Below, one piece after another: positions 1 through 64,000 of a DNA stretch of 64,000 nt. Each line of letters opens with the position of its first letter. Within the stretch, counting starts at the first letter, position 1. The notes under the pieces are model-generated. The model was not told the origin of the DNA, did no database searches, and saw only the letters and a list, made by a program, of their open reading frames with translations. Position numbers and translations under genes: made by a program. This stretch comes from Fluviirhizobium alvei (GTDB lineage Bacteria; Pseudomonadota; Alphaproteobacteria; Rhizobiales; Rhizobiaceae): assembly GCF_030551875.1 (NCBI RefSeq), contig NZ_JAUOZU010000007.1, positions 310,001-374,000 of the forward strand, read 5' to 3'.

Positions 1-2259
1 GATCGACATCTGCGCCCATTCGTCGGTGACCGAGACATAACGAACATCAAGCTCCGGCCAGGCTGTCTGATGATAGAATTCGAGATGCGCCATCACTTCG
101 GCGGCATAGGCCGTGGTGGTGGTGATGAAGAAATGGTTGTCGCCAAAGCGGGCAATCGTGCCATCATCATAGACCATGCCGTCTTCGCGCAGCATCAGCC
201 CGTAGCGGGCCCTGCCGACGGCAAGCTTCAGAACCGGATTGGAATAGATGCGGTTGAGGAACTCGGCTGCATCCGGTCCGGCGATCTCGATCTTGCCGAG
301 CGTCGAGACATCGCAGAGACCGGCGCGGCTGCGCACCGTCATCACTTCGCGATCGACGCTTTCGCGCCAGGTCTTTTCGCCGGCCTTGGGGAACCAGCTC
401 GAACGATACCAGAGACCGGTTTCCACCATGACGGCGCCGTTTTTCTTCGCCCAGTTGTGCAGCGGCGAATAGCGGATCGGGCGGGCATGTTCGAACCGCG
501 CAGAACCGGCGAGCGCCCCGAACGTTACCGGCGTATAGAAGGGCCGGAAGGTCGTCGTTCCGGCTTCACCCGGAGAAATGCCTCGCATGGCGGCCACGAT
601 GGCCGATGCATTGACATTGCCGAGCTTGCCCTGGTCGGTCGCCATGCCGTTGGTTGTATAGCGCTTGGCAAGCTCCACATGACCATAGCCTTCGCGCACC
701 GCGAGCCCGAGATCCTTGATATGGACATCGTTCTGGAAATCGACGAAGGCCTTCGCACGGGCTCCGGGCACGAAATAGATCGGCGTAAAGGACGGGTTCG
801 CCTCGCCTTCGACATCGACGCCGGCATAGGCCGGCGCGGTCGCGCCAAGCGCCTCGATGGCATCGACAGCCTTGCGCCAGCCATCGGCCAGCGCCTCGGC
901 TGTGCCATAAACGCCATTGGCCGAGCCGGCGGGAACGAAGGCCGGATCGACGTCCGGCGCGAGGAAGGCGGCCTTCTCCTCCGACCAAACGGGCTTGGCG
1001 CCCTTGTGGCAGAGAAGATGCACGATCGGGCTCCAACCACCCGAAACGCCCATCGCATCGCAGGCAATCTCTTCCTCAAAACCCGATCGCGACACGGTCA
1101 TCGATTTCAGGCGCGCGCCGCCCGACGTCTTTAGGATGGCTCCGCCGGCATAGACCGGAGCGTTGGCGAATTCGGGAACGAAAGCCGCATTGCGGCTATC
1201 GACGATGGCCGCGACCTCGACCCCTGCCGCAACGAGATCTCGGGCTGTTGCATGACCGGAATCGCCATTGGTGAAAATCGCGACCTTCTTGCCGGCCGCA
1301 ACGCCATAGCGGTTCAGGTAGCTGCGCATGGCCGACGCCGTCATGATGCCGGGCCGATCGTTGCCACCAAAGACCAGCGGCCTTTCTTCCGCACCGGTGG
1401 CGAGGATGGCCCGGCGGGTGGCGATGCGCCAGACGCGCTCGACGGGTCGGTCCGAAGCCGGCAGCGCGACATGTTTCTGCACCCGCTCGACCGCGCCGAA
1501 CACCTGATCGTCGAACCAGCCGAAGGCCGTAGTTCGGGTCAGGATCCGGACATTCGAGAGGCTTTCAAGCTCTGCGACCGTCTGGGAGACGAAATCGACC
1601 GCGCTCCTGCCAGCAATCGACAGGCGGCTCGACAGCAATGCACCACCGCAGGCAGTGCCTTCATCGAGAAGAATGACCCTGAGGCCGGCTCGACCAGCCG
1701 CAAGCGCGGCCATCAGACCGGCGGGGCCTGCACCAATGACCAGAAGATCGCAGAAGGCCCAGCTCTTCTCGTAACTGTCGGGATCAAGTTCACCGATCGA
1801 CAGTTTTCCGAGCCCGGCCGCCTTGCGGATAAAGGGTTCGTAGAGCTTTTCCCAGAACGCTTTCGGCCACATGAAAGTCTTGTAGTAAAAGCCGGCGCTC
1901 AGGAAGGGCGACAGCAGCGCGTTCAAACTGCCGATGTCATATTTCAGCGACGGCCAGCGGTTCTGGCTTGCGGCAATCAACCCGTCGTGAAGCTCGACCA
2001 TCGTCGCGCGCGCATTAGGCTCCGCGCGACCGCCCTGCCCGATCGTGACCAGCGCATTCGGTTCGGCCGAGCCGGCTGTATAGACGCCACGCGGACGGTG
2101 ATACTTGAAACTGCGCCCGACCAGCAGTTCGTCGTTGGCAAGCAGCGCGGAGGCCAGCGTATCACCGACATAGCCTGTGAACGGCTTGTCATCGAAACTG
2201 AAGGAGACGGGACGGCCACGTTCGACGAGACCGCCGGAAGCGAGACGATGGGCAGTCAT
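1..2259 (-). CDS. soxA: Sarcosine oxidase alpha subunit (partial, C-terminus off the left edge)
   Basis: Large subunit of heterotetrameric sarcosine oxidase, which demethylates sarcosine to glycine, passing the methyl group to tetrahydrofolate. Reading the minus strand from the ATG at 2259 gives an uninterrupted 753-codon frame running off the window; the family is about 990 residues, so roughly the last quarter is missing. Visible are the N-terminal ferredoxin-like part (GDTLASALLAN, then the SFKYHRPRG motif), a central Rossmann dinucleotide site (VIGAGPAGLMAALAA) and the start of the aminomethyltransferase-like C-terminal domain (NPSFTPIYFVPG region). The start overlaps the soxD stop as ATGA, indicating translational coupling. 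soxG should follow beyond the left edge. Long plus-strand reading frames over this interval are shadows. Confidence 0.95.
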   Translation of the reverse strand, partial: MTAHRLASGGLVERGRPVSFSFDDKPFTGYVGDTLASALLANDELLVGRSFKYHRPRGVYTAGSAEPNALVTIGQGGRAEPNARATMVELHDGLIAASQNRWPSLKYDIGSLNALLSPFLSAGFYYKTFMWPKAFWEKLYEPFIRKAAGLGKLSIGELDPDSYEKSWAFCDLLVIGAGPAGLMAALAAGRAGLRVILLDEGTACGGALLSSRLSIAGRSAVDFVSQTVAELESLSNVRILTRTTAFGWFDDQVFGAVERVQKHVALPASDRPVERVWRIATRRAILATGAEERPLVFGGNDRPGIMTASAMRSYLNRYGVAAGKKVAIFTNGDSGHATARDLVAAGVEVAAIVDSRNAAFVPEFANAPVYAGGAILKTSGGARLKSMTVSRSGFEEEIACDAMGVSGGWSPIVHLLCHKGAKPVWSEEKAAFLAPDVDPAFVPAGSANGVYGTAEALADGWRKAVDAIEALGATAPAYAGVDVEGEANPSFTPIYFVPGARAKAFVDFQNDVHIKDLGLAVREGYGHVELAKRYTTNGMATDQGKLGNVNASAIVAAMRGISPGEAGTTTFRPFYTPVTFGALAGSARFEHARPIRYSPLHNWAKKNGAVMVETGLWYRSSWFPKAGEKTWRESVDREVMTVRSRAGLCDVSTLGKIEIAGPDAAEFLNRIYSNPVLKLAVGRARYGLMLREDGMVYDDGTIARFGDNHFFITTTTAYAAEVMAHLEFYHQTAWPELDVRYVSVTDEWAQMSI

Positions 2260-2534
2260 GCCTTTTCTCCCGAAATCACGTCTGCGGCATCGCGCACCGA
2301 ATGCACCGCGTGGGTCACCGTATCGCGCTCGACAATGAGCCAGCGCCGGCAGCCGCTCGCATGTTGCCAATATTCCAGATGACGCCCCATCGGATTGTCA
2401 CGGATGAACACATAATCGAACCACACCTTCTCCGACGCATTGGCATCGGGCCGGCGGATGCTGGCATCGCCGCGAATGGAAAATTCCTCGGTGGGTCTCT
2501 TGCCGCAATGCGGACAGGTGATCAGGCTTGCCAT
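2256..2534 (-). CDS. soxD: Sarcosine oxidase delta subunit
   Basis: Small zinc-binding subunit of heterotetrameric sarcosine oxidase, 92 residues, normal for the family. The N-terminal CPHCGKRPTEEF motif supplies Cys7 and Cys10, and the later HASGC supplies His58 and Cys62; this C-x2-C ... H-x3-C spacing matches the zinc site known for the delta subunit. The FDYVFIRDNPMG stretch, which packs against the other subunits, is present. The gene lies 12 bp after soxB and overlaps soxA by 4 bp, in the canonical soxB-D-A order. The subunit is structural and has no catalytic role of its own. Confidence 0.96.
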   Translation of the reverse strand: MASLITCPHCGKRPTEEFSIRGDASIRRPDANASEKVWFDYVFIRDNPMGRHLEYWQHASGCRRWLIVERDTVTHAVHSVRDAADVISGEKA

Positions 2535-2546
2535 AGGGGTCAGCTC

Positions 2547-3797
2547 TCAATGCAGATTGGGTTGCGGACCCTTGCCGCCTTCGTCGACGGCATAGCCGCG
2601 TTCGAAACGGTCAAGGCGCAATTCCCGGGCAACCGGGTGGGATTCGTTTTTGGCGATGAGATGGGCAAAGCAGAAGCCCGAAGCGGGCGTGGCCTTGAAG
2701 CCGCCATAACACCAGCCGGTGTTGAGGTAGAGATTGGAAATCGGCGTCTTGTCGATGATCGGCGAACCGTCCATGCTCATGTCCATCACACCGCCCCATG
2801 TTCTCAGAACCTTGGACCGCGACAGGCCGGGCACCATCGAGATCCCCTGTTCGAAGACATGTTCGACCATCGCGAGGCCGCCGCGGCGCGCATAGGAATT
2901 GTAACCGTCGATATCGCCGCCGAAGACGAGCCCGCCCTTGTCGGACTGCGAAATATAGAAATGCCCCATGCCGAAGGTGATCACCTGATCGACCACAGGC
3001 TTGAGCCCTTCGCTTACGAAGGCCTGCAGGACATGGCTTTCGATCGGCAGCCTGAGGCCCGCCATATCGGCCGTCACCGTCGAATGCCCGGCGGTGGCGA
3101 GTGCCAGACGGTTGCAGCCGATGGTGCCGCGCGTCGTTTCGACCCCGGTCACGACGCCATCCTTCTTGAGGATGCCGGTAACTTCGCAATTCTGGATGAT
3201 GTCGACGCCCCGCATGTCCGCGCCGCGTCCATAGCCCCAGGCCACGGCATCATGCCGGGCAGTGCCGCCGCGCCGCTGAATGAGCCCGCCCTGAATGGGA
3301 AAGCGCGCATGGTTGAAATTGAGATAGGGTGCCATCTTCATCAATTGTTCGCGGCTCAGCATCTCCGCGTCGACGCCCTCCATCATCATGGCATTGCCGC
3401 GCCGCGCATAGGCATCCCGCTGACCGTCGGTATGATAGAGATTTATGACGCCGCGCTGCGACACCATCGCATTGTAATTGAAGTCCTGCTCCAGCCCTTC
3501 CCACAGTTTCATCGACAGTTCGTAGAAAGGTTCATTGCCAGGAAGCATGTAATTCGAGCGGATGATCGTGGTATTGCGGCCGATATTGCCTGAGCCGAGA
3601 TAGCTCTTCTCCAGAACCGCGACATTGGTGATGCCGAATTCCTTGGCGAGATAGTAGGCGGTCGCAAGACCATGCCCGCCGCCGCCGACGATGATCACGT
3701 CATAATGCGGTTTCGGATCAGGGTTGCGCCAGGCCGGCTTCCAGCCACGGTTTCCCCGAAGTCCTTCCAAGAACACAGATAAAGCTGAAAACCGCAT
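2547..3797 (-). CDS. soxB: Sarcosine oxidase beta subunit
   Basis: Catalytic flavoprotein subunit that oxidises sarcosine. I chose the ATG at 3797 (416 residues, beginning MRFSALSVF and reaching GNRGWKP) because it matches the family N-terminus; a TTG at 3854 would add 19 atypical residues. The FAD-binding motif VGGGGHGLATAYYLAKE is at about residues 37-53. His182 in the RHDAVAWGYGR motif is the candidate covalent FMN attachment residue. The C-terminus ends with the usual GPQPNLH. First gene of the sox operon in this window. No dedicated regulator is visible next to it; the 327 bp upstream separate it from the divergent cysD. Confidence 0.96.
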   Translation of the reverse strand: MRFSALSVFLEGLRGNRGWKPAWRNPDPKPHYDVIIVGGGGHGLATAYYLAKEFGITNVAVLEKSYLGSGNIGRNTTIIRSNYMLPGNEPFYELSMKLWEGLEQDFNYNAMVSQRGVINLYHTDGQRDAYARRGNAMMMEGVDAEMLSREQLMKMAPYLNFNHARFPIQGGLIQRRGGTARHDAVAWGYGRGADMRGVDIIQNCEVTGILKKDGVVTGVETTRGTIGCNRLALATAGHSTVTADMAGLRLPIESHVLQAFVSEGLKPVVDQVITFGMGHFYISQSDKGGLVFGGDIDGYNSYARRGGLAMVEHVFEQGISMVPGLSRSKVLRTWGGVMDMSMDGSPIIDKTPISNLYLNTGWCYGGFKATPASGFCFAHLIAKNESHPVARELRLDRFERGYAVDEGGKGPQPNLH

Positions 3798-4124
3798 GGA
3801 CCTTCCATTCAACAAGCATGGCAGCGGACGGGGCCGCTTTTTGCACTGCATCAATCTGGCAGAAACAAACGCGTGTTACCACGCCTGAGGGGACCGATGC
3901 TTTGCTTTTTGAGACATGTTTGCGGTGGAGACCAGATAGATGCGGACGGACTGTCGCAAAGCGGCCACATTCGCCAACGAAGAGGATGGCAACCTTTGGA
4001 GATGGCCTGCAAACGCAAGCCAAGCGTGGGCTTTGCAGTCAAAAAGGTTGCCAGACAGAAACAAACTCTCTAAACGCACACGACACTTGGCGACAACGCG
4101 TATTTTGCGGAGCAAATATCTACC
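3798..4124. other. Intergenic region between divergent soxB and cysD
   Basis: 327 bp without a supportable gene. It must contain the promoters of the minus-strand sox operon and the plus-strand cys operon. Short frames on both strands have no family features and no good ribosome site. I could not pick out a convincing -35/-10 pair, operator or riboswitch by eye. Confidence 0.6.
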
Positions 4125-5024
4125 ATGTCCCTTACACATCTTCAGCGTCTTGAAGCTGAGGCCATCCATATCTTTCGGGAAGTGGCGGCGACATTCTCCA
4201 ATCCGGTGATGCTATATTCCATCGGCAAGGACTCGTCGGTCATGCTGCACCTGGCGATGAAGGCCTTTTATCCTGCCAAACCGCCTTTCCCTTTCCTGCA
4301 TGTCGATACGACCTGGAAATTCCGCGAAATGACGGCATTTCGCGACAAGATGGCGAAAGATCTCGGCATCGATCTTCTGGTTCACGTCAATCCGGATGGC
4401 GTTGAACAGGGCATCGGCCCCTTCACCCACGGCTCCAACGTCCATACCCATGTCATGAAGACGCTCGGCCTGCGCCAGGCGCTCGACAAGTATGGTTTTG
4501 ACGCCGCCTTCGGTGGCGCCCGTCGCGACGAGGAAAAGAGCCGCGCCAAGGAACGCATTTTCTCCTTCCGCAATGCACAGCATTCCTGGGATCCGAAGAA
4601 CCAGCGCCCGGAAATGTGGAAGACCTACAATACACGCGTTGGCCAGGGTGAATCGATCCGCGTCTTCCCGCTGTCGAACTGGACCGAGCTCGACATCTGG
4701 CAGTATATCATGAAGGAAAACATTCCGATCGTGCCGCTATACTTCGCCGCCAAGCGTCCGGTCGTCGAAAAGGACGGCATGCTGATCATGGTCGACGACG
4801 ACCGCATGCCGATCGGTCCGGAGGATGTCATCGAGCACCGTCTGGTCCGCTTCCGTACCCTCGGCTGTTATCCGCTGACTGGCGCGATCGAATCCGATGC
4901 CGCCGATCTTCAGGATATCGTTCGCGAGATGCTTACCGCCCGTACGTCGGAGCGCCAAGGCCGTCTGATCGACAAGGATGAAGCCGGCTCGATGGAGAAG
5001 AAGAAGCGCGAGGGGTATTTCTGA
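4125..5024 (+). CDS. cysD: Sulfate adenylyltransferase subunit 2
   Basis: Small subunit of ATP sulfurylase, which makes adenosine 5'-phosphosulfate from ATP and sulfate in assimilatory sulfate activation; cytoplasmic partner of CysN. At 299 residues the length is normal. The PP-loop (ATP-pyrophosphatase type) motif [14 protein letters not shown] is near residue 31, followed by the family's [27 protein letters not shown] and C-terminal KKKREGYF. The stop and the next start share one base (TGATG), so cysD and cysNC are translationally coupled. The product may also feed PAPS for sulfation of surface glycans, but the sequence does not show this. Confidence 0.97.
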
Positions 5025-6916
5025 TGAGCATTGCAGAACAGGTCGACGTTTCGGGCGACATGATCGAATATCTCAAGGAGCAGGAAAAGAAATCCATGCT
5101 CCGCTTCCTGACCTGCGGGTCGGTCGACGACGGCAAATCGACCCTGATCGGTCGCCTGCTCTATGACACCAAGCTGATTTTCGAAGATCAGCTTGCCACG
5201 CTCGAACGCGACAGCCTCAAACACGGCACCGACGGCGAAAACATCGATTTCGCGCTGCTGGTCGATGGTCTTGAAGCCGAGCGCGAACAGGGCATCACCA
5301 TCGACGTCGCCTATCGCTTCTTTGCAACCGCCAAGCGCAAGTTCATCGTTGCCGACACTCCTGGCCACGAACAATATACGCGCAACATGGCGACCGGCGC
5401 TTCGACCGCCGATCTCGCCGTCGTGCTGGTCGACAGCCGCCAGGGCATTCTCAAGCAGACGCGTCGCCACTCCTACATCGCCTCGCTGCTCGGCATTCGC
5501 AACATCGTGCTGGCCGTCAACAAGATCGACCTGATGGATTATTCCCAGGAGGTCTTCGACAAGATCGTTGCCGACTACATGGAATTCGCCAAGGATCTCG
5601 GCTTCACCTCGATCCAGCCGATCCCGATGTCGGCGCGTTTCGGCGACAATGTCACGATGCAGTCGAGCCGGATGCCCTGGTACAAGGGTCCGACGCTGCT
5701 CAGCCATCTCGAAACGGTTCCCGTCGAGAACGAATATCTCGACAAGGCCTTCCGCTTCCCGGTTCAATATGTCGTTCGCCCGAACCTCGATTTCCGCGGT
5801 TTTGCCGGTCAGGTCGCCTCCGGCCGTATCAAGGCAGGCGACAAGCTGACCGTTGCCAAGTCCGGCCAGCAGTCCGTGGTCAAGGAAATCGTCACCCACG
5901 ACGGCAATATCGACGAGGCCATCGAAGGCCAGGCCGTGACGATCGTGCTCGCCGACCAGATCGACATCTCGCGTGGCGACATGCTGGTCGATCCGGAAAA
6001 CCGTCCGCATGTGGCCGACCAGTTCCAGGCGCATATCATCTGGTTCGATGCCCAGCCGATGATTCCGGGCCGTTCCTACATTCTGCGCACCGAAGTCGAC
6101 AGCGTTTCGGCAACCGTGACCGCGCTGAAGCACCAGGTCAACATCAACACGTTCGCGCACGAGGCTGCCAAGCACCTCAACATGAACGAAGTGGGCGAGT
6201 GCAACATCTCCACCCAGTCGCCGATTGCCTTTGATCCCTATCGGACCAATCGCGTCACCGGCAACTTCATCCTCATCGATCGCTTCACCAATGCGACGGT
6301 CGGTGCCGGCATGATCGACCATCCGCTGCGTCGTGCATCCAACGTGCACTGGCAGGCGATGGAAGTGAACAAGGAAGCCCGCGCGGCGCTCAAGAACCAG
6401 AAGCCGGCCGTGCTCTGGTTCACGGGTTTCTCCGGTTCGGGCAAATCCACCATTGCCAACAATCTCGAAAAGCTGCTGACCGCCCAGGGCAAGCATACGT
6501 TCATGCTTGATGGCGACAACATCCGTCACGGGCTCAACCGCGACCTGGGCTTCACTGCCGAGGATCGGGTTGAAAACATCCGCCGTGTCGCCGAAGTCGC
6601 CAAGCTGATGACCGATGCCGGCCTGATCGTGATCGTCTCCTTCATCTCGCCGTTCCGTTCCGAGCGCCGCATGGCGCGCGAACTGTTCCCGGAACACGAG
6701 TTCATTGAAGTGTTCGTCGACACGCCGCTGGAAGAGTGCATCAAGCGCGACCCGAAGGGGCTCTACAAGAAGGCAAGTGCCGGCGAGATCGCTAACTTCA
6801 CCGGCATCAGCTCGCCCTATGAGCCGCCGGAAGCACCGGAAGTGCATCTGCGCACGCTTGGTCATTCGGCCGAAGAGCTTGCGATCCAGATCGAAACCTT
6901 CCTGAACAAGCGGTGA
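5024..6916 (+). CDS. cysN: Bifunctional sulfate adenylyltransferase subunit 1 / APS kinase (CysN-CysC fusion)
   Basis: 630-residue fusion. The N-terminal part (about 1-450) is the translation-factor-type GTPase CysN that drives APS synthesis: P-loop GSVDDGKST at 32-40, DTPGHEQY at 111-118 and NKID at 166-169. The C-terminal part (about 455-630) is APS kinase, converting APS to PAPS: a second P-loop GFSGSGKST at 468-476, and FISPFRSER from about 540, which carries the conserved phospho-acceptor-type serine. This is the NodQ-like arrangement common in rhizobia. It overlaps cysD by one base, and cysQ follows after 3 bp. A 936-residue frame on the opposite strand is a codon-bias shadow. Confidence 0.97.
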
Positions 6917-6919
6917 TCC

Positions 6920-7699
6920 ATGCTCGCAGTTCTGGAAATCATCGCGTTTGATGCCGGCAAGGCCATTCTCGAGGTCTATCACGGCACGACCGAAGTGAGC
7001 GTGAAGGCGGATTCGTCCCCCGTCACGCAAGCCGACGAGAAGGCCGAAGAGATCATCCTCGCCGGTCTTGCCAAGGCCTATCCGCATATTCCGGTGGTCG
7101 CCGAGGAATCGGTGGCAGCCGGCCGTGTTCCGGATATTTCCGAAGGCCGGTTCTTCCTGGTCGATCCGCTGGATGGAACCAAGGAATTCATCAACAAGCG
7201 CGATGACTTCACGGTCAATATCGCGCTGATCGAAAAGGGCGTGCCCGTTGCCGGCATCGTCTATGCCCCGGCCAAGGGCGTGGCCTATACCGGACAGGCC
7301 GGCAAGGCCGAGAAGCTGACGATCGGTGCGGATTTTGCGATCACGCATCGCGAGCCCATTGCCTGCCGGGCTCCCTCGGGTGAACTGACCGCTGTCGCCA
7401 GCCGGTCGCACAATTCGCCTGAGACCGAAGCCTTCCTTTCCGAGAAGGGCATTACATCGATCAAGTCGGTCGGTTCGTCGCTGAAATTCTGCCTCGTTGC
7501 CGAAGGTGCCGCCGATGTCTATCCGCGGTTCGGACGCACGATGGAATGGGACACGGCGGCCGGCGATGCCGTTCTGCGCGCCGCAGGCGGTATCACCGTC
7601 GATCTCGACGGCAACCCGTTCCTCTATGGCAAGGTGAAGCAAGCCAGCGACAGCGACTTCGCCAACGGCCATTTCATCGCCTGGAACCGGCTTCCCTGA
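6920..7699 (+). CDS. cysQ: 3'(2'),5'-bisphosphate nucleotidase CysQ
   Basis: Inositol-monophosphatase-family phosphatase that hydrolyses 3'-phosphoadenosine 5'-phosphate left over after PAPS use, relieving product inhibition and recycling AMP. It has 259 residues, the usual size. The metal-binding signature DPLDGTKEF is at 82-90, preceded by the AEES glutamate region near 62, and the second signature with WDTAAGDAVL is at 210-219. It is the third gene of the cysD-cysNC-cysQ operon, 3 bp after cysNC, which supports the PAP-phosphatase assignment over a generic inositol phosphatase. A strong intrinsic terminator follows 35 bp downstream. Confidence 0.94.
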   Translation: MLAVLEIIAFDAGKAILEVYHGTTEVSVKADSSPVTQADEKAEEIILAGLAKAYPHIPVVAEESVAAGRVPDISEGRFFLVDPLDGTKEFINKRDDFTVNIALIEKGVPVAGIVYAPAKGVAYTGQAGKAEKLTIGADFAITHREPIACRAPSGELTAVASRSHNSPETEAFLSEKGITSIKSVGSSLKFCLVAEGAADVYPRFGRTMEWDTAAGDAVLRAAGGITVDLDGNPFLYGKVKQASDSDFANGHFIAWNRLP

Positions 7700-7733
7700 T
7701 CTACCTCGGGAATGCTCCACAATTCATTCATGG

Positions 7734-7759
7734 GCCCCCGCCAAAAGCGGGGGCTTTTT
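7734..7759 (+). terminator. Rho-independent terminator of the cys operon
   Basis: A perfect 8-bp GC-rich stem (GCCCCCGC at 7734-7741 pairing with 7747-7754) with a 5-nt loop is followed at once by five T residues. It sits 35 bp after the cysQ stop. Confidence 0.9.
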
Positions 7760-7834
7760 GCTGCCGGATCTGCGAGAACCTTCGCGAGGAGACAAGACGG
7801 CAGGTCTTTGCCGCCAGAGGGAACGTGATCAACC

Positions 7835-8593
7835 ATGATGCTTGAGAAGTATTTCATACCCTCCTGTGAGCGTGGCGCCGAACTGGAGGTCGTTGCCGCA
7901 ACACCATCGGCGGACGGTCCGCACCCGACCCTCATCTTCAACCATGGCTCGACTGGCCGTGGCCAGAACAAGGCAATCTATCGCAGGACGATCAGCCCGG
8001 CAGTAATCGCCAACCACTTCGTTGCGCGCGGCTGGAATGTACTGTTTCCGCAGCGTCGCGGACGCGGAAAATCGGGCGGGCTTTATGGTGAAGCGTTGGC
8101 TCCCGATGGTTCCGGCTATTCCTGCAATGCAGATATCGCCATTGCCGGCTTCGAACGGGCAATCGAAGACATCGATTCGGTCATGGACCATGTGCGCGCC
8201 CGCCCCGATATCGACCAGAACCGGCTCGCCATTGCCGGCGTCTCGCGCGGCGGCATCCTGTCGATCGCCTATGCCGGCATGCGGCCGAATATCTTTCGCG
8301 CAGCCATCAATTTCAACGGCGGCTGGTTGGGCAGAGCCTGTCCGAGCCACGAGACTGTCAATCCTCAGCTGTTTGAACGCGGCGCATCGGCTGGAATTCC
8401 GACGCTCTGGCTGCACGGAAGCCACGACCAATATTATCGCATCGGCCATTGCCGGGCCAACTTCGACCGGTTCGTTGCCGCCGGCGGTAAGGGAACATTC
8501 GTCGCTGCACGCATGGGGCATGCCCTGATGTTCAAGCCTGCTCTCTGGAAAGCGCCTATGGACCTCTATCTGGAGAGTGTCGGCCTCGCCTGA
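7835..8593 (+). CDS. Alpha/beta hydrolase (dienelactone-hydrolase/peptidase-like)
   Basis: 252-residue single-domain alpha/beta hydrolase, probably cytoplasmic since no signal peptide is visible. The nucleophile elbow GVSRGG places the catalytic serine at residue 137, the acid is probably Asp198 in LHGSHDQ, and the histidine is His229 in the MGHAL motif, giving a complete triad. An oxyanion-type FNHGSTG segment is near residue 35. The start has two adjacent ATG codons (7835, 7838) and cannot be resolved by eye. It is monocistronic, convergent with the Lrp-type regulator 13 bp away. Substrate unknown; dienelactone hydrolase and short-chain esterase relatives share these features. Confidence 0.8.
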   Translation: MMLEKYFIPSCERGAELEVVAATPSADGPHPTLIFNHGSTGRGQNKAIYRRTISPAVIANHFVARGWNVLFPQRRGRGKSGGLYGEALAPDGSGYSCNADIAIAGFERAIEDIDSVMDHVRARPDIDQNRLAIAGVSRGGILSIAYAGMRPNIFRAAINFNGGWLGRACPSHETVNPQLFERGASAGIPTLWLHGSHDQYYRIGHCRANFDRFVAAGGKGTFVAARMGHALMFKPALWKAPMDLYLESVGLA

Positions 8594-8606
8594 AAGCTCC
8601 CGCAAT

Positions 8607-9068
8607 TCAGGCTTCCAGATCGAGGCTCAATCCATGCTTGATCGTCTTTAGCGCGATCAGGCTTCTATATTTTCGAACGATCGATTGTTGATCTGTCATC
8701 AGCCGATCGATGAATGCATTATATTCCTGCAGATTGCGGACAACGACCAGTACCACAAAATCCATATCGCCGGTCACGTACCAGCAGGATTGCACCTCCG
8801 GAGCGCGATCGAGCCACTGCTGAAGCTGTTGCAGCGTATGGCGATGTTCGTTCTGGATCTCCAGTTCGACCAGTACCGAAAGTGTCCGGTCCACGGCCTG
8901 CGGGCTGACGACCGCGACGATCCTTTCGATTACGCCTTCCTGCTTCAGCTTCGCGATACGCCGCTCGGTGGCAGAAACCGAAAGATTGATCGTTTCGGCA
9001 ATCACCTTGCAAGGGACATCTGCATTCTGCTGCAGAAGGGACAAGATTGCGCGATCCACATCGTCCAT
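8607..9068 (-). CDS. Lrp/AsnC family transcriptional regulator
   Basis: Leucine-responsive-type regulator of 153 residues with an N-terminal AsnC helix-turn-helix (residues about 1-60, DDVDRAILSLLQQNADVP and the recognition stretch SVSATERRIAKL) and a C-terminal RAM ligand/oligomerisation domain (SCWYVTGDMDFVVLVVV). I start at the ATG at 9068, which has GGAG nine bases upstream and gives the family N-terminus; an ATG at 9083 is in frame. It is divergent from the PLP dehydratase, with about 90 bp between starts. Lrp proteins commonly control the adjacent divergent amino-acid gene, so the dehydratase is the likely target (inference). Confidence 0.9.
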   Translation of the reverse strand: MDDVDRAILSLLQQNADVPCKVIAETINLSVSATERRIAKLKQEGVIERIVAVVSPQAVDRTLSVLVELEIQNEHRHTLQQLQQWLDRAPEVQSCWYVTGDMDFVVLVVVRNLQEYNAFIDRLMTDQQSIVRKYRSLIALKTIKHGLSLDLEA

Positions 9069-9157
9069 AGCGTGCATCTCCATTGTTATGCGTATTATCG
9101 GCTCCAGAATAACATATTGCGCGGCTTTTCTGCATGATTAATCGCTATCATCACGCG

Positions 9158-10120
9158 ATGACAAAACAAGCACCACTCTCCCCTCGCCGGATCATGGACG
9201 CCAGAACGCGGATCGATCCTCTGTTTCTCGACACGCCGCTATTGCAGGCGAACCTGAACGGTCTCTCGATCCTCGCAAAGGATGAGACCGAAAACCCGAT
9301 CCGCAGTTTCAAGGGCCGCGGAACCAGCTTCTATCTTGCAGAGAACGCCCACGACACGGCACCGCTGGTCACCGCATCCGCAGGGAATTTCGGCCAGGGT
9401 CTCGCTTACAATGCTGGCAAGCATGGTCGCACGCTGATCGTCTTTGCGAGTGTCAACGCCAGCCCGGTGAAAATCGATGCGATGCGGCGGTTCGGGGCGG
9501 AGGTCATGCTCGCCGGCGACGATTTCGACGCCGCAAAGGCGGCCGCAAAACGCCACGCCGAAGAAAAGGGACTGCGCTTCGTTGAAGATGGCGCAGAAGC
9601 GGCGATCGCCGAAGGTGCCGGAACCATCGCGGCGGAACTCACCGATCATGGCGAGGCGATCGATGCCATCTACATACCGCTTGGCAACGGCGCGCTTGCA
9701 GCCGGCATCGGTTGCTGGTTCAGAATGCAATCGCCCAGCACGCGGATTATCGCTGTCGCCGCAAGCGGCGCGCCCTGCATGGCCCTTTCCCACCGGGCGG
9801 GCCAATCGATCTCGACGGAGGAAGCGCGCACAATTGCTGACGGCATTGCGGTCAGGATTCCGGTGCCGCAGGCTGTCGAATGGCTTCAGGACACAATTGA
9901 CGACGTGGTGCTTGTCGATGACGACCAGATCATTGCCGCGATGCGTTTTGCCCATGAACGCTGGGGACGCGTCGTAGAGCCGGCGGGTGCTGCCGGTCTT
10001 GCCGGCATTCTGGCGGAACGGAGCGATTGGACAGCACGCCGCGTTGCGACGATCCTCTGTGGCGGCAACCTCACGGACAAGCAGATCGCATCCTGGCTTC
10101 CATCTGCCAGCAACAGATAA
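9158..10120 (+). CDS. PLP-dependent serine/threonine dehydratase-like enzyme
   Basis: Fold-type II PLP enzyme of the tryptophan-synthase-beta family. From the ATG at 9158 (320 residues) the Schiff-base lysine is Lys52 in RSFKGRG. ASAGNFGQGLA is the asparagine loop that grips the substrate carboxylate, LGNGALAAG is the glycine-rich phosphate loop, and LCGGNLT is near the C-terminus. No regulatory ACT domain is present, so it resembles catabolic dehydratases or serine/threonine racemase relatives more than biosynthetic IlvA. An in-frame ATG at 9134 is also possible; neither start has a clear Shine-Dalgarno. The divergent Lrp gene suggests amino-acid control. Exact substrate not determined. Confidence 0.82.
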   Translation: MTKQAPLSPRRIMDARTRIDPLFLDTPLLQANLNGLSILAKDETENPIRSFKGRGTSFYLAENAHDTAPLVTASAGNFGQGLAYNAGKHGRTLIVFASVNASPVKIDAMRRFGAEVMLAGDDFDAAKAAAKRHAEEKGLRFVEDGAEAAIAEGAGTIAAELTDHGEAIDAIYIPLGNGALAAGIGCWFRMQSPSTRIIAVAASGAPCMALSHRAGQSISTEEARTIADGIAVRIPVPQAVEWLQDTIDDVVLVDDDQIIAAMRFAHERWGRVVEPAGAAGLAGILAERSDWTARRVATILCGGNLTDKQIASWLPSASNR

Positions 10121-10260
10121 AGATGTATTCGGAGAACGGCGCCTTGTGAATGCATGCCAAGGCAGCATAAGGCCAAACTGGTTACGTGCGTGCCTTAAAG
10201 CAACATTGGTTCCAACGATGCCGAATCGCTGGCCGTTACAATCAGGTGATCTGGAAAATG

Positions 10261-10285
10261 GGCGAGCGGATCAGTTACGCTCGCC
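10261..10285 (-). terminator. Hairpin at the end of kpsS
   Basis: Perfect 8-bp inverted repeat (GGCGAGCG at 10261-10268, CGCTCGCC at 10278-10285) spanning the kpsS stop codon. Reading the minus strand it is followed by a short, weak T stretch, so it is only a possible terminator. Confidence 0.4.
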
Positions 10286-11713
10286 ACCGGCGATCTTCGA
10301 ACCCGGCCCGAAGGGCACATTGACGACAACGCCGCCAGTATCCTTGGCAGGACGCTTTTCCTCAAGAGCCGCATCGATTTTCTTGCGCAGCGCCTCGATT
10401 GCCGGCGCCATGGCATCTTTGGCGTAGAAATCGCCGCCGGCCAGGCATTCATGATGAATCCAGCTGAGATAGCGATGGCGGACATTTTCCGGCGCGGACT
10501 TGCCTTCCAGCCAGAACCGGTCGAGATCCATCCCGCGTTCGACGCAGAAAGCAAGTTCCGGGTGGCGGTAAAGCGCCTGCCCGAGCACGGCAAGCGGCAC
10601 GCCATGGTGCAGCGCCGACAGGCCGGAGGTGGAATTGATGGTGATCATGCCGGCCGAATGACGCGTCAGCAACGACAGCGATCCGCCGTCGAGCACATGG
10701 ACGCGATCCTTCACATCATTCAGCGCGCTGACCTGACGGATGAAGTTCCAGTCGCGCGTATGGCCGCGTTCCATCGGATGGATCTTGAAAACCAGCTGCC
10801 GATCCGATGGCGCATTGCGCGCAAAGGAAACAATCGTCTTCAGAATAAGCTTCTGGTTATTCCAGCTGTTGGCCGCACGGCCAAGCTGGGTATCGTCATG
10901 AACCTGGAGCGGGACAATGTAGAACTTCTTGTCGTGATGTTCGAGCAGTCGCTCCGAAATATGATAGTTCCGGCCGACATGGGCGAACTTGCGATAGTAG
11001 TTCTTGAACCAGTAGAACCCTTCGGAAATCAGCGTCCGCTTGTGCTTGTGGAACAGCTTGCGTTCGCCGGGCGTCGATGCCAGTGCACGCACCGTGAAAT
11101 ATTTGAAGGCATTGTAGGCCATGGCGCTGAACGAACCGGGTGCAGGCACTGCTACCGGGCCATCCTTACGCGGCGCGTTGAATTCTTCCGGCGGCAGCAG
11201 ACCGGCAATCGGGGACCGCCAGTTGTTTCCACCCCGTTCAATCGTGATGTAGCCGGGGCGGATATAGCCCTCTTCAAGACAGATGACCGGAATGCGCGCC
11301 TGTTCGGCACATTCGGCCGCGATCCTGTGAATGATACGTTCGGACCCGAACAGCACGACGGCATCAAAACCATTGTCACGCAACAGCTCGATGAACCAGG
11401 CACGCCATGTTTCGAGCGAACTCGAAAAGTTGATCGTCTTTTCCTTGCGGGAATAGAGCCGATCACCCGCATTGAAACAGATGCGCCAGGCATCGTAGCC
11501 GTTCGCGTTCAGATGGTCCTGAATACGGAGAAAGAAGCTTCCAACCGGACCCTGCAACAAGAGAACGCGGGGACCATTCTTGTTGGGAAACTTGCGGCGT
11601 GCACGACGGATGAAAGGCAGATTGATCAGACCAGGCCCGCTCGCAGTGTCAATACGATGACGCTTCCGGTTACCGGAGCCTTGAGCGTTGCGCGGATCTA
11701 TTGGTGTGTTCAT
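10271..11713 (-). CDS. kpsS: Capsule polysaccharide biosynthesis protein, KpsS/LipB-like beta-Kdo transferase
   Basis: 480-residue protein of the Capsule_synth family. KpsS-type enzymes add the first beta-linked Kdo to a phosphatidylglycerol acceptor, beginning the poly-Kdo linker of group 2 capsules at the inner membrane face. Family features include the start of the GT-B-like domain (GPRVLLLQGPVGSFFLRIQ, about residues 47-65), the GSERIIH and CLEEGYIRPGYIT motifs near the middle of the first half, KIHPMERGH, and the C-terminal TINSTSGLSALHHGVP acceptor-side motif. The N-terminal 40 residues are basic and variable. kpsC lies 302 bp upstream on the same strand. No kpsMT transporter or kpsF/U is in the window, so they must lie elsewhere if the system is intact. 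Confidence 0.88.
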   Translation of the reverse strand: MNTPIDPRNAQGSGNRKRHRIDTASGPGLINLPFIRRARRKFPNKNGPRVLLLQGPVGSFFLRIQDHLNANGYDAWRICFNAGDRLYSRKEKTINFSSSLETWRAWFIELLRDNGFDAVVLFGSERIIHRIAAECAEQARIPVICLEEGYIRPGYITIERGGNNWRSPIAGLLPPEEFNAPRKDGPVAVPAPGSFSAMAYNAFKYFTVRALASTPGERKLFHKHKRTLISEGFYWFKNYYRKFAHVGRNYHISERLLEHHDKKFYIVPLQVHDDTQLGRAANSWNNQKLILKTIVSFARNAPSDRQLVFKIHPMERGHTRDWNFIRQVSALNDVKDRVHVLDGGSLSLLTRHSAGMITINSTSGLSALHHGVPLAVLGQALYRHPELAFCVERGMDLDRFWLEGKSAPENVRHRYLSWIHHECLAGGDFYAKDAMAPAIEALRKKIDAALEEKRPAKDTGGVVVNVPFGPGSKIAGGERN

Positions 11714-12015
11714 GGCAGACAGGCTTTATTCTTCATGAGGACTCACAACCAGCTGGAATGGTCTTTACATAAGGTGAACATCATTTCAACCTCAGCGAAA
11801 TGGGTATGTCGGATCCTGGTGCAACATTGCCACAGGAAAGTAAGCCGCAACCGACATTCCCTTTCCCACGTTATCAGTGGCTCCAGGGCAGAATGTTCGC
11901 CGGGAGACCTGAATTAACCATATGGAAACTTTCGCTTAATTCGACCGTTCCTTTTTCGGGATTTTGCTGTTCCGTTTCGGAGCACCGAAACGAAGGCGCG
12001 CAAACCACGCCTTCG
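11714..12015. other. Intergenic region between kpsC and kpsS with two hairpins
   Basis: 302 bp. Directly after the kpsC stop are two adjacent perfect 8-bp inverted repeats: 11991-11998 with 12008-12015, and 11973-11980 with 11985-11992 (4-nt loop). They share two bases, so they are mutually exclusive folds. Neither has a strong T tract. They may end or attenuate kpsC transcription before kpsS. The remainder presumably holds the kpsS promoter; I see no clear consensus. Confidence 0.5.
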
Positions 12016-14034
12016 TCAATTCCGGCCATCACGAATTTTGACGGCTGTGCGATTAATTGATTGCGTCAATCGTAACATCAGGCGTCTCGTCGCCGAAACG
12101 GAGACCTGTCGCTTGAGCGCAATCTCGGCCACGAGATCCTCGACCGTACAGGGCATGGCACTGAGCGGATGAATGTAGAACGGGTAGAGAATGAGTGCGG
12201 CAGCCGCCAGCATCTCGCGATTGACGCTTCGGGTGCGCCTCGGCACCTCGATGCGGTCGTCGGTCAGGCCCCAACCGGCATAGAAGGGTATGCCGTGGAC
12301 ACCGACCGGCTTGCCGCGGATCAGCGCCTCGAAGCCGGCGAGCGATGTCATCGTTTCGAGACGGTCACACCATCCGATCCAGTGCATGATATCGCCCTGG
12401 CGGACGATAAGGTCCGCATCCGCGGGCTCGGCGCCCCCGGACCGGAGACCCGAAGTTACATCCGGATGTTCCTTGTAAGCGAGAAAGGCATCCGGATAGA
12501 GCAAACGCACCGCGGCGACCAGATCACGATTGGTTCGTGTCACCGGCGAACCGAACCGGATGGAGGCATCTTTCTCCACCTGCCCGGGGATGAGTATCCG
12601 GAGGCGACCATCCGCTACCGCGGGAAGATCGACCGCATCGCCGACATTGTATTTGGAAATTCCATTGCCGATAATCGTGTCGATCAGACGCGCGGCCCTT
12701 GCCTGCAGGTCCGGCTCGAACGGATGGGTGGCAATCAACCGTTCCAGGTGGCTTTCCCCGCGCGCATCATAATAGACATGCTCGCCATCCATCGCGATGG
12801 AGCAGGGATAAGCAAGATTGACCCCGAGCCCGCGGGAACGGATGAATCCATCCTCGATCCGAAAGGACTGAACCGCAGAAGGCAAAGGCCGGGCCGAGCC
12901 CCAGACCGCGATGGCAGCGCCCGATTCCTTCGCGCGTTCGACAGCCTTGGCAAAACGGCCCGTATGGATGGCGGGCCCCTCTGGCCCGATCAGAAACGGA
13001 TCCAGCGCCCGCCGTTTCCATGGCGAAAGACCGCCGGTCAGCATGCGGGCAGGAATGCGGTTGCGCTGCTCGCGCACCACCAGTGCCTGTTCCATCGCCC
13101 GCTCGAGCGAGACCGGGCTCCGGTCATGCAGATCCAGATAGCGGGAATAATCGATATAGGCCGCGTGAAAGATCTGTTCGAGGCTCGCAGATCGCCGCGG
13201 TGCGGGCGCCTCGCAATGGTCCTCGGTCAGCCCGCGATGAGAGTAATAGGTCACACCGAAACAGTGAACCTTGCGCCCCGCCATCAGCGCCTCGAAGCCG
13301 AGCTGGCTCGAAACCGTGTAAACCGCTTGCGCACTTTCAAGCAAAGGCCAGGGATTGCCGCGACCGGGCACCTGGTAATCCAGACCCAAGCGACGCGCCG
13401 CGTTGACAAGGAGGCTGCGATCGCCCGCTGCCGGATGCGCTCGGATTACCAGTCGTGCTTCTGGATAGGTCTGGCGCGCATGGTCCAACATCGCCCCGAA
13501 CCGGAAATCATCCGCAAGCGCTCCACGGATGGATGCATCGCCACCGACCTGATCGACCAGCAGCACATAGGGGCGATCCGCATCGAGCCCAAGCTCGGAA
13601 AGCGTTCGGATGGGGGCATTGTTGTATTTCGAAAGCCGGTGTTTCCGGAGAAAGGCAATGGCATCTCTCGCCCGCTCCATGCGCGCGGTATCCGCATCAC
13701 CACTGTCAATCAGGCTCGACAAATCACCGGGTCGGCGGGCATCGAAATAGATCCCGCTCCGATCGACAACGAAGGAATGGGCCGGCTCGCCACGTCCGGG
13801 CGCATAGCTCTTGATGAACCCATCTTCCAACACAATTGCGGGAACCTTCCGGCGGGAAGCAATCCGCTCCGCACGCAGGCCAGATGGACGCTGGCCCCAG
13901 CCGACCACCGCATCGATTTGAGAAAATGGATGGAAGACGATTTCAGCCTGCAGGAGCACGCCGAGATCGGCGCGCTGTTGCCACAGTCCGCGAGAGGTCA
14001 CAAGATAGCGTGGCCGCCGGTTGAAATCTGACAT
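12016..14034 (-). CDS. kpsC: Capsule polysaccharide biosynthesis protein, KpsC/LipA-like dual beta-Kdo transferase
   Basis: 672 residues, the usual KpsC size. KpsC has two glycosyltransferase modules that alternately add beta-2,4 and beta-2,7 Kdo to extend the lipid linker of group 2 capsules. The duplication is visible: the first module (about 10-300) contains EDGFIKSYAPG, and the second (about 370-620) contains the parallel EDGFIRSRGLG. Each carries a VDQVGGDASIR- or PGQVEKDASIRFG-type loop and a later GFEALMAGRKVHCFG- or GFEALIRGKPVGVHG-type motif. The start has GGAG eight bases upstream. It lies 63 bp after the Wza-like gene on the same strand and may be co-transcribed with it. Confidence 0.92.
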   Translation of the reverse strand: MSDFNRRPRYLVTSRGLWQQRADLGVLLQAEIVFHPFSQIDAVVGWGQRPSGLRAERIASRRKVPAIVLEDGFIKSYAPGRGEPAHSFVVDRSGIYFDARRPGDLSSLIDSGDADTARMERARDAIAFLRKHRLSKYNNAPIRTLSELGLDADRPYVLLVDQVGGDASIRGALADDFRFGAMLDHARQTYPEARLVIRAHPAAGDRSLLVNAARRLGLDYQVPGRGNPWPLLESAQAVYTVSSQLGFEALMAGRKVHCFGVTYYSHRGLTEDHCEAPAPRRSASLEQIFHAAYIDYSRYLDLHDRSPVSLERAMEQALVVREQRNRIPARMLTGGLSPWKRRALDPFLIGPEGPAIHTGRFAKAVERAKESGAAIAVWGSARPLPSAVQSFRIEDGFIRSRGLGVNLAYPCSIAMDGEHVYYDARGESHLERLIATHPFEPDLQARAARLIDTIIGNGISKYNVGDAVDLPAVADGRLRILIPGQVEKDASIRFGSPVTRTNRDLVAAVRLLYPDAFLAYKEHPDVTSGLRSGGAEPADADLIVRQGDIMHWIGWCDRLETMTSLAGFEALIRGKPVGVHGIPFYAGWGLTDDRIEVPRRTRSVNREMLAAAALILYPFYIHPLSAMPCTVEDLVAEIALKRQVSVSATRRLMLRLTQSINRTAVKIRDGRN

Positions 14035-14097
14035 GGACGACGCTCCGCAAGGCCAGCCGGCATTGCATTATGCTAGATGCCGCCCGCAAAGCCGCAC

Positions 14098-15315
14098 TCA
14101 GTTGACGGCACGGTCAACATCGCGCACGACACGTGCAGTTAAGCCAAGCATCGACAAGAACTTGACGAAATCGGTCGACGGGTGACGTGACACGTACATG
14201 ACATCCTTGTTCCGGACAGGGAACGACTGGGTCACGATGTAGCTCTGCGGATCCGTCATGTCGATGCGATAAACGACCGGATACTTGCCCTCCTTGTCGG
14301 CCATCATTCCCTTGGAAATCAGGTCGCGGAACCGGCTTTCGCCAACGATCTGACGATAGACCGCTTCATACTCATAACGGAAGACGAAATAGCCCTTTGG
14401 ATCGGCGAGATCGACACGGGAGCCCCCTGAGAGGGCTGCAGCTTCAACAAGGCTGAGCTTGCTGGCTTCAAACGGAATCTTGCCGGCCTTGCCTGTCGAA
14501 CCGAGCGCCGTAAAGGTCTGCGGATCGAATGTCAGGAATATCTTGTCGCCAGGGCGGACATGCACGTCATCCCGAGGATTCTCGATCACGCTCTGAAGCC
14601 GAACGGTCGAGGATTTCTTGCCGCGCGTGAGCGTCACATAGGTATCGTAGGGCTGCTTGGAAGCGCCTCCGGCCATGGCGATCGCACTGGTCAGCGGCAC
14701 CGGCGACAGACCGAGAAGGACGATCTGCGGCGTATTCACCGCACCCTGAACCGAAACCGTCCGGGACGCATTCTTCGCCATACTGACGATCACATCCGGC
14801 TCGACCGCCTTGGCCTTCAGAGCATCAGCGATTTCTACGCGGGCCTGTTCAAGTGTCAGGCCAGCAAATTTGACTGAACCGGCATAAGGGATTTGACCAT
14901 GTCCATCCGGCTGGACAATCACCGGAATTGATGTCGATTTATGATCTGCCGTCGAGAACAGACCATCCGGCCCTGCTTCGAAAATCGTAATCGCAAGCTC
15001 GTCACCGACGCCGATGACCGGCGTTCCCGGCGCTCCGCCGACACCAAAAGTCTGCACCAGCGACGGTTGGCCAAGCTGTGTCGCAAGATTTGCGACACGC
15101 TGATCAACCTGCACAACATCAAAGATGATCTCAGTCTTCGGTACTGTGTAATCGCTTTTTGTCGCAGCCGCACGCTCGACTTCGGATGCCAGTGGCCCGT
15201 CGCTCGGAACAGCGCTACAGCTTGCAAGAAGCATGAGGGAGAGCCCGACGGACAGACCCAGCATACCCTTCATCGGCGAAGTTGCCAATTTAACGGTCGA
15301 TGCCTTGTGACGCAT
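14098..15315 (-). CDS. Polysaccharide export outer-membrane lipoprotein (Wza/KpsD-like, SLBB domains)
   Basis: 405-residue lipoprotein of the outer-membrane polysaccharide export family. I start at the ATG at 15315 because it gives a proper signal peptide ending in the lipobox LLASC. The poly_export domain follows (GVGDELAITIFEAGPDG), then two SLBB-like beta-grasp repeats (VSVQGAVNTPQIVLLG near the middle, and the VHVRPGDKIFLTFDPQTFTALG region). The C-terminal helix typical of Wza is not obvious (MLGLTARVVRDVDRAVN). Position upstream of kpsC suggests it exports the same Kdo-linked surface polysaccharide. An upstream in-frame start at 15393 would place 26 residues before the signal peptide and is unlikely. 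Confidence 0.88.
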   Translation of the reverse strand: MRHKASTVKLATSPMKGMLGLSVGLSLMLLASCSAVPSDGPLASEVERAAATKSDYTVPKTEIIFDVVQVDQRVANLATQLGQPSLVQTFGVGGAPGTPVIGVGDELAITIFEAGPDGLFSTADHKSTSIPVIVQPDGHGQIPYAGSVKFAGLTLEQARVEIADALKAKAVEPDVIVSMAKNASRTVSVQGAVNTPQIVLLGLSPVPLTSAIAMAGGASKQPYDTYVTLTRGKKSSTVRLQSVIENPRDDVHVRPGDKIFLTFDPQTFTALGSTGKAGKIPFEASKLSLVEAAALSGGSRVDLADPKGYFVFRYEYEAVYRQIVGESRFRDLISKGMMADKEGKYPVVYRIDMTDPQSYIVTQSFPVRNKDVMYVSRHPSTDFVKFLSMLGLTARVVRDVDRAVN

Positions 15316-15599
15316 GTTATTCAAAGTCCCTCCGGCAGAGCCCGTTACGCACAACTGTTCCGGCAATGCCACGAAAATCTGAATATTCCGCAAAGCGCTG
15401 TCATTCAGATTCCCCTCATACGAAACGCCACGCGTCTCGCTGTCCGAATTTGAACCAAATCTCTTGCATATTCGCTAAGCAAAGAAAAGCCGGTTCCCTC
15501 ACGAATCCCTATTCGGATTTGTTCGTCGCACCCAATTTTTTGCCCTGTGAGGCAAAAAGGGCGCAAAAGCAACGCTTACAAAGCGTTACGCTCATTCAT

Positions 15600-15782
15600 T
15601 TATCTTGAAACTCCGGCTTCATGCAGATTGCAGCAGCCGCCACAGGACATCATTCCGAGTGCCGTCATCTGCTCGTGGGTCGGAAAACCCCGGCGATTGA
15701 AGTAGACATCACCGCGGCCGCCTGAACTTCTGATCCGCAATGTTTCGAAACTGGAATGGATCGGACGGATTCTATCTCGCAT
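15600..15782 (-). CDS. Small Cys-rich hypothetical protein
   Basis: 60-residue reading frame from the ATG at 15782, with AAAGGA placed nine bases upstream. Codon usage favours G/C in third positions as in neighbouring genes, which supports real coding. The protein is basic at the N-terminus (MRDRIRPIHSSFETLRIRS) and carries a C-terminal SCGGCCN cluster of three cysteines that could bind a metal, plus the stretch DVYFNRRGFPT. It stands alone between the export lipoprotein gene and the UDG-like gene. I do not recognise a family. Confidence 0.5.
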   Translation of the reverse strand: MRDRIRPIHSSFETLRIRSSGGRGDVYFNRRGFPTHEQMTALGMMSCGGCCNLHEAGVSR

Positions 15783-15891
15783 GGTAAAGGTTCCTTTAAC
15801 GATCCTCCCAAGCCGAATCCAATATCGCATTGCCGCAATTATTTTGCAATGCAACATTTCGACTTACCCCGCCTTCTATTGATCGATCATG

Positions 15892-16752
15892 TCACCTTTG
15901 TGATGCCGGATTGGCAATCGCACCAGAAAAGACCAGAAGATCCTGCCAGGCGAGGCGCTTGTTCAACGGCGCCGCTTGCAGTTCAAGAGGATGGAATGTT
16001 GCGAGAAGCCTGCTTTCCACTACTCCAGCCCGCACATCGAACCACTTTCCACGCATGGCATGAATTCCGTCCGTCGACCCCGTCAGAACACGCGCCGGAT
16101 AAGCGCCAAGCGCAAGAATCCTCGCCGGGCGACCGAGCTCGATCAGCCGGAGACTGAACGGCAGGCAGATTTCGAGTTCCTTGGCCGTGGGAGGACGGTT
16201 GCCCGGCGGCCGCCAGGGAATCACATTGATGAGGCAGACCTCGGCCATGCTGATCCCGATCGCGCCGAGCATACGTTCAAGCATTTGTCCGGCCGGGCCA
16301 GAAAACACGCGTCCATCACGATCATCATCGGGACCGGGCAATCCTCCGGCGACGAGAACCGGTGCCGTCGTCTGTCCATCGAGAAAAGCAGTGTTTCGCG
16401 CGCTGTTCCTGAGATTGCAGCCGGTAAAAGCCTTCACGGCAGCATTCAGCGCTTCGATCGTCGTCGCCTCGGCGGCGGCCGCGACCGCCCGAGCCACAAC
16501 CTCTTCATCCGGCAGGGCGGCAACAGGCTCCATCCGCTTCGGTGTCTGAGCCGTTTCACGTCGGCGCTCCTGCGCGGGGGCAGCGCTCGCAGCCGGCGCC
16601 GCCGATCGCGCCCGGCTCTGCTGTTCGACAAATTCGGCGAAGCGATCAACCGGCGCTTCCTCGATCAGCCATTCCATACCGGCATCGGCATGAAAGAGCA
16701 GAAGAGCGGCCAGTTCGGCTTCATTCATCGCATCTGCGGGGAGCATCATCAT
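15892..16752 (-). CDS. Uracil-DNA glycosylase superfamily protein (family 4/5-like)
   Basis: Likely DNA repair glycosylase. Counting from the ATG at 16752 (286 residues), a Pro/Ala-rich low-complexity linker at about 40-75 is followed by the UDG domain: motif GGLPGPDDD at 135-143 with the FSGPAGQML continuation, and a C-terminal ATFHPLELQ that supplies the motif-2 histidine. Classical family-4 enzymes ligate an Fe-S cluster using cysteines including a C-x2-C pair; here only Cys111 (FTGCNLR) is seen in that position, so the cluster may be absent. In-frame ATG codons at 16749, 16746 and 16728 make the start uncertain; longer upstream starts would run into galE on the other strand. Confidence 0.75.
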   Translation of the reverse strand: MMMLPADAMNEAELAALLLFHADAGMEWLIEEAPVDRFAEFVEQQSRARSAAPAASAAPAQERRRETAQTPKRMEPVAALPDEEVVARAVAAAAEATTIEALNAAVKAFTGCNLRNSARNTAFLDGQTTAPVLVAGGLPGPDDDRDGRVFSGPAGQMLERMLGAIGISMAEVCLINVIPWRPPGNRPPTAKELEICLPFSLRLIELGRPARILALGAYPARVLTGSTDGIHAMRGKWFDVRAGVVESRLLATFHPLELQAAPLNKRLAWQDLLVFSGAIANPASQR

Positions 16753-16909
16753 GCCGACAGGATAATGGTCCGAGCCATACAAGGAAATAGGCCAGTTGGG
16801 ATCGGTGGACTTTTCCGCGAAAATTCGCGCGAAATGGCAATCCTGTCGTTTACGGTCCCGGCGTAAATCTGTAGAAGACGGCCCCAAACAGAGGTCGGGG
16901 ACTTTTGCG

Positions 16910-17902
16910 ATGACGGTTCTGGTTACGGGTGGTGGCGGATATATTGGCAGCCACATGGTTTGGGCGCTCATTGATGCTGGCGAGGATGTTGCCGTCATCG
17001 ATCGTCTGTCGACGGGTTTCCGCTGGGCCATTGCGCCGGAAGCCAAGTTCTATCAGGGTGACATTGCCGACGAAGCGCTGCTGGAACGGATCTTCACCGA
17101 GAATGCGGTGGATGCGATCATCCATTTCGCAGGCTCCATCATTGTGCCGGAATCGGTCTCCGATCCGCTGTCCTACTACGAAAACAACACCGCAAAATCG
17201 CGCAGCCTGATTGCGGCCGCCGTTCGCCACAAGGTGCCCCGCTTCGTCTTCTCCTCGACCGCTGCCGTTTACGGCACGCCCGAAAGTGCCGAACCGGTCA
17301 ACGAGACGGCAGGCCTGCACCCCGAATCGCCCTATGGTTCGTCGAAACTGATGACCGAGATCATGCTGCGCGATACGGCAGCGGCGCACGACTTCACCTA
17401 CACAGCCCTGCGCTATTTCAATGTTGCCGGCGCCGACCCGCGCGGTCGCACCGGTCAATCCACAGTAGGCGCGACCCATCTGATCAAGGTTGCGGGTGAA
17501 GCAGCGCTCGGCAAGCGCAGCCATATTTCCGTATTCGGCACCGATTATCCGACGCCGGATGGAACCTGCGTGCGCGACTACATTCATGTGACCGATCTCG
17601 CCAATGCGCATCTGAAGGCGCTGGAGCGCATGCGCGCCGGCGGCGGCTCGCTGGTGGCCAATTGCGGTTACGGTCGCGGCTTTTCGGTACTGGAAGTGCT
17701 CGATACGGTGCGCAAGGTTCATGGCAAGGATTTCGAGATCCGCTATGGCGATCGCCGCCCCGGCGATGCAGTCATGATCGTCGCCAATCCGGCGCTCGCC
17801 AAGCAGGAACTTGGCTGGAAGCCGGAACATGACGATCTGGAGTTCATTGTCCGAACCGCGCTCGACTGGGAAGCCCATCTCGCCAAGCGCAACGACCGCT
17901 GA
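16910..17902 (+). CDS. galE: UDP-glucose 4-epimerase
   Basis: 330-residue extended SDR that interconverts UDP-glucose and UDP-galactose, supplying galactose for surface glycans. From the ATG at 16910 it has the NAD-binding GGGGYIGSH (residues 7-15), the FSSTAAVYG strand with the catalytic Ser/Thr, and the catalytic pair Tyr142 and Lys146 in SPYGSSK. Family motifs ALRYFNVAGADP and GTCVRDYIHVTDLA are present. A purine-rich GGGG lies about nine bases before the start. Its stop abuts the stop of the convergent PqiA-like gene with no spacer. Confidence 0.95.
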   Translation: MTVLVTGGGGYIGSHMVWALIDAGEDVAVIDRLSTGFRWAIAPEAKFYQGDIADEALLERIFTENAVDAIIHFAGSIIVPESVSDPLSYYENNTAKSRSLIAAAVRHKVPRFVFSSTAAVYGTPESAEPVNETAGLHPESPYGSSKLMTEIMLRDTAAAHDFTYTALRYFNVAGADPRGRTGQSTVGATHLIKVAGEAALGKRSHISVFGTDYPTPDGTCVRDYIHVTDLANAHLKALERMRAGGGSLVANCGYGRGFSVLEVLDTVRKVHGKDFEIRYGDRRPGDAVMIVANPALAKQELGWKPEHDDLEFIVRTALDWEAHLAKRNDR

Positions 17903-18361
17903 TCAGGCGGCCTGCCTGCGGGCGCGGGCGATCAGCGCCTGCGCCAGCGATATCATCAGGGTTGCCCCGGCGTAGAACCATAGGCCGGGCTCGCTGAAGG
18001 CATTGGCAAGTCCGGAGGTTTTGGCGGCGGCAATGACGATCGCCACCAGCATCACATCCATCAGCGACCACTTGCCGAGGAGCGGAATGAGGGAAGCAAT
18101 CCAGCCACCCTCGCCAGCCGTCGGCGTCACAGCCTCAAGCATGACCGCAATCATCTTGGCGAGCGGAAAGGCGATGGAGAAAAGCGCGATCACCAGCGCC
18201 AGGGCATAATCACCATTATCGAACAAAGTCCCCACCATGCCGACGAGCGACGGGTTTTCCTCGAAGAAATAGAGCTTTTCGAATGTCAGCAGCGGCAGCG
18301 TGATTCCGAGCGCGAAGAAGATCGGCGCCAGGACCAGACAGATCGCGATGGCCATTCTCAT
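17903..18361 (-). CDS. PqiA-like (paraquat-inducible protein A domain) membrane protein
   Basis: 152-residue inner-membrane protein with four hydrophobic segments (about 4-22, 50-72, 100-116, 122-142). The motif IPLLGKWSLMDVMLVAIV before the third segment is characteristic of the PqiA domain, and this is the short single-domain form. Its start overlaps the end of the DMT exporter gene as ATGA, so the two are co-translated. PqiA-domain proteins are linked to envelope lipid transport complexes with PqiB (MCE) partners; no MCE protein is adjacent here, so the exact role is open. Confidence 0.83.
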   Translation of the reverse strand: MRMAIAICLVLAPIFFALGITLPLLTFEKLYFFEENPSLVGMVGTLFDNGDYALALVIALFSIAFPLAKMIAVMLEAVTPTAGEGGWIASLIPLLGKWSLMDVMLVAIVIAAAKTSGLANAFSEPGLWFYAGATLMISLAQALIARARRQAA

Positions 18362-19242
18362 GCCTTGCCTCGCTCAGCGATGGCGATGCCGCCCAGAACC
18401 ATGATCAACGCGACCAGATGGTAGGTGTGGAATGGTTCCGACAGAAAGGCCACCGAAAGCAGCGTACCGAAGACCGGAACCGTATTGATGAAAAGACCGG
18501 CACGATTGGGACCGATCAACTCGATTCCTCGAATATAGAGGATCTGCGACACGAGGGACGGCACCAGCCCGGTGAAGGCGATGGTCATGAACCCGACCAT
18601 GTCTGGCGCAATGAAACTGTCGGTCGCCACCTCCCAGCCGAGCAGCGGCAGACAGGCGAGCACGCCGCCGAAGGCTGTGGCCGCCATCAGGCTCTTCCAA
18701 TGCACCGGCGGTTTCCAGCGCAGGCCCACCGTATAGATGGCATAGACCACACAGGCTCCCATCAGCATCAGATCGCCAATGTTGAATTTCAGACCCAACA
18801 GCGTGTCGAGCGAGCCGTTGGCAGCCGTCAGAAAAACACCCGACAGCGTAACTGCATAGCCAAGAATCTGTGCCGGGCTGATTCTCGTCCGGAACAGCAG
18901 ATAGTTACCGATGAAAATGAGGCCGGGAATGCCAGCCTGCTCGATCACACCGTTGATCGCCGAAGTGTGGTTGAGCCCGGAATAGAGGAAGGCATTGAAG
19001 GCGGCAAAGCCGAACACGCCATAGCCAAGCAGCAGAAGCCAGTTCTTTTTAAGGAGCGGCCAGTCGGCGCGGATCTGCGGAATCGAGATCGCCAGAATGA
19101 CGCAAAGCGCAAGGCAAAGCCGGAAGAAAGTAAGCGCAAGTGGACTGATATGGCCGACCGCATATTTGCCGACAACCGAATTTGCCGACCAGCCGATCGT
19201 CGTGATAATCAGCAGGATATAGGCTTTGACCGAATCCGGCAT
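18358..19242 (-). CDS. DMT superfamily (EamA) transporter
   Basis: 294-residue integral membrane protein with about ten transmembrane helices in two EamA repeats, expected in the inner membrane as a metabolite exporter or drug/metabolite transporter. The ATG at 19242 is preceded by GGAGG at good spacing and gives the family start (MPDSVKAYILLIITTIGWSANSVVGKY). Typical motifs are FFRLCLAL in helix 2 and the GLVPSLVSQILYIRG and GPNRAGLFINTVPVFGTLLS segments in the second repeat. It is followed with 4-bp overlap by the PqiA-like gene. Substrate cannot be told from sequence. Confidence 0.88.
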   Translation of the reverse strand: MPDSVKAYILLIITTIGWSANSVVGKYAVGHISPLALTFFRLCLALCVILAISIPQIRADWPLLKKNWLLLLGYGVFGFAAFNAFLYSGLNHTSAINGVIEQAGIPGLIFIGNYLLFRTRISPAQILGYAVTLSGVFLTAANGSLDTLLGLKFNIGDLMLMGACVVYAIYTVGLRWKPPVHWKSLMAATAFGGVLACLPLLGWEVATDSFIAPDMVGFMTIAFTGLVPSLVSQILYIRGIELIGPNRAGLFINTVPVFGTLLSVAFLSEPFHTYHLVALIMVLGGIAIAERGKA

Positions 19243-19415
19243 GGACACTTTTCCTCCGCAATTCGTCAGGCCAATAGCGATTTTACCGTGGCATTGCCAC
19301 GCAAAAAGCAGATTCCGGCGCAATTACAGGGTCGCTTTCCGCATTTGAAGCAAGTATATGTGCGCGGGTTTGCGCAACGGCGGTCTCCGCCAGTGATCTT
19401 TGACAGGAAATCGAA

Positions 19416-20714
19416 ATGGCGAATGTTGTGGTCGTGGGTTCCCAATGGGGTGACGAAGGCAAGGGCAAGATTGTCGACTGGCTCTCCGAGCGTGCCGATA
19501 TCGTCGTGCGCTTCCAGGGGGGACACAATGCCGGCCATACGCTCGTCATCGATGGCGTGAGCTACAAGCTCTCGCTTCTCCCGTCGGGTGTCGTTCGGCC
19601 GGGCAAGCTGGCCGTGATCGGCAACGGCGTGGTCATCGACCCTCATGCCCTGATCGCTGAAATCGACAAGCTCGGCAAGCAGGGCGTCATGATTACGCCG
19701 GAGAACCTGCGAATCGCCGACAATGCGACACTGATTCTGTCCCTGCATCGCGAGCTGGATGGCATCCGCGAAGATGCCGCTTCGAATTCCGGAACCAAGA
19801 TCGGCACCACGCGCCGCGGCATCGGCCCGGCCTATGAAGACAAGGTGGGCCGCCGCTCCATTCGCGTGACCGATCTCGCCGATCCGGGCTCGCTGGCCAT
19901 GAAGGTGGATCGCCTGCTGACCCACCATAATGCGCTGCGCCGTGGCCTCGGCGAAAGCGAAATAAGCCATGCCGCGATCATGGAAGAACTGACCTCGGTG
20001 GCTGAAAAGATCCTCCCCTATTCGGAAACCGTCTGGGCTCTGCTCGATCGCGAGCGTCGCAAGGGCGCACGCATCCTGTTTGAAGGGGCGCAGGGCACGC
20101 TTCTCGACGTCGATCATGGCACCTATCCTTTCGTGACCTCGTCGAACACGGTCGCCGGACAGGCAGCTGCCGGCTCGGGCATGGGCCCCTCGGCACTCAA
20201 TTATGTGCTCGGCATCACCAAGGCCTATACGACCCGCGTTGGCGAAGGCCCTTTCCCGACCGAACTCAAGGACGAGATCGGCCAGTTCCTCGGCGAACGT
20301 GGTCATGAATTTGGCACAGTTACCGGTAGAAAGCGTCGTTGCGGCTGGTTTGACGCGGCACTGGTGCGGCAGTCGGTGGCAACCAACGGCATCACCGGTA
20401 TCGCACTCACCAAGCTCGACGTGCTTGACGGGCTCGATGAACTGAAGATCTGCACCGGCTACAAACTGGATGGCGTGGAAATCGATCATCTCCCGGCCGG
20501 CCAGGCGGCCCAGGCGCGGATCGAGCCGGTCTACATAACGCTCGAAGGCTGGAAGGAATCGACCGTTGGAGCACGCAAGTGGGCGGATCTTCCGGCGCAG
20601 GCGATCAAATATGTTCGGCAGGTGGAAGAATTGATCGGAGCACCGGTTTCGCTCCTCTCCACCAGTCCGGAGCGGGACGACACGATACTTGTGACCGATC
20701 CGTTTGAAGATTAA
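19416..20714 (+). CDS. purA: Adenylosuccinate synthetase
   Basis: 432-residue enzyme of de novo AMP synthesis, condensing IMP and aspartate with GTP hydrolysis. The N-terminal WGDEGKGK P-loop-like motif (residues 10-17) with the catalytic aspartate, GHNAGHT near 38-44, [14 protein letters not shown] (about 127-140) and the [10 protein letters not shown] segment are all intact. AGGA lies just upstream of the start. A 10-bp inverted repeat follows the stop. The gene is divergent from the DMT exporter, about 170 bp apart. Confidence 0.98.
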
Positions 20715-20725
20715 TCCTTTAGTCG

Positions 20726-20754
20726 CGACCGCCGGACGATTCTCCCGGCGGTCG
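20726..20754 (+). terminator. Inverted repeat after purA (terminator-like, no T tract)
   Basis: Perfect 10-bp stem (20726-20735 with 20745-20754, 9-nt loop) between the purA stop and the next gene. There is no T run, so it may act as a processing or attenuation stem and not as a true intrinsic terminator. Confidence 0.45.
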
Positions 20755-20779
20755 TACAGTAGGAGTACGAGAAAACCAT

Positions 20780-23362
20780 ATGGCGGATTTTGTAGCAGTC
20801 ATCAGACGCGCCGTTGACGGCCTAACCGACAACACGCCCGAGGCGCGAGCCCGGGTCTATGAACGGGCGCGCTCGACGGTGATACGCCAGCTCGAGAATA
20901 TGAAGCCGCAGCCTCCCGAGGCTATGCTTCAGCGTCAGATCGACAAGCTCGATGCCGCAATCCGCCAGGTTGAAGAAGAAAACGGCGAAGCGCTTCCGGC
21001 AGACACTGCCGAACCGGTCGCCGCTGCACCGGTAGCTGTTGTCGCCGAACCGGTTGCCAGTTCCGTTTCCGAACCTGTCGAGCCTGAACCCGTGGCGCAG
21101 GAACCCGAACCGGCACCGTTTGTGGCGGAACCGGAACAGGCGGCAGTTGACGAACCTTCACCCGAGGCTCACGCCTATTCCGAACCCGAGCGGGTTGCCG
21201 AACCGGAACCGGTTTTCGAGCCTGAGCCCGTTGTCGCGTCCGAGCCTGAAGCGGCGGAAGCGCCCGCGACCGGTTGGGATTCTGAGCCCGAAGCGACCCA
21301 TGTCGAAGAACCGGTTCAGCCTGCTGTAACCGAAGACCACTATCAGGAACCGGCTCATGTGGAGCCGGAACCGGTCTGGTCGCATCATCATGACGATCAC
21401 ACGGTCCGCAGCGATATCGCCGCAGCCGATCATTGGCAGCAGGAACAGACGCCCGCGCCGGCTGAAGCAGATGTGCCGCTCCATGCCGCTGACGAGCCTG
21501 CCGACGAGCCCGAGGCCTTTGAACCGCAGCACCCGGCCGAAGTTCAGGTCGAAGAGCCGGTCCCTTATGACCCTCTCGATGCGTTCCTGACCGCACCGGC
21601 GTCCGCCAGCATGCCGGAACCCGTTCCGGCCGTCATTGAACCGGTTGTTGTTGAGCCCGTTGCGGCCGAACCGGTCGTTGCCGAAACGGTTGCACCCTAT
21701 TGGCCGGAAGATCCGGTTCCCGCTCCCGAACCGGAAATAGTTCCCGAGCCGGAAGAAGAGCCTTACAATCCGTTCGACCTGCAACCGCAGCAACCGAGCG
21801 CAAGTGCCCCGGCTCCAGAACCGGAACTCTATGTTTCACACGAGACCCTTGCGAGCGATCCCTGGGCGATCGAGCCGCCGACGGCTTTCGAGCCGGCAGC
21901 AGACGAGCCGCAGATGCCCAAGGTTCCGATGAACGAACAGGACGTCGTCGCGGGCTTCAATGAATTCATTCGCGACGAGTTCTCTGAACCGGCCGTTCCA
22001 CCGCCGCCCGGCAAGAAGACGCAAGATGACGGCTTCTCCTGGGATGCGCCGTTTGACGATCTGCCGGAGCTTCCCGCCCCGGTCGCGTTCGAGGAAGCGC
22101 TTGCTGCAAAGCAGAGCGAAATTGCAACGAACACGAAGCAGGAACGGCAGAAGCAGCGGCGCAAGAACCGCAATGCGCGTGCCGAGCTTGAACAACTGAT
22201 CGGCGCCGAAAGCGCCAGGAAGGATGCACCTTCCACCTCGTCGGCGGCCACGCCGGCAATCGCCGAAGGTGCGGCCGTTCCGCCCGAGGCACGCAAGGCC
22301 GTCTCGAAACTCGAGGGCAAATCCTACCGCGTCCAGAAGAGCAGGCCGCAGAGCGGCGTGTCTCCGCTGGCGCTGTCGCTGGGAATCGTCGGCCTTTTGC
22401 TCGTTAGCGGCGCTGGTTTTGCGGCATGGCAATATAGCGACCAGATTTCGGCCTTCGTTACCAATCTGACGTCAGGCAGCGCGACACCGCCGGTTAAACC
22501 GGCGGACGATGCCGCCAAGACGCCGACAGCGACTGACAAGCCTGCGACGGACATGGCAGATAACGCGACCGATGCGGCAAAGGCAACCGAGCCAACGACC
22601 CCTGCGGATGCGAGTGTCCCGTCGAAGTTTACCCAGCGTCTGTTGCCGGACGGTACCGAGAAGGATGATCCGACCGCGGTCTCCGTTGACAAGGCGCTGC
22701 CGGAAGGCAAGACCGTTGCCGGCCAGACGGAAGTCGCCCAGAACGTTCCCGCGGCGGAAGAAAAGCCCGCCACCACAGACACGACACAGGCGCCGGCCGT
22801 CGCGACCCAGAAGATGTTCCTCTATGAGGAACGGCTCGGCCAGACCTCGCCGGTCGCTGTCATGGGAAGTGTGAACTGGCGGGAAAAGAACGAGGCGCAA
22901 ACCGAAAAGGGCACGCCGGAACCGGCAGTGGTTGCCCAGTTGGAAGTGCCGGGTCGGAAGATGAAGGTTCTGGTGACCTTCAACCGCAACACGGATGCGT
23001 CTCTGCCGGCCAGCCATTTCATCGAAGTCATTTTCGATCTGCCGAAAGACTTCGAAGAAGGCAGCATCGAGAATGTCCAGCGCATCACCTTCAAACAGAC
23101 CGAGCAGGATCGCGGCAACGCGTTGATCGGCGTGCCGGTGAAGGTGACCGACGACTATCACATGATCGCGCTGAACGACGAACCTAATGCGATCAAGACC
23201 AACCTCGATCTGATGAAGACCCGTTCCTGGATCGACATTCCGATCACCTACCGCAACGGACGCCGCGCGCTGATCACCATCGAAAAGGGCGCGACCGGGG
23301 CGGCGGTGTTCGACAAGGTGCTGGCGGAATGGGCCGCTCTCGGCGACGCCAAGAAAAACTGA
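20780..23362 (+). CDS. Large Pro/Glu-rich single-pass membrane protein (conserved in type, function unknown)
   Basis: 860 residues with clear modular build. The N-terminal globular part (1-75) has a helix pair (VYERARSTVIRQLENMKPQPP and MLQRQIDKLDAAIRQVEEE). A low-complexity region (about 75-375) is dominated by EPV/EPE repeats. A segment around 450-475 is rich in Lys/Arg/Gln (KQERQKQRRKNRNARAELEQL). One transmembrane helix lies near 530-552 (LALSLGIVGLLLVSGAGFAAW), followed by a Thr/Ala/Asp-rich linker, then a C-terminal domain (about 670-860) likely outside the cytoplasm. I do not recognise a named function. Its position between purA and rpoH and a shared bidirectional terminator with rpoH suggest a single-gene unit. 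Confidence 0.8.
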   Translation: MADFVAVIRRAVDGLTDNTPEARARVYERARSTVIRQLENMKPQPPEAMLQRQIDKLDAAIRQVEEENGEALPADTAEPVAAAPVAVVAEPVASSVSEPVEPEPVAQEPEPAPFVAEPEQAAVDEPSPEAHAYSEPERVAEPEPVFEPEPVVASEPEAAEAPATGWDSEPEATHVEEPVQPAVTEDHYQEPAHVEPEPVWSHHHDDHTVRSDIAAADHWQQEQTPAPAEADVPLHAADEPADEPEAFEPQHPAEVQVEEPVPYDPLDAFLTAPASASMPEPVPAVIEPVVVEPVAAEPVVAETVAPYWPEDPVPAPEPEIVPEPEEEPYNPFDLQPQQPSASAPAPEPELYVSHETLASDPWAIEPPTAFEPAADEPQMPKVPMNEQDVVAGFNEFIRDEFSEPAVPPPPGKKTQDDGFSWDAPFDDLPELPAPVAFEEALAAKQSEIATNTKQERQKQRRKNRNARAELEQLIGAESARKDAPSTSSAATPAIAEGAAVPPEARKAVSKLEGKSYRVQKSRPQSGVSPLALSLGIVGLLLVSGAGFAAWQYSDQISAFVTNLTSGSATPPVKPADDAAKTPTATDKPATDMADNATDAAKATEPTTPADASVPSKFTQRLLPDGTEKDDPTAVSVDKALPEGKTVAGQTEVAQNVPAAEEKPATTDTTQAPAVATQKMFLYEERLGQTSPVAVMGSVNWREKNEAQTEKGTPEPAVVAQLEVPGRKMKVLVTFNRNTDASLPASHFIEVIFDLPKDFEEGSIENVQRITFKQTEQDRGNALIGVPVKVTDDYHMIALNDEPNAIKTNLDLMKTRSWIDIPITYRNGRRALITIEKGATGAAVFDKVLAEWAALGDAKKN

Positions 23363-23380
23363 CCGGGTAACTGTCCACGA

Positions 23381-23413
23381 AAAAGCCGCCGGATTTGTCG
23401 TCCGGCGGCTTTT
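23381..23413. terminator. Bidirectional rho-independent terminator
   Basis: Perfect 13-bp stem (23381-23393 with 23401-23413) with GC-rich core and A/T ends: four A on the left and four T on the right. It serves the membrane-protein gene on the plus strand and rpoH on the minus strand. Confidence 0.88.
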
Positions 23414-23438
23414 CTTTATCTATTGCGACACCAAACGG

Positions 23439-24344
23439 TCAGGCATTTTCGACCACGCGCAAGGCCTTGGCCTGATCAAGTGCAGCCTGGCGCACGGCGT
23501 CCTGTACCTTTTCGAAGGCACGAACTTCGATCTGGCGCACGCGCTCACGGCTGATGTCGAACTCGGCGGACAGTTCCTCCAGCGTGACCGGATCTTCGCG
23601 CAGGCGGCGGGCCTGGAAAATCCGCTTCTCGCGATCGTTCAGAACCTTGAGCGCATTGGCCAGAAGGCTGCGGCGCTGTTCGAGTTCGTCCTGTTCGATC
23701 AGAACCTCTTCCTGGCTGTCATGGTCATCGACCAGCCAGTCCTGCCATTGGCCGGAATCGCCTTCTGCAGCCTTGATCGGCGCATTGAGCGATGCATCGC
23801 CACCGAGGCGACGGTTCATCGAAATCACTTCCTCCTCGCTGACATTCAGCTTGGTGGCGATTTCGGCTACCTGCTCCGGCTTCAGATCACCTTCGTCGAT
23901 CGCCTGGATCTTGCCCTTGAGGCGACGGAGGTTGAAGAACAGGCGCTTCTGGTTGGCGGTCGTGCCCATTTTGACCAGCGACCACGAACGCAGGATATAT
24001 TCCTGGATCGAAGCCTTGATCCACCACATCGCATAGGTCGCGAGACGGAAGCCGCGATCGGGCTCGAATTTCTTGACAGCCTGCATGAGGCCGACATTGC
24101 CTTCCGAAATGACTTCGCCGATCGGCAGGCCGTAGCCGCGATAGCCCATGGCGATCTTGGCGACGAGACGCAGATGGCTCGTCACCAGCTTGTGGGCGGC
24201 CTTCGGATCTTCATGTTCGGCATAACGCTTGGCCAGCATGTATTCTTCCTGCGGCTCAAGCATCGGAAATTTGCGAATTTCGTCGAGATAACGGTTAAGT
24301 CCGCCTTCTCCGGCGGTCAGCATCGGCAACGAACTACGGGCCAT
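23439..24344 (-). CDS. rpoH: RNA polymerase heat-shock sigma factor RpoH (sigma-32)
   Basis: 301-residue group 3 sigma factor directing heat-shock transcription. Region 2 contains HLRLVAKIAMGYRGYGLPIGEVISEGNVGLMQAVKKFEPDRGFRLATYA in pieces at about 57-105, followed by MWWIKASIQEYILRSWSLVK. The RpoH box NQKRLFFNLRRLK (about 130-142), diagnostic against other sigmas, is present. Region 4.2 helix-turn-helix is at about 250-285 (LEELSAEFDISRERVRQIEV). Alphaproteobacteria often carry two rpoH paralogues; this one is closest in feel to the RpoH1 type, but I cannot prove the subgroup. A promoter-like sequence lies about 73 bp upstream. Confidence 0.96.
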   Translation of the reverse strand: MARSSLPMLTAGEGGLNRYLDEIRKFPMLEPQEEYMLAKRYAEHEDPKAAHKLVTSHLRLVAKIAMGYRGYGLPIGEVISEGNVGLMQAVKKFEPDRGFRLATYAMWWIKASIQEYILRSWSLVKMGTTANQKRLFFNLRRLKGKIQAIDEGDLKPEQVAEIATKLNVSEEEVISMNRRLGGDASLNAPIKAAEGDSGQWQDWLVDDHDSQEEVLIEQDELEQRRSLLANALKVLNDREKRIFQARRLREDPVTLEELSAEFDISRERVRQIEVRAFEKVQDAVRQAALDQAKALRVVENA

Positions 24345-24416
24345 AAAGCACCCCTCTTGTTGGCTTCCTACCAGGCAAGCCTTCCGGTCGGAAAATTCCC
24401 CTCCGACAAAGGCGAG

Positions 24417-24445
24417 ATTTAGGCAGCACTTGCGTCCGTTTCAAG
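24417..24445 (-). promoter_or_regulatory. Predicted sigma-70-type promoter of rpoH
   Basis: On the minus strand CTTGAA (24440-24445) and CTAAAT (24417-24422) are separated by exactly 17 bp, close to the alphaproteobacterial CTTGAC-N17-CTATAT consensus. It lies about 73 bp before the rpoH start. The CTTGAA box also resembles heat-shock promoters, but the -10 does not. Confidence 0.5.
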
Positions 24446-24509
24446 GCGCCAGGATCACGATAGCGTGAAAATAATAAGGATCCCTTATAATAAGCCGCTG
24501 AAAAGCGCC

Positions 24510-25532
24510 TCAGGCGTCCAGGGCTTGCACCAAAGCGGCCATATCGGCCGGCAACGGCGCTTCGAAACGCATCAGCTCACCGGTTCTCGGATGTTCGAAC
24601 TGCAAGAGAAACGCATGCAGGGCCTGGCGCTTGAAGCGGCTGACGACCTGGCGCGCCGGCTCCGGCAGACGATTGATCTTCGATTGGAAACCCATGCCGT
24701 AATCCTGGTCGCCCAGAAGCGGGTGGCCGATATGGGCCATATGAACACGGATCTGGTGGGTGCGTCCGGTTTCCAGGCGACAATGAACGCTAGAGGCGAG
24801 CGCCTCGCCGGCGCCCTGCTCGTGATAGCGGTGAACCACTTCGTAATGGGTCACGGCATGACGGGCATCGGGACTGGAAAGCGTCGTCACCGCGCGCCGC
24901 ACCCTGTCGGCGGATCGGCCGAGCGGCGCGTCGATCGTTCCCCGTGCCGGCGATGGCACACCCCAGATCACGGCGTGGTAGGCCCGCTCCAGCTTCATCG
25001 TTCGCCCGTGATCGGCAAATTGCGCCGAAAGACCGCGATGGGCGAGGTCGGACTTTGCGACCACCATGACGCCGCTGGTTTCTTTGTCGAGACGATGCAC
25101 GATGCCCGGTCGGCGGACGCCACCGATCCCCGACAGGCTGTCGCCACAATGGTGGATGAGCGCATTGACCAGGGTTCCGGTCCAGTTGCCGGCGCCGGGA
25201 TGAACCACCAGCCCGGCCGGCTTGACGAGCACGATCAGGTCTTCATCTTCAAAAAGAATATCGAGCGGGATCGCCTCACCGCGTGGAACGGCATTCTCCG
25301 GCTCGGGCAAGCGGATCTCGATCCTGTCGCCCGGCTGGATCGCCTGGCGTGCGACAAGCACCACCTTGCCATTGAGGCTGACATGACCGTCTTCGATCAG
25401 GCTTTTCATGCGGCTACGCGAGAATTCGCCGGCAAACCGGGCCGCAAGCCATGCATCCAGCCGGCCCGAAGCGTCACCATCGGCGAGAAGGACTTTCGTC
25501 TCGTCAAACTCTTCGCTAAAGGTGTCCGTCAT
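24510..25532 (-). CDS. rluD: Ribosomal large-subunit pseudouridine synthase RluD-like
   Basis: 340-residue RluA-family pseudouridine synthase; RluD-type enzymes modify 23S rRNA helix 69. From the ATG at 25532 an S4 RNA-binding domain covers about 18-80 (RLDAWLAARFAGEFSRSRMKSLI). The catalytic motif HRLDKETSGVMVVAKS, with the essential aspartate, is near 146-161. GRTHQIRVHMAHIGHPLLGD near the C-terminal third is the conserved RTHQIR motif. A start at 25598 would add residues not seen in the family. Divergent from the DUF6476-like gene by 23 bp. Confidence 0.92.
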   Translation of the reverse strand: MTDTFSEEFDETKVLLADGDASGRLDAWLAARFAGEFSRSRMKSLIEDGHVSLNGKVVLVARQAIQPGDRIEIRLPEPENAVPRGEAIPLDILFEDEDLIVLVKPAGLVVHPGAGNWTGTLVNALIHHCGDSLSGIGGVRRPGIVHRLDKETSGVMVVAKSDLAHRGLSAQFADHGRTMKLERAYHAVIWGVPSPARGTIDAPLGRSADRVRRAVTTLSSPDARHAVTHYEVVHRYHEQGAGEALASSVHCRLETGRTHQIRVHMAHIGHPLLGDQDYGMGFQSKINRLPEPARQVVSRFKRQALHAFLLQFEHPRTGELMRFEAPLPADMAALVQALDA

Positions 25533-25555
25533 CAGTCGTCCAGCAAGGGAAACAC

Positions 25556-25951
25556 ATGAGCAATCCGAATTTCGCCGATGAAGAAGAAGAAAAGCCACTC
25601 GACCCGGCCATGGAAAAAGTCCGCCGGAAGATGGTGCGTCTGCTTTTCATTTCGAGTTCGGCAATCGTGCTCGCCCTTATGACCGTCCTCGGCTCGATTG
25701 TCTACAAGGCCAACCGCAGTTCGACCGCCTCCTCCGCGCAAGCAGATCGCACGGCAGCGTCTGAAGCCATCCCTGCCGCCCGGCAGGAGCTCGAACTGCC
25801 CACAGGCTTTACGATCGACAGCACTTCGCTCAGCGGCAACCGCCTCATGCTTTCCGGCCACATGGCGGATGGCTCCAGGAAGATCATCATCCAGGATATC
25901 GGCACCGGCAAGCGCTTGACAGAAATCGATGTGAAGCCGGCCCAGCCGTGA
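25556..25951 (+). CDS. Small single-pass membrane protein (DUF6476-like)
   Basis: 131 residues: acidic cytoplasmic N-terminus (FADEEEEKPLDP), Lys/Arg-rich pre-membrane segment, one transmembrane helix at about 30-50 (LLFISSSAIVLALMTVLGSIVY), and a soluble C-terminal part predicted in the periplasm, ending in a short beta-rich segment (GNRLMLSGHMADGSRKIIIQD). Its stop overlaps the GTG start of the TrmH-family gene as GTGA. I recognise the general form of a small alphaproteobacterial membrane family; the function is unknown. Confidence 0.75.
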   Translation: MSNPNFADEEEEKPLDPAMEKVRRKMVRLLFISSSAIVLALMTVLGSIVYKANRSSTASSAQADRTAASEAIPAARQELELPTGFTIDSTSLSGNRLMLSGHMADGSRKIIIQDIGTGKRLTEIDVKPAQP

Positions 25952-26781
25952 GCCCGGCGGCGCTACCGATCCGGATCGAGGATCCCGACGATGAGCGTAT
26001 CGCCGGGTTCCGCCAGATCCGGGAAAAGGATCTCGTCCAGCGACAGGGCCGGTTCATCGCCGAAGGCACGGTCGTTCTGTCATTGCTGGCCGAAAGCCAC
26101 GCCAATGACGGCGATTTCGGCGCCGAGGCTCTGCTCGTGCTTGAAAATCGCCTCGCGGGGCTGGAGCCGGTCCTGGCGAAGTTTCCGGCCGACGTGCCCC
26201 TTTATGTCGCCAGTCGTCCCGTGATGAACGCGATTGCCGGGTTCGACATTCATCGCGGAGTGCTAGCGATCGGCATGCGCCGGCGTCATCCCGATGCCAA
26301 AACGGTTCTGGCCCATCTGCCCGCCGGTGCGCTCGTTGTCGTCGCAGGCGGGATCAGCAACCACGATAATATCGGCTCGATCTTCCGCAATGCCGCAGTC
26401 TTCGGGGCCGATGCCGTGCTGCTCGATGAAACCTGCTGCGATCCGCTCTATCGCAAGGCGATCCGCGTTTCGGTCGGAACGGTGTTCAAGCTGCCCTTCG
26501 TGCTCGGCGGAAGCCATCATGATCTGATCGCGTCCTTGAATGAAGCCGGTTTTTCCCTTTACGGACTGTCGCCGCAGGGCCAGGTCGACATTCGACAGAT
26601 CCGCCCCACCGGGCGGATGGCCCTCCTGACCGGTGCGGAAGGAGAAGGTCTCCCCGCAGAGATCCTCAACTCCATTCAGACCGCCCGTATTCCGCAGGCC
26701 CCGGGGGTCGACAGCCTCAATGCGGCAACCGCGACGGGCATAGCGCTTTTCGCGATCGCAAGCGCTATGGGACGGCTTTAG
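25948..26781 (+). CDS. TrmH/SpoU-family RNA methyltransferase
   Basis: 277-residue SPOUT-class RNA 2'-O-methyltransferase, SAM-dependent. The GTG start overlaps the preceding stop. After an N-terminal substrate-binding region (about 1-100, with FRQIREKDLVQRQGRFIAEG), the catalytic SpoU domain shows motif 1 GGISNHDNIGSIFRNAAVFG (Asn and Arg of the active site), motif 2 LLTGAEGEGLP and motif 3 IPQAPGVDSLNAATATGIALF, which form the trefoil knot SAM site. Whether the target is tRNA or rRNA is not shown. Convergent with the coiled-coil gene 11 bp away. Confidence 0.9.
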   Translation: MSPAALPIRIEDPDDERIAGFRQIREKDLVQRQGRFIAEGTVVLSLLAESHANDGDFGAEALLVLENRLAGLEPVLAKFPADVPLYVASRPVMNAIAGFDIHRGVLAIGMRRRHPDAKTVLAHLPAGALVVVAGGISNHDNIGSIFRNAAVFGADAVLLDETCCDPLYRKAIRVSVGTVFKLPFVLGGSHHDLIASLNEAGFSLYGLSPQGQVDIRQIRPTGRMALLTGAEGEGLPAEILNSIQTARIPQAPGVDSLNAATATGIALFAIASAMGRL

Positions 26782-26792
26782 TCTTCTGTCTG

Positions 26793-28019
26793 TTATTCAG
26801 CCCGTCCGGGCTTGAGAAGAAGCGCCGAGCGCTCCGCGAGAGAAACGCGATCAAGCCCGGCATCGGGCTGGTTGGCGGAAATCATCGGCCAGATCGGTGA
26901 CGAACGGCCTTCCTTCTGTGCGACGACCGCGACCATCTTGGCGGCAATATCGGCAATTTCGGCCCGGACCGCATCATCATCGACGCCAGCGCCATCATGG
27001 GACACCAACTGATCGGAAACCGCATTGGCCTGGCTGCGCGCTTCATCGCTCAGTCTGACAGCAGCTTCCTCGCTTATCATCGAGGGCGGTGCGGTGATTG
27101 TTTCGGCCACGGGCGTATCGGCAAGTTCGTCCACGGGTTCAGTCGCTTCGGCCAAAGGCTCCACCTTGCTCGACCGGCTTCTGGAAAGCGTCGTCACCCT
27201 GGCGGAAGCTGGTGACTTCGGAGTCCGGGTCGCTTCGCGGATGCTCGCATTGGCCGTCTTGAGCCGTTCCTTCAGTCGGTTGATCTCGCTGATTCGGCGC
27301 TCGATGACAGTGTCCTTGTCGACGCTGCCGGAAATTTCCCGGTTCAGTTTCTCCTCAAGGCGGATCGCCTTGTGTTCCTCGCGAGCCAGCCGCAACTCGG
27401 CATCCTTCGCGCGTTGCGAGGCCAGACGGAGATCGTTGCGCAGCGTCTCGCGCTCATCCCTGAGCGCATTGATCCGTGCATGCATGCCGGCAATTTCAGT
27501 ATCTCGTGTCGCAAGGTCGATCCGCATATTGTCGAGATCGGCAACCAGCCGCTGGACACGCTGCAGCAATTCGAGAACGCGCGTATCCTTCAAGCGGTCG
27601 GAATGCTGCGCCTGAGCGAGGGACTGCCGGAGATTGTCGATATGGATCTCTTCCTGACGCAACGCCGCGCGCATTTCGGCAGCCTCCGTCTCACGCTCGC
27701 CGATTTGGCGGCGAAGATCGTCATTCTCGCCATGGAGGCGCTGCACCTCGGCGGAGATGCCTTCGTTGGCGAGACTGAGGGTCACAACACGGTCGCGCTC
27801 GGCCTTCAGCTCCTGCCCGGTCTTGGCAACAGCGACGGCCATTTCGGCCCGCACCATGTCCTTCTGTGCCCTGAGTTCCTGCGGCGATACCGGCATGGTC
27901 GCCATGATCCGGTCTTCGGTGAATTTCACGATCCGTCGATAGATTGCAGGCGCCAGCAGCAACCCCGCAAGGGCGGCTGTGACAAACCCCAATCCGAACA
28001 GCAACGCATACTCGATCAC
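26793..28019 (-). CDS. Membrane-anchored coiled-coil protein of unknown function
   Basis: 408 residues: an N-terminal transmembrane helix (about 4-27, YALLFGLGFVTAALAGLLLAPAIY), then a long predicted coiled coil (about 45-270) with heptad-like spacing and many Arg/Glu/Leu residues, a Ser/Thr/Pro-rich linker, and a C-terminal segment (about 340-408) with a short helical piece (AVRAEIADIAAKMVAVVAQKEGR). Such envelope-tethered coiled-coil proteins could be scaffolds; I do not recognise a named family. Confidence 0.78.
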   Translation of the reverse strand: MIEYALLFGLGFVTAALAGLLLAPAIYRRIVKFTEDRIMATMPVSPQELRAQKDMVRAEMAVAVAKTGQELKAERDRVVTLSLANEGISAEVQRLHGENDDLRRQIGERETEAAEMRAALRQEEIHIDNLRQSLAQAQHSDRLKDTRVLELLQRVQRLVADLDNMRIDLATRDTEIAGMHARINALRDERETLRNDLRLASQRAKDAELRLAREEHKAIRLEEKLNREISGSVDKDTVIERRISEINRLKERLKTANASIREATRTPKSPASARVTTLSRSRSSKVEPLAEATEPVDELADTPVAETITAPPSMISEEAAVRLSDEARSQANAVSDQLVSHDGAGVDDDAVRAEIADIAAKMVAVVAQKEGRSSPIWPMISANQPDAGLDRVSLAERSALLLKPGRAE

Positions 28020-28212
28020 GGCAGATCCGTTAAGAAATTCTAACAGTGCATGGCGTGCTTAAAGCACGATGGATAGTTGACTGCAAGTTACGCAGGAAAC
28101 AAGACGCCTCATTCAAGAGGCCGCAGCCGAGTTTTTCAGCAGGAACCGCCGCTTTCGCTGCGGCGCAACATGTTCTCTTGCCGAAACAACTTGGACAATG
28201 GAGGGCTGGGCC

Positions 28213-28794
28213 TCAGAACGGGTTCCAGGTCGCCTTTCTGGTAATCTTCAGATAGCCGACATTGACCCCGAGACGAGCGCCGACGCCGGTTCTGATCGGC
28301 ACGATCACCACATTGCCGCTTTTGAGCACGGTCATGCCGGCCCCTGCCACGACATAGGCCTGACCGCTGACGCCGCCAAACCGCGAATAGAGATTGCGGA
28401 CATCCGGCAGGTTATAGACGAGCATCATGACCCGGCTGCCCTGGCCACCATAATCGAGGCCGATCGATGGCCCCTGCCAGAAGACGTTATGCTGGCCGGC
28501 ATTCTTGGTGTAGAGGTCGCCTTCACCATAGGTGGCACCCGCGATGAAGGCGCCTGCCCCTTCCTGGCCCAGAATATAACCATTCGGCAGGCCATAGGTC
28601 TTGAAGGCGCGCTCGATGACCTTGGCGATGCCGCCGGTCGTCGACCCGAAGAACCCATGGCCGGCATCGACGATTTCCTGCATCGTATATTCGGCGCCTG
28701 CGGCCCGCACGCTGCTGGCGAAAGAGAGCGCCACGACGAGCGCGGCCAGCACGAGAGCGACTTTGCGAACGAAAAAATCCGTGAATCTTGTCAT
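28213..28794 (-). CDS. eipA: EipA-like envelope integrity protein (DUF1134)
   Basis: 193-residue secreted protein with a cleavable signal peptide (about 1-31, ending SSVRA) and a DUF1134 domain made of glycine-rich beta-strands (DAGHGFFGSTTGGIAKVIER, YGEGDLYTKNAGQHNVFWQG, GLDYGGQGSRVMMLVYNL). DUF1134 is the family of Brucella EipA, a periplasmic small beta-barrel protein needed for envelope integrity. A strong GGAGG precedes the start. It lies divergent to chpT and close to ctrA, which fits the CtrA-linked chromosomal block of this group. Confidence 0.87.
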   Translation of the reverse strand: MTRFTDFFVRKVALVLAALVVALSFASSVRAAGAEYTMQEIVDAGHGFFGSTTGGIAKVIERAFKTYGLPNGYILGQEGAGAFIAGATYGEGDLYTKNAGQHNVFWQGPSIGLDYGGQGSRVMMLVYNLPDVRNLYSRFGGVSGQAYVVAGAGMTVLKSGNVVIVPIRTGVGARLGVNVGYLKITRKATWNPF

Positions 28795-29019
28795 TTCTGG
28801 CTCACCTCCGGTGTTTCCTCGCCATTCGGCTGCGAGTCTTCATTGAAAAAGCGCAGCAAACCGATTTATCTTCATTGTGGAATGATCCGATTAACAATCG
28901 GTTTACCAAATATGTTGTCTTTATGGCGAAGACAGTGATGGCGGCGATTCCACCCGCTTTCACGACAATGCTCGTGTCGAGGCTGCTGGCTTGCGCAACT
29001 GGACGACCAGGAGGAATGA

Positions 29020-29673
29020 ATGGTGAAGAACCCGAACCTGACGCTTGCCGGCTCAGATCTCGCTGCCTTGCTCTGCAGCCGCGTATGCCACGATGTCATC
29101 TCGCCGGTGGGCGCCATCAACAATGGCCTCGAACTTCTCGATGAAGGTGGCGCCGACGAAGATGCGCTCGATCTGATCAGAACCTCCGCGCTCAACGCTT
29201 CGGTGCGGCTGAAGCTTGCCCGTCTCGCCTTCGGAGCATCCGGTTCCGTCGGCGCCTCGATCGATACTGGCGAAGCCGAAAAGGCCGCCAAGGATTTCGC
29301 TGCTGCTGAAAAGAAGACGGAAGTGATCTGGAATGGGCCACGCGCCATCATTCCGAAAAACCGGGTCAAGCTGCTTCTGAACCTGTTCCTCGTTGCCTAT
29401 GGCTCGATCCCGCGCGGCGGTTCGGTCGATGTCACGCTGGAAAATCCGGAATTCGACGCCAAGTTCACGCTGGTCGCCAAGGGCCGGATGATGCGCCTGC
29501 CGCCGAAATTCATGGAAATCAATTCCGGACAGGTCGAAGAGGCGATCGATGCCCATTCGATCCAGCCCTACTATACCGTAATGCTGGCCGATGAAGCCGG
29601 CATGGTGCTGAAAGCCGAACAGACGCCGGAAGAGATCATCTTCACGGCAACCATGGCGACAGCCGCCACCTGA
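29020..29673 (+). CDS. chpT: Histidine phosphotransferase ChpT
   Basis: 217-residue HisKA-like phosphotransferase lacking a working ATPase. It relays phosphate from the hybrid kinase CckA to the response regulators CtrA and CpdR in the cell-cycle phosphorelay. The phospho-acceptor is His24 in the CHDVISPVGAINNG motif of the dimerising helical hairpin. The C-terminal half is a degenerate Bergerat-like fold (FLVAYGSIPRGGSVDVTLE), lacking the usual ATP-binding N/G boxes. Preceded by AGGAGG. It sits about 1.3 kb from ctrA, with a receiver-domain gene between them. Confidence 0.92.
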   Translation: MVKNPNLTLAGSDLAALLCSRVCHDVISPVGAINNGLELLDEGGADEDALDLIRTSALNASVRLKLARLAFGASGSVGASIDTGEAEKAAKDFAAAEKKTEVIWNGPRAIIPKNRVKLLLNLFLVAYGSIPRGGSVDVTLENPEFDAKFTLVAKGRMMRLPPKFMEINSGQVEEAIDAHSIQPYYTVMLADEAGMVLKAEQTPEEIIFTATMATAAT

Positions 29674-29773
29674 AGCCCGGGGAACGTTTCGAAACGGTTC
29701 CCGCGGTAACAGTCTCTTATCCATTTTCCGCCTAATCTTATGGATAGTTCCGAGTATCCAATTTGGTGTGAAA

Positions 29774-30157
29774 ATGATCCGGCTTCTCGTCGTCGATGAA
29801 AATGACGCCTCCCGCCAGTCCGCAGCCACGATCCTCAAGCCGTTCGGCTTTGATGTGCAGATGGCCGACAACCCCCTGACGGCGCTCGCCGCCTGCGGCA
29901 ATGAAATGCCGCGTGCGATGATTGTCGATGGACGGCTAGGCTCCGCTCTGGAACTGATTGTCAGCATCCGCGCCATGCCACAGGGCCGCACGGTGCGCAT
30001 TCTCTATGCGCTCGACAAGGCTGATCTTCGCCGTCTCATGGAAGCCAAGGCGGCCGGCGCCGATGATTTCGTGCTGAAACCGTTCGAACAGAAGGGGCTC
30101 GCCCAGGCACTCGCGGATCTGAAGCTCGAGGCGCGCCAGGCCTTCGCCGTGTCCTAA
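29774..30157 (+). CDS. Single-domain response regulator (orphan receiver)
   Basis: 127-residue CheY-like receiver with no output domain. Acidic residues at the N-terminus (VVDEND, Asp8 and nearby), the likely phospho-acceptor Asp52 in MIVDGR, and Lys102 in VLKPF form the expected site. The usual Thr/Ser position after strand 4 is unusual (ILYALDKAD). ATG at 29774 follows an in-frame GTG at 29768; no strong Shine-Dalgarno helps. It lies between chpT and ctrA, so it could be an additional phosphate acceptor or sink for ChpT (inference). It does not resemble CpdR in detail. Confidence 0.83.
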   Translation: MIRLLVVDENDASRQSAATILKPFGFDVQMADNPLTALAACGNEMPRAMIVDGRLGSALELIVSIRAMPQGRTVRILYALDKADLRRLMEAKAAGADDFVLKPFEQKGLAQALADLKLEARQAFAVS

Positions 30158-30241
30158 GAAGAGACTTCTCGTCAGAAGAATAAACGCTGGTATCCGGCGG
30201 CAGGTCGATCCGCTTGCAGCGCCACTGCAACGACACATGAA

Positions 30242-30276
30242 AAAAGGGGCGCGATCCGAACGACCGCGCCCCTTTT
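30242..30276. terminator. Bidirectional terminator between the receiver gene and ctrA
   Basis: Perfect 12-bp stem (30242-30253 with 30265-30276) flanked by A residues on the left and T residues on the right, so it can terminate both the plus-strand receiver gene and minus-strand ctrA. Confidence 0.85.
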
Positions 30277-30299
30277 CATGCTCAGTTGGAAGCAGCCGC

Positions 30300-31001
30300 T
30301 CAGGCGCTTTCCATATATTCGGAACCGTCGGGCTCGCGCAGCACATAGCCGCGGCCCCAGACGGTTTCGATGTAGTTGGCACCGCCGGCAGCCGCAGCCA
30401 GTTTCTTGCGCAGCTTGCAGATGAAGACGTCGATGATCTTCAGTTCAGGCTCGTCCATGCCGCCATAGAGGTGGTTGAGGAACATTTCCTTGGTGAGCGT
30501 CGTGCCCTTGCGCAGCGAGAGCAGCTCGAGCATCTGGTATTCCTTGCCGGTCAGGTGAACGCGCTGGCCGCCGATTTCCACCGTCTTGGCATCGAGATTG
30601 ACGATCAGGTCGCCGGTGATGATGACCGACTGGGCATGGCCCTTGGAGCGACGTACGATCGCATGAATACGCGCGACAAGCTCGTCCTTGTGGAACGGCT
30701 TGGTCATATAGTCGTCGGCACCGAAACCGAGACCGCGGACCTTGTCCTCGATGCCAGCCATGCCCGACAGAATGAGAATGGGAGTCTTGACCTTGGACAG
30801 ACGCAGCGTTCTGAGCACTTCATAGCCGGACATGTCCGGCAGGTTCAGGTCGAGAAGGATGATATCATAATCATAGAGCTTGCCGAGGTCGACGCCCTCT
30901 TCACCGAGATCGGTGGTATAAACATTGAAACTTTCAGACTTGAGCATCAGCTCGATGCTCTGCGCTGTCGCGCTATCGTCTTCGATCAGTAGAACCCGCA
31001 T
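30300..31001 (-). CDS. ctrA: Cell-cycle master response regulator CtrA
   Basis: 233-residue OmpR-family regulator that binds DNA near the origin and at many promoters to control the alphaproteobacterial cell cycle. The receiver domain has Asp8/Asp9, phospho-acceptor Asp51 ([11 protein letters not shown]) and Lys101 ([10 protein letters not shown]). The winged-helix output domain spans about 125-225 ([33 protein letters not shown], then [10 protein letters not shown] and VWGRGYVL). The C-terminus is ESA, close to the small-residue end recognised by ClpXP in relatives. The 437-bp upstream region carries four GANTC methylation sites. A GGGG-rich ribosome site precedes the start. Confidence 0.98.
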
Positions 31002-31438
31002 CTTTTTCCCCTTTTCCGCCGCCTTGGAAAATTCACCCCGACAGGCTTAGGACGTGAGCTAGTGCCTGATTTGCAGGATGACATCTAATGGTTAACAAAT
31101 TCTGATTCATCCTGGCAAGATGTATCGGAAGTGTTAAATTATTTTTCCATGCTCCTGAATTTCCTCATGAATCTTTTTCACACCTCTTAACATTTCAGGT
31201 TAAGAAATCTCGCTAAGAGATTCACGAGACTCGCTCATTGGCCAGTGCGAAACTTTTTTCGCCATATTTACTGACCCTTAAAACCTGACCGCTATCATTA
31301 ACGATGCCCGTAAACGAATGGTTACCGCCGTTAGGATTTGTTAACGCCGACATCCATTTTTTTCGACAGGCTCCGTTCGAGCCTTGGAATGGCGGGCTTT
31401 GTGTCAACCGGGATCACGCTATCCACGGAGTATTGCGT
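31002..31438. promoter_or_regulatory. Divergent regulatory region of ctrA and the fliJ-like gene
   Basis: 437-bp AT-rich, gene-free interval. Four GANTC sites (CcrM methylation sequence) lie at 31104, 31169, 31219 and 31228. Several TTAA(C) half-sites occur (for example near 31092, 31188 and 31199), including TTAA-N9-TTAA at 31188-31204, but no perfect TTAA-N7-TTAA CtrA box was found. In relatives, ctrA transcription depends on GANTC methylation state and CtrA autoregulation. Confidence 0.65.
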
Positions 31439-31783
31439 ATGAAATCGCGTGAAAGCCTAGTGCGCCTCAAGGAATTCCAGCTGAAGGAAAAACGCCGTCA
31501 GCTGAAGCAGCTTCAAATGATGATGTCCGAATTTGAGCGTATGGCGAAGGATCTGGAAAACCAGATCCAGTACGAGGAAAAGAAGTCGGGCATTACCGAC
31601 CCGAACCACTTTGCCTATTCGACTTTCGCCAAGGCTGCACGCCAGCGTTCGGACAATCTGCAGGTCTCGATCAAGGAGTTGCAGGCTCAGCAGGATGCGG
31701 CGGAAGCCGTTGTTGAAGAGCTTCAGGCAGAATTCGAAAAGGCCGCCGCGCTCGAAGAGCGTGACACCCGGCTCAGGGCCTGA
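31439..31783 (+). CDS. fliJ: FliJ-like flagellar export/chaperone protein
   Basis: 114-residue, almost wholly helical, coiled-coil protein (KSRESLVRLKEFQLKEKRRQ to the C-terminal ALEERDTRLRA). Alphaproteobacterial FliJ proteins near ctrA have this size, the opening MKSRESLVRLKEFQ and the central KSGITDPNHFAY motif. FliJ couples the export ATPase FliI to the flagellar type III gate. GGAG lies upstream of the ATG at 31439. No other flagellar gene is in the window, so the name rests on similarity and ctrA linkage. Confidence 0.8.
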   Translation: MKSRESLVRLKEFQLKEKRRQLKQLQMMMSEFERMAKDLENQIQYEEKKSGITDPNHFAYSTFAKAARQRSDNLQVSIKELQAQQDAAEAVVEELQAEFEKAAALEERDTRLRA

Positions 31784-31807
31784 CCCCCGAGCTGTGAACC
31801 TCTAGAT

Positions 31808-31840
31808 GCGACCCCGGAGCAATTGTGGCACCGGGGTCGC
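31808..31840. terminator. Hairpin between convergent fliJ-like and ribokinase genes
   Basis: Perfect 10-bp stem (31808-31817 with 31831-31840) with a 13-nt loop, located between the two stops. No T run on either side, so terminator function is only likely. Confidence 0.45.
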
Positions 31841-31857
31841 GAATCTGTGTCGGGCCC

Positions 31858-32790
31858 TCAGCGATCTCTTGATGCCGTAATCAGCGCGTCGATTTCCGCC
31901 CGCGAGGGCATGGCAGGTGCCGTGCCGGCGCGCGTGACCGAAATGCCGGCGAGAACCGCGCCGAAGCGGACCGCATCGATCGGATCCATCCCCTCCGCGA
32001 GCGCGGCGGCAAAACCACCATTGAACGCATCGCCAGCCCCCGTCGTATCGACCACCTTGCCCGCCGAAAAGACCGGCACATGCACCGATGCGGTTGTGGT
32101 CCTGTAGAGGGCGCCCTTGTCGCCAAGCGTGATGATGACGGCTCCCGCCCCCATCTCCATCAGCCTGTCTGCAGCCAGCTTCGCCTCGTCCACGGTCGTC
32201 ACGGGCAAACCGGTCAGGATCTCCGCTTCGCTTTCGTTCGGCGTCAGGTAGTCGCAGAGAGCCAGCACGGAACGATCCAGCGCTCGCGCCGGTGCTGGGT
32301 TGAGGATCGTCGTGACACCCGCCTGCTTTGCGATCTCCAGCCCGCGTACAGCAGCCTCAAGCGGCTGCTCCAGTTGCGTGACGAAAATGGATGCCGAGGA
32401 TATCGCGTCCCGGTGCGCCTCGAGATCGGCCGGCGAAACATCCGCAGCAGCGCCCGGCGCAACGATGATCGCGTTGTTTCCGCTGTTTTCGTCCAGAAAG
32501 ATATAGGCAGCACCGGTATAGGAGGCCGGATCCTGCTCGGCCAGAACCGCAATCCCGGCATCCTTCCACAGCGAAAGCGCCATGTCCGCGAAGGCATCGA
32601 CACCCAGCCGCGTGATGAAGGTAACCGGCGCACCGGCGCGCGCGGCCGCAACCGCCTGGTTGGAACCCTTGCCGCCCGGCCCGAGCGCGAAACCGCTGCC
32701 GAGAATGGTCTCGCCGATCTTCGGCTGGCGGCTCGCCCTGAAGGCCGCATCGGCGACGAAGATCCCGAGAATGACGATGCCCTTCCTCAT
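31858..32790 (-). CDS. rbsK: Ribokinase (PfkB family)
   Basis: 310-residue PfkB-type sugar kinase; ribokinases make ribose 5-phosphate from ribose and ATP. Motif 1 is present (GPGGKGSNQAVAAARAG, about 37-53) and motif 2 DTTGAGDAFNGGFAAAL contains the catalytic aspartate. The ATP-binding strand TLGDKGALY lies between. The start overlaps the preceding RbsD/FucU gene by 4 bp (ATGA), so the two are one transcription unit. No ribose ABC transporter is adjacent, and the partner is FucU-like, so the true sugar could differ from ribose. Confidence 0.9.
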   Translation of the reverse strand: MRKGIVILGIFVADAAFRASRQPKIGETILGSGFALGPGGKGSNQAVAAARAGAPVTFITRLGVDAFADMALSLWKDAGIAVLAEQDPASYTGAAYIFLDENSGNNAIIVAPGAAADVSPADLEAHRDAISSASIFVTQLEQPLEAAVRGLEIAKQAGVTTILNPAPARALDRSVLALCDYLTPNESEAEILTGLPVTTVDEAKLAADRLMEMGAGAVIITLGDKGALYRTTTASVHVPVFSAGKVVDTTGAGDAFNGGFAAALAEGMDPIDAVRFGAVLAGISVTRAGTAPAMPSRAEIDALITASRDR

Positions 32791-33245
32791 ACAGTCGCCT
32801 CCGGCGCGATCACGCCCTTGGTCAGCATGAAGCAGCCATAGAAGCGGCGTTCACCCGACTGGATGATGCAGAAGGCCTGCTTGGACTTGTCGTAGAAATC
32901 GAACCGGTCAATCCGCGCCATCGTCCTCTTTCGTCCCTCGGCCTGGTCGATAGCCGCCTGGACTTCCTGCTGCACCGGCGGGATCGTATCCGGCTCGCCG
33001 CCCACTTCCATGCGGTGCGCTGGAAAATCAATGAAATCATCGAGCGGCATGATGCTGAGAATCGCTTCCGCTGCCGCACCGGCGGTGGGGGCGGCAATCA
33101 TCAGTGGACGACCGACGATCGTGCTCTGAGCACAGGCGACAGCCGGAAAATTGGCATCGACCAGCATCAGGTAATCGCCATGGCCCATGGCGGCCAGCGC
33201 ATGCAAGATGTCCGGCGAAAGATAAGGTGACAGTCCCTTGAGCAT
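32787..33245 (-). CDS. RbsD/FucU family sugar mutarotase
   Basis: 152-residue RbsD/FucU-type anomerase that interconverts ring forms of a sugar for its kinase. The N-terminal LSPDILHALAAMGHGDYLMLVDANFP motif, split here at His14-Asp23, contains the conserved catalytic histidine and the DANFP strand. This looks nearer to FucU (L-fucose mutarotase) than to the shorter RbsD. The ATG at 33245 has GGAGGAAAC just before it; an in-frame start at 33257 is weaker. Translationally coupled to ribokinase. Ribose or fucose as substrate is unresolved. Confidence 0.85.
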   Translation of the reverse strand: MLKGLSPYLSPDILHALAAMGHGDYLMLVDANFPAVACAQSTIVGRPLMIAAPTAGAAAEAILSIMPLDDFIDFPAHRMEVGGEPDTIPPVQQEVQAAIDQAEGRKRTMARIDRFDFYDKSKQAFCIIQSGERRFYGCFMLTKGVIAPEATV

Positions 33246-33668
33246 GTTTCCTCCCATTCAAAGCGGTTGGTCCGCTGTGCGAAATATTTGCCCGTTCGCC
33301 GGCCACTTGTCACCTCTTGGCCCTGATCGAATTGGATCATGGCGCCTCAAATGCGATGGCAGAGATCAAACAAACCAATCCCAGGTTGGAAGATGGAGCG
33401 CTTTTTAAGGTCGCGATCTTTCGTCGTCCGACCGACAAAACCCCACAGCGCAAGCCTTCCGAGATGGTTGCAGCACGGAGACTCTTGTTTTTGTGGCCGT
33501 CTTCTGCCATTGAGGGCCATCGATCTTTTTTTCGGCCGAACGGCTTGGCGCCCACTTCCTTTCATCGCGGGAAAGCGGCACACGACCTCTACCAGACAAA
33601 TTTATCGATAGACCCGCTGGTCCCCTGACCAGCAAACCAAAGACCGATACCGCGAAAGGATTACTCGC
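33246..33668. other. Intergenic region between the mutarotase gene and cspA
   Basis: 423 bp. It holds the divergent promoters of the mutarotase-ribokinase unit (minus) and cspA (plus). Cold-shock genes of this type usually have a long 5' leader, and the last 100-150 bp before 33669 are a candidate. Short frames here lack support. I see no clear operator. Confidence 0.5.
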
Positions 33669-33878
33669 ATGAACACCGGCACCGTAAAGTGGTTCAACTC
33701 CCAGAAGGGTTATGGCTTCATTCAGCCCGACAATGGCGGCCCGGACGTTTTCGTCCACATCTCTGCTGTTGAACGCGCCGGCATGACCACGCTCAACGAA
33801 GGCCAGAAGCTCGGTTTCGAAATTCTCGCCGATCGCCGCACGGGCAAGTCCTCTGCTGGCAACCTGAGCGCCGCCTGA
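33669..33878 (+). CDS. cspA: Cold-shock protein CspA family
   Basis: 69-residue single cold-shock domain: [18 protein letters not shown] contains RNP-1 and VFVHISAV contains RNP-2. It binds single-stranded nucleic acid and acts as an RNA chaperone. AAGGA lies upstream of the start. An intrinsic terminator follows 26 bp after the stop. Several paralogues are usual in rhizobia. Confidence 0.96.
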
Positions 33879-33904
33879 GCCTCGGATTTCCCAACAAAAA
33901 TCGT

Positions 33905-33933
33905 GCCGGTCGAGCAATCGACCGGCGCTTTTT
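33905..33933 (+). terminator. Rho-independent terminator of cspA
   Basis: Perfect 9-bp stem (33905-33913 with 33918-33926), GCAA tetraloop, followed after two bases by five T residues. Confidence 0.88.
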
Positions 33934-33954
33934 ATTGCCTGCGAAAGGCAGGCG

Positions 33955-34578
33955 TCAGACCACGACGAATTCGGCCGACTGGCTGCGTTCGAGCACGAGA
34001 CGCCCGTTTGGCAGATCGTTGCCATCGATCTTGGCAACACGCTCTTCTGCGCTCAGCGCTTTCCATCGATCTTCCAGCCTTTGCCGTAGTTCCTCTTCGG
34101 CAACCTCGATCAGCACCGTCGTATCGTAGTGCCGTGCCAGGTCGCGCCAGCCCGCGACATCGAGAAGGATATAGTTGCCTTCGACGATCAGGTGCCGGAC
34201 CGTGTCGGGGATCATGCGGGCGCCGGCGCGCGCGATTTCAATGCTGCGGTCGAAGACAGGCACGGCAATCTCCGGCTCGACATTGCGACGCAACCGCTCA
34301 AGCATTACCGAAAAACCGGCAATATCGAAGGTTTCCGGCGCCCCCTTTCGTGCGCGCAGCCCGCGCGGCACCAGAACCATGTCATCGAAATGGTAGCCAT
34401 CCATCGGCAGGATGGCGGCACTGCCCGGATCGTCCGCATTCAGGTGGTCGGCCAGACTTTCCGCAAGCGTGGATTTGCCCGCGCCCGGTGGGCCGGCGAT
34501 TGCAGTCAGACTGCGCCGCTCGCTCCCGCGCTGGCGTACCACCTCCACCAGTTCCAGAAAGCCGATCAATTGCGGCAT
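33955..34578 (-). CDS. P-loop kinase of the uridine kinase/phosphoribulokinase-like family (FrcK-like)
   Basis: 207 residues from the ATG at 34578, which has GGAGGGGAGG upstream. Walker A GPPGAGKSTLAESLADHL lies near 29-46, followed by PMDGYHFDDM (acceptor-side aspartate and histidine typical of this family), RKGAPETFDI, and EGNYILLD (Walker B-like). Proteins of this form accompany sugar ABC systems in rhizobia (the frc locus, for example), where they may phosphorylate the imported sugar. Here it follows a LacI regulator 40 bp downstream, without a transporter. Substrate unknown. Confidence 0.8.
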   Translation of the reverse strand: MPQLIGFLELVEVVRQRGSERRSLTAIAGPPGAGKSTLAESLADHLNADDPGSAAILPMDGYHFDDMVLVPRGLRARKGAPETFDIAGFSVMLERLRRNVEPEIAVPVFDRSIEIARAGARMIPDTVRHLIVEGNYILLDVAGWRDLARHYDTTVLIEVAEEELRQRLEDRWKALSAEERVAKIDGNDLPNGRLVLERSQSAEFVVV

Positions 34579-34618
34579 GACGCGCCTCCCCTCCATTTCA
34601 GCAAATAGGGATGGATTT

Positions 34619-35605
34619 CTAAGACCAATCACACGGCACGTCGATATGCGCCACCGGCCCTGTTTTTCCCTCGATGCGTTTCATCAGCAATGTCCAGGCC
34701 TCGGCGGCAATCCCATCCATCGGATGGCGCACGAATTCCGCATCCATTCCGATATGCGACATCCAGTCCTCGGCATCAAAACCCGCAAGATAGATAGGCT
34801 TGTCGCGTTTGCAGAGGAACTCCATCGCAAAGATCGTCGAACCACGATCTAGCGCCAAAATCGCGGTCGGCATACCGTCCATTTTCAACAGGTCACCCAG
34901 CAGAGGGCCAACCGTTTCCAACTCGTTCGGGTAGATGGCAAATTCTACTCTGCACTGATCCGCCGCCTGTCCTGCAAAGGATCGAATTGCTTCGATTCGT
35001 CGCCCCACGACAGGCGAGTGAATGGCAGGATGCAACACCACAATGCGCGAAAACCCGCGTGCCACAAGATCCGCAATCAGGCTGGTCGCGGCGTGAGCAT
35101 GATTGACCCCGACCGAGTCGATCCCGTCCACGCTCGACGACGGATCGACCAGCACGATTGGCGTATCATCGGAATAGTAGGTTTGGACATCGAGACTGGA
35201 CTGACATGCCGGAACGACCAGCAAGCCCGCCACCTTCCAACAGCGCAATTCATCGATTTCGGTTGCCTCGACATCCACATCATTGCGGGAGGACACCGTC
35301 ACGATGCGATAGCCTTCCTGCGCAGCGCGATGCTCGAATGCGGAAACAAGGCCCGCATGCATTCCGTTGCGGAAATCGGGAATCACCACCCCCAGCAGCC
35401 GGCTGTTCGTCCGGCGCAGGTTGGAGGCCATGGCATTTGGGCGATAGCCCAGTTCCTTCACTGCAGCCAGAACCGCAAGCCCAATTTCGTCTTCACGACT
35501 TCTGCGCCCATTGAGAACGTTGGAGACGCTACCCGGCGACACACCCGCCTTTTCAGCAACATCGCGAATAGAAACTGCAGGAACTGCCCGTCGGCCACCG
35601 TCCAT
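34619..35605 (-). CDS. LacI family transcriptional regulator
   Basis: 328-residue sugar-responsive repressor. The N-terminal LacI helix-turn-helix is at about 11-35 (VSIRDVAEKAGVSPGSVSNVLNG), with the hinge helix region RPNAMASNLRRTNSR near 54-68. The remainder is a periplasmic-binding-fold effector domain (LLGVVIPDFRNGMHAGLVSAFE). The gene is upstream of and probably co-transcribed with the P-loop kinase. The start has AAGGGG about seven bases upstream. Operator and inducer not identifiable by eye. Confidence 0.92.
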   Translation of the reverse strand: MDGGRRAVPAVSIRDVAEKAGVSPGSVSNVLNGRRSREDEIGLAVLAAVKELGYRPNAMASNLRRTNSRLLGVVIPDFRNGMHAGLVSAFEHRAAQEGYRIVTVSSRNDVDVEATEIDELRCWKVAGLLVVPACQSSLDVQTYYSDDTPIVLVDPSSSVDGIDSVGVNHAHAATSLIADLVARGFSRIVVLHPAIHSPVVGRRIEAIRSFAGQAADQCRVEFAIYPNELETVGPLLGDLLKMDGMPTAILALDRGSTIFAMEFLCKRDKPIYLAGFDAEDWMSHIGMDAEFVRHPMDGIAAEAWTLLMKRIEGKTGPVAHIDVPCDWS

Positions 35606-36097
35606 TCTTACCCCTTTTCACCCATCCAAATCAAACGGCATGAAACTGGTGTATTAGGTTCCAATAAGCAAGCAAATTCAACTTTTTGTCAGTGTCTTGA
35701 CGACCCTCAAGTCCGTTCCATCTAAAGTCGTACACGTAAAGGAATCCGTGAGGATCATGGCGAGCTTTCGATTGGAAAATCACACGCCCAGTATATAGTC
35801 AAAGCCAAAGAACAACCCGGGGCTAATGCCAAGTGTCGATGATAGAAACCGATTACGTGGGACCGGACGCCGTCATCCGACGCGGAGCATACCGGAGAGC
35901 GATGCAAAGGCATCGGTCGAGGATTGCGACAAAGTCGGGGAAGGATGTCCGGCCCATCCGAAGGACCGGGCGCTTTTGCGCTCCGGACATCGTCGAAAAT
36001 CCGCGCCGGACCTTTTGGTCCGACTGTGGTTTTCTCCTCGCCGGAAGCCAAAATCGCTCCGGCGCAATCGGTTCCTATCAACGACGCTTGGTATAAC
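35606..36097. other. Divergent intergenic region between LacI and DeoR regulator genes
   Basis: 492 bp. It contains the promoters of both regulators. Small frames on both strands (for example 35833-36096) show no family features or conserved starts and are rejected. No intact repeat, tRNA or convincing operator was seen. Confidence 0.5.
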
Positions 36098-36868
36098 ATG
36101 TTTCTACCACCACGGCATCAGGAAATCCTCGATCTGGCCAAGGTCCGCGGCAAGGTGGTTGTGGAAGATCTTGCCAATATCTTCGCAGTGACGCCGCAGA
36201 CCATCCGTAAGGATCTCAACGATCTCTGTGAACGCAAGCTTCTCAACCGGGTTCACGGTGGCGCCATATTCCCCTCGGGAACCGAAAATGTTCAGTATGA
36301 GCAGCGAAGGCAGATCGCGGCTTCGGAAAAGGAAGCGATCGGTCGGGCGGCAGCCGCTCTCATTCCGGACGAAGCCTCTCTCTTCGTCAATATTGGCACC
36401 ACGACGGAGGCCGTCAGCCAGGCGCTTGTCGGCCATCGCCGGTTGATGATCATCACCAACAACATCAATGTCGCCAACCATCTGCGCGTTCATCCGCAAA
36501 TCGAAGTCATCATTGCCGGCGGTGTGGTGCGCTCCACGGATGGCGGCATTGTGGGCGAGGCAGCCGTCGATTTCATCCGCCAGTTCAAGGTCGACTATGC
36601 GGTGATCGGCGTCTCCGCGATCGACGAGGACGGTGCACTCCTGGATTTCGACTTCCGAGAAGTGAAGGTGGCGCAGGCGATCATGGCCAATGCCCGGCAT
36701 GTGATCCTGGTCGCCGATTCGACAAAGTTCGAACGCACGGCACCCGTGCGGATCGGGCATCTGTCGCAGGTCGGCAGCTTCGTCACCAACAATTGTCCCA
36801 GCGAGCGTCTTCGCGACATCTGTCGCGAAAACGATATCGAGCTGATCGAAACGGAAACCCAGAGATAG
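36098..36868 (+). CDS. DeoR family transcriptional regulator (GlpR-like)
   Basis: 256 residues from the ATG at 36098. The DeoR helix-turn-helix covers about 3-57 (RHQEILDLAKVRGKVVVEDLANIFAVTPQTIRKDLNDL), followed by the linker RVHGGAIFP and the DeoR sensor domain (NIGTTTEAVSQAL, TNNINVANHL, IIAGGVVRSTDGGIVGEAAVDFI and the C-terminal GVSAIDEDGALLDFDFREVKVAQ). It resembles GlpR, but no glycerol-3-phosphate genes are adjacent, so the effector is not assigned. Convergent with the NTF2-like gene 16 bp away. Confidence 0.9.
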   Translation: MFLPPRHQEILDLAKVRGKVVVEDLANIFAVTPQTIRKDLNDLCERKLLNRVHGGAIFPSGTENVQYEQRRQIAASEKEAIGRAAAALIPDEASLFVNIGTTTEAVSQALVGHRRLMIITNNINVANHLRVHPQIEVIIAGGVVRSTDGGIVGEAAVDFIRQFKVDYAVIGVSAIDEDGALLDFDFREVKVAQAIMANARHVILVADSTKFERTAPVRIGHLSQVGSFVTNNCPSERLRDICRENDIELIETETQR

Positions 36869-36884
36869 CAGTATAACGCCTGCC

Positions 36885-37310
36885 TCAGTGCGGCAGCCCC
36901 ATCTCGATCACTTCGCCCGACACTTTGGTATTCACGAAGCTGTTGTAGGATACGATGATGCTGCTGAAACGGCCGCTCTCATTGATGTCATACATGATGA
37001 GGCCTCGATAATCGTAGGTATCGCCCTTGCGGACCGGCCCGAAAAGCGTGTCGCCATCGACCCGCGCGGTAAAATGGGTCCACATCTGGATGCCGATATG
37101 CTTCTCGTCGCTGACGAAGCGCAGCACGTTAAGCTCTTCCTTGAAGAACGGCCAGATCTTGTTCTCATAGTGGTCGCGCATGCCGGCAATGCCGGTAAAC
37201 TCCAACGCGCCATTGAGCATTTTCATATCCGGTGCGATGAAATCGTCAAAGGCGGTCGGGTCTTCCGCGTTGAAACGCCGGATATATTGATCGAATTGAT
37301 CTCTCTTCAT
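36885..37310 (-). CDS. NTF2-like/SnoaL-fold small protein
   Basis: 141 residues with the cone-shaped NTF2 fold pattern: N-terminal helix (QFDQYIRRFNAEDPTAFDDFIAPD), a strand-helix stretch (ITGIAGMRDHYENKIWPFF-like region) and C-terminal strands with DTYDYRGLIMYDINE. Proteins of this fold include polyketide cyclases, isomerases and ligand binders. GGAGG precedes the start. It is the last gene of the long minus-strand sugar operon, 65 bp after the hydroxypyruvate-isomerase-like gene. No catalytic role can be assigned. Confidence 0.78.
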   Translation of the reverse strand: MKRDQFDQYIRRFNAEDPTAFDDFIAPDMKMLNGALEFTGIAGMRDHYENKIWPFFKEELNVLRFVSDEKHIGIQMWTHFTARVDGDTLFGPVRKGDTYDYRGLIMYDINESGRFSSIIVSYNSFVNTKVSGEVIEMGLPH

Positions 37311-37375
37311 TTGCCTCCTCCTTGGCTGCGCAATTGATCACTCGACCAAACAAAGAAAGCAAATCCGTTTTCGCG

Positions 37376-38179
37376 TTAGCTCCCATCACGCCCGCCGAAT
37401 CCTTGTTCTTTTCGCGCCCTCGCGAACCACCCAAGGCCGGCAAGCGTGCCCGCTTCCGGACGATATTCGCACCCGACGAAACCCGTATAACCAAGGGCGT
37501 CGAGCGTCCGGAACAGGAAAAAATCGTCGAGTTCGCCGCTTCCCGGCTCATGCCGGTGCGGCACGGCTGCGATCTGAACATGGCCGATGACCGGCATCAA
37601 CTGCTCGAGCGCGCGCGTGACATCGCCATGAAGGATCTGCCGGTGATAGATATCGAATTGCAGCTTCACATTCGGCAGTCCGACCCTTTCGATCATCGAC
37701 AGGGCGAGCGGAAAGGCGTTGAGAAAATAGCCAGGCATGTCGCGATTGTTGATCGGCTCGATCATGATCGAGATACCGTGCCGGGACGCGCGAAGCGCCG
37801 CATATTCGAGCGCGGACAGATAGGCGTCCACAGCGCGCGGATCAGCCGGATCGGCAATTCCCGCCATCATGTGCAGTCGCCTCGTGCCGCTGACCACCGC
37901 ATAGTCCAAAGCTTGATCGACCGAATGCTCGAACGCCTCGCGACGATCGGGCAGACAGGCCAGCCCCCTGTCGCCAGCCGTCCAGTCACCGGGCGACAGA
38001 TTGAAGAGCGCCGGCTCCAGACCATTCGACGACAGGAGTTCGGCGAACTCTTTCACCTCCAGCTCATAGGGAAAAAGGCACTCGACCGCATTAAAGCCGG
38101 CAATCCGGGCAGCGGCAAAACGCTCCCGGAATGGCAGCTCGGTAAACATCATGGTCAGGTTGGCGGCAAAACGCGGCAC
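37376..38179 (-). CDS. Hydroxypyruvate isomerase/2-oxo-tetronate isomerase-like TIM barrel
   Basis: 267-residue AP-endonuclease-2-type TIM barrel. GTG start at 38179 with GGAGGAATTC before it. Family landmarks are NLTMMFTELPFRERF, NAVECLFPYE, the EPINNRDMPGYFL motif with the metal-ligand glutamate, LQFDIYHRQILHGD, GHVQIAAVPHRHEPGSGE and the C-terminal VGCEYRP containing a second glutamate ligand. Hyi and OtnI share all of these, so either hydroxypyruvate or a 2-oxo-tetronate is possible. It belongs to the sugar operon downstream of fuconate dehydratase. Confidence 0.86.
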   Translation of the reverse strand: MPRFAANLTMMFTELPFRERFAAARIAGFNAVECLFPYELEVKEFAELLSSNGLEPALFNLSPGDWTAGDRGLACLPDRREAFEHSVDQALDYAVVSGTRRLHMMAGIADPADPRAVDAYLSALEYAALRASRHGISIMIEPINNRDMPGYFLNAFPLALSMIERVGLPNVKLQFDIYHRQILHGDVTRALEQLMPVIGHVQIAAVPHRHEPGSGELDDFFLFRTLDALGYTGFVGCEYRPEAGTLAGLGWFARARKEQGFGGRDGS

Positions 38180-38274
38180 GAATTCCTCCCGCTTGGTCTA
38201 CGGAAAGGACGTAGAATCGAAGAACGCCGGTGGCAAGCCCGCCCGCTCGCCCGCCGGCGCTCCTGTCCGCGACA

Positions 38275-39552
38275 TCAGCCGCGGAACAGATATTCTTCTC
38301 GCGAGGCCGGTTTCATTTCGATGGAGAAGCCCGGCAGCTTCGGCGGCATATAGGCCGCATTGCGGATGTCGCAGGGCTCGATGAAATGCTCGTGCAGATG
38401 ATCGACATATTCGATCACCCGTCCCTCCATCGTGCCGGAAACGGCCACGAAATCGATCATCGACAGATGCTGCACATATTCGCACAGCCCCACACCGCCG
38501 GCATGCGGCCAGACCGGTAGATTGAACTTGGCGGCCAGCAGCAACACGCCCAGTACTTCGTTGAGACCGCCCATGCGGCAGGAATCGATCTGCACGATGT
38601 CGATGGCGCCATTGGCGATCATCTGCTTGAAGATGATGCGGTTCTGGCACATTTCCCCAGTCGCCACCTTCACCGGGGCCACGGCCTCGCGGATGACACG
38701 ATGGCCGAAAACATCATCGGGACTTGTCGGCTCTTCGATGAAGAACGGCTTACAGAACTGGAGTTTCTTGACCCAGTCGATGGCCTGGTTGACTTCCCAG
38801 ACCTGATTGGCGTCGATCATCAGGTAGCGGTCCGGACCAACCACTTCGCGAGCGATTGTCAGACGGCGGATATCATCCTCAAGATCGCGACCGACCTTCA
38901 TCTTGATATGCTTGAAGCCGGCATCGACAGCCTCCTGGCACAGACGACGCAATTTGGCATCGTCATAGCCGAGCCAGCCGGCCGAGGTCGTGTAGCAGGG
39001 ATAGCCGGTCGCTTCGAGCTGGGCGATACGCTCGGCCTTGCCGCCTTCGGCCTTGCGCAGGATGGCGAGTGCCTCGTCCCGCGTGATCGCATCGGTCAAG
39101 TAGCGGAAATCAACGATATCGACGATCTGTTCCGGCGTCATGTCCGCCACCAGCCGCCAGACCGGCTTGCCGGCTTGCTTTGCCAGGAGATCCCAGACAG
39201 CATTGACCACCGCACCGGTTGCCAGATGCATGGCCCCCTTGTCGGGTCCGATCCAGCGCAACTGGCTGTCGGAGGTGACATGGCGCCAGAAACGGCCCGG
39301 ATTTTCCAGCACCCAGTCGAGATCGAGCCCGACAACCAGATGCCGCATGGCGTTGATCGCCGCGCAGCAGATATCGTTGCCGCGACCGATCGTGAATGTC
39401 AGCCCGTGACCCTCCAGCCCCTCCTTGTCGGTCGAGAGGATGACATAGGCGGCAGAATAGTCGGGATCCGGATTCATGGCATCGGAGCCATCAAGGCCCA
39501 TGGATGTGGGAAAGCGCAGATCGAGGCTTTTAAGGTCAGTAATCCGGGTCAC
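38275..39552 (-). CDS. fucD: L-fuconate dehydratase
   Basis: 425 residues from a GTG start at 39552 (AAGAGA upstream); an upstream in-frame ATG at 39645 lacks support. Enolase-superfamily acid-sugar dehydratase, converting L-fuconate to 2-keto-3-deoxy-L-fuconate. The barrel-end catalytic set is complete: Lys217 and Lys219 (IKMKVGRD), metal ligands Asp247 (MIDANQ), Glu273/274 (FIEEPTSP) and Glu300 (ATGEM), and His350 (VWPHAGG). This spacing agrees with what I recall for characterised Xanthomonas FucD. The N-terminal RFPTSMGLDGSDAMNPDPDYS stretch, broken here at GSDAM, is typical of FucD. Operon neighbours supply the next two pathway steps. Confidence 0.93.
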   Translation of the reverse strand: MTRITDLKSLDLRFPTSMGLDGSDAMNPDPDYSAAYVILSTDKEGLEGHGLTFTIGRGNDICCAAINAMRHLVVGLDLDWVLENPGRFWRHVTSDSQLRWIGPDKGAMHLATGAVVNAVWDLLAKQAGKPVWRLVADMTPEQIVDIVDFRYLTDAITRDEALAILRKAEGGKAERIAQLEATGYPCYTTSAGWLGYDDAKLRRLCQEAVDAGFKHIKMKVGRDLEDDIRRLTIAREVVGPDRYLMIDANQVWEVNQAIDWVKKLQFCKPFFIEEPTSPDDVFGHRVIREAVAPVKVATGEMCQNRIIFKQMIANGAIDIVQIDSCRMGGLNEVLGVLLLAAKFNLPVWPHAGGVGLCEYVQHLSMIDFVAVSGTMEGRVIEYVDHLHEHFIEPCDIRNAAYMPPKLPGFSIEMKPASREEYLFRG

Positions 39553-39580
39553 GGGCAGTTCTCTTGTTTTTCTGGTTGTC

Positions 39581-40426
39581 TCAGACGTCAGCGATGAAGG
39601 TCTGCTTCTGGGTGCCAAGTCCTTCGATGCCGAGTTCGACGACATCGCCGGGCTTGAGGAAGCGCGGCGGCTTCATGCCGAGACCGACGCCCGGCGGCGT
39701 GCCGGTGGAAATCACATCGCCGGGATGCAGGCTCATGAACTGGCTGAGGTAGGACACGAGATGTTTGACGCCATAGACCATGGTTTTCGAATTGCCATCC
39801 TGCACCTTTTCACCATTGACGGTGAGCCACATGGGAAGCGCCTGCGGATCGGCAATCTCGTCCTTCGTCACCAGCCAGGGGCCGATCGGGCCGAATGTGT
39901 CGCAGGATTTGCCCTTGGTCCACTGGCCCTGGCGCTCGGTCTGGAAGGCGCGTTCGGACACATCGTTGATGGTGCAATAGCCGGCGACATAGTCGAGGGC
40001 ATCATCTTCGGAGACGTATTTCGCCGTCTTGCCGATGATGACGCCGAGTTCGACTTCCCAGTCGGTCTTTTCCGAACCGCGCGGGATCAGCACATTGTCA
40101 TTCGGACCGCAGATAGCCGAGGTCGCCTTCATGAAGATGATCGGCTCGGAAGGAACAGTCGCATTGGTTTCGGCGGCATGGTCCGAATAGTTGAGACCGA
40201 TGCAGATGAACTTGCCGGTTCCGGCGACGCAGGCCCCGATCCGTTCCCCAGCCGACAAGACCGGCAGGCTCGCAGGATCGATCGCAGCGATCTTCGCCAG
40301 ACCGTCAGGAGAAATCGCGGCACCGCCGATATCGGCCACATGGGCGGAAAGATCGCGGATCGTGCCATCGGCGGCGAGAATTGCAGGTTTTTCGGCGCCC
40401 GGAGCACCAACGCGCATGAGTTTCAT
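39581..40426 (-). CDS. Fumarylacetoacetate hydrolase family protein (probable 2,4-diketo-3-deoxy-L-fuconate hydrolase)
   Basis: 281 residues from the ATG at 40426 (AGGAAG upstream). The FAH fold is shown by FICIGLNYSDHAAET, the metal-binding acidic triad around EPIIFMKATSAI and TDWEVELGVIIGK, and the C-terminal GDVISTGTPPGVGLGMKPP. In the non-phosphorylating L-fucose route, FAH-family enzymes hydrolyse 2,4-diketo-3-deoxy-L-fuconate to pyruvate and L-lactate. The position between the SDR and fuconate dehydratase supports that role; other diketo acids remain possible. Upstream extension to 40654 is a shadow of the SDR gene. Confidence 0.88.
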   Translation of the reverse strand: MKLMRVGAPGAEKPAILAADGTIRDLSAHVADIGGAAISPDGLAKIAAIDPASLPVLSAGERIGACVAGTGKFICIGLNYSDHAAETNATVPSEPIIFMKATSAICGPNDNVLIPRGSEKTDWEVELGVIIGKTAKYVSEDDALDYVAGYCTINDVSERAFQTERQGQWTKGKSCDTFGPIGPWLVTKDEIADPQALPMWLTVNGEKVQDGNSKTMVYGVKHLVSYLSQFMSLHPGDVISTGTPPGVGLGMKPPRFLKPGDVVELGIEGLGTQKQTFIADV

Positions 40427-40443
40427 ATCAATCTTCCTGTCTG

Positions 40444-41181
40444 TTAGATCGTCCAGCCGCCATCGATGGCATAGGCCTGACCGGTCGTGAATGTGGCGCC
40501 GGCGAGATAGACGGCGAGGTCGGCAATCTCTTCCGGCGTGCCGAGACGACCCATGGCCTGGCGCGCCATGAAGGCAGCCCGGGTGGCCTCGAAATCGCTG
40601 CCCTGCGCCCGCATGCGATCCTGCAGCGACGGGCTTTCCACCGTGCCGGGGCAAATCGCGTTGATCCGGATGCCCTGCGTCACATAGTCGGCGGCGACCG
40701 ACTTCGTCAGTCCGATCACGGCCGCCTTCGTAGTCTGGTAGGCGAAGCGATTCGGCACACCCTTGATCGAGGAGGCGACCGAGGCGATGTTTATGATCGT
40801 ACCATCCTTGCGGTCGAGCATGCCCGGAAGCACGGCGCGGATCGTCCGCACCATCGACTTGACATTGAGGTTGAGGGCGAAGTCGAGATCTTCGTCCTTC
40901 ATCTCGAGGATCGACCCGGCATGAACGAAACCGGCCGCATTGACCAGAACATCGACCGGACCGATTGCGCCGAGGACGGATTTGACTTCCGCATCATCGA
41001 GCACATTCAGTTTGGTGGTGGCGATGCCGGTTTCCGCCGTCAGCTTGGCGAGAAGCTCGGTGTTGATGTCGGTCGCGTGCACGGTCGCGCCCGCCTGTGC
41101 GAAGGCTTCGGCGATCGCCCGTCCGATGCCTTGCCCCGCCGCCGTCACCACGACTGTCTTGCCGGAGAAATCCTTGCTCAT
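40444..41181 (-). CDS. SDR oxidoreductase, 2-keto-3-deoxy-L-fuconate dehydrogenase-like
   Basis: 245-residue classical short-chain dehydrogenase. The cofactor motif TAAGQGIG (13-20) is followed by Asp38 after strand 2 (ATDIN), which favours NAD over NADP. NAAG lies at 81-84, catalytic Ser is near 134-137, and Tyr148 and Lys152 form the YxxxK motif. The C-terminus carries the GGWTI end. Features and context match 2-keto-3-deoxy-L-fuconate dehydrogenase, making the 2,4-diketo acid for the FAH enzyme encoded 17 bp downstream. L-fucose dehydrogenase activity is a second option. Confidence 0.88.
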   Translation of the reverse strand: MSKDFSGKTVVVTAAGQGIGRAIAEAFAQAGATVHATDINTELLAKLTAETGIATTKLNVLDDAEVKSVLGAIGPVDVLVNAAGFVHAGSILEMKDEDLDFALNLNVKSMVRTIRAVLPGMLDRKDGTIINIASVASSIKGVPNRFAYQTTKAAVIGLTKSVAADYVTQGIRINAICPGTVESPSLQDRMRAQGSDFEATRAAFMARQAMGRLGTPEEIADLAVYLAGATFTTGQAYAIDGGWTI

Positions 41182-41202
41182 TGTTCGTCCTTTCTGATCG
41201 GC

Positions 41203-41655
41203 TCAGGCCGTCTTGATCTTGCGTTCGACGATCAGGATATGATCGGCAGCGAGCACAACCTCGCCCTTCTGGTTGATCACTTCGCAGCGTTCCACCACCC
41301 GGCCGGAATCGGCGCGTTTGGGATCATCTTCCTTGGCGGAAATCGTCACCCGAGTCTTGATCGTATCGCCGATATGCACGGGACGGATGAAGCGCAGACG
41401 ATCATATCCATAGGAGAAGGCAACAGGATTGATGAGCGAGGCCGTGAGCCCGACACCGATCGAGAAGACCATCGTGCCATGGGCGATCCGCTGGCCGCCG
41501 GGCAGCGTCTTGGCAAATTCCGCATCCATGTGATGCGGAAAGAAATCGCCGGTATGGCCGGCATGGACGACGAAGTCGGTTTCGGTGATCGTACGGCCGG
41601 TGGTCAGCCGCACATGGCCGAGTTCATAATCTTCGAAATAGATATATTGTTCCAT
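41203..41655 (-). CDS. MaoC-like hot-dog fold dehydratase/hydratase
   Basis: 150 residues from the ATG at 41655. Single hot-dog domain of the MaoC/R-specific hydratase family. The catalytic motif is intact: Asp37 and His42 in [11 protein letters not shown], corresponding to the GDxNPLH-type signature. Later come [11 protein letters not shown] and [19 protein letters not shown]. Related enzymes act on CoA thioesters, which is unexpected inside a sugar-acid operon. A paralogue encoded at 50730-51251 shares the SYGYDxLRFI-x-P core but lacks the histidine. Confidence 0.85.
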
Positions 41656-41659
41656 GGTC

Positions 41660-42733
41660 TCAGGGTCTCTCGGCCAGCGGCGTCGCCGGCGTGGCATTCG
41701 ATTGGTAGGCTGCTTCGACGAGAGCCATGGTCATCCAGGAATCCTCGACGGAGCTTACGAGTTCGGTGTCTTCACCGGTTGCGAACCGTTGCAGATTGGC
41801 CATGCGTCCAACGAAGGCATCCGGAAACCAGGCGCCCTTGAGCGGCACGTCGATCCAGTCATCCCCACCCTGGGGGCGGATCTGCAGAATATCCGGTTCG
41901 CCCTTCGGATAGTTGAGATTGACGCCAAGCTGAAGATAGGCAGCGCCTTCCGTGCCACAGACGCGGAATTCGCAGGCCTGGTATTTGCGGCCGAACTTGT
42001 GGTCATGATTGATCGAGAGCGCGCAGCGCACGCGATCGCCATAATCGAGGATCGCACTGGTGCGCGTCTGCGCCATCTCGTGGTTGGGATGGCCGAGCGA
42101 ACGGGCATGGATGCCCTTGGGATCGCCAAGTATCTGGCGGATGAGATCGAGATAGTGGATCGAATGCATCGTGATTTCGATCCGCGGCAGCCCCTTGAGA
42201 AAGGCCCACAGCTCCCACGGCGTGTCGAGCGCCAGCCAGGCGTCGAAATCCACCACCTCACCCAGCAATCCCTTGGCGATCGCATCCTTGAGCGCCAGCA
42301 TCATCGGCGCGAACCGCAACTGGAAATTCACCGCAGCCTTCAGGTTCTTGCGCCGGCAGATTTCGAGAATGATGGTGGCCGCAGCAAGATCAGCCCCCAT
42401 CGGCTTCTGGATCAGCACGGCTGCTCCATCCGGGAGCGCTTCGAGAACCTTCGCATGCGCGGCCGGCGGGGTTGCCAGATCGAAGATCGCGCCTTCGACT
42501 GCGATTGCTTCCTCGACGGAGCGGAAAGCGGTCACACCCCAGGTTTCGGCGAGCCTCGAAGCCTTGTCGAAATCCGGATCGTAAAGACCGGCGACCGGAA
42601 AGCCACCCTTGCGATAGGCCGGGAAATGCGCATCTCCAACGATCGAGCCGGCACCGAACGTCACGATCGGGCGCGGATTGCTCGGCAGCGGCCAGGATTG
42701 GGCGAGAGAGTTGGGGTCGAACAGAGCCGTCAT
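41660..42733 (-). CDS. Gfo/Idh/MocA family oxidoreductase
   Basis: 357-residue NAD(P)-dependent sugar oxidoreductase. The Rossmann motif [15 protein letters not shown] starts near residue 26. The family's EKP-type motif appears as IQKPMGADL (about 108-116) with the catalytic lysine kept, and the substrate-domain [28 protein letters not shown] stretch, broken here at LKGLP, contains the usual histidine. It could oxidise a sugar C1 to a lactone, giving the substrate for the divergent fuconolactonase-like enzyme (inference). Its GAGGGG ribosome site lies inside the end repeat of the palindromic element just upstream. Confidence 0.85.
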
Positions 42734-42943
42734 TTTTCACCCCTCACCAACTTCGGCCAAGGGTTCGCCATGCTCACCCGGCCTTCGTATCCTCTCCCGC
42801 AAGGGGAGAGGTATAGACCTCTGCGCTCGGTCGCCCCTTTTACGAGAGGTCGCGGCAGGATTACCTCTCCCCTTGCGGGAGAGGATAGCAAGTCCGCGCA
42901 AGACGAAGTCGAGCGCATGGACGCGCTTGGTGAGGGGTGAAAA
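42734..42943. repeat. Nested palindromic intergenic element (RIME-like)
   Basis: About 210 bp between two operon genes. The outer ends are a perfect 17-bp inverted repeat (42734-42750 with 42927-42943). Inside is a perfect 26-bp inverted repeat (42788-42813 with 42862-42887), each arm itself partly palindromic (CCTCTCCCGC then GGGAGAGG). Inside that is a 7-bp pair, GACCTCT/AGAGGTC. There is no coding capacity or transposase. The layout resembles rhizobial intergenic mosaic elements and may form a large RNA stem that affects mRNA stability within the operon. Confidence 0.8.
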
Positions 42944-42961
42944 CCGTGAGTGGCCACCGGC

Positions 42962-43291
42962 TCAATCATGATGGAACACCTCTTCCATCTCGGCCCACCA
43001 CTCGCCCTCCTTGCGGGTCGAGAGAGGGTTCTGGCAGGGCATGCACACAGCCCACCAGTCCTGCGTGGTGGGGTCTGCCGCCATCTTCGCCATATCGGCG
43101 GCAAAATCGCTGCCATGATATTCGAAATAGGAGAACAGCAGGTTCTCCGGCTCCTTAAGGAAAATCGAATAGTTGCGGATGTTGCAGGCCGAAATCATCT
43201 TCAGCACATCTGGCCAGACGGCCGCATGCAGCCGTTTGTATTCGGCGATCTTTTCGGCGTTAAGACCGATGACACTGCCCTTGCGCTCCAT
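42962..43291 (-). CDS. L-rhamnose/L-fucose mutarotase-like protein (RhaM, DUF718 family)
   Basis: 109 residues from the ATG at 43291, with GGAGG upstream inside the end of the dehydratase gene. RhaM-family ferredoxin-like dimer that interconverts alpha and beta anomers of a 6-deoxy sugar. Recognisable features are the KIAEYKRLHAAVWPDVLKMI motif with the catalytic histidine, IRNYSIFLKEPENLLFSYFEY, and the Trp-rich C-terminal end (QDWWAVCMPCQ and GEWWAEMEEVFHHD). It supports a deoxy sugar such as L-fucose or L-rhamnose as the operon's substrate. Confidence 0.9.
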   Translation of the reverse strand: MERKGSVIGLNAEKIAEYKRLHAAVWPDVLKMISACNIRNYSIFLKEPENLLFSYFEYHGSDFAADMAKMAADPTTQDWWAVCMPCQNPLSTRKEGEWWAEMEEVFHHD

Positions 43292-43292
43292 C

Positions 43293-44411
43293 TCACACCT
43301 CCCCTGTGAACGTCGCGGTGAATTCCGGAATCGATCGGCGGCGCACTTCTTCCCAGTCCCAGTCGATGCCGATACCCGGCTCCGACGGAGCCAGCGCATG
43401 GCCATCCACGATCGCCATCTTCGCACCGGTGATCTCGTCGAGCTGCGGAATATATTCGACATATTTGCCGTTCGGCACCGCGCAGGTGAGGCTCACATGC
43501 AGTTCCATCAGGAAATGCGGGCAGACCGGAATGTCGAAGGCTTCCGCAGCATGCGCCACCTTGAGCCAGGGCGTGATGCCGCCGATCCGGCCGACATCGA
43601 CCTGAACGATGGAGCATGCGCCCTTCTGCATATATTCGCGGAAATGGCGAATGGAGTAAAGCGATTCGCCCACTGCGATCGGCGTCGCGGTCGAGGCACT
43701 CAGTCTGGTATGGCCATCGATGTCATCGGCCGCCATCGGCTCCTCGATCCAGGCCAAATCGATCGCTTTCAGCCGCTCGGCACGGCGGATCGCCTCATCC
43801 AGCCGGAAGCCCTGGTTGGCATCCGTCATGATCTCATAACCGTCGCCGACCGCGGCCCTGACGGCTTCCAGCCGCGCGAGATCTTCAGAACCGTGCGGCT
43901 TGCCGATCTTGACCTTCGAGCCATTGAAGCCCTTGGCCTTGGCGGCGAGCGCATCGTCCACCAGCGCCTGTGTCTCGATATGGAGCCAGCCGCCTTCGGT
44001 CGTATAAAGCGGGCAGCGATCCTTGGCGCCGCCGGCAAGCTTCCAGAGCGGCAGTGCCTGCTTTTTCGCCCGCAGGTCCCATAGTGCCGTATCGATCGCC
44101 GCCAGGGCGATCGCCGTGATCGCGCCGATCGTGGTTGCATGGGTCGCGAATTCGAGATCATGCCAGATCGCTTCAATACAGTCGGCATCACGGCCGATGA
44201 TCCGTGGGATCAGATGATCGGCAAGCAGCCGCATCACCGACGAACCACCGGTTCCGATCGTGTAGGAATAACCGGTACCGACAGCGCCATCGCTATCGGT
44301 AATGGTCACGATCGGCGTTTCCTGGCTCACAAAACTCTGGATCGCGTCGGTCCGCTTGACCTTCGGCACCAGGTCGACCATCCGGATGTCAACTTTTTCG
44401 ATCCTTGCCAT
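43293..44411 (-). CDS. Enolase superfamily (mandelate racemase subgroup) sugar-acid dehydratase
   Basis: 372-residue barrel enzyme, distinct from fucD in the same operon. The catalytic residues are Lys166 and Lys168 (SKVKIGK), metal ligands Asp197 (MTDANQGF), Glu223/224 (WIEEPM) and Glu249 (VGES), and His299 (CPHFLMELH). This KxK/His set fits MR-subgroup acid-sugar dehydratases such as those for galactarate/talarate or lyxonate. Start 2 bp after the ABC ATPase stop and 1 bp before the next gene, so it is firmly in the operon. Its presence suggests a second aldonate substrate. The specificity cannot be read by eye. Confidence 0.87.
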   Translation of the reverse strand: MARIEKVDIRMVDLVPKVKRTDAIQSFVSQETPIVTITDSDGAVGTGYSYTIGTGGSSVMRLLADHLIPRIIGRDADCIEAIWHDLEFATHATTIGAITAIALAAIDTALWDLRAKKQALPLWKLAGGAKDRCPLYTTEGGWLHIETQALVDDALAAKAKGFNGSKVKIGKPHGSEDLARLEAVRAAVGDGYEIMTDANQGFRLDEAIRRAERLKAIDLAWIEEPMAADDIDGHTRLSASTATPIAVGESLYSIRHFREYMQKGACSIVQVDVGRIGGITPWLKVAHAAEAFDIPVCPHFLMELHVSLTCAVPNGKYVEYIPQLDEITGAKMAIVDGHALAPSEPGIGIDWDWEEVRRRSIPEFTATFTGEV

Positions 44412-44413
44412 GA

Positions 44414-45511
44414 TCAGGTCCTGAGGGTCTTGCCGGTCTGGGCGTCAAACAGATGCGCCTGCGACAGGTCGAAACTCATGTTGACCACGTCACCCGGACG
44501 GAGATTGCGCGGATTCAGCATGCGCGACACCCAGTCACGACCGGTGAATTCGGCAAAGACCAGCGTCTCGTTGCCGAGCGGTTCGGTGATTGAGACCTTG
44601 AGATCGGCCTGATGGACTTCATGCGCTTCACCGGAATGCAGTCCGTGCCCCGTCGGATAGACATCGTCCGGGCGCAATCCGAAAACGACCTTCTGTCCAT
44701 TGACGAGGCTATCGCGGAACTGGGCCGGAATGGGCAGGCTATCGCCATTGGCGAAGACGATCCGTCCGTCGCTGATCTGGCCCTCTTCGAGGTTCATCGG
44801 CGGTGAACCGATGAAGCCGGCAACGAACCGGGTGGCGGGGCGCTTGAACACCTCATCCGGCGTTCCGACCTGCTCGATGTAACCGTCGCGCATGATGACG
44901 ATCCGGTCCGAAAGCGTCATCGCTTCCACCTGGTCATGCGTCACATAGACAACGGTGGAATTGACCTTGGCATGGAGCTTCTTGATCTCGGTGCGCATCT
45001 GCGTTCTGAGCTTGGCATCGAGATTGGACAGCGGCTCGTCGAACAGGAAGACATCCGGATTGCGTACGATCGCGCGGCCCATGGCAACGCGCTGGCGCTG
45101 ACCACCGGAAAGCTGTGCCGGCCGCCGGTCGAGCAGATGGGTGAGGTCGAGCGTTTTCGCCGCATCGTCGACGCGGCTTGCTATTTCAGTCGGCGACTGG
45201 CCAGCGATCTTGAGCGAGAAGCCCATATTCTCGCGCACGGTCATATGCGGATAAAGCGCATAGGACTGGAACACCATGGCGAGATTGCGCGAACGCGGCG
45301 GCAGGTCGTTGACCACCGTGCCGCCAATCTCGATCGCACCGCCGGAAACATCTTCGAGGCCGGCGATCATGCGCAACGTCGTCGACTTGCCGCAGCCGGA
45401 CGGGCCGACAAGCGCGATGAATTCGCGATCTGCGACCTCGAGATTGATCCCGTGGACGACTTCCAGGGCGCCGTAGCGCTTGACCAGGTTTTTCAGAGAG
45501 ACTGTGGCCAT
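44414..45511 (-). CDS. Sugar ABC transporter ATP-binding protein (MsmK/UgpC type)
   Basis: 365-residue ATPase of the carbohydrate uptake CUT1 class. Walker A GPSGCGKST is near 36-44, the signature LSGGQRQRVAMGRA near 134-147, and Walker B VFLFDEPLSNLDA near 154-166. The C-terminal TOBE/regulatory domain (about 240-365) contains FGLRPDDVYP, seen in MalK-like proteins. Encoded 4 bp after the second permease, with ATPase-permease-permease-binding-protein order read backwards along the operon. Confidence 0.95.
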   Translation of the reverse strand: MATVSLKNLVKRYGALEVVHGINLEVADREFIALVGPSGCGKSTTLRMIAGLEDVSGGAIEIGGTVVNDLPPRSRNLAMVFQSYALYPHMTVRENMGFSLKIAGQSPTEIASRVDDAAKTLDLTHLLDRRPAQLSGGQRQRVAMGRAIVRNPDVFLFDEPLSNLDAKLRTQMRTEIKKLHAKVNSTVVYVTHDQVEAMTLSDRIVIMRDGYIEQVGTPDEVFKRPATRFVAGFIGSPPMNLEEGQISDGRIVFANGDSLPIPAQFRDSLVNGQKVVFGLRPDDVYPTGHGLHSGEAHEVHQADLKVSITEPLGNETLVFAEFTGRDWVSRMLNPRNLRPGDVVNMSFDLSQAHLFDAQTGKTLRT

Positions 45512-45515
45512 TTTT

Positions 45516-46382
45516 TCAACCCTTGACGGCGCCGGAGGTCAATCCGGATACGAGATGTTTCTGTACAGCGAAGGTGAGAAGCAGTGCCGGAATGATCATC
45601 ACGACGGCGAGCGCGCACATGCCGCGCCAGTCGATGGTGAATTCGGCGGTGTAATCGAGGAGCCCGACCGGCAGGGTCTTGGAATTGACCGAGCGGGTGA
45701 GGTTCGAAGCGAGGGCGAACTCGTTCCACGACGTGAGGAAGGCGAAGATACCCGAGGACGCGATGCCGGGGCCCGCGAGCGGGAATTCGACCTGCCAGAA
45801 GGCCTGCCAGCGTGTGCAGCCATCGATCTGGGCAGCTTCGGCGAGATCCTTCGGCACCTGCCGGAAAAAGCCGTCGATCAGCCAGATGGTGAAGGGCACG
45901 TTGAGCGCGACATAGGCGAGGATGAGGCCGAAATGCGTATCGAGAAGGCCGAGTTTCGCATAGACGAAGAAGAGCGGCAGCGAGAGCGCAATGCCGGGCA
46001 CCGTCCGCGTCAGCATCAGGCCCAGGAACCAGCCGCCCTTGCCGGGAAAGCGGAACCGGGCAAAGGCGTAACCGCCGGACATGCCGATGGCGATGGCAAT
46101 CACCGTCGATGTAACCGACACGATCAGCGAGTTGCGGAAATAATCGAGCACGGGGATACCGCCCTTGCCGACGCCGGAGAACATGGCGACATAGGCATCG
46201 AACGACAGTTCGTTCGGAATCCAGACCGGCGGCTTGGCCATGATTTCAACGGTCGGCCGGAGCGAGGACAGAACGATCCAGAAGCCCGGCAGGCAGATGA
46301 CCGTCATCGCCAGGAAGAGGCCGATGAAATGGCCGATCTTCAGGAGGCGGCGACGCAGTCGGTGGGAATTGTTGTTTTCCAT
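45516..46382 (-). CDS. Sugar ABC transporter permease (MalG-like)
   Basis: 288 residues from the ATG at 46382, which has CGGAG eight bases upstream; two in-frame GTG codons lie just before. Six predicted transmembrane helices. The EAA coupling loop reads AEAAQIDGCTRWQAFWQVEFPLAGPGI, broken here at DGCTRW, and docks on the ATPase. MalG-type second permease of a CUT1 importer, starting 2 bp after the first permease's stop. Confidence 0.93.
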   Translation of the reverse strand: MENNNSHRLRRRLLKIGHFIGLFLAMTVICLPGFWIVLSSLRPTVEIMAKPPVWIPNELSFDAYVAMFSGVGKGGIPVLDYFRNSLIVSVTSTVIAIAIGMSGGYAFARFRFPGKGGWFLGLMLTRTVPGIALSLPLFFVYAKLGLLDTHFGLILAYVALNVPFTIWLIDGFFRQVPKDLAEAAQIDGCTRWQAFWQVEFPLAGPGIASSGIFAFLTSWNEFALASNLTRSVNSKTLPVGLLDYTAEFTIDWRGMCALAVVMIIPALLLTFAVQKHLVSGLTSGAVKG

Positions 46383-46384
46383 GG

Positions 46385-47281
46385 TCACCACTCCGTACCG
46401 ACCTGGAGGCGGGCTGCGGCCAGCTTGCGATAGAAATAGACGGTAAAGACGATCGACAGCAGAATCGAGAAATAGGCCATGGCATTGGCCATGCCCATCT
46501 TCGCATCCGAATAGGCGGTCCGCGCCACTAGCGTCCAGAGCAGTTCTGTGCGACCGGCCGGACCGCCATCGGTCATGATCTTGACGATGTCATAGGCACG
46601 GGCGACGTCGAGCGAGCGGATCGTCATGGCAATGAAGGCAAAGGGCATGATGAAGGGCCAGGTGACATAGCGGAAGGTCTGGAACGGCGTGCAGCCATCC
46701 ACTTTCGCGGCCTCGATCGGTTCCTTCGGCATGGCGAGCAGACCCGCCAGGATGAGGATCGCAAAGACCGATGTCGATGACCAGATTTCGGCTACGGCAA
46801 TCGAGAAGAAGGCAAGGTTGCCGTCGATGAGCCATGGAATGGCCGTGTTGGTAATCCCGAGCGCCTGCAACGCATTGTTCACGAGCCCGACATTGTCGTT
46901 GAACATGAACTTGAACTGGAAGCCGACAAGCAGCGGCGAGAACATCATCGGGAACATCATCAGCGTACGCAGGATGCGCTGGCCGCTGGTCGCCTTTTCG
47001 ACAAGCATGGCAAGGCCGAGGCCGAGCAGCATTTCGAGGTTCAGAGCCACTGTCAGCAGCACGACCGTTCTCAGGAATGCCACCCAGAAATCCCAATCCG
47101 CCAGCAGTTTGGCGTAGTTGCGGAACCCGATGAAAGTCCAGATCGTCTCAGGCTTGGTCAGCCTGAACGGTGTGAAACTCGAATAGAAGGACAGGATCAG
47201 CGGTACGATGACCACTGCGGCAAGAACCAGCGCCGCGGGCAGAAGCAATAATAGCGGCGCGGAAGATTTCCATCCTCTCAT
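46385..47281 (-). CDS. Sugar ABC transporter permease (MalF-like)
   Basis: 298 residues from the ATG at 47281 with GGAG eight bases upstream; an in-frame GTG at 47288-47290 is less likely. Six transmembrane helices, with the EAA loop PIEAAKVDGCTPFQTFRYVTWP near 195-216 (split at DGC). First permease of the importer. It is separated from the binding-protein gene by a strong intercistronic hairpin, a normal device for giving the binding protein higher expression than the membrane subunits. Confidence 0.93.
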   Translation of the reverse strand: MRGWKSSAPLLLLLPAALVLAAVVIVPLILSFYSSFTPFRLTKPETIWTFIGFRNYAKLLADWDFWVAFLRTVVLLTVALNLEMLLGLGLAMLVEKATSGQRILRTLMMFPMMFSPLLVGFQFKFMFNDNVGLVNNALQALGITNTAIPWLIDGNLAFFSIAVAEIWSSTSVFAILILAGLLAMPKEPIEAAKVDGCTPFQTFRYVTWPFIMPFAFIAMTIRSLDVARAYDIVKIMTDGGPAGRTELLWTLVARTAYSDAKMGMANAMAYFSILLSIVFTVYFYRKLAAARLQVGTEW

Positions 47282-47367
47282 CCGTGGCACTCCGGCAAAT
47301 TCAGATCAGAATAAACAGATAGCGCAATGGCTTTCCGTTGCGAATGGCGACCTCAGTCGGGCCGCCT

Positions 47368-47405
47368 AAAAAAGTCGGGCGCATTCCAGACGGAATACGC
47401 CCGAC
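47368..47405 (-). terminator. Intercistronic terminator/attenuator after the binding-protein gene
   Basis: Read on the minus strand: a 14-bp stem (47374-47387 with 47392-47405, one G-U pair) with a 4-nt loop, followed by six T residues. It lies 13 bp after the binding-protein stop and 87 bp before the permease start, so most transcripts should end here, with some read-through. Confidence 0.85.
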
Positions 47406-47417
47406 TGGGGGAGGATC

Positions 47418-48737
47418 TTAAAGCGCGCCGGCTTCCTCGAGAATTTCTGTTGCCTTCTTGGCAGCGTCATCAAGAGCCTGCTTGGAGGTCTTGTCGCCAA
47501 GGATGGCAGCCTGAAGTTCCGGATAGACGGCGTTGGAGATTTCGATCCACGACGGGGTCTGCGGTACCGGGAAAGCATGCTGGGCAGCTTCCTGGAACGC
47601 CGACAGGACTTCCTTGCGGAACGGATCGCTCTCGGCCTGCTTGATGTTGTATTCCCAGACGGCCGTACGGGTCGGCAGCGGGCCACCGGCCGATTCCAGC
47701 TTCTGGCTGTCTTCGTTGGTCAGGAACCAGACGAGCGAAGCAGCTGCATCCTTGTTGGCGCAGGATTCGGTGACCGAGAAGCCATGGTGACCGGACCAGC
47801 CGGTGCGCTTGCCCGACGAACCGGCCGGCTGCACCTTCACGCCGACATTGCCGGCAACCTTGGACGACTTCGGATCGTTGAAGAACCCGGCCCAACCCGG
47901 CCAATCGAGATTGAGGGCGATGGTGCCCGACGCAAAGCCCTGGCCGAGATCGTCCCAGAGATAGTTGGTGGTACCGGCCGGCACTGCCTTGTTCTTGTAC
48001 ATGCGGACGAACCAGTCGAGCGCGCGCACGCCGGCTTCCGAATTGAAGGCCGGCTTGCCTTCGGCATCGAGATACTCGCCGCCTTCAGCAACCAGCATTT
48101 CGTAGAAGCGACCGTTGATAGCTTCCTCCTTGCCTGCGAACTGGGTGCCGTAGAAATCCGGCGGATTGGAGAAGAACTCGGCCTGGTCGGCGAGATCGGC
48201 CCAGGTATCCGGCGGCACGAGATCGCGGCCATACTTGGCCTTGAAGGCGGCCTTCTTGGCTTCGTCCTGATAGAGGCTCTTCTGATAGTAGAGAGCGGAA
48301 ACGTCGAACTGCGCGCGCGGCAGCATGACGAGCTTGTTGTCGAGCGTCGACGCCATGATCGTGGCCGGCACGAAACCATCGATTTCCGACTGCGGCAGAA
48401 GTGCGCTGAGATCGGTATAGATGTCCGGGTATTGCGGCGCGAACGACGAATGGTTCGACCCAACGCACCAGGTGATGCTGTTGGATGCGATGTCCGACTT
48501 GATTTCCTTGTCGAGTTCGAAATGGTTCTTCTTCGACAGAATGTTGACCTTGGCACCGGTCAGCTTTTCCCATTCGCCGATCCGGGCATAAAGGCCCTCA
48601 TACTGCTGGCCGCCGATCAACTTGGCGTCGATCGTCACCCCGTCAAACTTACCGGGAAGCTCGGCAGCAATCGCCACCGCCCCGAAGGCCATCAGACCGA
48701 TGGCGCCGGCGGAAACGCCGGCAAGCAATTTTTTCAT
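47418..48737 (-). CDS. Sugar ABC transporter periplasmic binding protein
   Basis: 439 residues from the ATG at 48737 (GGAGGAAGTC upstream). The N-terminal signal peptide (MKKLLAGVSAGAIGLMAFG to about residue 25) directs it to the periplasm. The mature part is a family 1 extracellular solute-binding fold (GVTIDAKLIGGQQYEGL, then EWEKLTGAKVNIL and aromatic-rich sugar-contact regions). First gene of the long sugar operon, and expected to set its uptake specificity. A 22-bp palindromic site lies 50 bp upstream of the start. Confidence 0.93.
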   Translation of the reverse strand: MKKLLAGVSAGAIGLMAFGAVAIAAELPGKFDGVTIDAKLIGGQQYEGLYARIGEWEKLTGAKVNILSKKNHFELDKEIKSDIASNSITWCVGSNHSSFAPQYPDIYTDLSALLPQSEIDGFVPATIMASTLDNKLVMLPRAQFDVSALYYQKSLYQDEAKKAAFKAKYGRDLVPPDTWADLADQAEFFSNPPDFYGTQFAGKEEAINGRFYEMLVAEGGEYLDAEGKPAFNSEAGVRALDWFVRMYKNKAVPAGTTNYLWDDLGQGFASGTIALNLDWPGWAGFFNDPKSSKVAGNVGVKVQPAGSSGKRTGWSGHHGFSVTESCANKDAAASLVWFLTNEDSQKLESAGGPLPTRTAVWEYNIKQAESDPFRKEVLSAFQEAAQHAFPVPQTPSWIEISNAVYPELQAAILGDKTSKQALDDAAKKATEILEEAGAL

Positions 48738-48786
48738 GACTTCCTCCCAAAATCCGTTTCGGCCACCAGCCTTGGGGCCACAAACA

Positions 48787-48808
48787 AAACTCTCACCCAT
48801 GAGAGTTT
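48787..48808. promoter_or_regulatory. Palindromic site upstream of the sugar operon
   Basis: Perfect inverted repeat AAACTCTC-N6-GAGAGTTT, 50 bp before the binding-protein start in the divergent region shared with the IclR gene. Probable operator for a dimeric regulator; it could alternatively form a leader hairpin. Confidence 0.55.
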
Positions 48809-48877
48809 CATTCATATATAAACAGTTCATTCACAAGCCGTCAAGCCCGCCGTTGATTCAAATCCGATCTTCGCATA

Positions 48878-48893
48878 TGAAGATGCTAATTCA
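48878..48893. promoter_or_regulatory. Candidate IclR operator at its own promoter
   Basis: Inverted repeat TGAA-N8-TTCA placed just upstream of the GGAGG of the IclR gene. Similar TGAA-spacer-TTCA/TTCT sites occur before the amidohydrolase gene (49704) and before the CoA-transferase gene (55767). Confidence 0.4.
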
Positions 48894-48906
48894 CCTGGAG
48901 GGGCGC

Positions 48907-49695
48907 ATGGATTCGGAAGACAATGATCGCTATCGCGCACCCGCACTGGACAAGGGCCTCGACATCATCGAGCTCTTGTCAGGTATAGAAGGTGGCCTGA
49001 CCCAGGCGGAAATCGCCAAGCGCCTCGGCAAGAACGCAAATGAATTCTACCGCATGCTCGACCGGCTCGTTCGCCGCGGCTACGTGACCCGTCTCGATGG
49101 AGACCGCTACTCGCTGTCGCTCAAGCTGTTCGGTCTGGCACAGCTGATTGCGCCTGTTCGCCGGCTCGCCTCCTATGCCACGCCATTGATGCGGGCGCTG
49201 GCGGATGCCACGCGCCAGGCCAACCAGCTCGTGGTGTTCGATCGTGGTGCCGCCGTGGTGATCGCCCAGCAGGAGGCGCCCGGATACTGGGGCATTTCCA
49301 TTCGCGTGGGCTCCCATATCAGCCTCTATAATACCGGCTCCGGCCATATCCTTCTCGCCTTCCATTCGCCGGACGAGCGGGCCATGATGATGCAGGAATA
49401 TGAGGGGTCGGCCGAGGCGGCACCGGAACTGAAACCGGAATTCTTCACCCGGCTCGACCAGATCCGCGAGCGCGGCTACGAAATGATGCCCTCATCGCAG
49501 ACCGCCGGCGTCGTCAACCTGTCAGCTCCGATCCTGGGGCCGGATGGACGGGCAATCGCGGCCCTGACGGTTCCCTACATTACCCTGATCAACACGCCCG
49601 ATGCGCCCGACATGTCGGAAACGATCCAGTTGCTGCTGGCCACCAGCCACAAGCTCGCGCACCAGGTTGGATTAGACATTACCCCGATCGCATAA
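48907..49695 (+). CDS. IclR family transcriptional regulator
   Basis: 262 residues from the ATG at 48907, with GGAGG six bases upstream. The winged helix-turn-helix lies at about 12-65 (ALDKGLDIIELLSGIEGGLTQAEIAKRLGKNANEFYRMLDRLVRRGYV, in pieces), followed by the IclR effector domain (about 80-255) with NQLVVFDRGAAVVIAQQ, ISIRVGSHISLYNTGSGHILLAF and the C-terminal NLSAPILGPDGRAIAALTVPYI. It is divergent from the sugar operon and upstream of the fuconolactonase-like gene, so it is the likely regulator of both (inference). Confidence 0.92.
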   Translation: MDSEDNDRYRAPALDKGLDIIELLSGIEGGLTQAEIAKRLGKNANEFYRMLDRLVRRGYVTRLDGDRYSLSLKLFGLAQLIAPVRRLASYATPLMRALADATRQANQLVVFDRGAAVVIAQQEAPGYWGISIRVGSHISLYNTGSGHILLAFHSPDERAMMMQEYEGSAEAAPELKPEFFTRLDQIRERGYEMMPSSQTAGVVNLSAPILGPDGRAIAALTVPYITLINTPDAPDMSETIQLLLATSHKLAHQVGLDITPIA

Positions 49696-49703
49696 TTCTT
49701 ATT

Positions 49704-49719
49704 TGAAGATATAATTTCT
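49704..49719. promoter_or_regulatory. Candidate IclR-type site upstream of the amidohydrolase gene
   Basis: Near-palindrome TGAA-N8-TTCT. A second TATTTGAATA stretch follows at 49719-49728, the exact reverse complement of TATTCAAATA found upstream of the CoA-transferase gene (starting at 55776). Confidence 0.35.
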
Positions 49720-49872
49720 ATTTGAATAATAGGGCCGCGCATGCCAGCATGACCGCCGGGATGACCTTGCCATTTCGGAAGCCAGTCAAACGGCATGAGG
49801 CTCCGAATGGATCAGGGCGGAGAAGCCGTGACGGAAGCGGTGCGCAACGACGCATCGCAGGGAGGAAACAGG

Positions 49873-50715
49873 ATGATCATCGACACGCATCTGCACATCA
49901 TCGACCTTGAGGCATTGCATTATCCATGGCTGGGCAGCGTTGAAGCGCTCAACCGGATGTTCCGCTACGAGACCTATGCGGCGGAAGCACGAAAGGTCGG
50001 TATCGCAGCGACGCTTCACATGGAGGTCGACGTTGCCGAAACGGAGATCGTTGCCGAATCGGATTACATTTCGGGCCTTGCAGCGCAACCGGGCAGCCTG
50101 CTGGTCGGCGCCATTGCCTCCTGCCGTCCGGAGCAGGATGGCTTTGCCCGCTATCTCGATCTCGTCCGTGAGAAGGCCATCGTCAAGGGCTTTCGCCGCG
50201 TCCTGCATGTGATGCCGGACGATCTGTCGGAAAGCGCGCTCTTTCGCGAAAACATCAAGCGTCTTTCCGGCACCGGCCTGACCTTCGATCTTTGCGTTCT
50301 TCCACACCAGATGGAGCGGGCCATCGCCCTCGTCGATCTCGCACCCGATGTCACCTTCATCGTCGATCATTGTGGTGTCCCGGATATCAAGGGCGGCAAC
50401 ATTGATGGCTGGAATAAGGGAATTTCCGAAATCGCCCGGCGCCCCAACGTGATTGGCAAGCTTTCCGGCATCTCCATCTATGGCGATGGCGAAAACTGGT
50501 CGGTGGAAACACTGCGCCCCTATGTCGAGCACACGATCGGCAGCTTCGGTTTCGATCGCATGGTCTGGGGCAGCGATTGGCCGGTCTGCACGCTCGCTGG
50601 GTCTCTTTCGACCTGGGTTGCCGCAACGCATGCCTTGCTTTCCGGCGTATCGCCCGAAGACAAAGCAAAGCTGCTCTCGGGCAATGCCCGAAAGCTCTGG
50701 AACCTGTCTGTCTGA
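49873..50715 (+). CDS. Amidohydrolase-2 family lactonase (L-fuconolactonase/L-rhamnonolactonase-like)
   Basis: 280 residues from the ATG at 49873 with GGAGGAAACAGG before it; the in-frame ATG at 49795 is unsupported. TIM-barrel amidohydrolase. The N-terminal DTHLHIID gives the His6/His8 metal pair, [10 protein letters not shown] the next histidine region, and [10 protein letters not shown] the catalytic aspartate near the C-terminal third. This layout is that of L-fucono- and L-rhamnono-1,4-lactonases, which open the lactone to the aldonate used by FucD. Context supports fuconolactonase; other lactones are possible. Confidence 0.86.
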
Positions 50716-50729
50716 AGAAGGCAATCGTA

Positions 50730-51251
50730 ATGAGCACTGTCGGAATCGAAAGCACATTCCCCCGCACCATGCCCGAAGATCATGCCCGCTTGCCCGTGTG
50801 GAATGCGGAAAACTGGTTCTACGAGGATTTCGAGATCGGTCACAAGATCCGCTCGCTTCGCCGCACCATATCGGAAGGCGAGAGCATGCAGTTCAATGCG
50901 CTCGTGCTCGATATGCATCCCTATGTCGGCGACCAGATCTTTGCCGAAACCGAAGGCCTGTTCGGCAAGCGGCTGGTCGCGGGTGCCTTCGTCTTCTCAG
51001 CCGGGCTCGGGCTCGTCGCCACCAACTGCGTCAATGCCTTCTCTTATGGCTATGACAAGCTGCGCTTCATCAAGCCCACCTTCATCGGCGACACGATCTA
51101 CACGATCCGCACCAATCTTTCGAAGGAGCCCAAATATGCGGAACTCGGCCTGATCCGCGCATCCTACGAGGTCTTCAAGGGCGAAGGCGAACTGGTGCTC
51201 TATTGCGAGCATATTCAGACGGTGAAATATCGGCCAAGAGCAGAAGCCTGA
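50730..51251 (+). CDS. MaoC-like hot-dog protein lacking the catalytic histidine
   Basis: 173 residues from the ATG at 50730, 14 bp after the lactonase gene. The hot-dog fold is clear: [16 protein letters not shown], then [14 protein letters not shown] and [19 protein letters not shown], closely paralleling the paralogue at 41203-41655. Where that paralogue has GDFFPHH, this one has LDMHPYV, so the aspartate (Asp61) remains but the catalytic histidine is replaced by Val66. It may be a binder, use another residue, or belong to a CoA-thioester hydratase subgroup with a different motif. Probably in an operon with the lactonase. Confidence 0.82.
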
Positions 51252-51284
51252 CCTTGACCGGTCACCCAACTGTGTCGTCGTGCA

Positions 51285-52061
51285 TCAGGCGGCCTTTGCC
51301 TGACGGATCTGACGCATCGCGTCGCGAATGACAATGGCGCCAAAATCGGCATTCATATGGGCGAAATCATCGTCCTTGTGCTTCGGCGCCCGCTCAGAGA
51401 GGCGGACGGACCCAACAGAGAAGCGCTCATCCGTGAAGCAAGGCGGAACGATGGTTTCCACCGGCTGATCGAGCACCATCGCATAGGGAGCAATCATCGC
51501 GCGCACCGCACCACGAAAACGCTCGATCATCGGCCCGGCCGCGCCGGTCCGCATCGCACGCCTGAAGAAGAAACCTTTCGGATGTTCCAGAATGGATTTC
51601 GAAAAGAGCGGGTTCGGAATATAGAAAAGCGGCTTTCCGGCCTTTTCCGCCAGTTCCCGCATCACCGCCACTGCCATCGTCTGTTCAATCTGTCGCTTGA
51701 GCAACCTGTCCATAAAGCCCTTCGATACAAGCGCAGTCTCGTTCACGCGCTCCCCCAAAGGAGAGAAATGCTTGAAAACATTCTCGAAACGTGGCCAGCC
51801 GCCGAGGCATCCCACCACGCAAATGGCTTCATATCTGGCGATGTCGATATGATCTGCCTTACCGGTCATGACGAAGCTGTCACGAACCTCCTGTGCATCA
51901 GAGACGAGTTGCCCCTCCTCGATCCGCGTCGAAAACAGCCCTCGGCCACGTGCTCCGAAGATGTCGATCTGGTCTTTGAATTCAGCCCCCCCGTCGGTAT
52001 CGAGCCCGAGCCGAAGGCTGGCGACATGGGAGTCCCCGATAAAGCAAACCTGTTTATTCAT
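51285..52061 (-). CDS. SGNH-like hydrolase paired with a GSCFA protein
   Basis: 258 residues. The N-terminal CFIGDSHVASLRLG (Ser11 in a GDSH block I motif) and the C-terminal DDFAHMNADFG with Asp/His spacing are the signature of SGNH-fold hydrolases or acyl-esterases. Middle elements are VVGCLGGWPRFENVF, and FYIPNPLFSKS, a possible block III. No signal peptide is seen. It overlaps the upstream GSCFA gene by 4 bp (ATGA), so the two act together. Likely a carbohydrate or envelope acyl modification; I cannot name the substrate. Confidence 0.75.
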   Translation of the reverse strand: MNKQVCFIGDSHVASLRLGLDTDGGAEFKDQIDIFGARGRGLFSTRIEEGQLVSDAQEVRDSFVMTGKADHIDIARYEAICVVGCLGGWPRFENVFKHFSPLGERVNETALVSKGFMDRLLKRQIEQTMAVAVMRELAEKAGKPLFYIPNPLFSKSILEHPKGFFFRRAMRTGAAGPMIERFRGAVRAMIAPYAMVLDQPVETIVPPCFTDERFSVGSVRLSERAPKHKDDDFAHMNADFGAIVIRDAMRQIRQAKAA

Positions 52062-53167
52062 TGACCAAATGCCTCAAGCAATGCTTCTTCACAGACAACG
52101 TCGTCTTTCGACCGGCGTCTCGCCCTCATCCCGCTACCCTTGCGTTTTCCGCCCTCGGAAGCCTCATCCGATCCGGCCTGCACGCCATCTTCGGCGACCG
52201 GTTCGGCCGCTCCCGCCCGCGCCGGGTGTTCGGCGAAGAATGAGGCCATCACGGTCTCGACGCCCGTCGGATTGACCGAGCGCAGGTTCGGCTCGAAAAA
52301 ATAGGAACGCACATTCGGCGCCATGATGATCTCGTAGGACGGAAAATAATCGACATTGTCGAATTCTTCGCTGAGTTCGGTGCAGACTGTACGCAGCAAC
52401 GATTTCGATCGCATCGTTGCCACCAGCACGTGGTTTTCAGATGCAGTCGCCGTCAGCGGCACGGGCGAAACCGTCAAGATGAAACGCATGTTGGGATTGA
52501 TCGCCAACAGCTTTTCGCGCACCTTGACCATGTCGCCATGAACATCTGAAAACTTGAGATTGCGGAAGCGGAAAATCGCAGGATCGAATTCTCCAGCAAT
52601 AACACCCGGACAGGTGGGATAGACAATGCCGTTGTCGATCCGCTCCCAGGTTTCGGTCAGGCCGAGCGTAAAGATAAGCACATCGGTCTTCGCAAACATC
52701 TGAGAAACGAGGCCCAGATGATATTTTCGATGTTCGAGCACTTCTTCAATCGTATCGAGGCCTTCCGGCTCGACAGCAGGTCGCAACGCGTCGTAATAGC
52801 GCCCATTCTTTTCCCAAACATCGGTCTCGCGCACCGTCCCGGTTTCGCAATCCTCAATCAGCTGCAACAACTGCCTCGCCGTATAAAGATTGCCGTAACG
52901 CGCCGAATAGATGCCGTATCCGAAATCGCTCGCCAGACCGGCATCGACCCAGGCCGGCACCGGTTCCATATCGATGGTCCGGTACCCGTTCTTGCGCAAG
53001 CTTCGAGCCACATGCTGGGCGAAACAGGAACCGGCGGTGGCAATGTTGGCGTCGAAATCGATATCGAACTTCTTTTTGTAGAGCCTCTTCATATTCACGG
53101 CATGAACATCAGCCACGCCGCTACGCCAGTATTTCGACGAATCCAGTTTACTATAGGGATTGGCCAT
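52058..53167 (-). CDS. GSCFA domain protein
   Basis: 369 residues from the ATG at 53167 (GGAG upstream). The family-defining GSCFAQHVARSL motif is at 46-57. Other conserved elements are VFTLGLTETWE (here FTLGLTETWE), RFILTVSPVPLTATAS, and the FPSYEIIM strand, all typical of the SGNH-related GSCFA family. The C-terminal 60 residues are charged, low complexity (GGKRKGSGMRARRRS). GSCFA proteins often sit in glycan or capsule loci and are suspected acetyl-transfer or esterase proteins. Linked with the SGNH-like gene. Confidence 0.87.
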   Translation of the reverse strand: MANPYSKLDSSKYWRSGVADVHAVNMKRLYKKKFDIDFDANIATAGSCFAQHVARSLRKNGYRTIDMEPVPAWVDAGLASDFGYGIYSARYGNLYTARQLLQLIEDCETGTVRETDVWEKNGRYYDALRPAVEPEGLDTIEEVLEHRKYHLGLVSQMFAKTDVLIFTLGLTETWERIDNGIVYPTCPGVIAGEFDPAIFRFRNLKFSDVHGDMVKVREKLLAINPNMRFILTVSPVPLTATASENHVLVATMRSKSLLRTVCTELSEEFDNVDYFPSYEIIMAPNVRSYFFEPNLRSVNPTGVETVMASFFAEHPARAGAAEPVAEDGVQAGSDEASEGGKRKGSGMRARRRSKDDVVCEEALLEAFGQ

Positions 53168-53407
53168 ATTGGTCTCCAGAAACTCATGCCCCGCCACAAG
53201 GCAGCCTTGCGTTGTGTATGCCCTCACCCCAGTCCGGTCAAGCATCAGCATACTTCGACAAAGCCAAACTTAAGGCTGTCAAGCGAGCAGAATCAATGGG
53301 GAAGACACGCCACAACTTTGTGAAGACTGAGGCGCCGTGCCGCGGATCTTCAAAGGGAGCACTGGATGGAAAGTGGGCGACGACTATCCCTCGCCCTCCT
53401 TCGTCGC

Positions 53408-54544
53408 TCAAGTCCCGCTCAGACGAAACATCCGGTTGAGGTCGGCCACCACGGTTTCCGCCGCCTCGCCGGATTTCAGCCCCGCATTGAGCCGCACCGA
53501 CGCAGCATGCTGGAACGCCATATAGCCATTGTGGCGTGGGCGCACCCAGGCGCCTTCAAGCGTCGGACGCGTGTTGATGTAAAAATCCGCGGTCGCATCA
53601 TTGACCGTTTCATCTTCCCAGGCCGCGGCGTGGCCCGGCTGACCACCGGCAGCGGCATAGGGGCCGCGCTGAACCTCGCCGCTGGCGATCCAGTAGGCGA
53701 AATCGATCGCGGCTTGCTTTGCCGCGGAAAATGCCGAAACAGCGATACCGGTGCCACCGAGTGCTGACCCCGCCGGACCGATGACGCCGGCTTCCGGAAT
53801 GTCGGTGAAGCTCAGCACATGCGGGCGGAAACCCTCGATCGCATAATTGACATAGCCGTATATATAGGGCGAGCAGGCAATGACGCTACCCTTCTCAGCC
53901 ATCTTTTCCGAAACCGCGATCGGATCCATCTCGAAAGCGGCCGGATCGATCATCGACACGAGTTCGGCAATCATCTGATAGGCGACGATGCCGGTTTCCG
54001 TATCGACGAGATCGCCACCGGCCTCAGTGCTGCAGGGTGCCATCAGGTTGGCGCACAAAGTATAGAAGGTCATGAGCGAATGCGGCGGCCGCAGCGCGAG
54101 CAGAACGCCGCCCTGCTCTGCAAGTTCCAGCACATCGTCGAAAGTTTCGCAGGGATCGGCAAGGTCGTCGCGAAAGGCCTGAACCTGGGTGGCCGCATCG
54201 ATCGGAAAGGCCCATTGCCGGCCCTGCCAATTGTAACTGCGGAAGGATTCGCCCACCGAACCGGCCGAAAGCGCCTGCAGCTCGGCTTCACGACCATCGA
54301 TATCGAGCGGTTCCAGGCAGTTTTCGTCGGTGATCTGGCCAACATGCGGATGATCGATGACGATCAGATCGTATTGACGCGCCAGTTCCTCGACCGAAAA
54401 ACTTTCGAAATCCTGCAGAGAGCGTTTGTCCCATTCGATCTCGACGCCGGTCTTCTGCTGCCAGAGACGCGCGCAGGCCACCATCGGATCATAGCCACGC
54501 GGATGGCTCCAGGTCATGCCTTTCAGCTTCACCGGCGCGCTCAC
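53408..54544 (-). CDS. Solute-binding-fold protein without signal peptide, coupled to a CoA-transferase
   Basis: 378 residues from a GTG start at 54544 (CGGAG eight bases upstream). The sequence reads as a family 1 extracellular solute-binding protein (WSHPRGYDPMVACARLWQQKTG, YDLIVIDHPHVG, FPIDAATQVQAFRDD, GGTGIAVSAFSAAKQAAIDFAYWI), yet it begins MSAPVKLKGMTWSH with no hydrophobic leader, and no upstream in-frame signal sequence exists because the CoA-transferase frame overlaps there. No permease or ATPase is adjacent. It overlaps the CaiB/BaiF gene by 4 bp. It may be a cytoplasmic ligand-binding protein or chaperone for the CoA-transferase (inference). Confidence 0.8.
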   Translation of the reverse strand: MSAPVKLKGMTWSHPRGYDPMVACARLWQQKTGVEIEWDKRSLQDFESFSVEELARQYDLIVIDHPHVGQITDENCLEPLDIDGREAELQALSAGSVGESFRSYNWQGRQWAFPIDAATQVQAFRDDLADPCETFDDVLELAEQGGVLLALRPPHSLMTFYTLCANLMAPCSTEAGGDLVDTETGIVAYQMIAELVSMIDPAAFEMDPIAVSEKMAEKGSVIACSPYIYGYVNYAIEGFRPHVLSFTDIPEAGVIGPAGSALGGTGIAVSAFSAAKQAAIDFAYWIASGEVQRGPYAAAGGQPGHAAAWEDETVNDATADFYINTRPTLEGAWVRPRHNGYMAFQHAASVRLNAGLKSGEAAETVVADLNRMFRLSGT

Positions 54545-55701
54545 AGGCCGAACTCCGAACGAATAAGGTCGGAATGCTCACCCACAAGCGGAGCAGCGCG
54601 ATTGCCATGCGGCCGCGCGCCATTCACCCGGATGGGCGAAGATGTTGTCAGGATCGACACATTGTCTTCCCGTTCGACTGTCTGCAGAATGTCCATCACC
54701 TTGAAACCGTCATGCGCCATAAGCTCCTCCCAATTGAGGACGCGCGCGCACCATATATCGGCCGGCTCGAGGATTGAAAGCCACTCATCCACGCTTTTCG
54801 TCGCAACCTTGTCGGCAATGATGCGCTTGATCGTATCGCGCTCGCCGAACCAGCTGGAAGGATCGTCACGATAGGGCGCGAGATCCCCGATATCCATGAG
54901 ATCCTGCAATCGCGAGATCGGCGTCATGGCAATGGCGATATAGGCATCGGCGGCCTTGTAGACGCCGTAAGGCGCCGAAAGATAGGCGTGCGCAGAACGG
55001 AATTCCGAGCGCTTCGGCATCCGTCGTCCATCATTGAGATAGGTGGTCAGCACTTCGAACTGGAAATCGACCAGCGCTTCGAGCAGGCTGGTTTCCACAT
55101 GGCTGCCCTTGCCGGAAATGCCCTTGCGGACCAGTGCCGCCAGAATGCCCTGACAGATCGCGGCGCCGGCCAGCATATCACCCACAGCAAGGCCGAACGG
55201 CACCGGCCCCTGCCCTTCATCGCCGTTGAGCCACATGACGCCGGAACGCGCCTGCGCCAGAAGGTCCTGGCCCGGACGCTTCACCCAGGGCCCTTCCTCG
55301 CCATAACCACTGATCGAAGCATAGACGATCGAAGGATTGATCGCCTTGACCGATTCATAATCGAGGCCGAGCCGCTCGATGACGCCGGGGCGGAAATTCT
55401 GGATCATCACATCGGCACGCGCGAGCAGCTTGCGCAACGCCGCCATGTCCGCCTCGTTCTTCATATCGATCGCGAGGCTCTGCTTGCCGCGGTTGATCGC
55501 ATGAAAAATCGTGGAATCGCCGCCGATTTCGGTGTCGCTCAGATAGAGCCGACGCGAGAGATCGCCACCATCCGGCCGCTCGACCTTGATCACCCGCGCA
55601 CCCAAATCCTGCAGCCTCAGCGAACAGTAGGGCCCGGACAGAAACTGGCTCATGTCCACGACAAGCAGCCCCTCGAGCGGCATTTCAACGACATTATTCA
55701 T
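54541..55701 (-). CDS. CaiB/BaiF family CoA-transferase
   Basis: 386-residue class III CoA-transferase. The N-terminal LVVDMSQFLSGPYCSLRLQDLGA and VIKVERPDGGD bind CoA. Asp175 in VGDMLAGA corresponds to the catalytic aspartate that forms the acyl anhydride. NFRPGVIERLGLDYE and YASISGYGEEGP are further family motifs. The start has GGAAGC upstream, and an inverted repeat TGAATA-N3-TATTCA lies 66 bp upstream. Coupled to the solute-binding-like gene. Substrate unknown; a sugar-derived carboxylic acid is possible given the neighbourhood. Confidence 0.9.
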   Translation of the reverse strand: MNNVVEMPLEGLLVVDMSQFLSGPYCSLRLQDLGARVIKVERPDGGDLSRRLYLSDTEIGGDSTIFHAINRGKQSLAIDMKNEADMAALRKLLARADVMIQNFRPGVIERLGLDYESVKAINPSIVYASISGYGEEGPWVKRPGQDLLAQARSGVMWLNGDEGQGPVPFGLAVGDMLAGAAICQGILAALVRKGISGKGSHVETSLLEALVDFQFEVLTTYLNDGRRMPKRSEFRSAHAYLSAPYGVYKAADAYIAIAMTPISRLQDLMDIGDLAPYRDDPSSWFGERDTIKRIIADKVATKSVDEWLSILEPADIWCARVLNWEELMAHDGFKVMDILQTVEREDNVSILTTSSPIRVNGARPHGNRAAPLVGEHSDLIRSEFGL

Positions 55702-55766
55702 ATATGATGCTTCCAGACCCTATGGACGGCTGATTTTCAGCCATCGCCTCCCATTTCCTTCTTATG

Positions 55767-55781
55767 TGAATAATCTATTCA
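55767..55781. promoter_or_regulatory. Inverted repeat upstream of the CoA-transferase gene
   Basis: Perfect TGAATA-N3-TATTCA, 66 bp before the CoA-transferase start in the region divergent to the RTX gene. It shares the TGAA...TTCA form with the site before the IclR gene and may be part of the same regulon. Confidence 0.45.
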
Positions 55782-55964
55782 AATATGGGAGTCTTTGCAA
55801 GCGGACAGCGAAAAATCTTGAGCGATGGGAGGATCGATCCCGACAAAGGGATGTGAAACGGCGGTTGCTTCGATGAATGGCTAGCCAACCCAATTTTCTT
55901 CACTTGCGATTTGGCAAATTCGAAGGCGAAATGCTGCAACGTTTCCAGCCAAGAGGATTTGACC

Positions 55965-57911
55965 ATGGCCCTCGTGACCATCACCGGTTTCACCTACGGA
56001 GAATTCACCGGGACAAGCATCACCAACAGCGACCTCCTTGTGGACACGGGCGCCGTCGTCGTTGCCACAAGTAGCATCGCAGGATACGGAATTGCCGCCT
56101 CTGGAACCAGCCAGAGCATTGAAGTGAATGGTACGGTCTTCGGTCAACTCTGTTCGCTGTCAATGACGAATGGCAACAGCACTCTTCTGGGGCTCACACT
56201 CACAGTCGGCACGACCGGAACGCTTTCGTCCACGATTGAGGGAATGCTCCTTACTGGCTATGGCAACACCATTACCAATGCCGGTCATATCGCCGGCGGC
56301 TACGGTCTTTTTGTCCATGCGAGTTCCGGCGCAACGACGACCACCATCACCAACAGTGGTTCGATTGTCGGCCACATGCACAACCCGTCCAACGATTATC
56401 ATGCCGGCATTGTCCATCTCGGTTCGGAGGAGATGGTCGTCATCAATACCGGTCTCATCAAGGGCTATTCGCGTTCGTACAACGCCAATGCTTTGTCGAG
56501 CGGCGTTGATGACATTACCAACAAAGGCGTAATGATCGGCGACATTCTGCTCGGAGATGGTGAAGACATCTATGGCGGACGTCTCGGCCGCGTCGATGGC
56601 GTGGTCTATGGCAATGCCGGAGCTGACCTGTTGCGTGGCGGCATCGGCGACGAAACGATCAATGGTGGCAATGACGCCGATGAACTTGAAGGCAATGGCG
56701 GCAACGACACGCTGGACGGAGGAAGCGGCGCCGATGCGATGGCGGGTGGCGCCGGCGATGACATCTATTTCGTCGATGATGCCGGAGACAGCGCCACCGA
56801 GGCCGCCGGCAATGGGACCGACATCGTCTACGCGACCGTGAACTGGGAACTCGCCGATCATGTCGAGCATCTCATCCTGAACGGCTCCGGAGACCTGAGT
56901 GCCACGGGCAATGCGCTTGCCAACGAGATCGCCGGCAACGCGGGCAACAACCAGATCGATGGCGGCGAAGGGGCCGATACGCTGGCCGGTGGCACCGGAA
57001 ACGACAGCTACATCGTCGACGATTTGAACGACACCGTGATCGAGGAGGAGGACGGTGGCACCGACAGCATTTCCGCCTCGGTGACCTGGACACTTGGTGA
57101 TCATGTCGAAAATCTTGTCCTCACCGGAATTGCGGCCATCAACGGCACCGGCAATGATCTCGACAATGAAATCACAGGCAACGATGCTGGCAACAGCCTG
57201 TCAGGGCTCGAGGGGAACGACATTCTCGTTGGCGGTGCTGGCAATGATGTGCTCGATGGCGGCTTGGGCACCGATACGATGAGCGGCGGCGCCGATGACG
57301 ATGCCTATATCGTTGACGATGCCGGCGACGTCCTGACCGAACTGTCTGACCAGGGGACCGATACCGTATCCGCTTCGATCAGCTGGATCCTCGGGGCAAA
57401 CTTCGAAAATCTCGTGCTGAACGGCAGCGGCGCCAACAACGGAACCGGCAACGAACTCGCCAACCAGATCACAGGAAACGCGGGCGAAAACACGCTCTCG
57501 GGTCTGGGAGCCGCCGATTCTCTCTTCGGAAATGGCGGCGCGGACCGGCTGATCGGCGGCGGCGGTGCCGACAACCTCAACGGAGGCAAGGGCGCCGACC
57601 AGTTCATCTTCCTTACATTGAGCGATTCAAAGCCAAGCGCTTCGGGACGCGATGTCATTTTCGATTTCATCCGCAAGCAAGGCGACATCATCGACCTCTC
57701 CGCGATCGATGCCAATTCCGGTCGCAATGGCGATCAGGATTTCGTGCTGATGGGCGAAACAGCCTTCACGGGCAAAGCCGGGCAACTGCGCTACCACCAC
57801 AGCAACGGCGACACGGTTGTTCTGGCCGACACCAACGGTGACAAGAAGGCCGATTTTTCCCTCCAACTGGAAGGTGAACTCGATCTGGTGAGCGGAGATT
57901 TCAGCCTTTAG
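55965..57911 (+). CDS. RTX-type calcium-binding secreted protein
   Basis: 648 residues from the ATG at 55965 (AGAGGATTTGACC upstream). The N-terminal 240 residues form repeats of short strands (TITNSGSIVGHM, NTITNAGHIAGGYG, NTGLIKGYS), suggesting a beta-helix. From about 240 to 560 there are RTX nonapeptide repeats of the GGxGxDxhx type (GGIGDETINGGNDADELEG, GGAGNDVLDGG), interspersed with D/T-rich segments recurring about every 90 residues (YIVDDAGD ... TVSASISWILG ... ENLVLNGSG). The C-terminal domain (about 570-648, QFIFLTLSDSKPSASGRDVI) is a serralysin-like type I secretion region. No T1SS genes are nearby. Likely surface or extracellular; function unknown. Confidence 0.88.
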   Translation: MALVTITGFTYGEFTGTSITNSDLLVDTGAVVVATSSIAGYGIAASGTSQSIEVNGTVFGQLCSLSMTNGNSTLLGLTLTVGTTGTLSSTIEGMLLTGYGNTITNAGHIAGGYGLFVHASSGATTTTITNSGSIVGHMHNPSNDYHAGIVHLGSEEMVVINTGLIKGYSRSYNANALSSGVDDITNKGVMIGDILLGDGEDIYGGRLGRVDGVVYGNAGADLLRGGIGDETINGGNDADELEGNGGNDTLDGGSGADAMAGGAGDDIYFVDDAGDSATEAAGNGTDIVYATVNWELADHVEHLILNGSGDLSATGNALANEIAGNAGNNQIDGGEGADTLAGGTGNDSYIVDDLNDTVIEEEDGGTDSISASVTWTLGDHVENLVLTGIAAINGTGNDLDNEITGNDAGNSLSGLEGNDILVGGAGNDVLDGGLGTDTMSGGADDDAYIVDDAGDVLTELSDQGTDTVSASISWILGANFENLVLNGSGANNGTGNELANQITGNAGENTLSGLGAADSLFGNGGADRLIGGGGADNLNGGKGADQFIFLTLSDSKPSASGRDVIFDFIRKQGDIIDLSAIDANSGRNGDQDFVLMGETAFTGKAGQLRYHHSNGDTVVLADTNGDKKADFSLQLEGELDLVSGDFSL

Positions 57912-57921
57912 GCCTATTCCC

Positions 57922-59076
57922 TCAAGCCTTTGGTCTTTCGAGTTCGGCGCGGATTGCCTCACAATGTTCGCCGAGCTTTGGGGAGCGCCGGTCGAGCGCC
58001 AGTTCCGCGTTCGAGTAACGGATGGGGGACCTTAGGCCCGGAATGCCGTCCGGCTCGATTTTCATGCCGCGATGGATGAATTGCGGATCTTCGAAAACAT
58101 CGGCGACCGTATTGATCGGGCCGGCGGGGACGCCCGCTTTTTCGAGCATGGAAAGAAGATCGTCGCGCGCAAAGGTCAGGGTGCGGGCTTCCATCCGCTC
58201 GGTCAGCTCGACACGATTGGCAACACGCGCCGCATTGGTCGTGAATTTTTCATCGGCTGCCATCTCGCCAAGACCGAGAAGCTCGGCAAGCCGGGCGAAC
58301 TGTCCGTCATTGCCGCAGGCGATGATCAGATGGCCATCGCTAACCGGGAAGGTCTGGTAAGGCGCGATATTGGGATGGGCATTGCCAAGCCGCCGCGGCG
58401 CCTTGCCGGAAGCAAGAAAATTCATGGCCTGATTGGCGAGAACGCCGGTCATGCAATCGAACAGCGACATATCGATATGCTGGCCCTCGCCTGTCCGCTC
58501 ACGCATCAGGAGAGCGGCCTGGATGGCGATGACGGAATAGACGCCGGTGAAAATATCGGCAAAGGCGACGCCGATCTTCTGCGGTTCGCCGTTCGGATCG
58601 CCGGTCAGGTCCATGATGCCGCCCATGCCCTGGATCATGAAATCGTAGCCGGCGCGCGCCGCATAGGGGCCGTCCTGACCAAAGCCGGTGATCGAGCAGT
58701 AGATCAGGCGCGGATTGACAGCCTTGAGACTGTCGTAGTCGAGCCCATACTTCTTCAAACCGCCAAGCTTGAAGTTCTCGATCAGCACATCGCTTTCGGC
58801 AGCGAGACGCAAGACGAGCGCACGCCCCTCCTCGGCGGTGAAATCGGCGGTGATCGATCGCTTGCCGCGATTGGCGGCATGAAAATAGGCCGCAGCGCGC
58901 TCGCCACCGTTGTCGATATAGGGAGGGCCCCATTTGCGGGTATCATCCCCTTCCGGGCTCTCGACCTTGATGACGTCGGCACCGAGATCCGCCAGCACCT
59001 GTCCGGCCCAGGGGCCCGCGAGAATGCGGGCAAGCTCAAGCACCTTGATGCCGGAAAGCGGGTGGTTAGCGCTCAT
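57922..59076 (-). CDS. CaiB/BaiF family CoA-transferase, probable glutarate CoA-transferase
   Basis: 384-residue class III CoA-transferase. Family motifs are LELARILAGPWAGQVLADLGAD, VIKVESPEGDDTRKWGPP, the catalytic Asp174 in FADIFTG, and HIDMSLFDCM. It is encoded with glutaryl-CoA dehydrogenase and a small membrane protein, the arrangement expected for succinyl-CoA:glutarate CoA-transferase (SUGCT type), which would make glutaryl-CoA for the dehydrogenase (inference). The start overlaps the membrane-protein gene by 11 bp. Distinct from the CaiB/BaiF protein at 54541. Confidence 0.88.
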   Translation of the reverse strand: MSANHPLSGIKVLELARILAGPWAGQVLADLGADVIKVESPEGDDTRKWGPPYIDNGGERAAAYFHAANRGKRSITADFTAEEGRALVLRLAAESDVLIENFKLGGLKKYGLDYDSLKAVNPRLIYCSITGFGQDGPYAARAGYDFMIQGMGGIMDLTGDPNGEPQKIGVAFADIFTGVYSVIAIQAALLMRERTGEGQHIDMSLFDCMTGVLANQAMNFLASGKAPRRLGNAHPNIAPYQTFPVSDGHLIIACGNDGQFARLAELLGLGEMAADEKFTTNAARVANRVELTERMEARTLTFARDDLLSMLEKAGVPAGPINTVADVFEDPQFIHRGMKIEPDGIPGLRSPIRYSNAELALDRRSPKLGEHCEAIRAELERPKA

Positions 59077-59482
59077 GACGATGCGACCTCAGGATATGAA
59101 AAAGCGGAAGAAGGGCAAAGAGTGCCTGACCGAACAGGCCGAGAAGGCGCGGCGGCGTCAGATCGGACCAGTAGACAAGCATGTTGTCGACAAAGACGTA
59201 AGGACCGAACAGGCCAGCAAGCAGGCTTTCGGCAATCTGGAGGAAGAGAAACGAGAACAGGCCGATCTCGATACCATCGCCGATCGACAGCGGAGCGGAT
59301 AGACGCACCACCCGTGCCGCGACCAAGGCGGAGAAGGCCAGCATGATCGGGATCTCGACCGCCACGGCTGCGAGATCGCCGATGACGGGCGCGAGGAAGA
59401 AGATCCTGAGCGCGCCCATGGCAAAACCGAGGAGGAAGACGATGGCCGTGTACAATCCCGAAATTCGCAAGAGCCTGGCCAT
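59066..59482 (-). CDS. Small four-helix membrane protein between CoA-transferase and dehydrogenase genes
   Basis: 138 residues, strongly hydrophobic with about four transmembrane helices (about 7-30, 36-58, 68-90, 112-130). It sits inside the glutarate-type operon, overlapping the CoA-transferase start by 11 bp and following gcdH by 11 bp. I do not recognise the family. Possible roles include transport or membrane tethering for this pathway; no evidence in the sequence decides. Confidence 0.78.
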   Translation of the reverse strand: MARLLRISGLYTAIVFLLGFAMGALRIFFLAPVIGDLAAVAVEIPIMLAFSALVAARVVRLSAPLSIGDGIEIGLFSFLFLQIAESLLAGLFGPYVFVDNMLVYWSDLTPPRLLGLFGQALFALLPLFHILRSHRHER

Positions 59483-59493
59483 CGTCAGGAACC

Positions 59494-60681
59494 TCAGAAG
59501 AATGCCTGAAGACCGGTCTGCGCCCGGCCGAGGATCAGCGCGTGAACGTCATGCGTACCCTCGTAGGTGTTGACCGTTTCGAGATTCTGGGCGTGACGCA
59601 TGACATGGTAGCCGATCTGGATACCGTTGCCGCCATGCATGTCGCGGGCAGCACGGGCAATATCGAGCGCCTTGCCGCAATTGTTGCGCTTGACGATGGA
59701 GATCATTTCCGGCGCCAGCTTCTTCTGGTCCATCAGTTCACCGACGCGCAGCGATCCCTGCAGGCCAAGCGCGATCTCGGTCTGCATGTCGGCGAGCTTC
59801 TTCTGGTAAAGCTGGGTGCCGGCGAGCGGCTTGTCGAACTGCTTGCGATCCAGACCATATTGGCGGGCGCGGAACCAGCAATCCTCGGCAGCCCCCATGA
59901 CGCCCCAGGAAATGCCGTAGCGGGCACGGTTGAGGCAGCCGAAGGGACCGGCAAGACCCGAAACATTCGGCAACAGCGCATCTTCGCTGACTTCGACGCC
60001 ATCGAGGACGATCTCGCCGGTGATGGAAGCGCGCAGCGACAGCTTGCCGCCGATCTTCGGCGCCGACAGGCCCTTCATGCCCTTTTCGAGCACGAAACCA
60101 CGGATCTTGTTGTCATGGGCTTCGGACTTCGCCCAGACGACGAAAACGTCGGCGATCGGGGCATTGGAAATCCACATCTTGGAGCCGCGCAGGCGATAAC
60201 CGCCGGCAATCTTTTCCGCGCGCGTCTTCATGCCGCCGGGATCCGAACCGGCATCCGGTTCGGTGAGGCCGAAGCAGCCGATCAGATCGCCCGAGACGAG
60301 ACCCGGCAGATACTTCTTGCGCTGCTCATCGGAGCCATAGGCATAGATCGGGTGAATGACGAGCGAGGACTGCACGCTCATCATCGAGCGGTAACCGGAA
60401 TCGATCCGCTCCACTTCGCGCGCCACAAGCCCGTAAGCCACGTAGGAGGCATTGGCCGCGCCATATTCTTCCGGAAGCGTGACGCCGAGCAGACCCGCCT
60501 GCCCCATCAGCTTGAACAGAGCCGGATCCGTCTTCTCCTCGAGATAGGCTTCCTCGACGCGCGGCAGAAGCTCGGCCTTGGCAAAGGCAGCCGCCGAATC
60601 GCGAATCATGCGTTCGTCTTCGGAAATCTGTTCATCGAGCAGGAAAGGATCATTCCAGGAAAAAGGCGATTTGTCGCTCAC
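59494..60681 (-). CDS. gcdH: Glutaryl-CoA dehydrogenase
   Basis: 395-residue acyl-CoA dehydrogenase that oxidises and decarboxylates glutaryl-CoA to crotonyl-CoA in glutarate and lysine catabolism. GTG start at 60681 with GGAGGATATGAC. Family features are [20 protein letters not shown] (FAD/substrate), [39 protein letters not shown], and the C-terminal [21 protein letters not shown] motif containing the catalytic base glutamate, which is specific for the GcdH subgroup. Divergent from a LysR regulator, with 9-bp direct repeats in the shared promoter region. Confidence 0.94.
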
Positions 60682-60741
60682 GTCATATCCTCCAGATTGG
60701 ATGCGCAGTTTTCGCGCGCTTCGCCCAACATTTCAAACCAT

Positions 60742-60771
60742 ATTTACTCACAGGATTATTCCATTTACTCA
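60742..60771. promoter_or_regulatory. Direct repeats between gcdH and the LysR gene
   Basis: Two perfect ATTTACTCA copies (60742-60750 and 60763-60771) spaced 21 bp start to start, two helical turns, in the 96-bp divergent promoter. This is the arrangement expected of a LysR-type operator pair. Confidence 0.6.
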
Positions 60772-60777
60772 TAATGC

Positions 60778-61686
60778 ATGCAGAAAATCCAACGCCGATT
60801 GCTCCCCTCCACCAGCGCATTGGCCGCTTTCGATGCGGTGGCGCGTCTAGCGAGCTTTTCCGCCGCCGCACTGGAACTATCGCTGACCCAGGGTGCCATC
60901 AGCCGCCAGATTGCCGGTCTCGAAGCGCAATTGGGTGTGCGCCTGTTCGAACGCTCAACCCGCGCCACATTGACGCCGGTCGGCCAGATCTATGCGCGAT
61001 CGATTGCCTCGGCGCTGGAGATCATACGCTCCGCCTCGCTGGAGGCCATGACGCGAATGCATGGCAACACGCTGAATCTCGCCATTCTGCCGACCTTTGG
61101 CACGCGCTGGCTGATGCCGCGGATTTCCGGCTTCATTGCCCGCCATCCCGGCATCATTCTCAATTTCGCAACCCGGATCGGACAGTTCGATTTCGAAAGC
61201 GAAGCGCTCGATGCCGCGATCCATGTCGGCGCGCGTCCCTGGCCGGGAACCGAATCCCGCTTCCTCATGAACGAAACGGTTCTCCCGGTCTGCAGCCCCG
61301 ATTTCCTAAACATCCATCCGATTGAGAGCCCGAACGATCTGCGTGACCTGCCGCTTCTGCATATGGCATCGCGTCCCGGCGCCTGGGACCATTGGTTTGC
61401 AAGCCTCGATCTGCCACCGCCCGCCGGACGTGGAATGGGTTTCGAACAATTCTCGAACGTGGAACAGGCTTGCGTGGCGGGGCTTGGCATTGGCCTGATG
61501 CCGGCCTTTCTGATCCGTTCGGAACTGGCTTCGGGCCAGCTTGTGCGCGCCTGGCCGCATGAGATCGAAAGCAACAGCACCTATTCGCTCGTCTATCCGA
61601 TCTCGCGGCGATCGCACCCGCCGCTGGTCGCCTTCGCCGACTGGCTGGAAGAAGAGGCGCAGGCCTTCAGCAGGACCGAACCTTAA
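60778..61686 (+). CDS. LysR family transcriptional regulator (GcdR/GcvA-like)
   Basis: 302 residues. The N-terminal winged helix-turn-helix covers about 8-65 (LPSTSALAAFDAVARLASFSAAALELSLTQGAISRQIAGLEAQLGVRLFER, in pieces). The effector domain (about 90-295) contains LPTFGTRWLMPRISGFIARHPGI and the GLGIGLMPAFLI segment. The placement next to gcdH is that of glutarate regulators, so it probably activates gcdH and the CoA-transferase in response to glutarate or glutaryl-CoA (inference). Confidence 0.9.
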   Translation: MQKIQRRLLPSTSALAAFDAVARLASFSAAALELSLTQGAISRQIAGLEAQLGVRLFERSTRATLTPVGQIYARSIASALEIIRSASLEAMTRMHGNTLNLAILPTFGTRWLMPRISGFIARHPGIILNFATRIGQFDFESEALDAAIHVGARPWPGTESRFLMNETVLPVCSPDFLNIHPIESPNDLRDLPLLHMASRPGAWDHWFASLDLPPPAGRGMGFEQFSNVEQACVAGLGIGLMPAFLIRSELASGQLVRAWPHEIESNSTYSLVYPISRRSHPPLVAFADWLEEEAQAFSRTEP

Positions 61687-61697
61687 GGTCAAAAAAC

Positions 61698-62201
61698 TCA
61701 GCCGGACTCCACCACCTGCCGGACACGGCGGGAGGCCATGTAGAGCGACGTGATATGTACGAGCGTATAGACTGCATATCCCATGGCACCGATATAGGCA
61801 CAGATCAAAACCAGACGGCTGAGCGTCGAAACAAAGAAATGCTCCATGATCACTTTGCCAGCAGGAATGGTGATGAGATTGGCTGCAATGATCGCAACCA
61901 CCAATCCAAACAGGTAGAAAAGGGAGATAGGTTCGAAAAGCCTTGTATTATCGTCGTGCTTGCTTGCGAGAAGAAAGTGAAGGTTCGCCGGCGCATAATG
62001 TTTGAAACAATAGAGCGCCACCGTTTCAACCAAAAGTTCAGCGCGCACTGCAGCATCGAGATAGAGATTGTCGATATCTACGACGGTTCCATCATTCTGG
62101 CGGATGGAAATTGGTATCGATTTATGGCCGGAATCAATGCTTTCCAACGCCACAGGTTGAACAATCGATCCGGTAATGACAATGATGTCCCCGACAGCCA
62201 T
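61698..62201 (-). CDS. Hypothetical membrane protein
   Basis: 167 residues. A soluble N-terminal part (about 1-90, GDIIVITGSIVQPVALES and DNLYLDAAVRAELLVETVALYCFKHYAP) is followed by two transmembrane helices (about 92-113 and 125-155). The N-terminal strand pattern could be an OB- or SH3-like fold. Convergent with the LysR gene 11 bp away. I do not recognise the family; third-position G/C use is lower than in neighbours, which may hint at recent arrival. Confidence 0.6.
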   Translation of the reverse strand: MAVGDIIVITGSIVQPVALESIDSGHKSIPISIRQNDGTVVDIDNLYLDAAVRAELLVETVALYCFKHYAPANLHFLLASKHDDNTRLFEPISLFYLFGLVVAIIAANLITIPAGKVIMEHFFVSTLSRLVLICAYIGAMGYAVYTLVHITSLYMASRRVRQVVESG

Positions 62202-62555
62202 CCATCGCCCCTATTTTCGCCGGTACAGCGCTACGTTGTTAATTGCCCTATCAATAATTTCCACATACCATGCAACGCAAGGTGCAAAGTCGCTTAATTT
62301 GCTGAAAAGCTAATAAAATTTACGAATGTAGGCGCTTTATGATCACCAATCATTTTTTCGACCCATCGCCTGGTGTCGCTAGAACATCCACTGGTTCAGC
62401 GGCTGGCGAAAACAAGGTCGGATAGTTCCTTTTGGGCACGACCGCACCTAAGCATTGGTCGGAACTTAACGAACCAGGCGAGCGCCCTCATTTTCGGGCA
62501 CCGAAGCTCGTCTCAGGTTTTTCCGTTTTATTCAGGGAATTGTCGCTGAATGAAA
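62202..62555. other. Intergenic region between the membrane protein and the tRNA
   Basis: 354 bp, relatively A/T rich near 62300-62345. No supportable coding frame. It must hold the promoter of the membrane-protein gene (minus) and the 3' trailer of the tRNA (minus). No repeats or attachment site duplicating the tRNA end were seen. Confidence 0.5.
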
Positions 62556-62632
62556 TGGTAGCGGGAGGCGGACTTGAACCGCCGACCTTGGGGTTATGAA
62601 TCCCACGCTCTCACCACCTGAGCTACCCCGCC
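62556..62632 (-). tRNA. tRNA with CAU anticodon (probable elongator Met)
   Basis: 77 nt read on the minus strand, with CCA encoded at the 3' end. Acceptor stem GGCGGGG pairs with TCCCGCT (G-U at both ends), T8 A9, D stem GCTC/GAGC, anticodon loop TTCATAA with CAU, and T arm GGCGG-TTCAAGT-CCGCC. The anticodon stem has an A-C mismatch at 31-39, so the closing pair is lost. Elongator Met fits best; a lysidine-modified Ile2 tRNA with CAU cannot be fully excluded. Confidence 0.93.
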
Positions 62633-62755
62633 ACATGATCCCGAGGCCTGAGCCCCAAGGAACGGGCGGCTTATATGTCTGCCCCCGTTGCCCTGTCAAG
62701 CGCTGTTGTGGAAAAACAGCAAGTTGCCGGAAAATTTCGGCAGTTTCCCGGAATC

Positions 62756-63958
62756 TCAGGCGGCAGCCGGGGCGGTCAGCAACTGGCGGAGCATGGTTTC
62801 CGCCACCACTTCCTTTTCAGACCGGTCAATGAATCCGCCGCCATAGACGCGCGCGTCCTCACCCGGGGCCGAATAGAGCGCACAGGCCTGCCCCGGGGCG
62901 ACGCCGGGCTCGCCCTCGGCCAGTTCCACATAGATTCCCAGCGATCCGACATGCAGTTTGGCCGGCTTCGGCGGCTTGGTCGAGCGAACCTTGGCGAAAC
63001 AGTCAAACCCGTCCGCAGGCGTCTCGGTCAACGGAAAATCCCCGAGCCAGTTCACGTCGCGCAGGAAAAGACGCCGTGTCTCGAGCGCTTCCTTCGGTCC
63101 CACGATCACCCGTTTGCCACGGGCATCGAGATGGACGACATAAAGCGGCTCGCCGGTGGCAATGCCGATGCCGCGACGCTGCCCGATCGTGTAATGCAGG
63201 ATGCCTTCATGACGACCGAGAACCCGGCCATCCAGATGCACGATATCGCCAGCCAGAGCCGCATCGGGCCGGAGCTTGGTGATCACATCCGAATATTTTC
63301 CCTGCGGCACGAAGCAGATGTCCTGGCTATCGGCCTTGGCGGCAACAACCAGCCCCATTTCGGCGGCGAGTTCGCGCACAGCCGCCTTTGACATACCGCC
63401 GAGCGGAAAGCGCAGATAATCGATCTGTTCCTGCGTGGTGGCAAAGAGGAAGTAGCTCTGGTCACGTTCGGCATCAACCGGACGGTAAAGCGCCCGCCGT
63501 TCGGGATGTCCCGGAACGGGATTCGGACGCGAGCGGATATAGTGCCCGGTTGCCAGCGCATCAGCGCCCAATTCCTTGGCGGTGATCAGAAAATCGGCAA
63601 ACTTGACGGTCTGATTGCAGGCGACGCAGGGAATCGGCGTCTCGCCGGCCACATAGCTTTCGGCGAACGGATTGATGACGGTTTCTAAAAAACGGCGCTC
63701 GTAATCGAGGACGTAATGGGGAATGCCGAGCGTTTCGCAAACACGGCGGGCATCGTCGATATCCTGCCCCGCGCAGCATGATCCAGCCCGGTGCACGGCG
63801 GCGCCATGATCATAGAGCTGCAGCGTAATGCCGAGAACATCATAGCCTTCGCGTTTGAGCAGCCCGGCCACGACAGACGAATCAACACCACCCGACATGG
63901 CAACGACCACGCGAGTCTGTTCCGGAGGCTTGTCGAAATCGAGGCTGTTCACGGCCAC
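62756..63958 (-). CDS. mnmA: tRNA-specific 2-thiouridylase MnmA
   Basis: 400-residue enzyme that thiolates U34 of Lys, Glu and Gln tRNAs. GTG start at 63958. The PP-loop ATP motif SGGVDSSV is at 22-29. The catalytic cysteines are Cys114 ([10 protein letters not shown]) and Cys215 ([10 protein letters not shown]), spaced as in the family. The other landmarks are [15 protein letters not shown] and [12 protein letters not shown], with a beta-barrel C-terminal domain. The N-terminal ten residues are variable. The tRNA lies about 120 bp downstream on the same strand. Confidence 0.96.
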
Positions 63959-64000
63959 TCTTTGCGCTTTCTGGATTGATCTGCGGCCAAACGCCTGAGG

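Follow-up and report, generated by a model that had tools for sequence, protein, structure and literature searches.

A leaderless solute-binding-fold protein paired with a family III CoA-transferase in bacterial sugar-catabolic gene clusters

The gene pair and its sugar cluster

The window analysed here is a stretch of 64,000 nucleotides from Fluviirhizobium alvei (contig NZ_JAUOZU010000007.1), in which two genes of the minus strand overlap (Table 1). One encodes a family III (CaiB/BaiF) CoA-transferase, the other a protein with the fold of ABC solute-binding proteins (SBPs), of leaderless, cytosolic type, which we refer to as cSBP and number with its GTG start codon as residue 1. The start of the cSBP gene and the stop of the CoA-transferase gene have the four bases GTGA in common, as the initial annotation had stated, and a GGAG lies about 10 bases 5' of the GTG. 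In the cSBP reading frame a TGA is found 12 codons 5' of the GTG, with no ATG, GTG or TTG in between, so that a leader cannot be encoded; the earlier view that the protein starts without a leader, and that one is unlikely to have been missed, therefore stands. The protein matches the Pfam profile SBP_bac_8 (PF13416) with 50.6 bits, above the cut-off of 27 bits (E 3e-13), which, together with the fold model described below, bears out its assignment as an SBP fold.

The pair belongs to a putative cluster for a 6-deoxysugar, L-fucose-like, in which homologues of the non-phosphorylative L-fucose pathway include a dehydrogenase, a fuconate dehydratase, a diketo hydrolase and a mutarotase, plus a lactonase-related protein that scores below its model cut-off. 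It had been stated that no permease or ATPase lies beside cSBP; none directly adjoins it, but a complete ABC sugar importer is encoded about 5-9 kb away and carries its own SBP. This sugar cluster with its own importer had been overlooked, and it alters the likely role of cSBP. The pair lies about 13 kb from the importer in S. meliloti, which has a pSymB copy of cSBP (locus L080/L031), and the same kind of cluster occurs in Nitratireductor, Qingshengfaniella and Shinella. Since the L-fuconate dehydratase homologue is kept in the clade of the window, dehydration is not missing there. The two genes that separate the nearer MaoC gene from the pair look like an insertion, the MaoC, CaiB and cSBP genes being contiguous in Roseibium.

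Two further features of the region were recorded. Just upstream of the CoA-transferase gene (55911-57911, plus strand) lies an ORF for an RTX-like protein with repeated glycine/aspartate-rich motifs of the GGxGxD type. Beyond it, the minus-strand ORFs 57922-59076 and 59494-60681 comprise a second CaiB-type gene beside an ORF reading as an acyl-CoA dehydrogenase, with a LysR-like ORF adjoining. The second CaiB-type protein scores 591 bits against the 750 bits of the curated succinate--glutarate CoA-transferase model, and this region probably serves glutarate catabolism, unrelated to the cSBP pair.

Table 1. Features of the sugar cluster and the cSBP gene pair (positions in the window).
Feature	Position	Strand	Remarks
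L-fuconate dehydratase homologue	38317..39444	-	83% to annotated Shinella protein
Fumarylacetoacetate hydrolase (FAH) family protein	39581..40443	-	cleavage of diketo-deoxy sugar acid expected
SDR-family sugar (acid) dehydrogenase	40444..41181	-	
MaoC/PaaZ-type hydratase	41194..41640	-	additional to MaoC at 50736..51251
Gfo/Idh/MocA oxidoreductase	41660..42733	-	
L-rhamnose/L-fucose mutarotase family protein	42962..43297	-	
Mandelate racemase/enolase-family protein	43293..44411	-	
Complete sugar ABC importer	44414..48740	-	UgpC-type ATPase, two permeases, leader-bearing SBP (MKKLLAGVSAGAIGLMAFG...)
IclR-family regulator	48907..49695	+	
Amidohydrolase related to L-fucono-1,5-lactonase	49873..50715	+	91.5 bits, model cut-off 400
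MaoC-family hydratase	50736..51251	+	81% to Roseibium MaoC directly before CaiB-cSBP
Two genes, one unassigned, one GSCFA-domain	51285-53251	-	between MaoC (50736..51251) and CaiB-cSBP
cSBP, leaderless cytosolic-type SBP-fold protein	53408..54544	-	378 aa, GTG start; Pfam, fold model
Family III (CaiB/BaiF) CoA-transferase	54541..55701	-	386 aa; CoA_transf_3, Asp175

The cSBP family, its start and its fold

The window genome carries one copy of cSBP. As the genome samples overlap and few candidates were scored per genome, the counts for the family are lower bounds: cSBP was found in at least 70 of the 247 genomes sampled from its own bacterial family and at least 41 of the 297 sampled from its order (E <= 1e-20), with profile matches in at least 6 of 289 class genomes and at least 16 of 349 phylum genomes (E <= 1e-40). 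A scan of genome contigs confirmed at least 577 relatives. The family is found in Pseudomonadota, Actinomycetota and Bacteroidota, and is plasmid-borne in Streptomyces and in Persicobacter (Bacteroidota). Neither NCBIfam, PHROGs nor comparison with PDB sequences yielded a specific family name.

The homologues begin at the same position, the motif L-x-G-[MLI]-T-W-[DSN]-H-x-R-G making up the first strand, and the 93 that were read start at this motif or a few residues away from it. Within their first 45 residues, hydropathy peaks at a median value of 0.72 and nowhere above 1.59; leader-bearing SBPs encoded in these clusters reach 2.2-3.2, and that of the window importer 2.39. The initial annotation had named a leader at the family start in homologues as one of two observations that would speak against it; the homologues are leaderless throughout, and both the window protein and the family as a whole lack the export signal or lipoprotein leader that defines ABC SBPs. 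A wrongly placed start was rejected on the upstream frame and the conserved start of the homologues, and a truncated or decayed SBP on the family-wide conservation. The absence of a leader in cSBP is well supported, and the protein is almost certainly cytosolic in vivo. One annotated control SBP (locus L033, 12205-13458) has a peak hydropathy of 0.87, its annotated start (MAQELPGKF...) apparently lying past the leader; the window homologue of this importer SBP has a clear leader, and start errors of this kind could mimic leaderless SBPs.

An AlphaFold2 model of cSBP, built on an alignment of 30 natural sequences with plasmid-record sequences left out, reached a pLDDT of 95.8 and a pTM of 0.93. 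Its best match among solved structures was LpqY (Z 38.2, rmsd 2.5 over 366 residues), followed by SmoF (38.1), MalE3 (38.0) and TMBP (37.9), with Z scores differing by less than 1 treated as tied. The family profile likewise matched TMBP (E 2e-20) and LpqY (E 3e-18), and PF13416 was matched by 30 of 33 family members (E 0.001). Trp12, Arg16, Trp38, Asp59, Asp64, Pro66, Asp116, Tyr234, Gly301, Gln302, Trp309, Arg335, Pro336 and several other residues are invariant in 33 diverse cSBPs. The pocket was judged from alignments. In these, R356 of an alpha-glycoside-binding protein, the R356A mutant of which was solved with sugars, has Arg335 as its counterpart, and at the equivalent of W287, a mutated site of the same protein, cSBP has a small residue (both sites were taken from PDB titles). 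Asp64 aligns with a sugar-binding Asp of TMBP, a protein in which Asp70 and Arg364 are contact residues. That the pocket stays constant across clusters for different sugars suggests, at the level of the alignments, either a chemical feature shared by all, for example a carboxylate, or catalysis, and the polar invariance across such clusters would be easier to reconcile with one shared ligand or with an enzyme than with a carrier specific for a sugar.

Association with CoA-transferases and hydratases

The CoA-transferase of the window matches CoA_transf_3 with an E-value of 3e-98, and its Asp175, presumably the catalytic residue as in other family III CoA-transferases, is kept in all 58 cSBP partners that were readable at the alignment column. 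The best NCBIfam model was succinyl-CoA:mesaconate CoA-transferase, with 222 bits against a cut-off of 700, and no NCBIfam equivalog cut-off was reached that would assign the enzyme to a known substrate.

The initial annotation had proposed a search for the same gene pair in other genomes, and the pairing proved to be kept across many of them, in both gene orders. After reduction of the loci to 91 cSBP lineages less than 75% identical, a family III CoA-transferase gene adjoins cSBP on the same strand in 60 of the 91 (41 upstream, 19 downstream), lies elsewhere in the fetched locus in 18 and is absent from it in 13. The tree requires at least five switches of gene order among the CaiB-adjacent cases, so the adjacency survives rearrangement. 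With four CoA_transf_3 genes in the window genome, chance adjacency would amount, as a rough estimate, to about one in a thousand per gene. The distances among cSBPs correlate with those among their CaiB partners (r 0.92 over 1770 pairs), a value that includes shared ancestry. The gene partnership of cSBP with the CoA-transferase is well supported, and the two proteins probably also work together. Long frames in loci L044, L065, L066, L068 and L078 were inspected as candidate fusions of cSBP with CaiB or MaoC and gave only SBP domains or nothing, hence no sign of a fusion. In loci L239 (8998-12473), L200 and L201, two CaiB genes in tandem come after cSBP and may encode a CoA-transferase of two subunits.

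Of the 77 lineages with CaiB, 68 have a hydratase gene, for either an enoyl-CoA hydratase (ECH) or MaoC, no more than 8 kb away, as opposed to 3 of the 13 that lack CaiB (Fisher p 3e-6, the lineages not being fully independent); in several of the nine CaiB lineages that lack a hydratase, the gene may sit beyond the fetched DNA. Several CaiB-less clades have an enolase-type or mannonate-dehydratase-type gene beside cSBP. CaiB is thus not strictly required, and the more general association of cSBP appears to be with the chemistry of sugar acids, which is our chief reason for taking a sugar acid rather than CoA to be its ligand, an assignment that we consider somewhat favoured. Two further kinds of locus were noted. 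An ECH-type cluster from the genus of the window (L044:7818-9314) keeps ECH and FAH, and no CoA-transferase was found there between the upstream genes and cSBP; in L220:9695-11542 and L221:10198-11199, cSBP without CaiB is found near DUF2264 proteins, in a different neighbourhood.

A subgroup from Pseudosulfitobacter, Sinorhizobium and Streptomyces combines an SDR, a DUF4432 protein, CaiB, cSBP, ECH and usually an FAH-family enzyme, which in Pseudosulfitobacter is related to 2-keto-3-deoxy-D-arabinonate dehydratase. In 12 genomes of this subgroup, no IlvD/EDD gene was found on the cSBP contig up to a distance of about 200 kb, nor an enolase-superfamily gene up to about 5 kb from cSBP. Pseudosulfitobacter (locus L088), Azospirillum (L240) and Streptomyces (L084) are among those that lack a nearby dehydratase. 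The cluster looks like a Weimberg-type route from which the aldonate dehydratase is missing, and by analogy with carnitine metabolism CaiB and ECH could supply the dehydration through a CoA ester.

A proposed role and its alternatives

We tentatively propose that cSBP may be a cytosolic binding protein for the oxidative (non-phosphorylative) breakdown of sugars, in which it would partner a family III CoA-transferase. The family would derive from maltose/trehalose-type ABC binding proteins. A sugar, in the window a 6-deoxyhexose such as L-fucose, would be imported and oxidised to the sugar acid, and the clamshell of cSBP would bind the free acid, with Arg16, Arg335, Arg337 and His14 at the carboxylate and Asp64 and Asp116 at the hydroxyls. 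Through physical contact with CaiB, cSBP would hand the acid over to the CoA-transferase, and the resulting acyl-CoA would be (de)hydrated in a CoA-dependent manner by the accompanying MaoC or enoyl-CoA hydratase, the CoA then being passed on to the next acid as in the carnitine CaiB/CaiD system. We regard delivery as about as likely as not, and as more likely than catalysis.

Catalysis would make cSBP an enzyme on an SBP scaffold, acting on a sugar acid, lactone or CoA ester by lactone opening, epimerisation or elimination. Some 20 invariant positions, many of them polar (Trp12, Arg16, Asp64, Asp116, Gln302, Trp309, Arg335), across paralogues from clusters for different sugars point in this direction, as does the persistence of cSBP in clusters where CaiB is absent. 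However, the conserved Asp and Arg residues correspond in position to ligand contacts in ordinary sugar SBPs, and the fold matches fall in the sugar-transport group, with no known SBP-fold enzyme among the matches listed; on the whole we consider this explanation possible but rather unlikely. It is still less probable that cSBP is a cytosolic sensor which signals the sugar or its acid either to the CoA-transferase or to a regulator of the cluster. A leaderless binding-protein fold with no evident transport partner of its own would suit such a function, and regulators (IclR, LacI, GntR) occur in most cSBP clusters, but the overlapping neighbour gene encodes an enzyme, the clusters have regulators of their own, and CaiB, rather than any single regulator family, is the neighbour that recurs across the types of regulator. 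That cSBP is a transport SBP entering the periplasm by a route not recognised so far, or one truncated recently, is highly improbable: the cluster does encode a sugar ABC importer, but this importer has its own leader-bearing SBP, cSBP has no alternative start and the leaderless start is kept family-wide in three phyla.

The proposed binding protein can be compared with several known systems. With the maltose/trehalose-type SBPs (TMBP 1eu8, LpqY 7ape, MalE3 6dtq, SmoF 7ofy) cSBP has in common the two-lobe fold, the SBP_bac_8/SBP_bac_1 profiles and the Asp and Arg-Pro positions of the ligand site; unlike them, it has no leader and no permease gene directly beside its own, has lost the ligand-site Trp and has a CoA-transferase partner, and its N-terminal TW-H-R motif, GGQP motif and other invariants are distinctive. 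The carnitine enzymes CaiB and CaiD are a CoA-transferase and a crotonase that carry out (de)hydration at the level of the CoA ester with recycling of CoA. They resemble the module described here in placing a family III CoA-transferase beside an enoyl-CoA hydratase, whereas the cSBP module is located in sugar clusters and has an additional SBP-fold partner that is absent from the carnitine system. Modules of the itaconate/mesaconate type consist of a CoA-transferase with a MaoC hydratase; the window cluster shares this combination, and the mesaconate model is the best, if far below cut-off, for the window CaiB, but no CitE/RipC-type lyase was seen in the cluster and an SBP-fold partner is present. 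Weimberg and other non-phosphorylative pathways (L-fucose, D-xylose) share SDR and Gfo/Idh dehydrogenases, lactonase-type and FAH-family enzymes with the cSBP clusters, the ECH subgroup differing in that CaiB, cSBP and ECH occupy the place in which one would look for an IlvD/EDD or enolase-type dehydratase. MqnA, MqnD and THI5/NMT1 are cytosolic enzymes on SBP-like folds; they belong to other SBP subgroups, and we know of no link between them and CoA-transferases.

The suggestion of a new use of the fold was too broad, as a class of cytosolic proteins that match SBP Pfam profiles is already known (PMC9602780); what looks undescribed is a cytosolic maltose/trehalose-type SBP coupled to a CoA-transferase. 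In the open-access literature we found no description of the cSBP family or of the pairing, nor, by gene tags, of the S. meliloti locus, both of which are weak evidence of absence, and the passages found in a paper on filling gaps in catabolic pathways contain no mention of a cSBP-like protein. It is conceivable, if doubtful, that CoA-transferase, cytosolic sugar-type SBP and ECH or MaoC form an undescribed and widespread module for CoA-thioester-dependent dehydration of sugar acids, used in some pathways instead of IlvD/EDD or enolase-type dehydratases, with a former transport protein as the intracellular substrate-binding component.

As the family lacks the export signal, its members should not be named transport SBPs. 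The names given to them by annotation pipelines, "extracellular solute-binding protein" and "carbohydrate ABC transporter substrate-binding protein", are almost certainly wrong, and the proteins affected occur in more than one in four of the genomes sampled from their own bacterial family. Should the partnership hold, a transport protein would have been redeployed for intracellular metabolism, and sugar catabolism would include a CoA-dependent step where none has been described, a step that the subgroup without a recognisable dehydratase makes directly testable.
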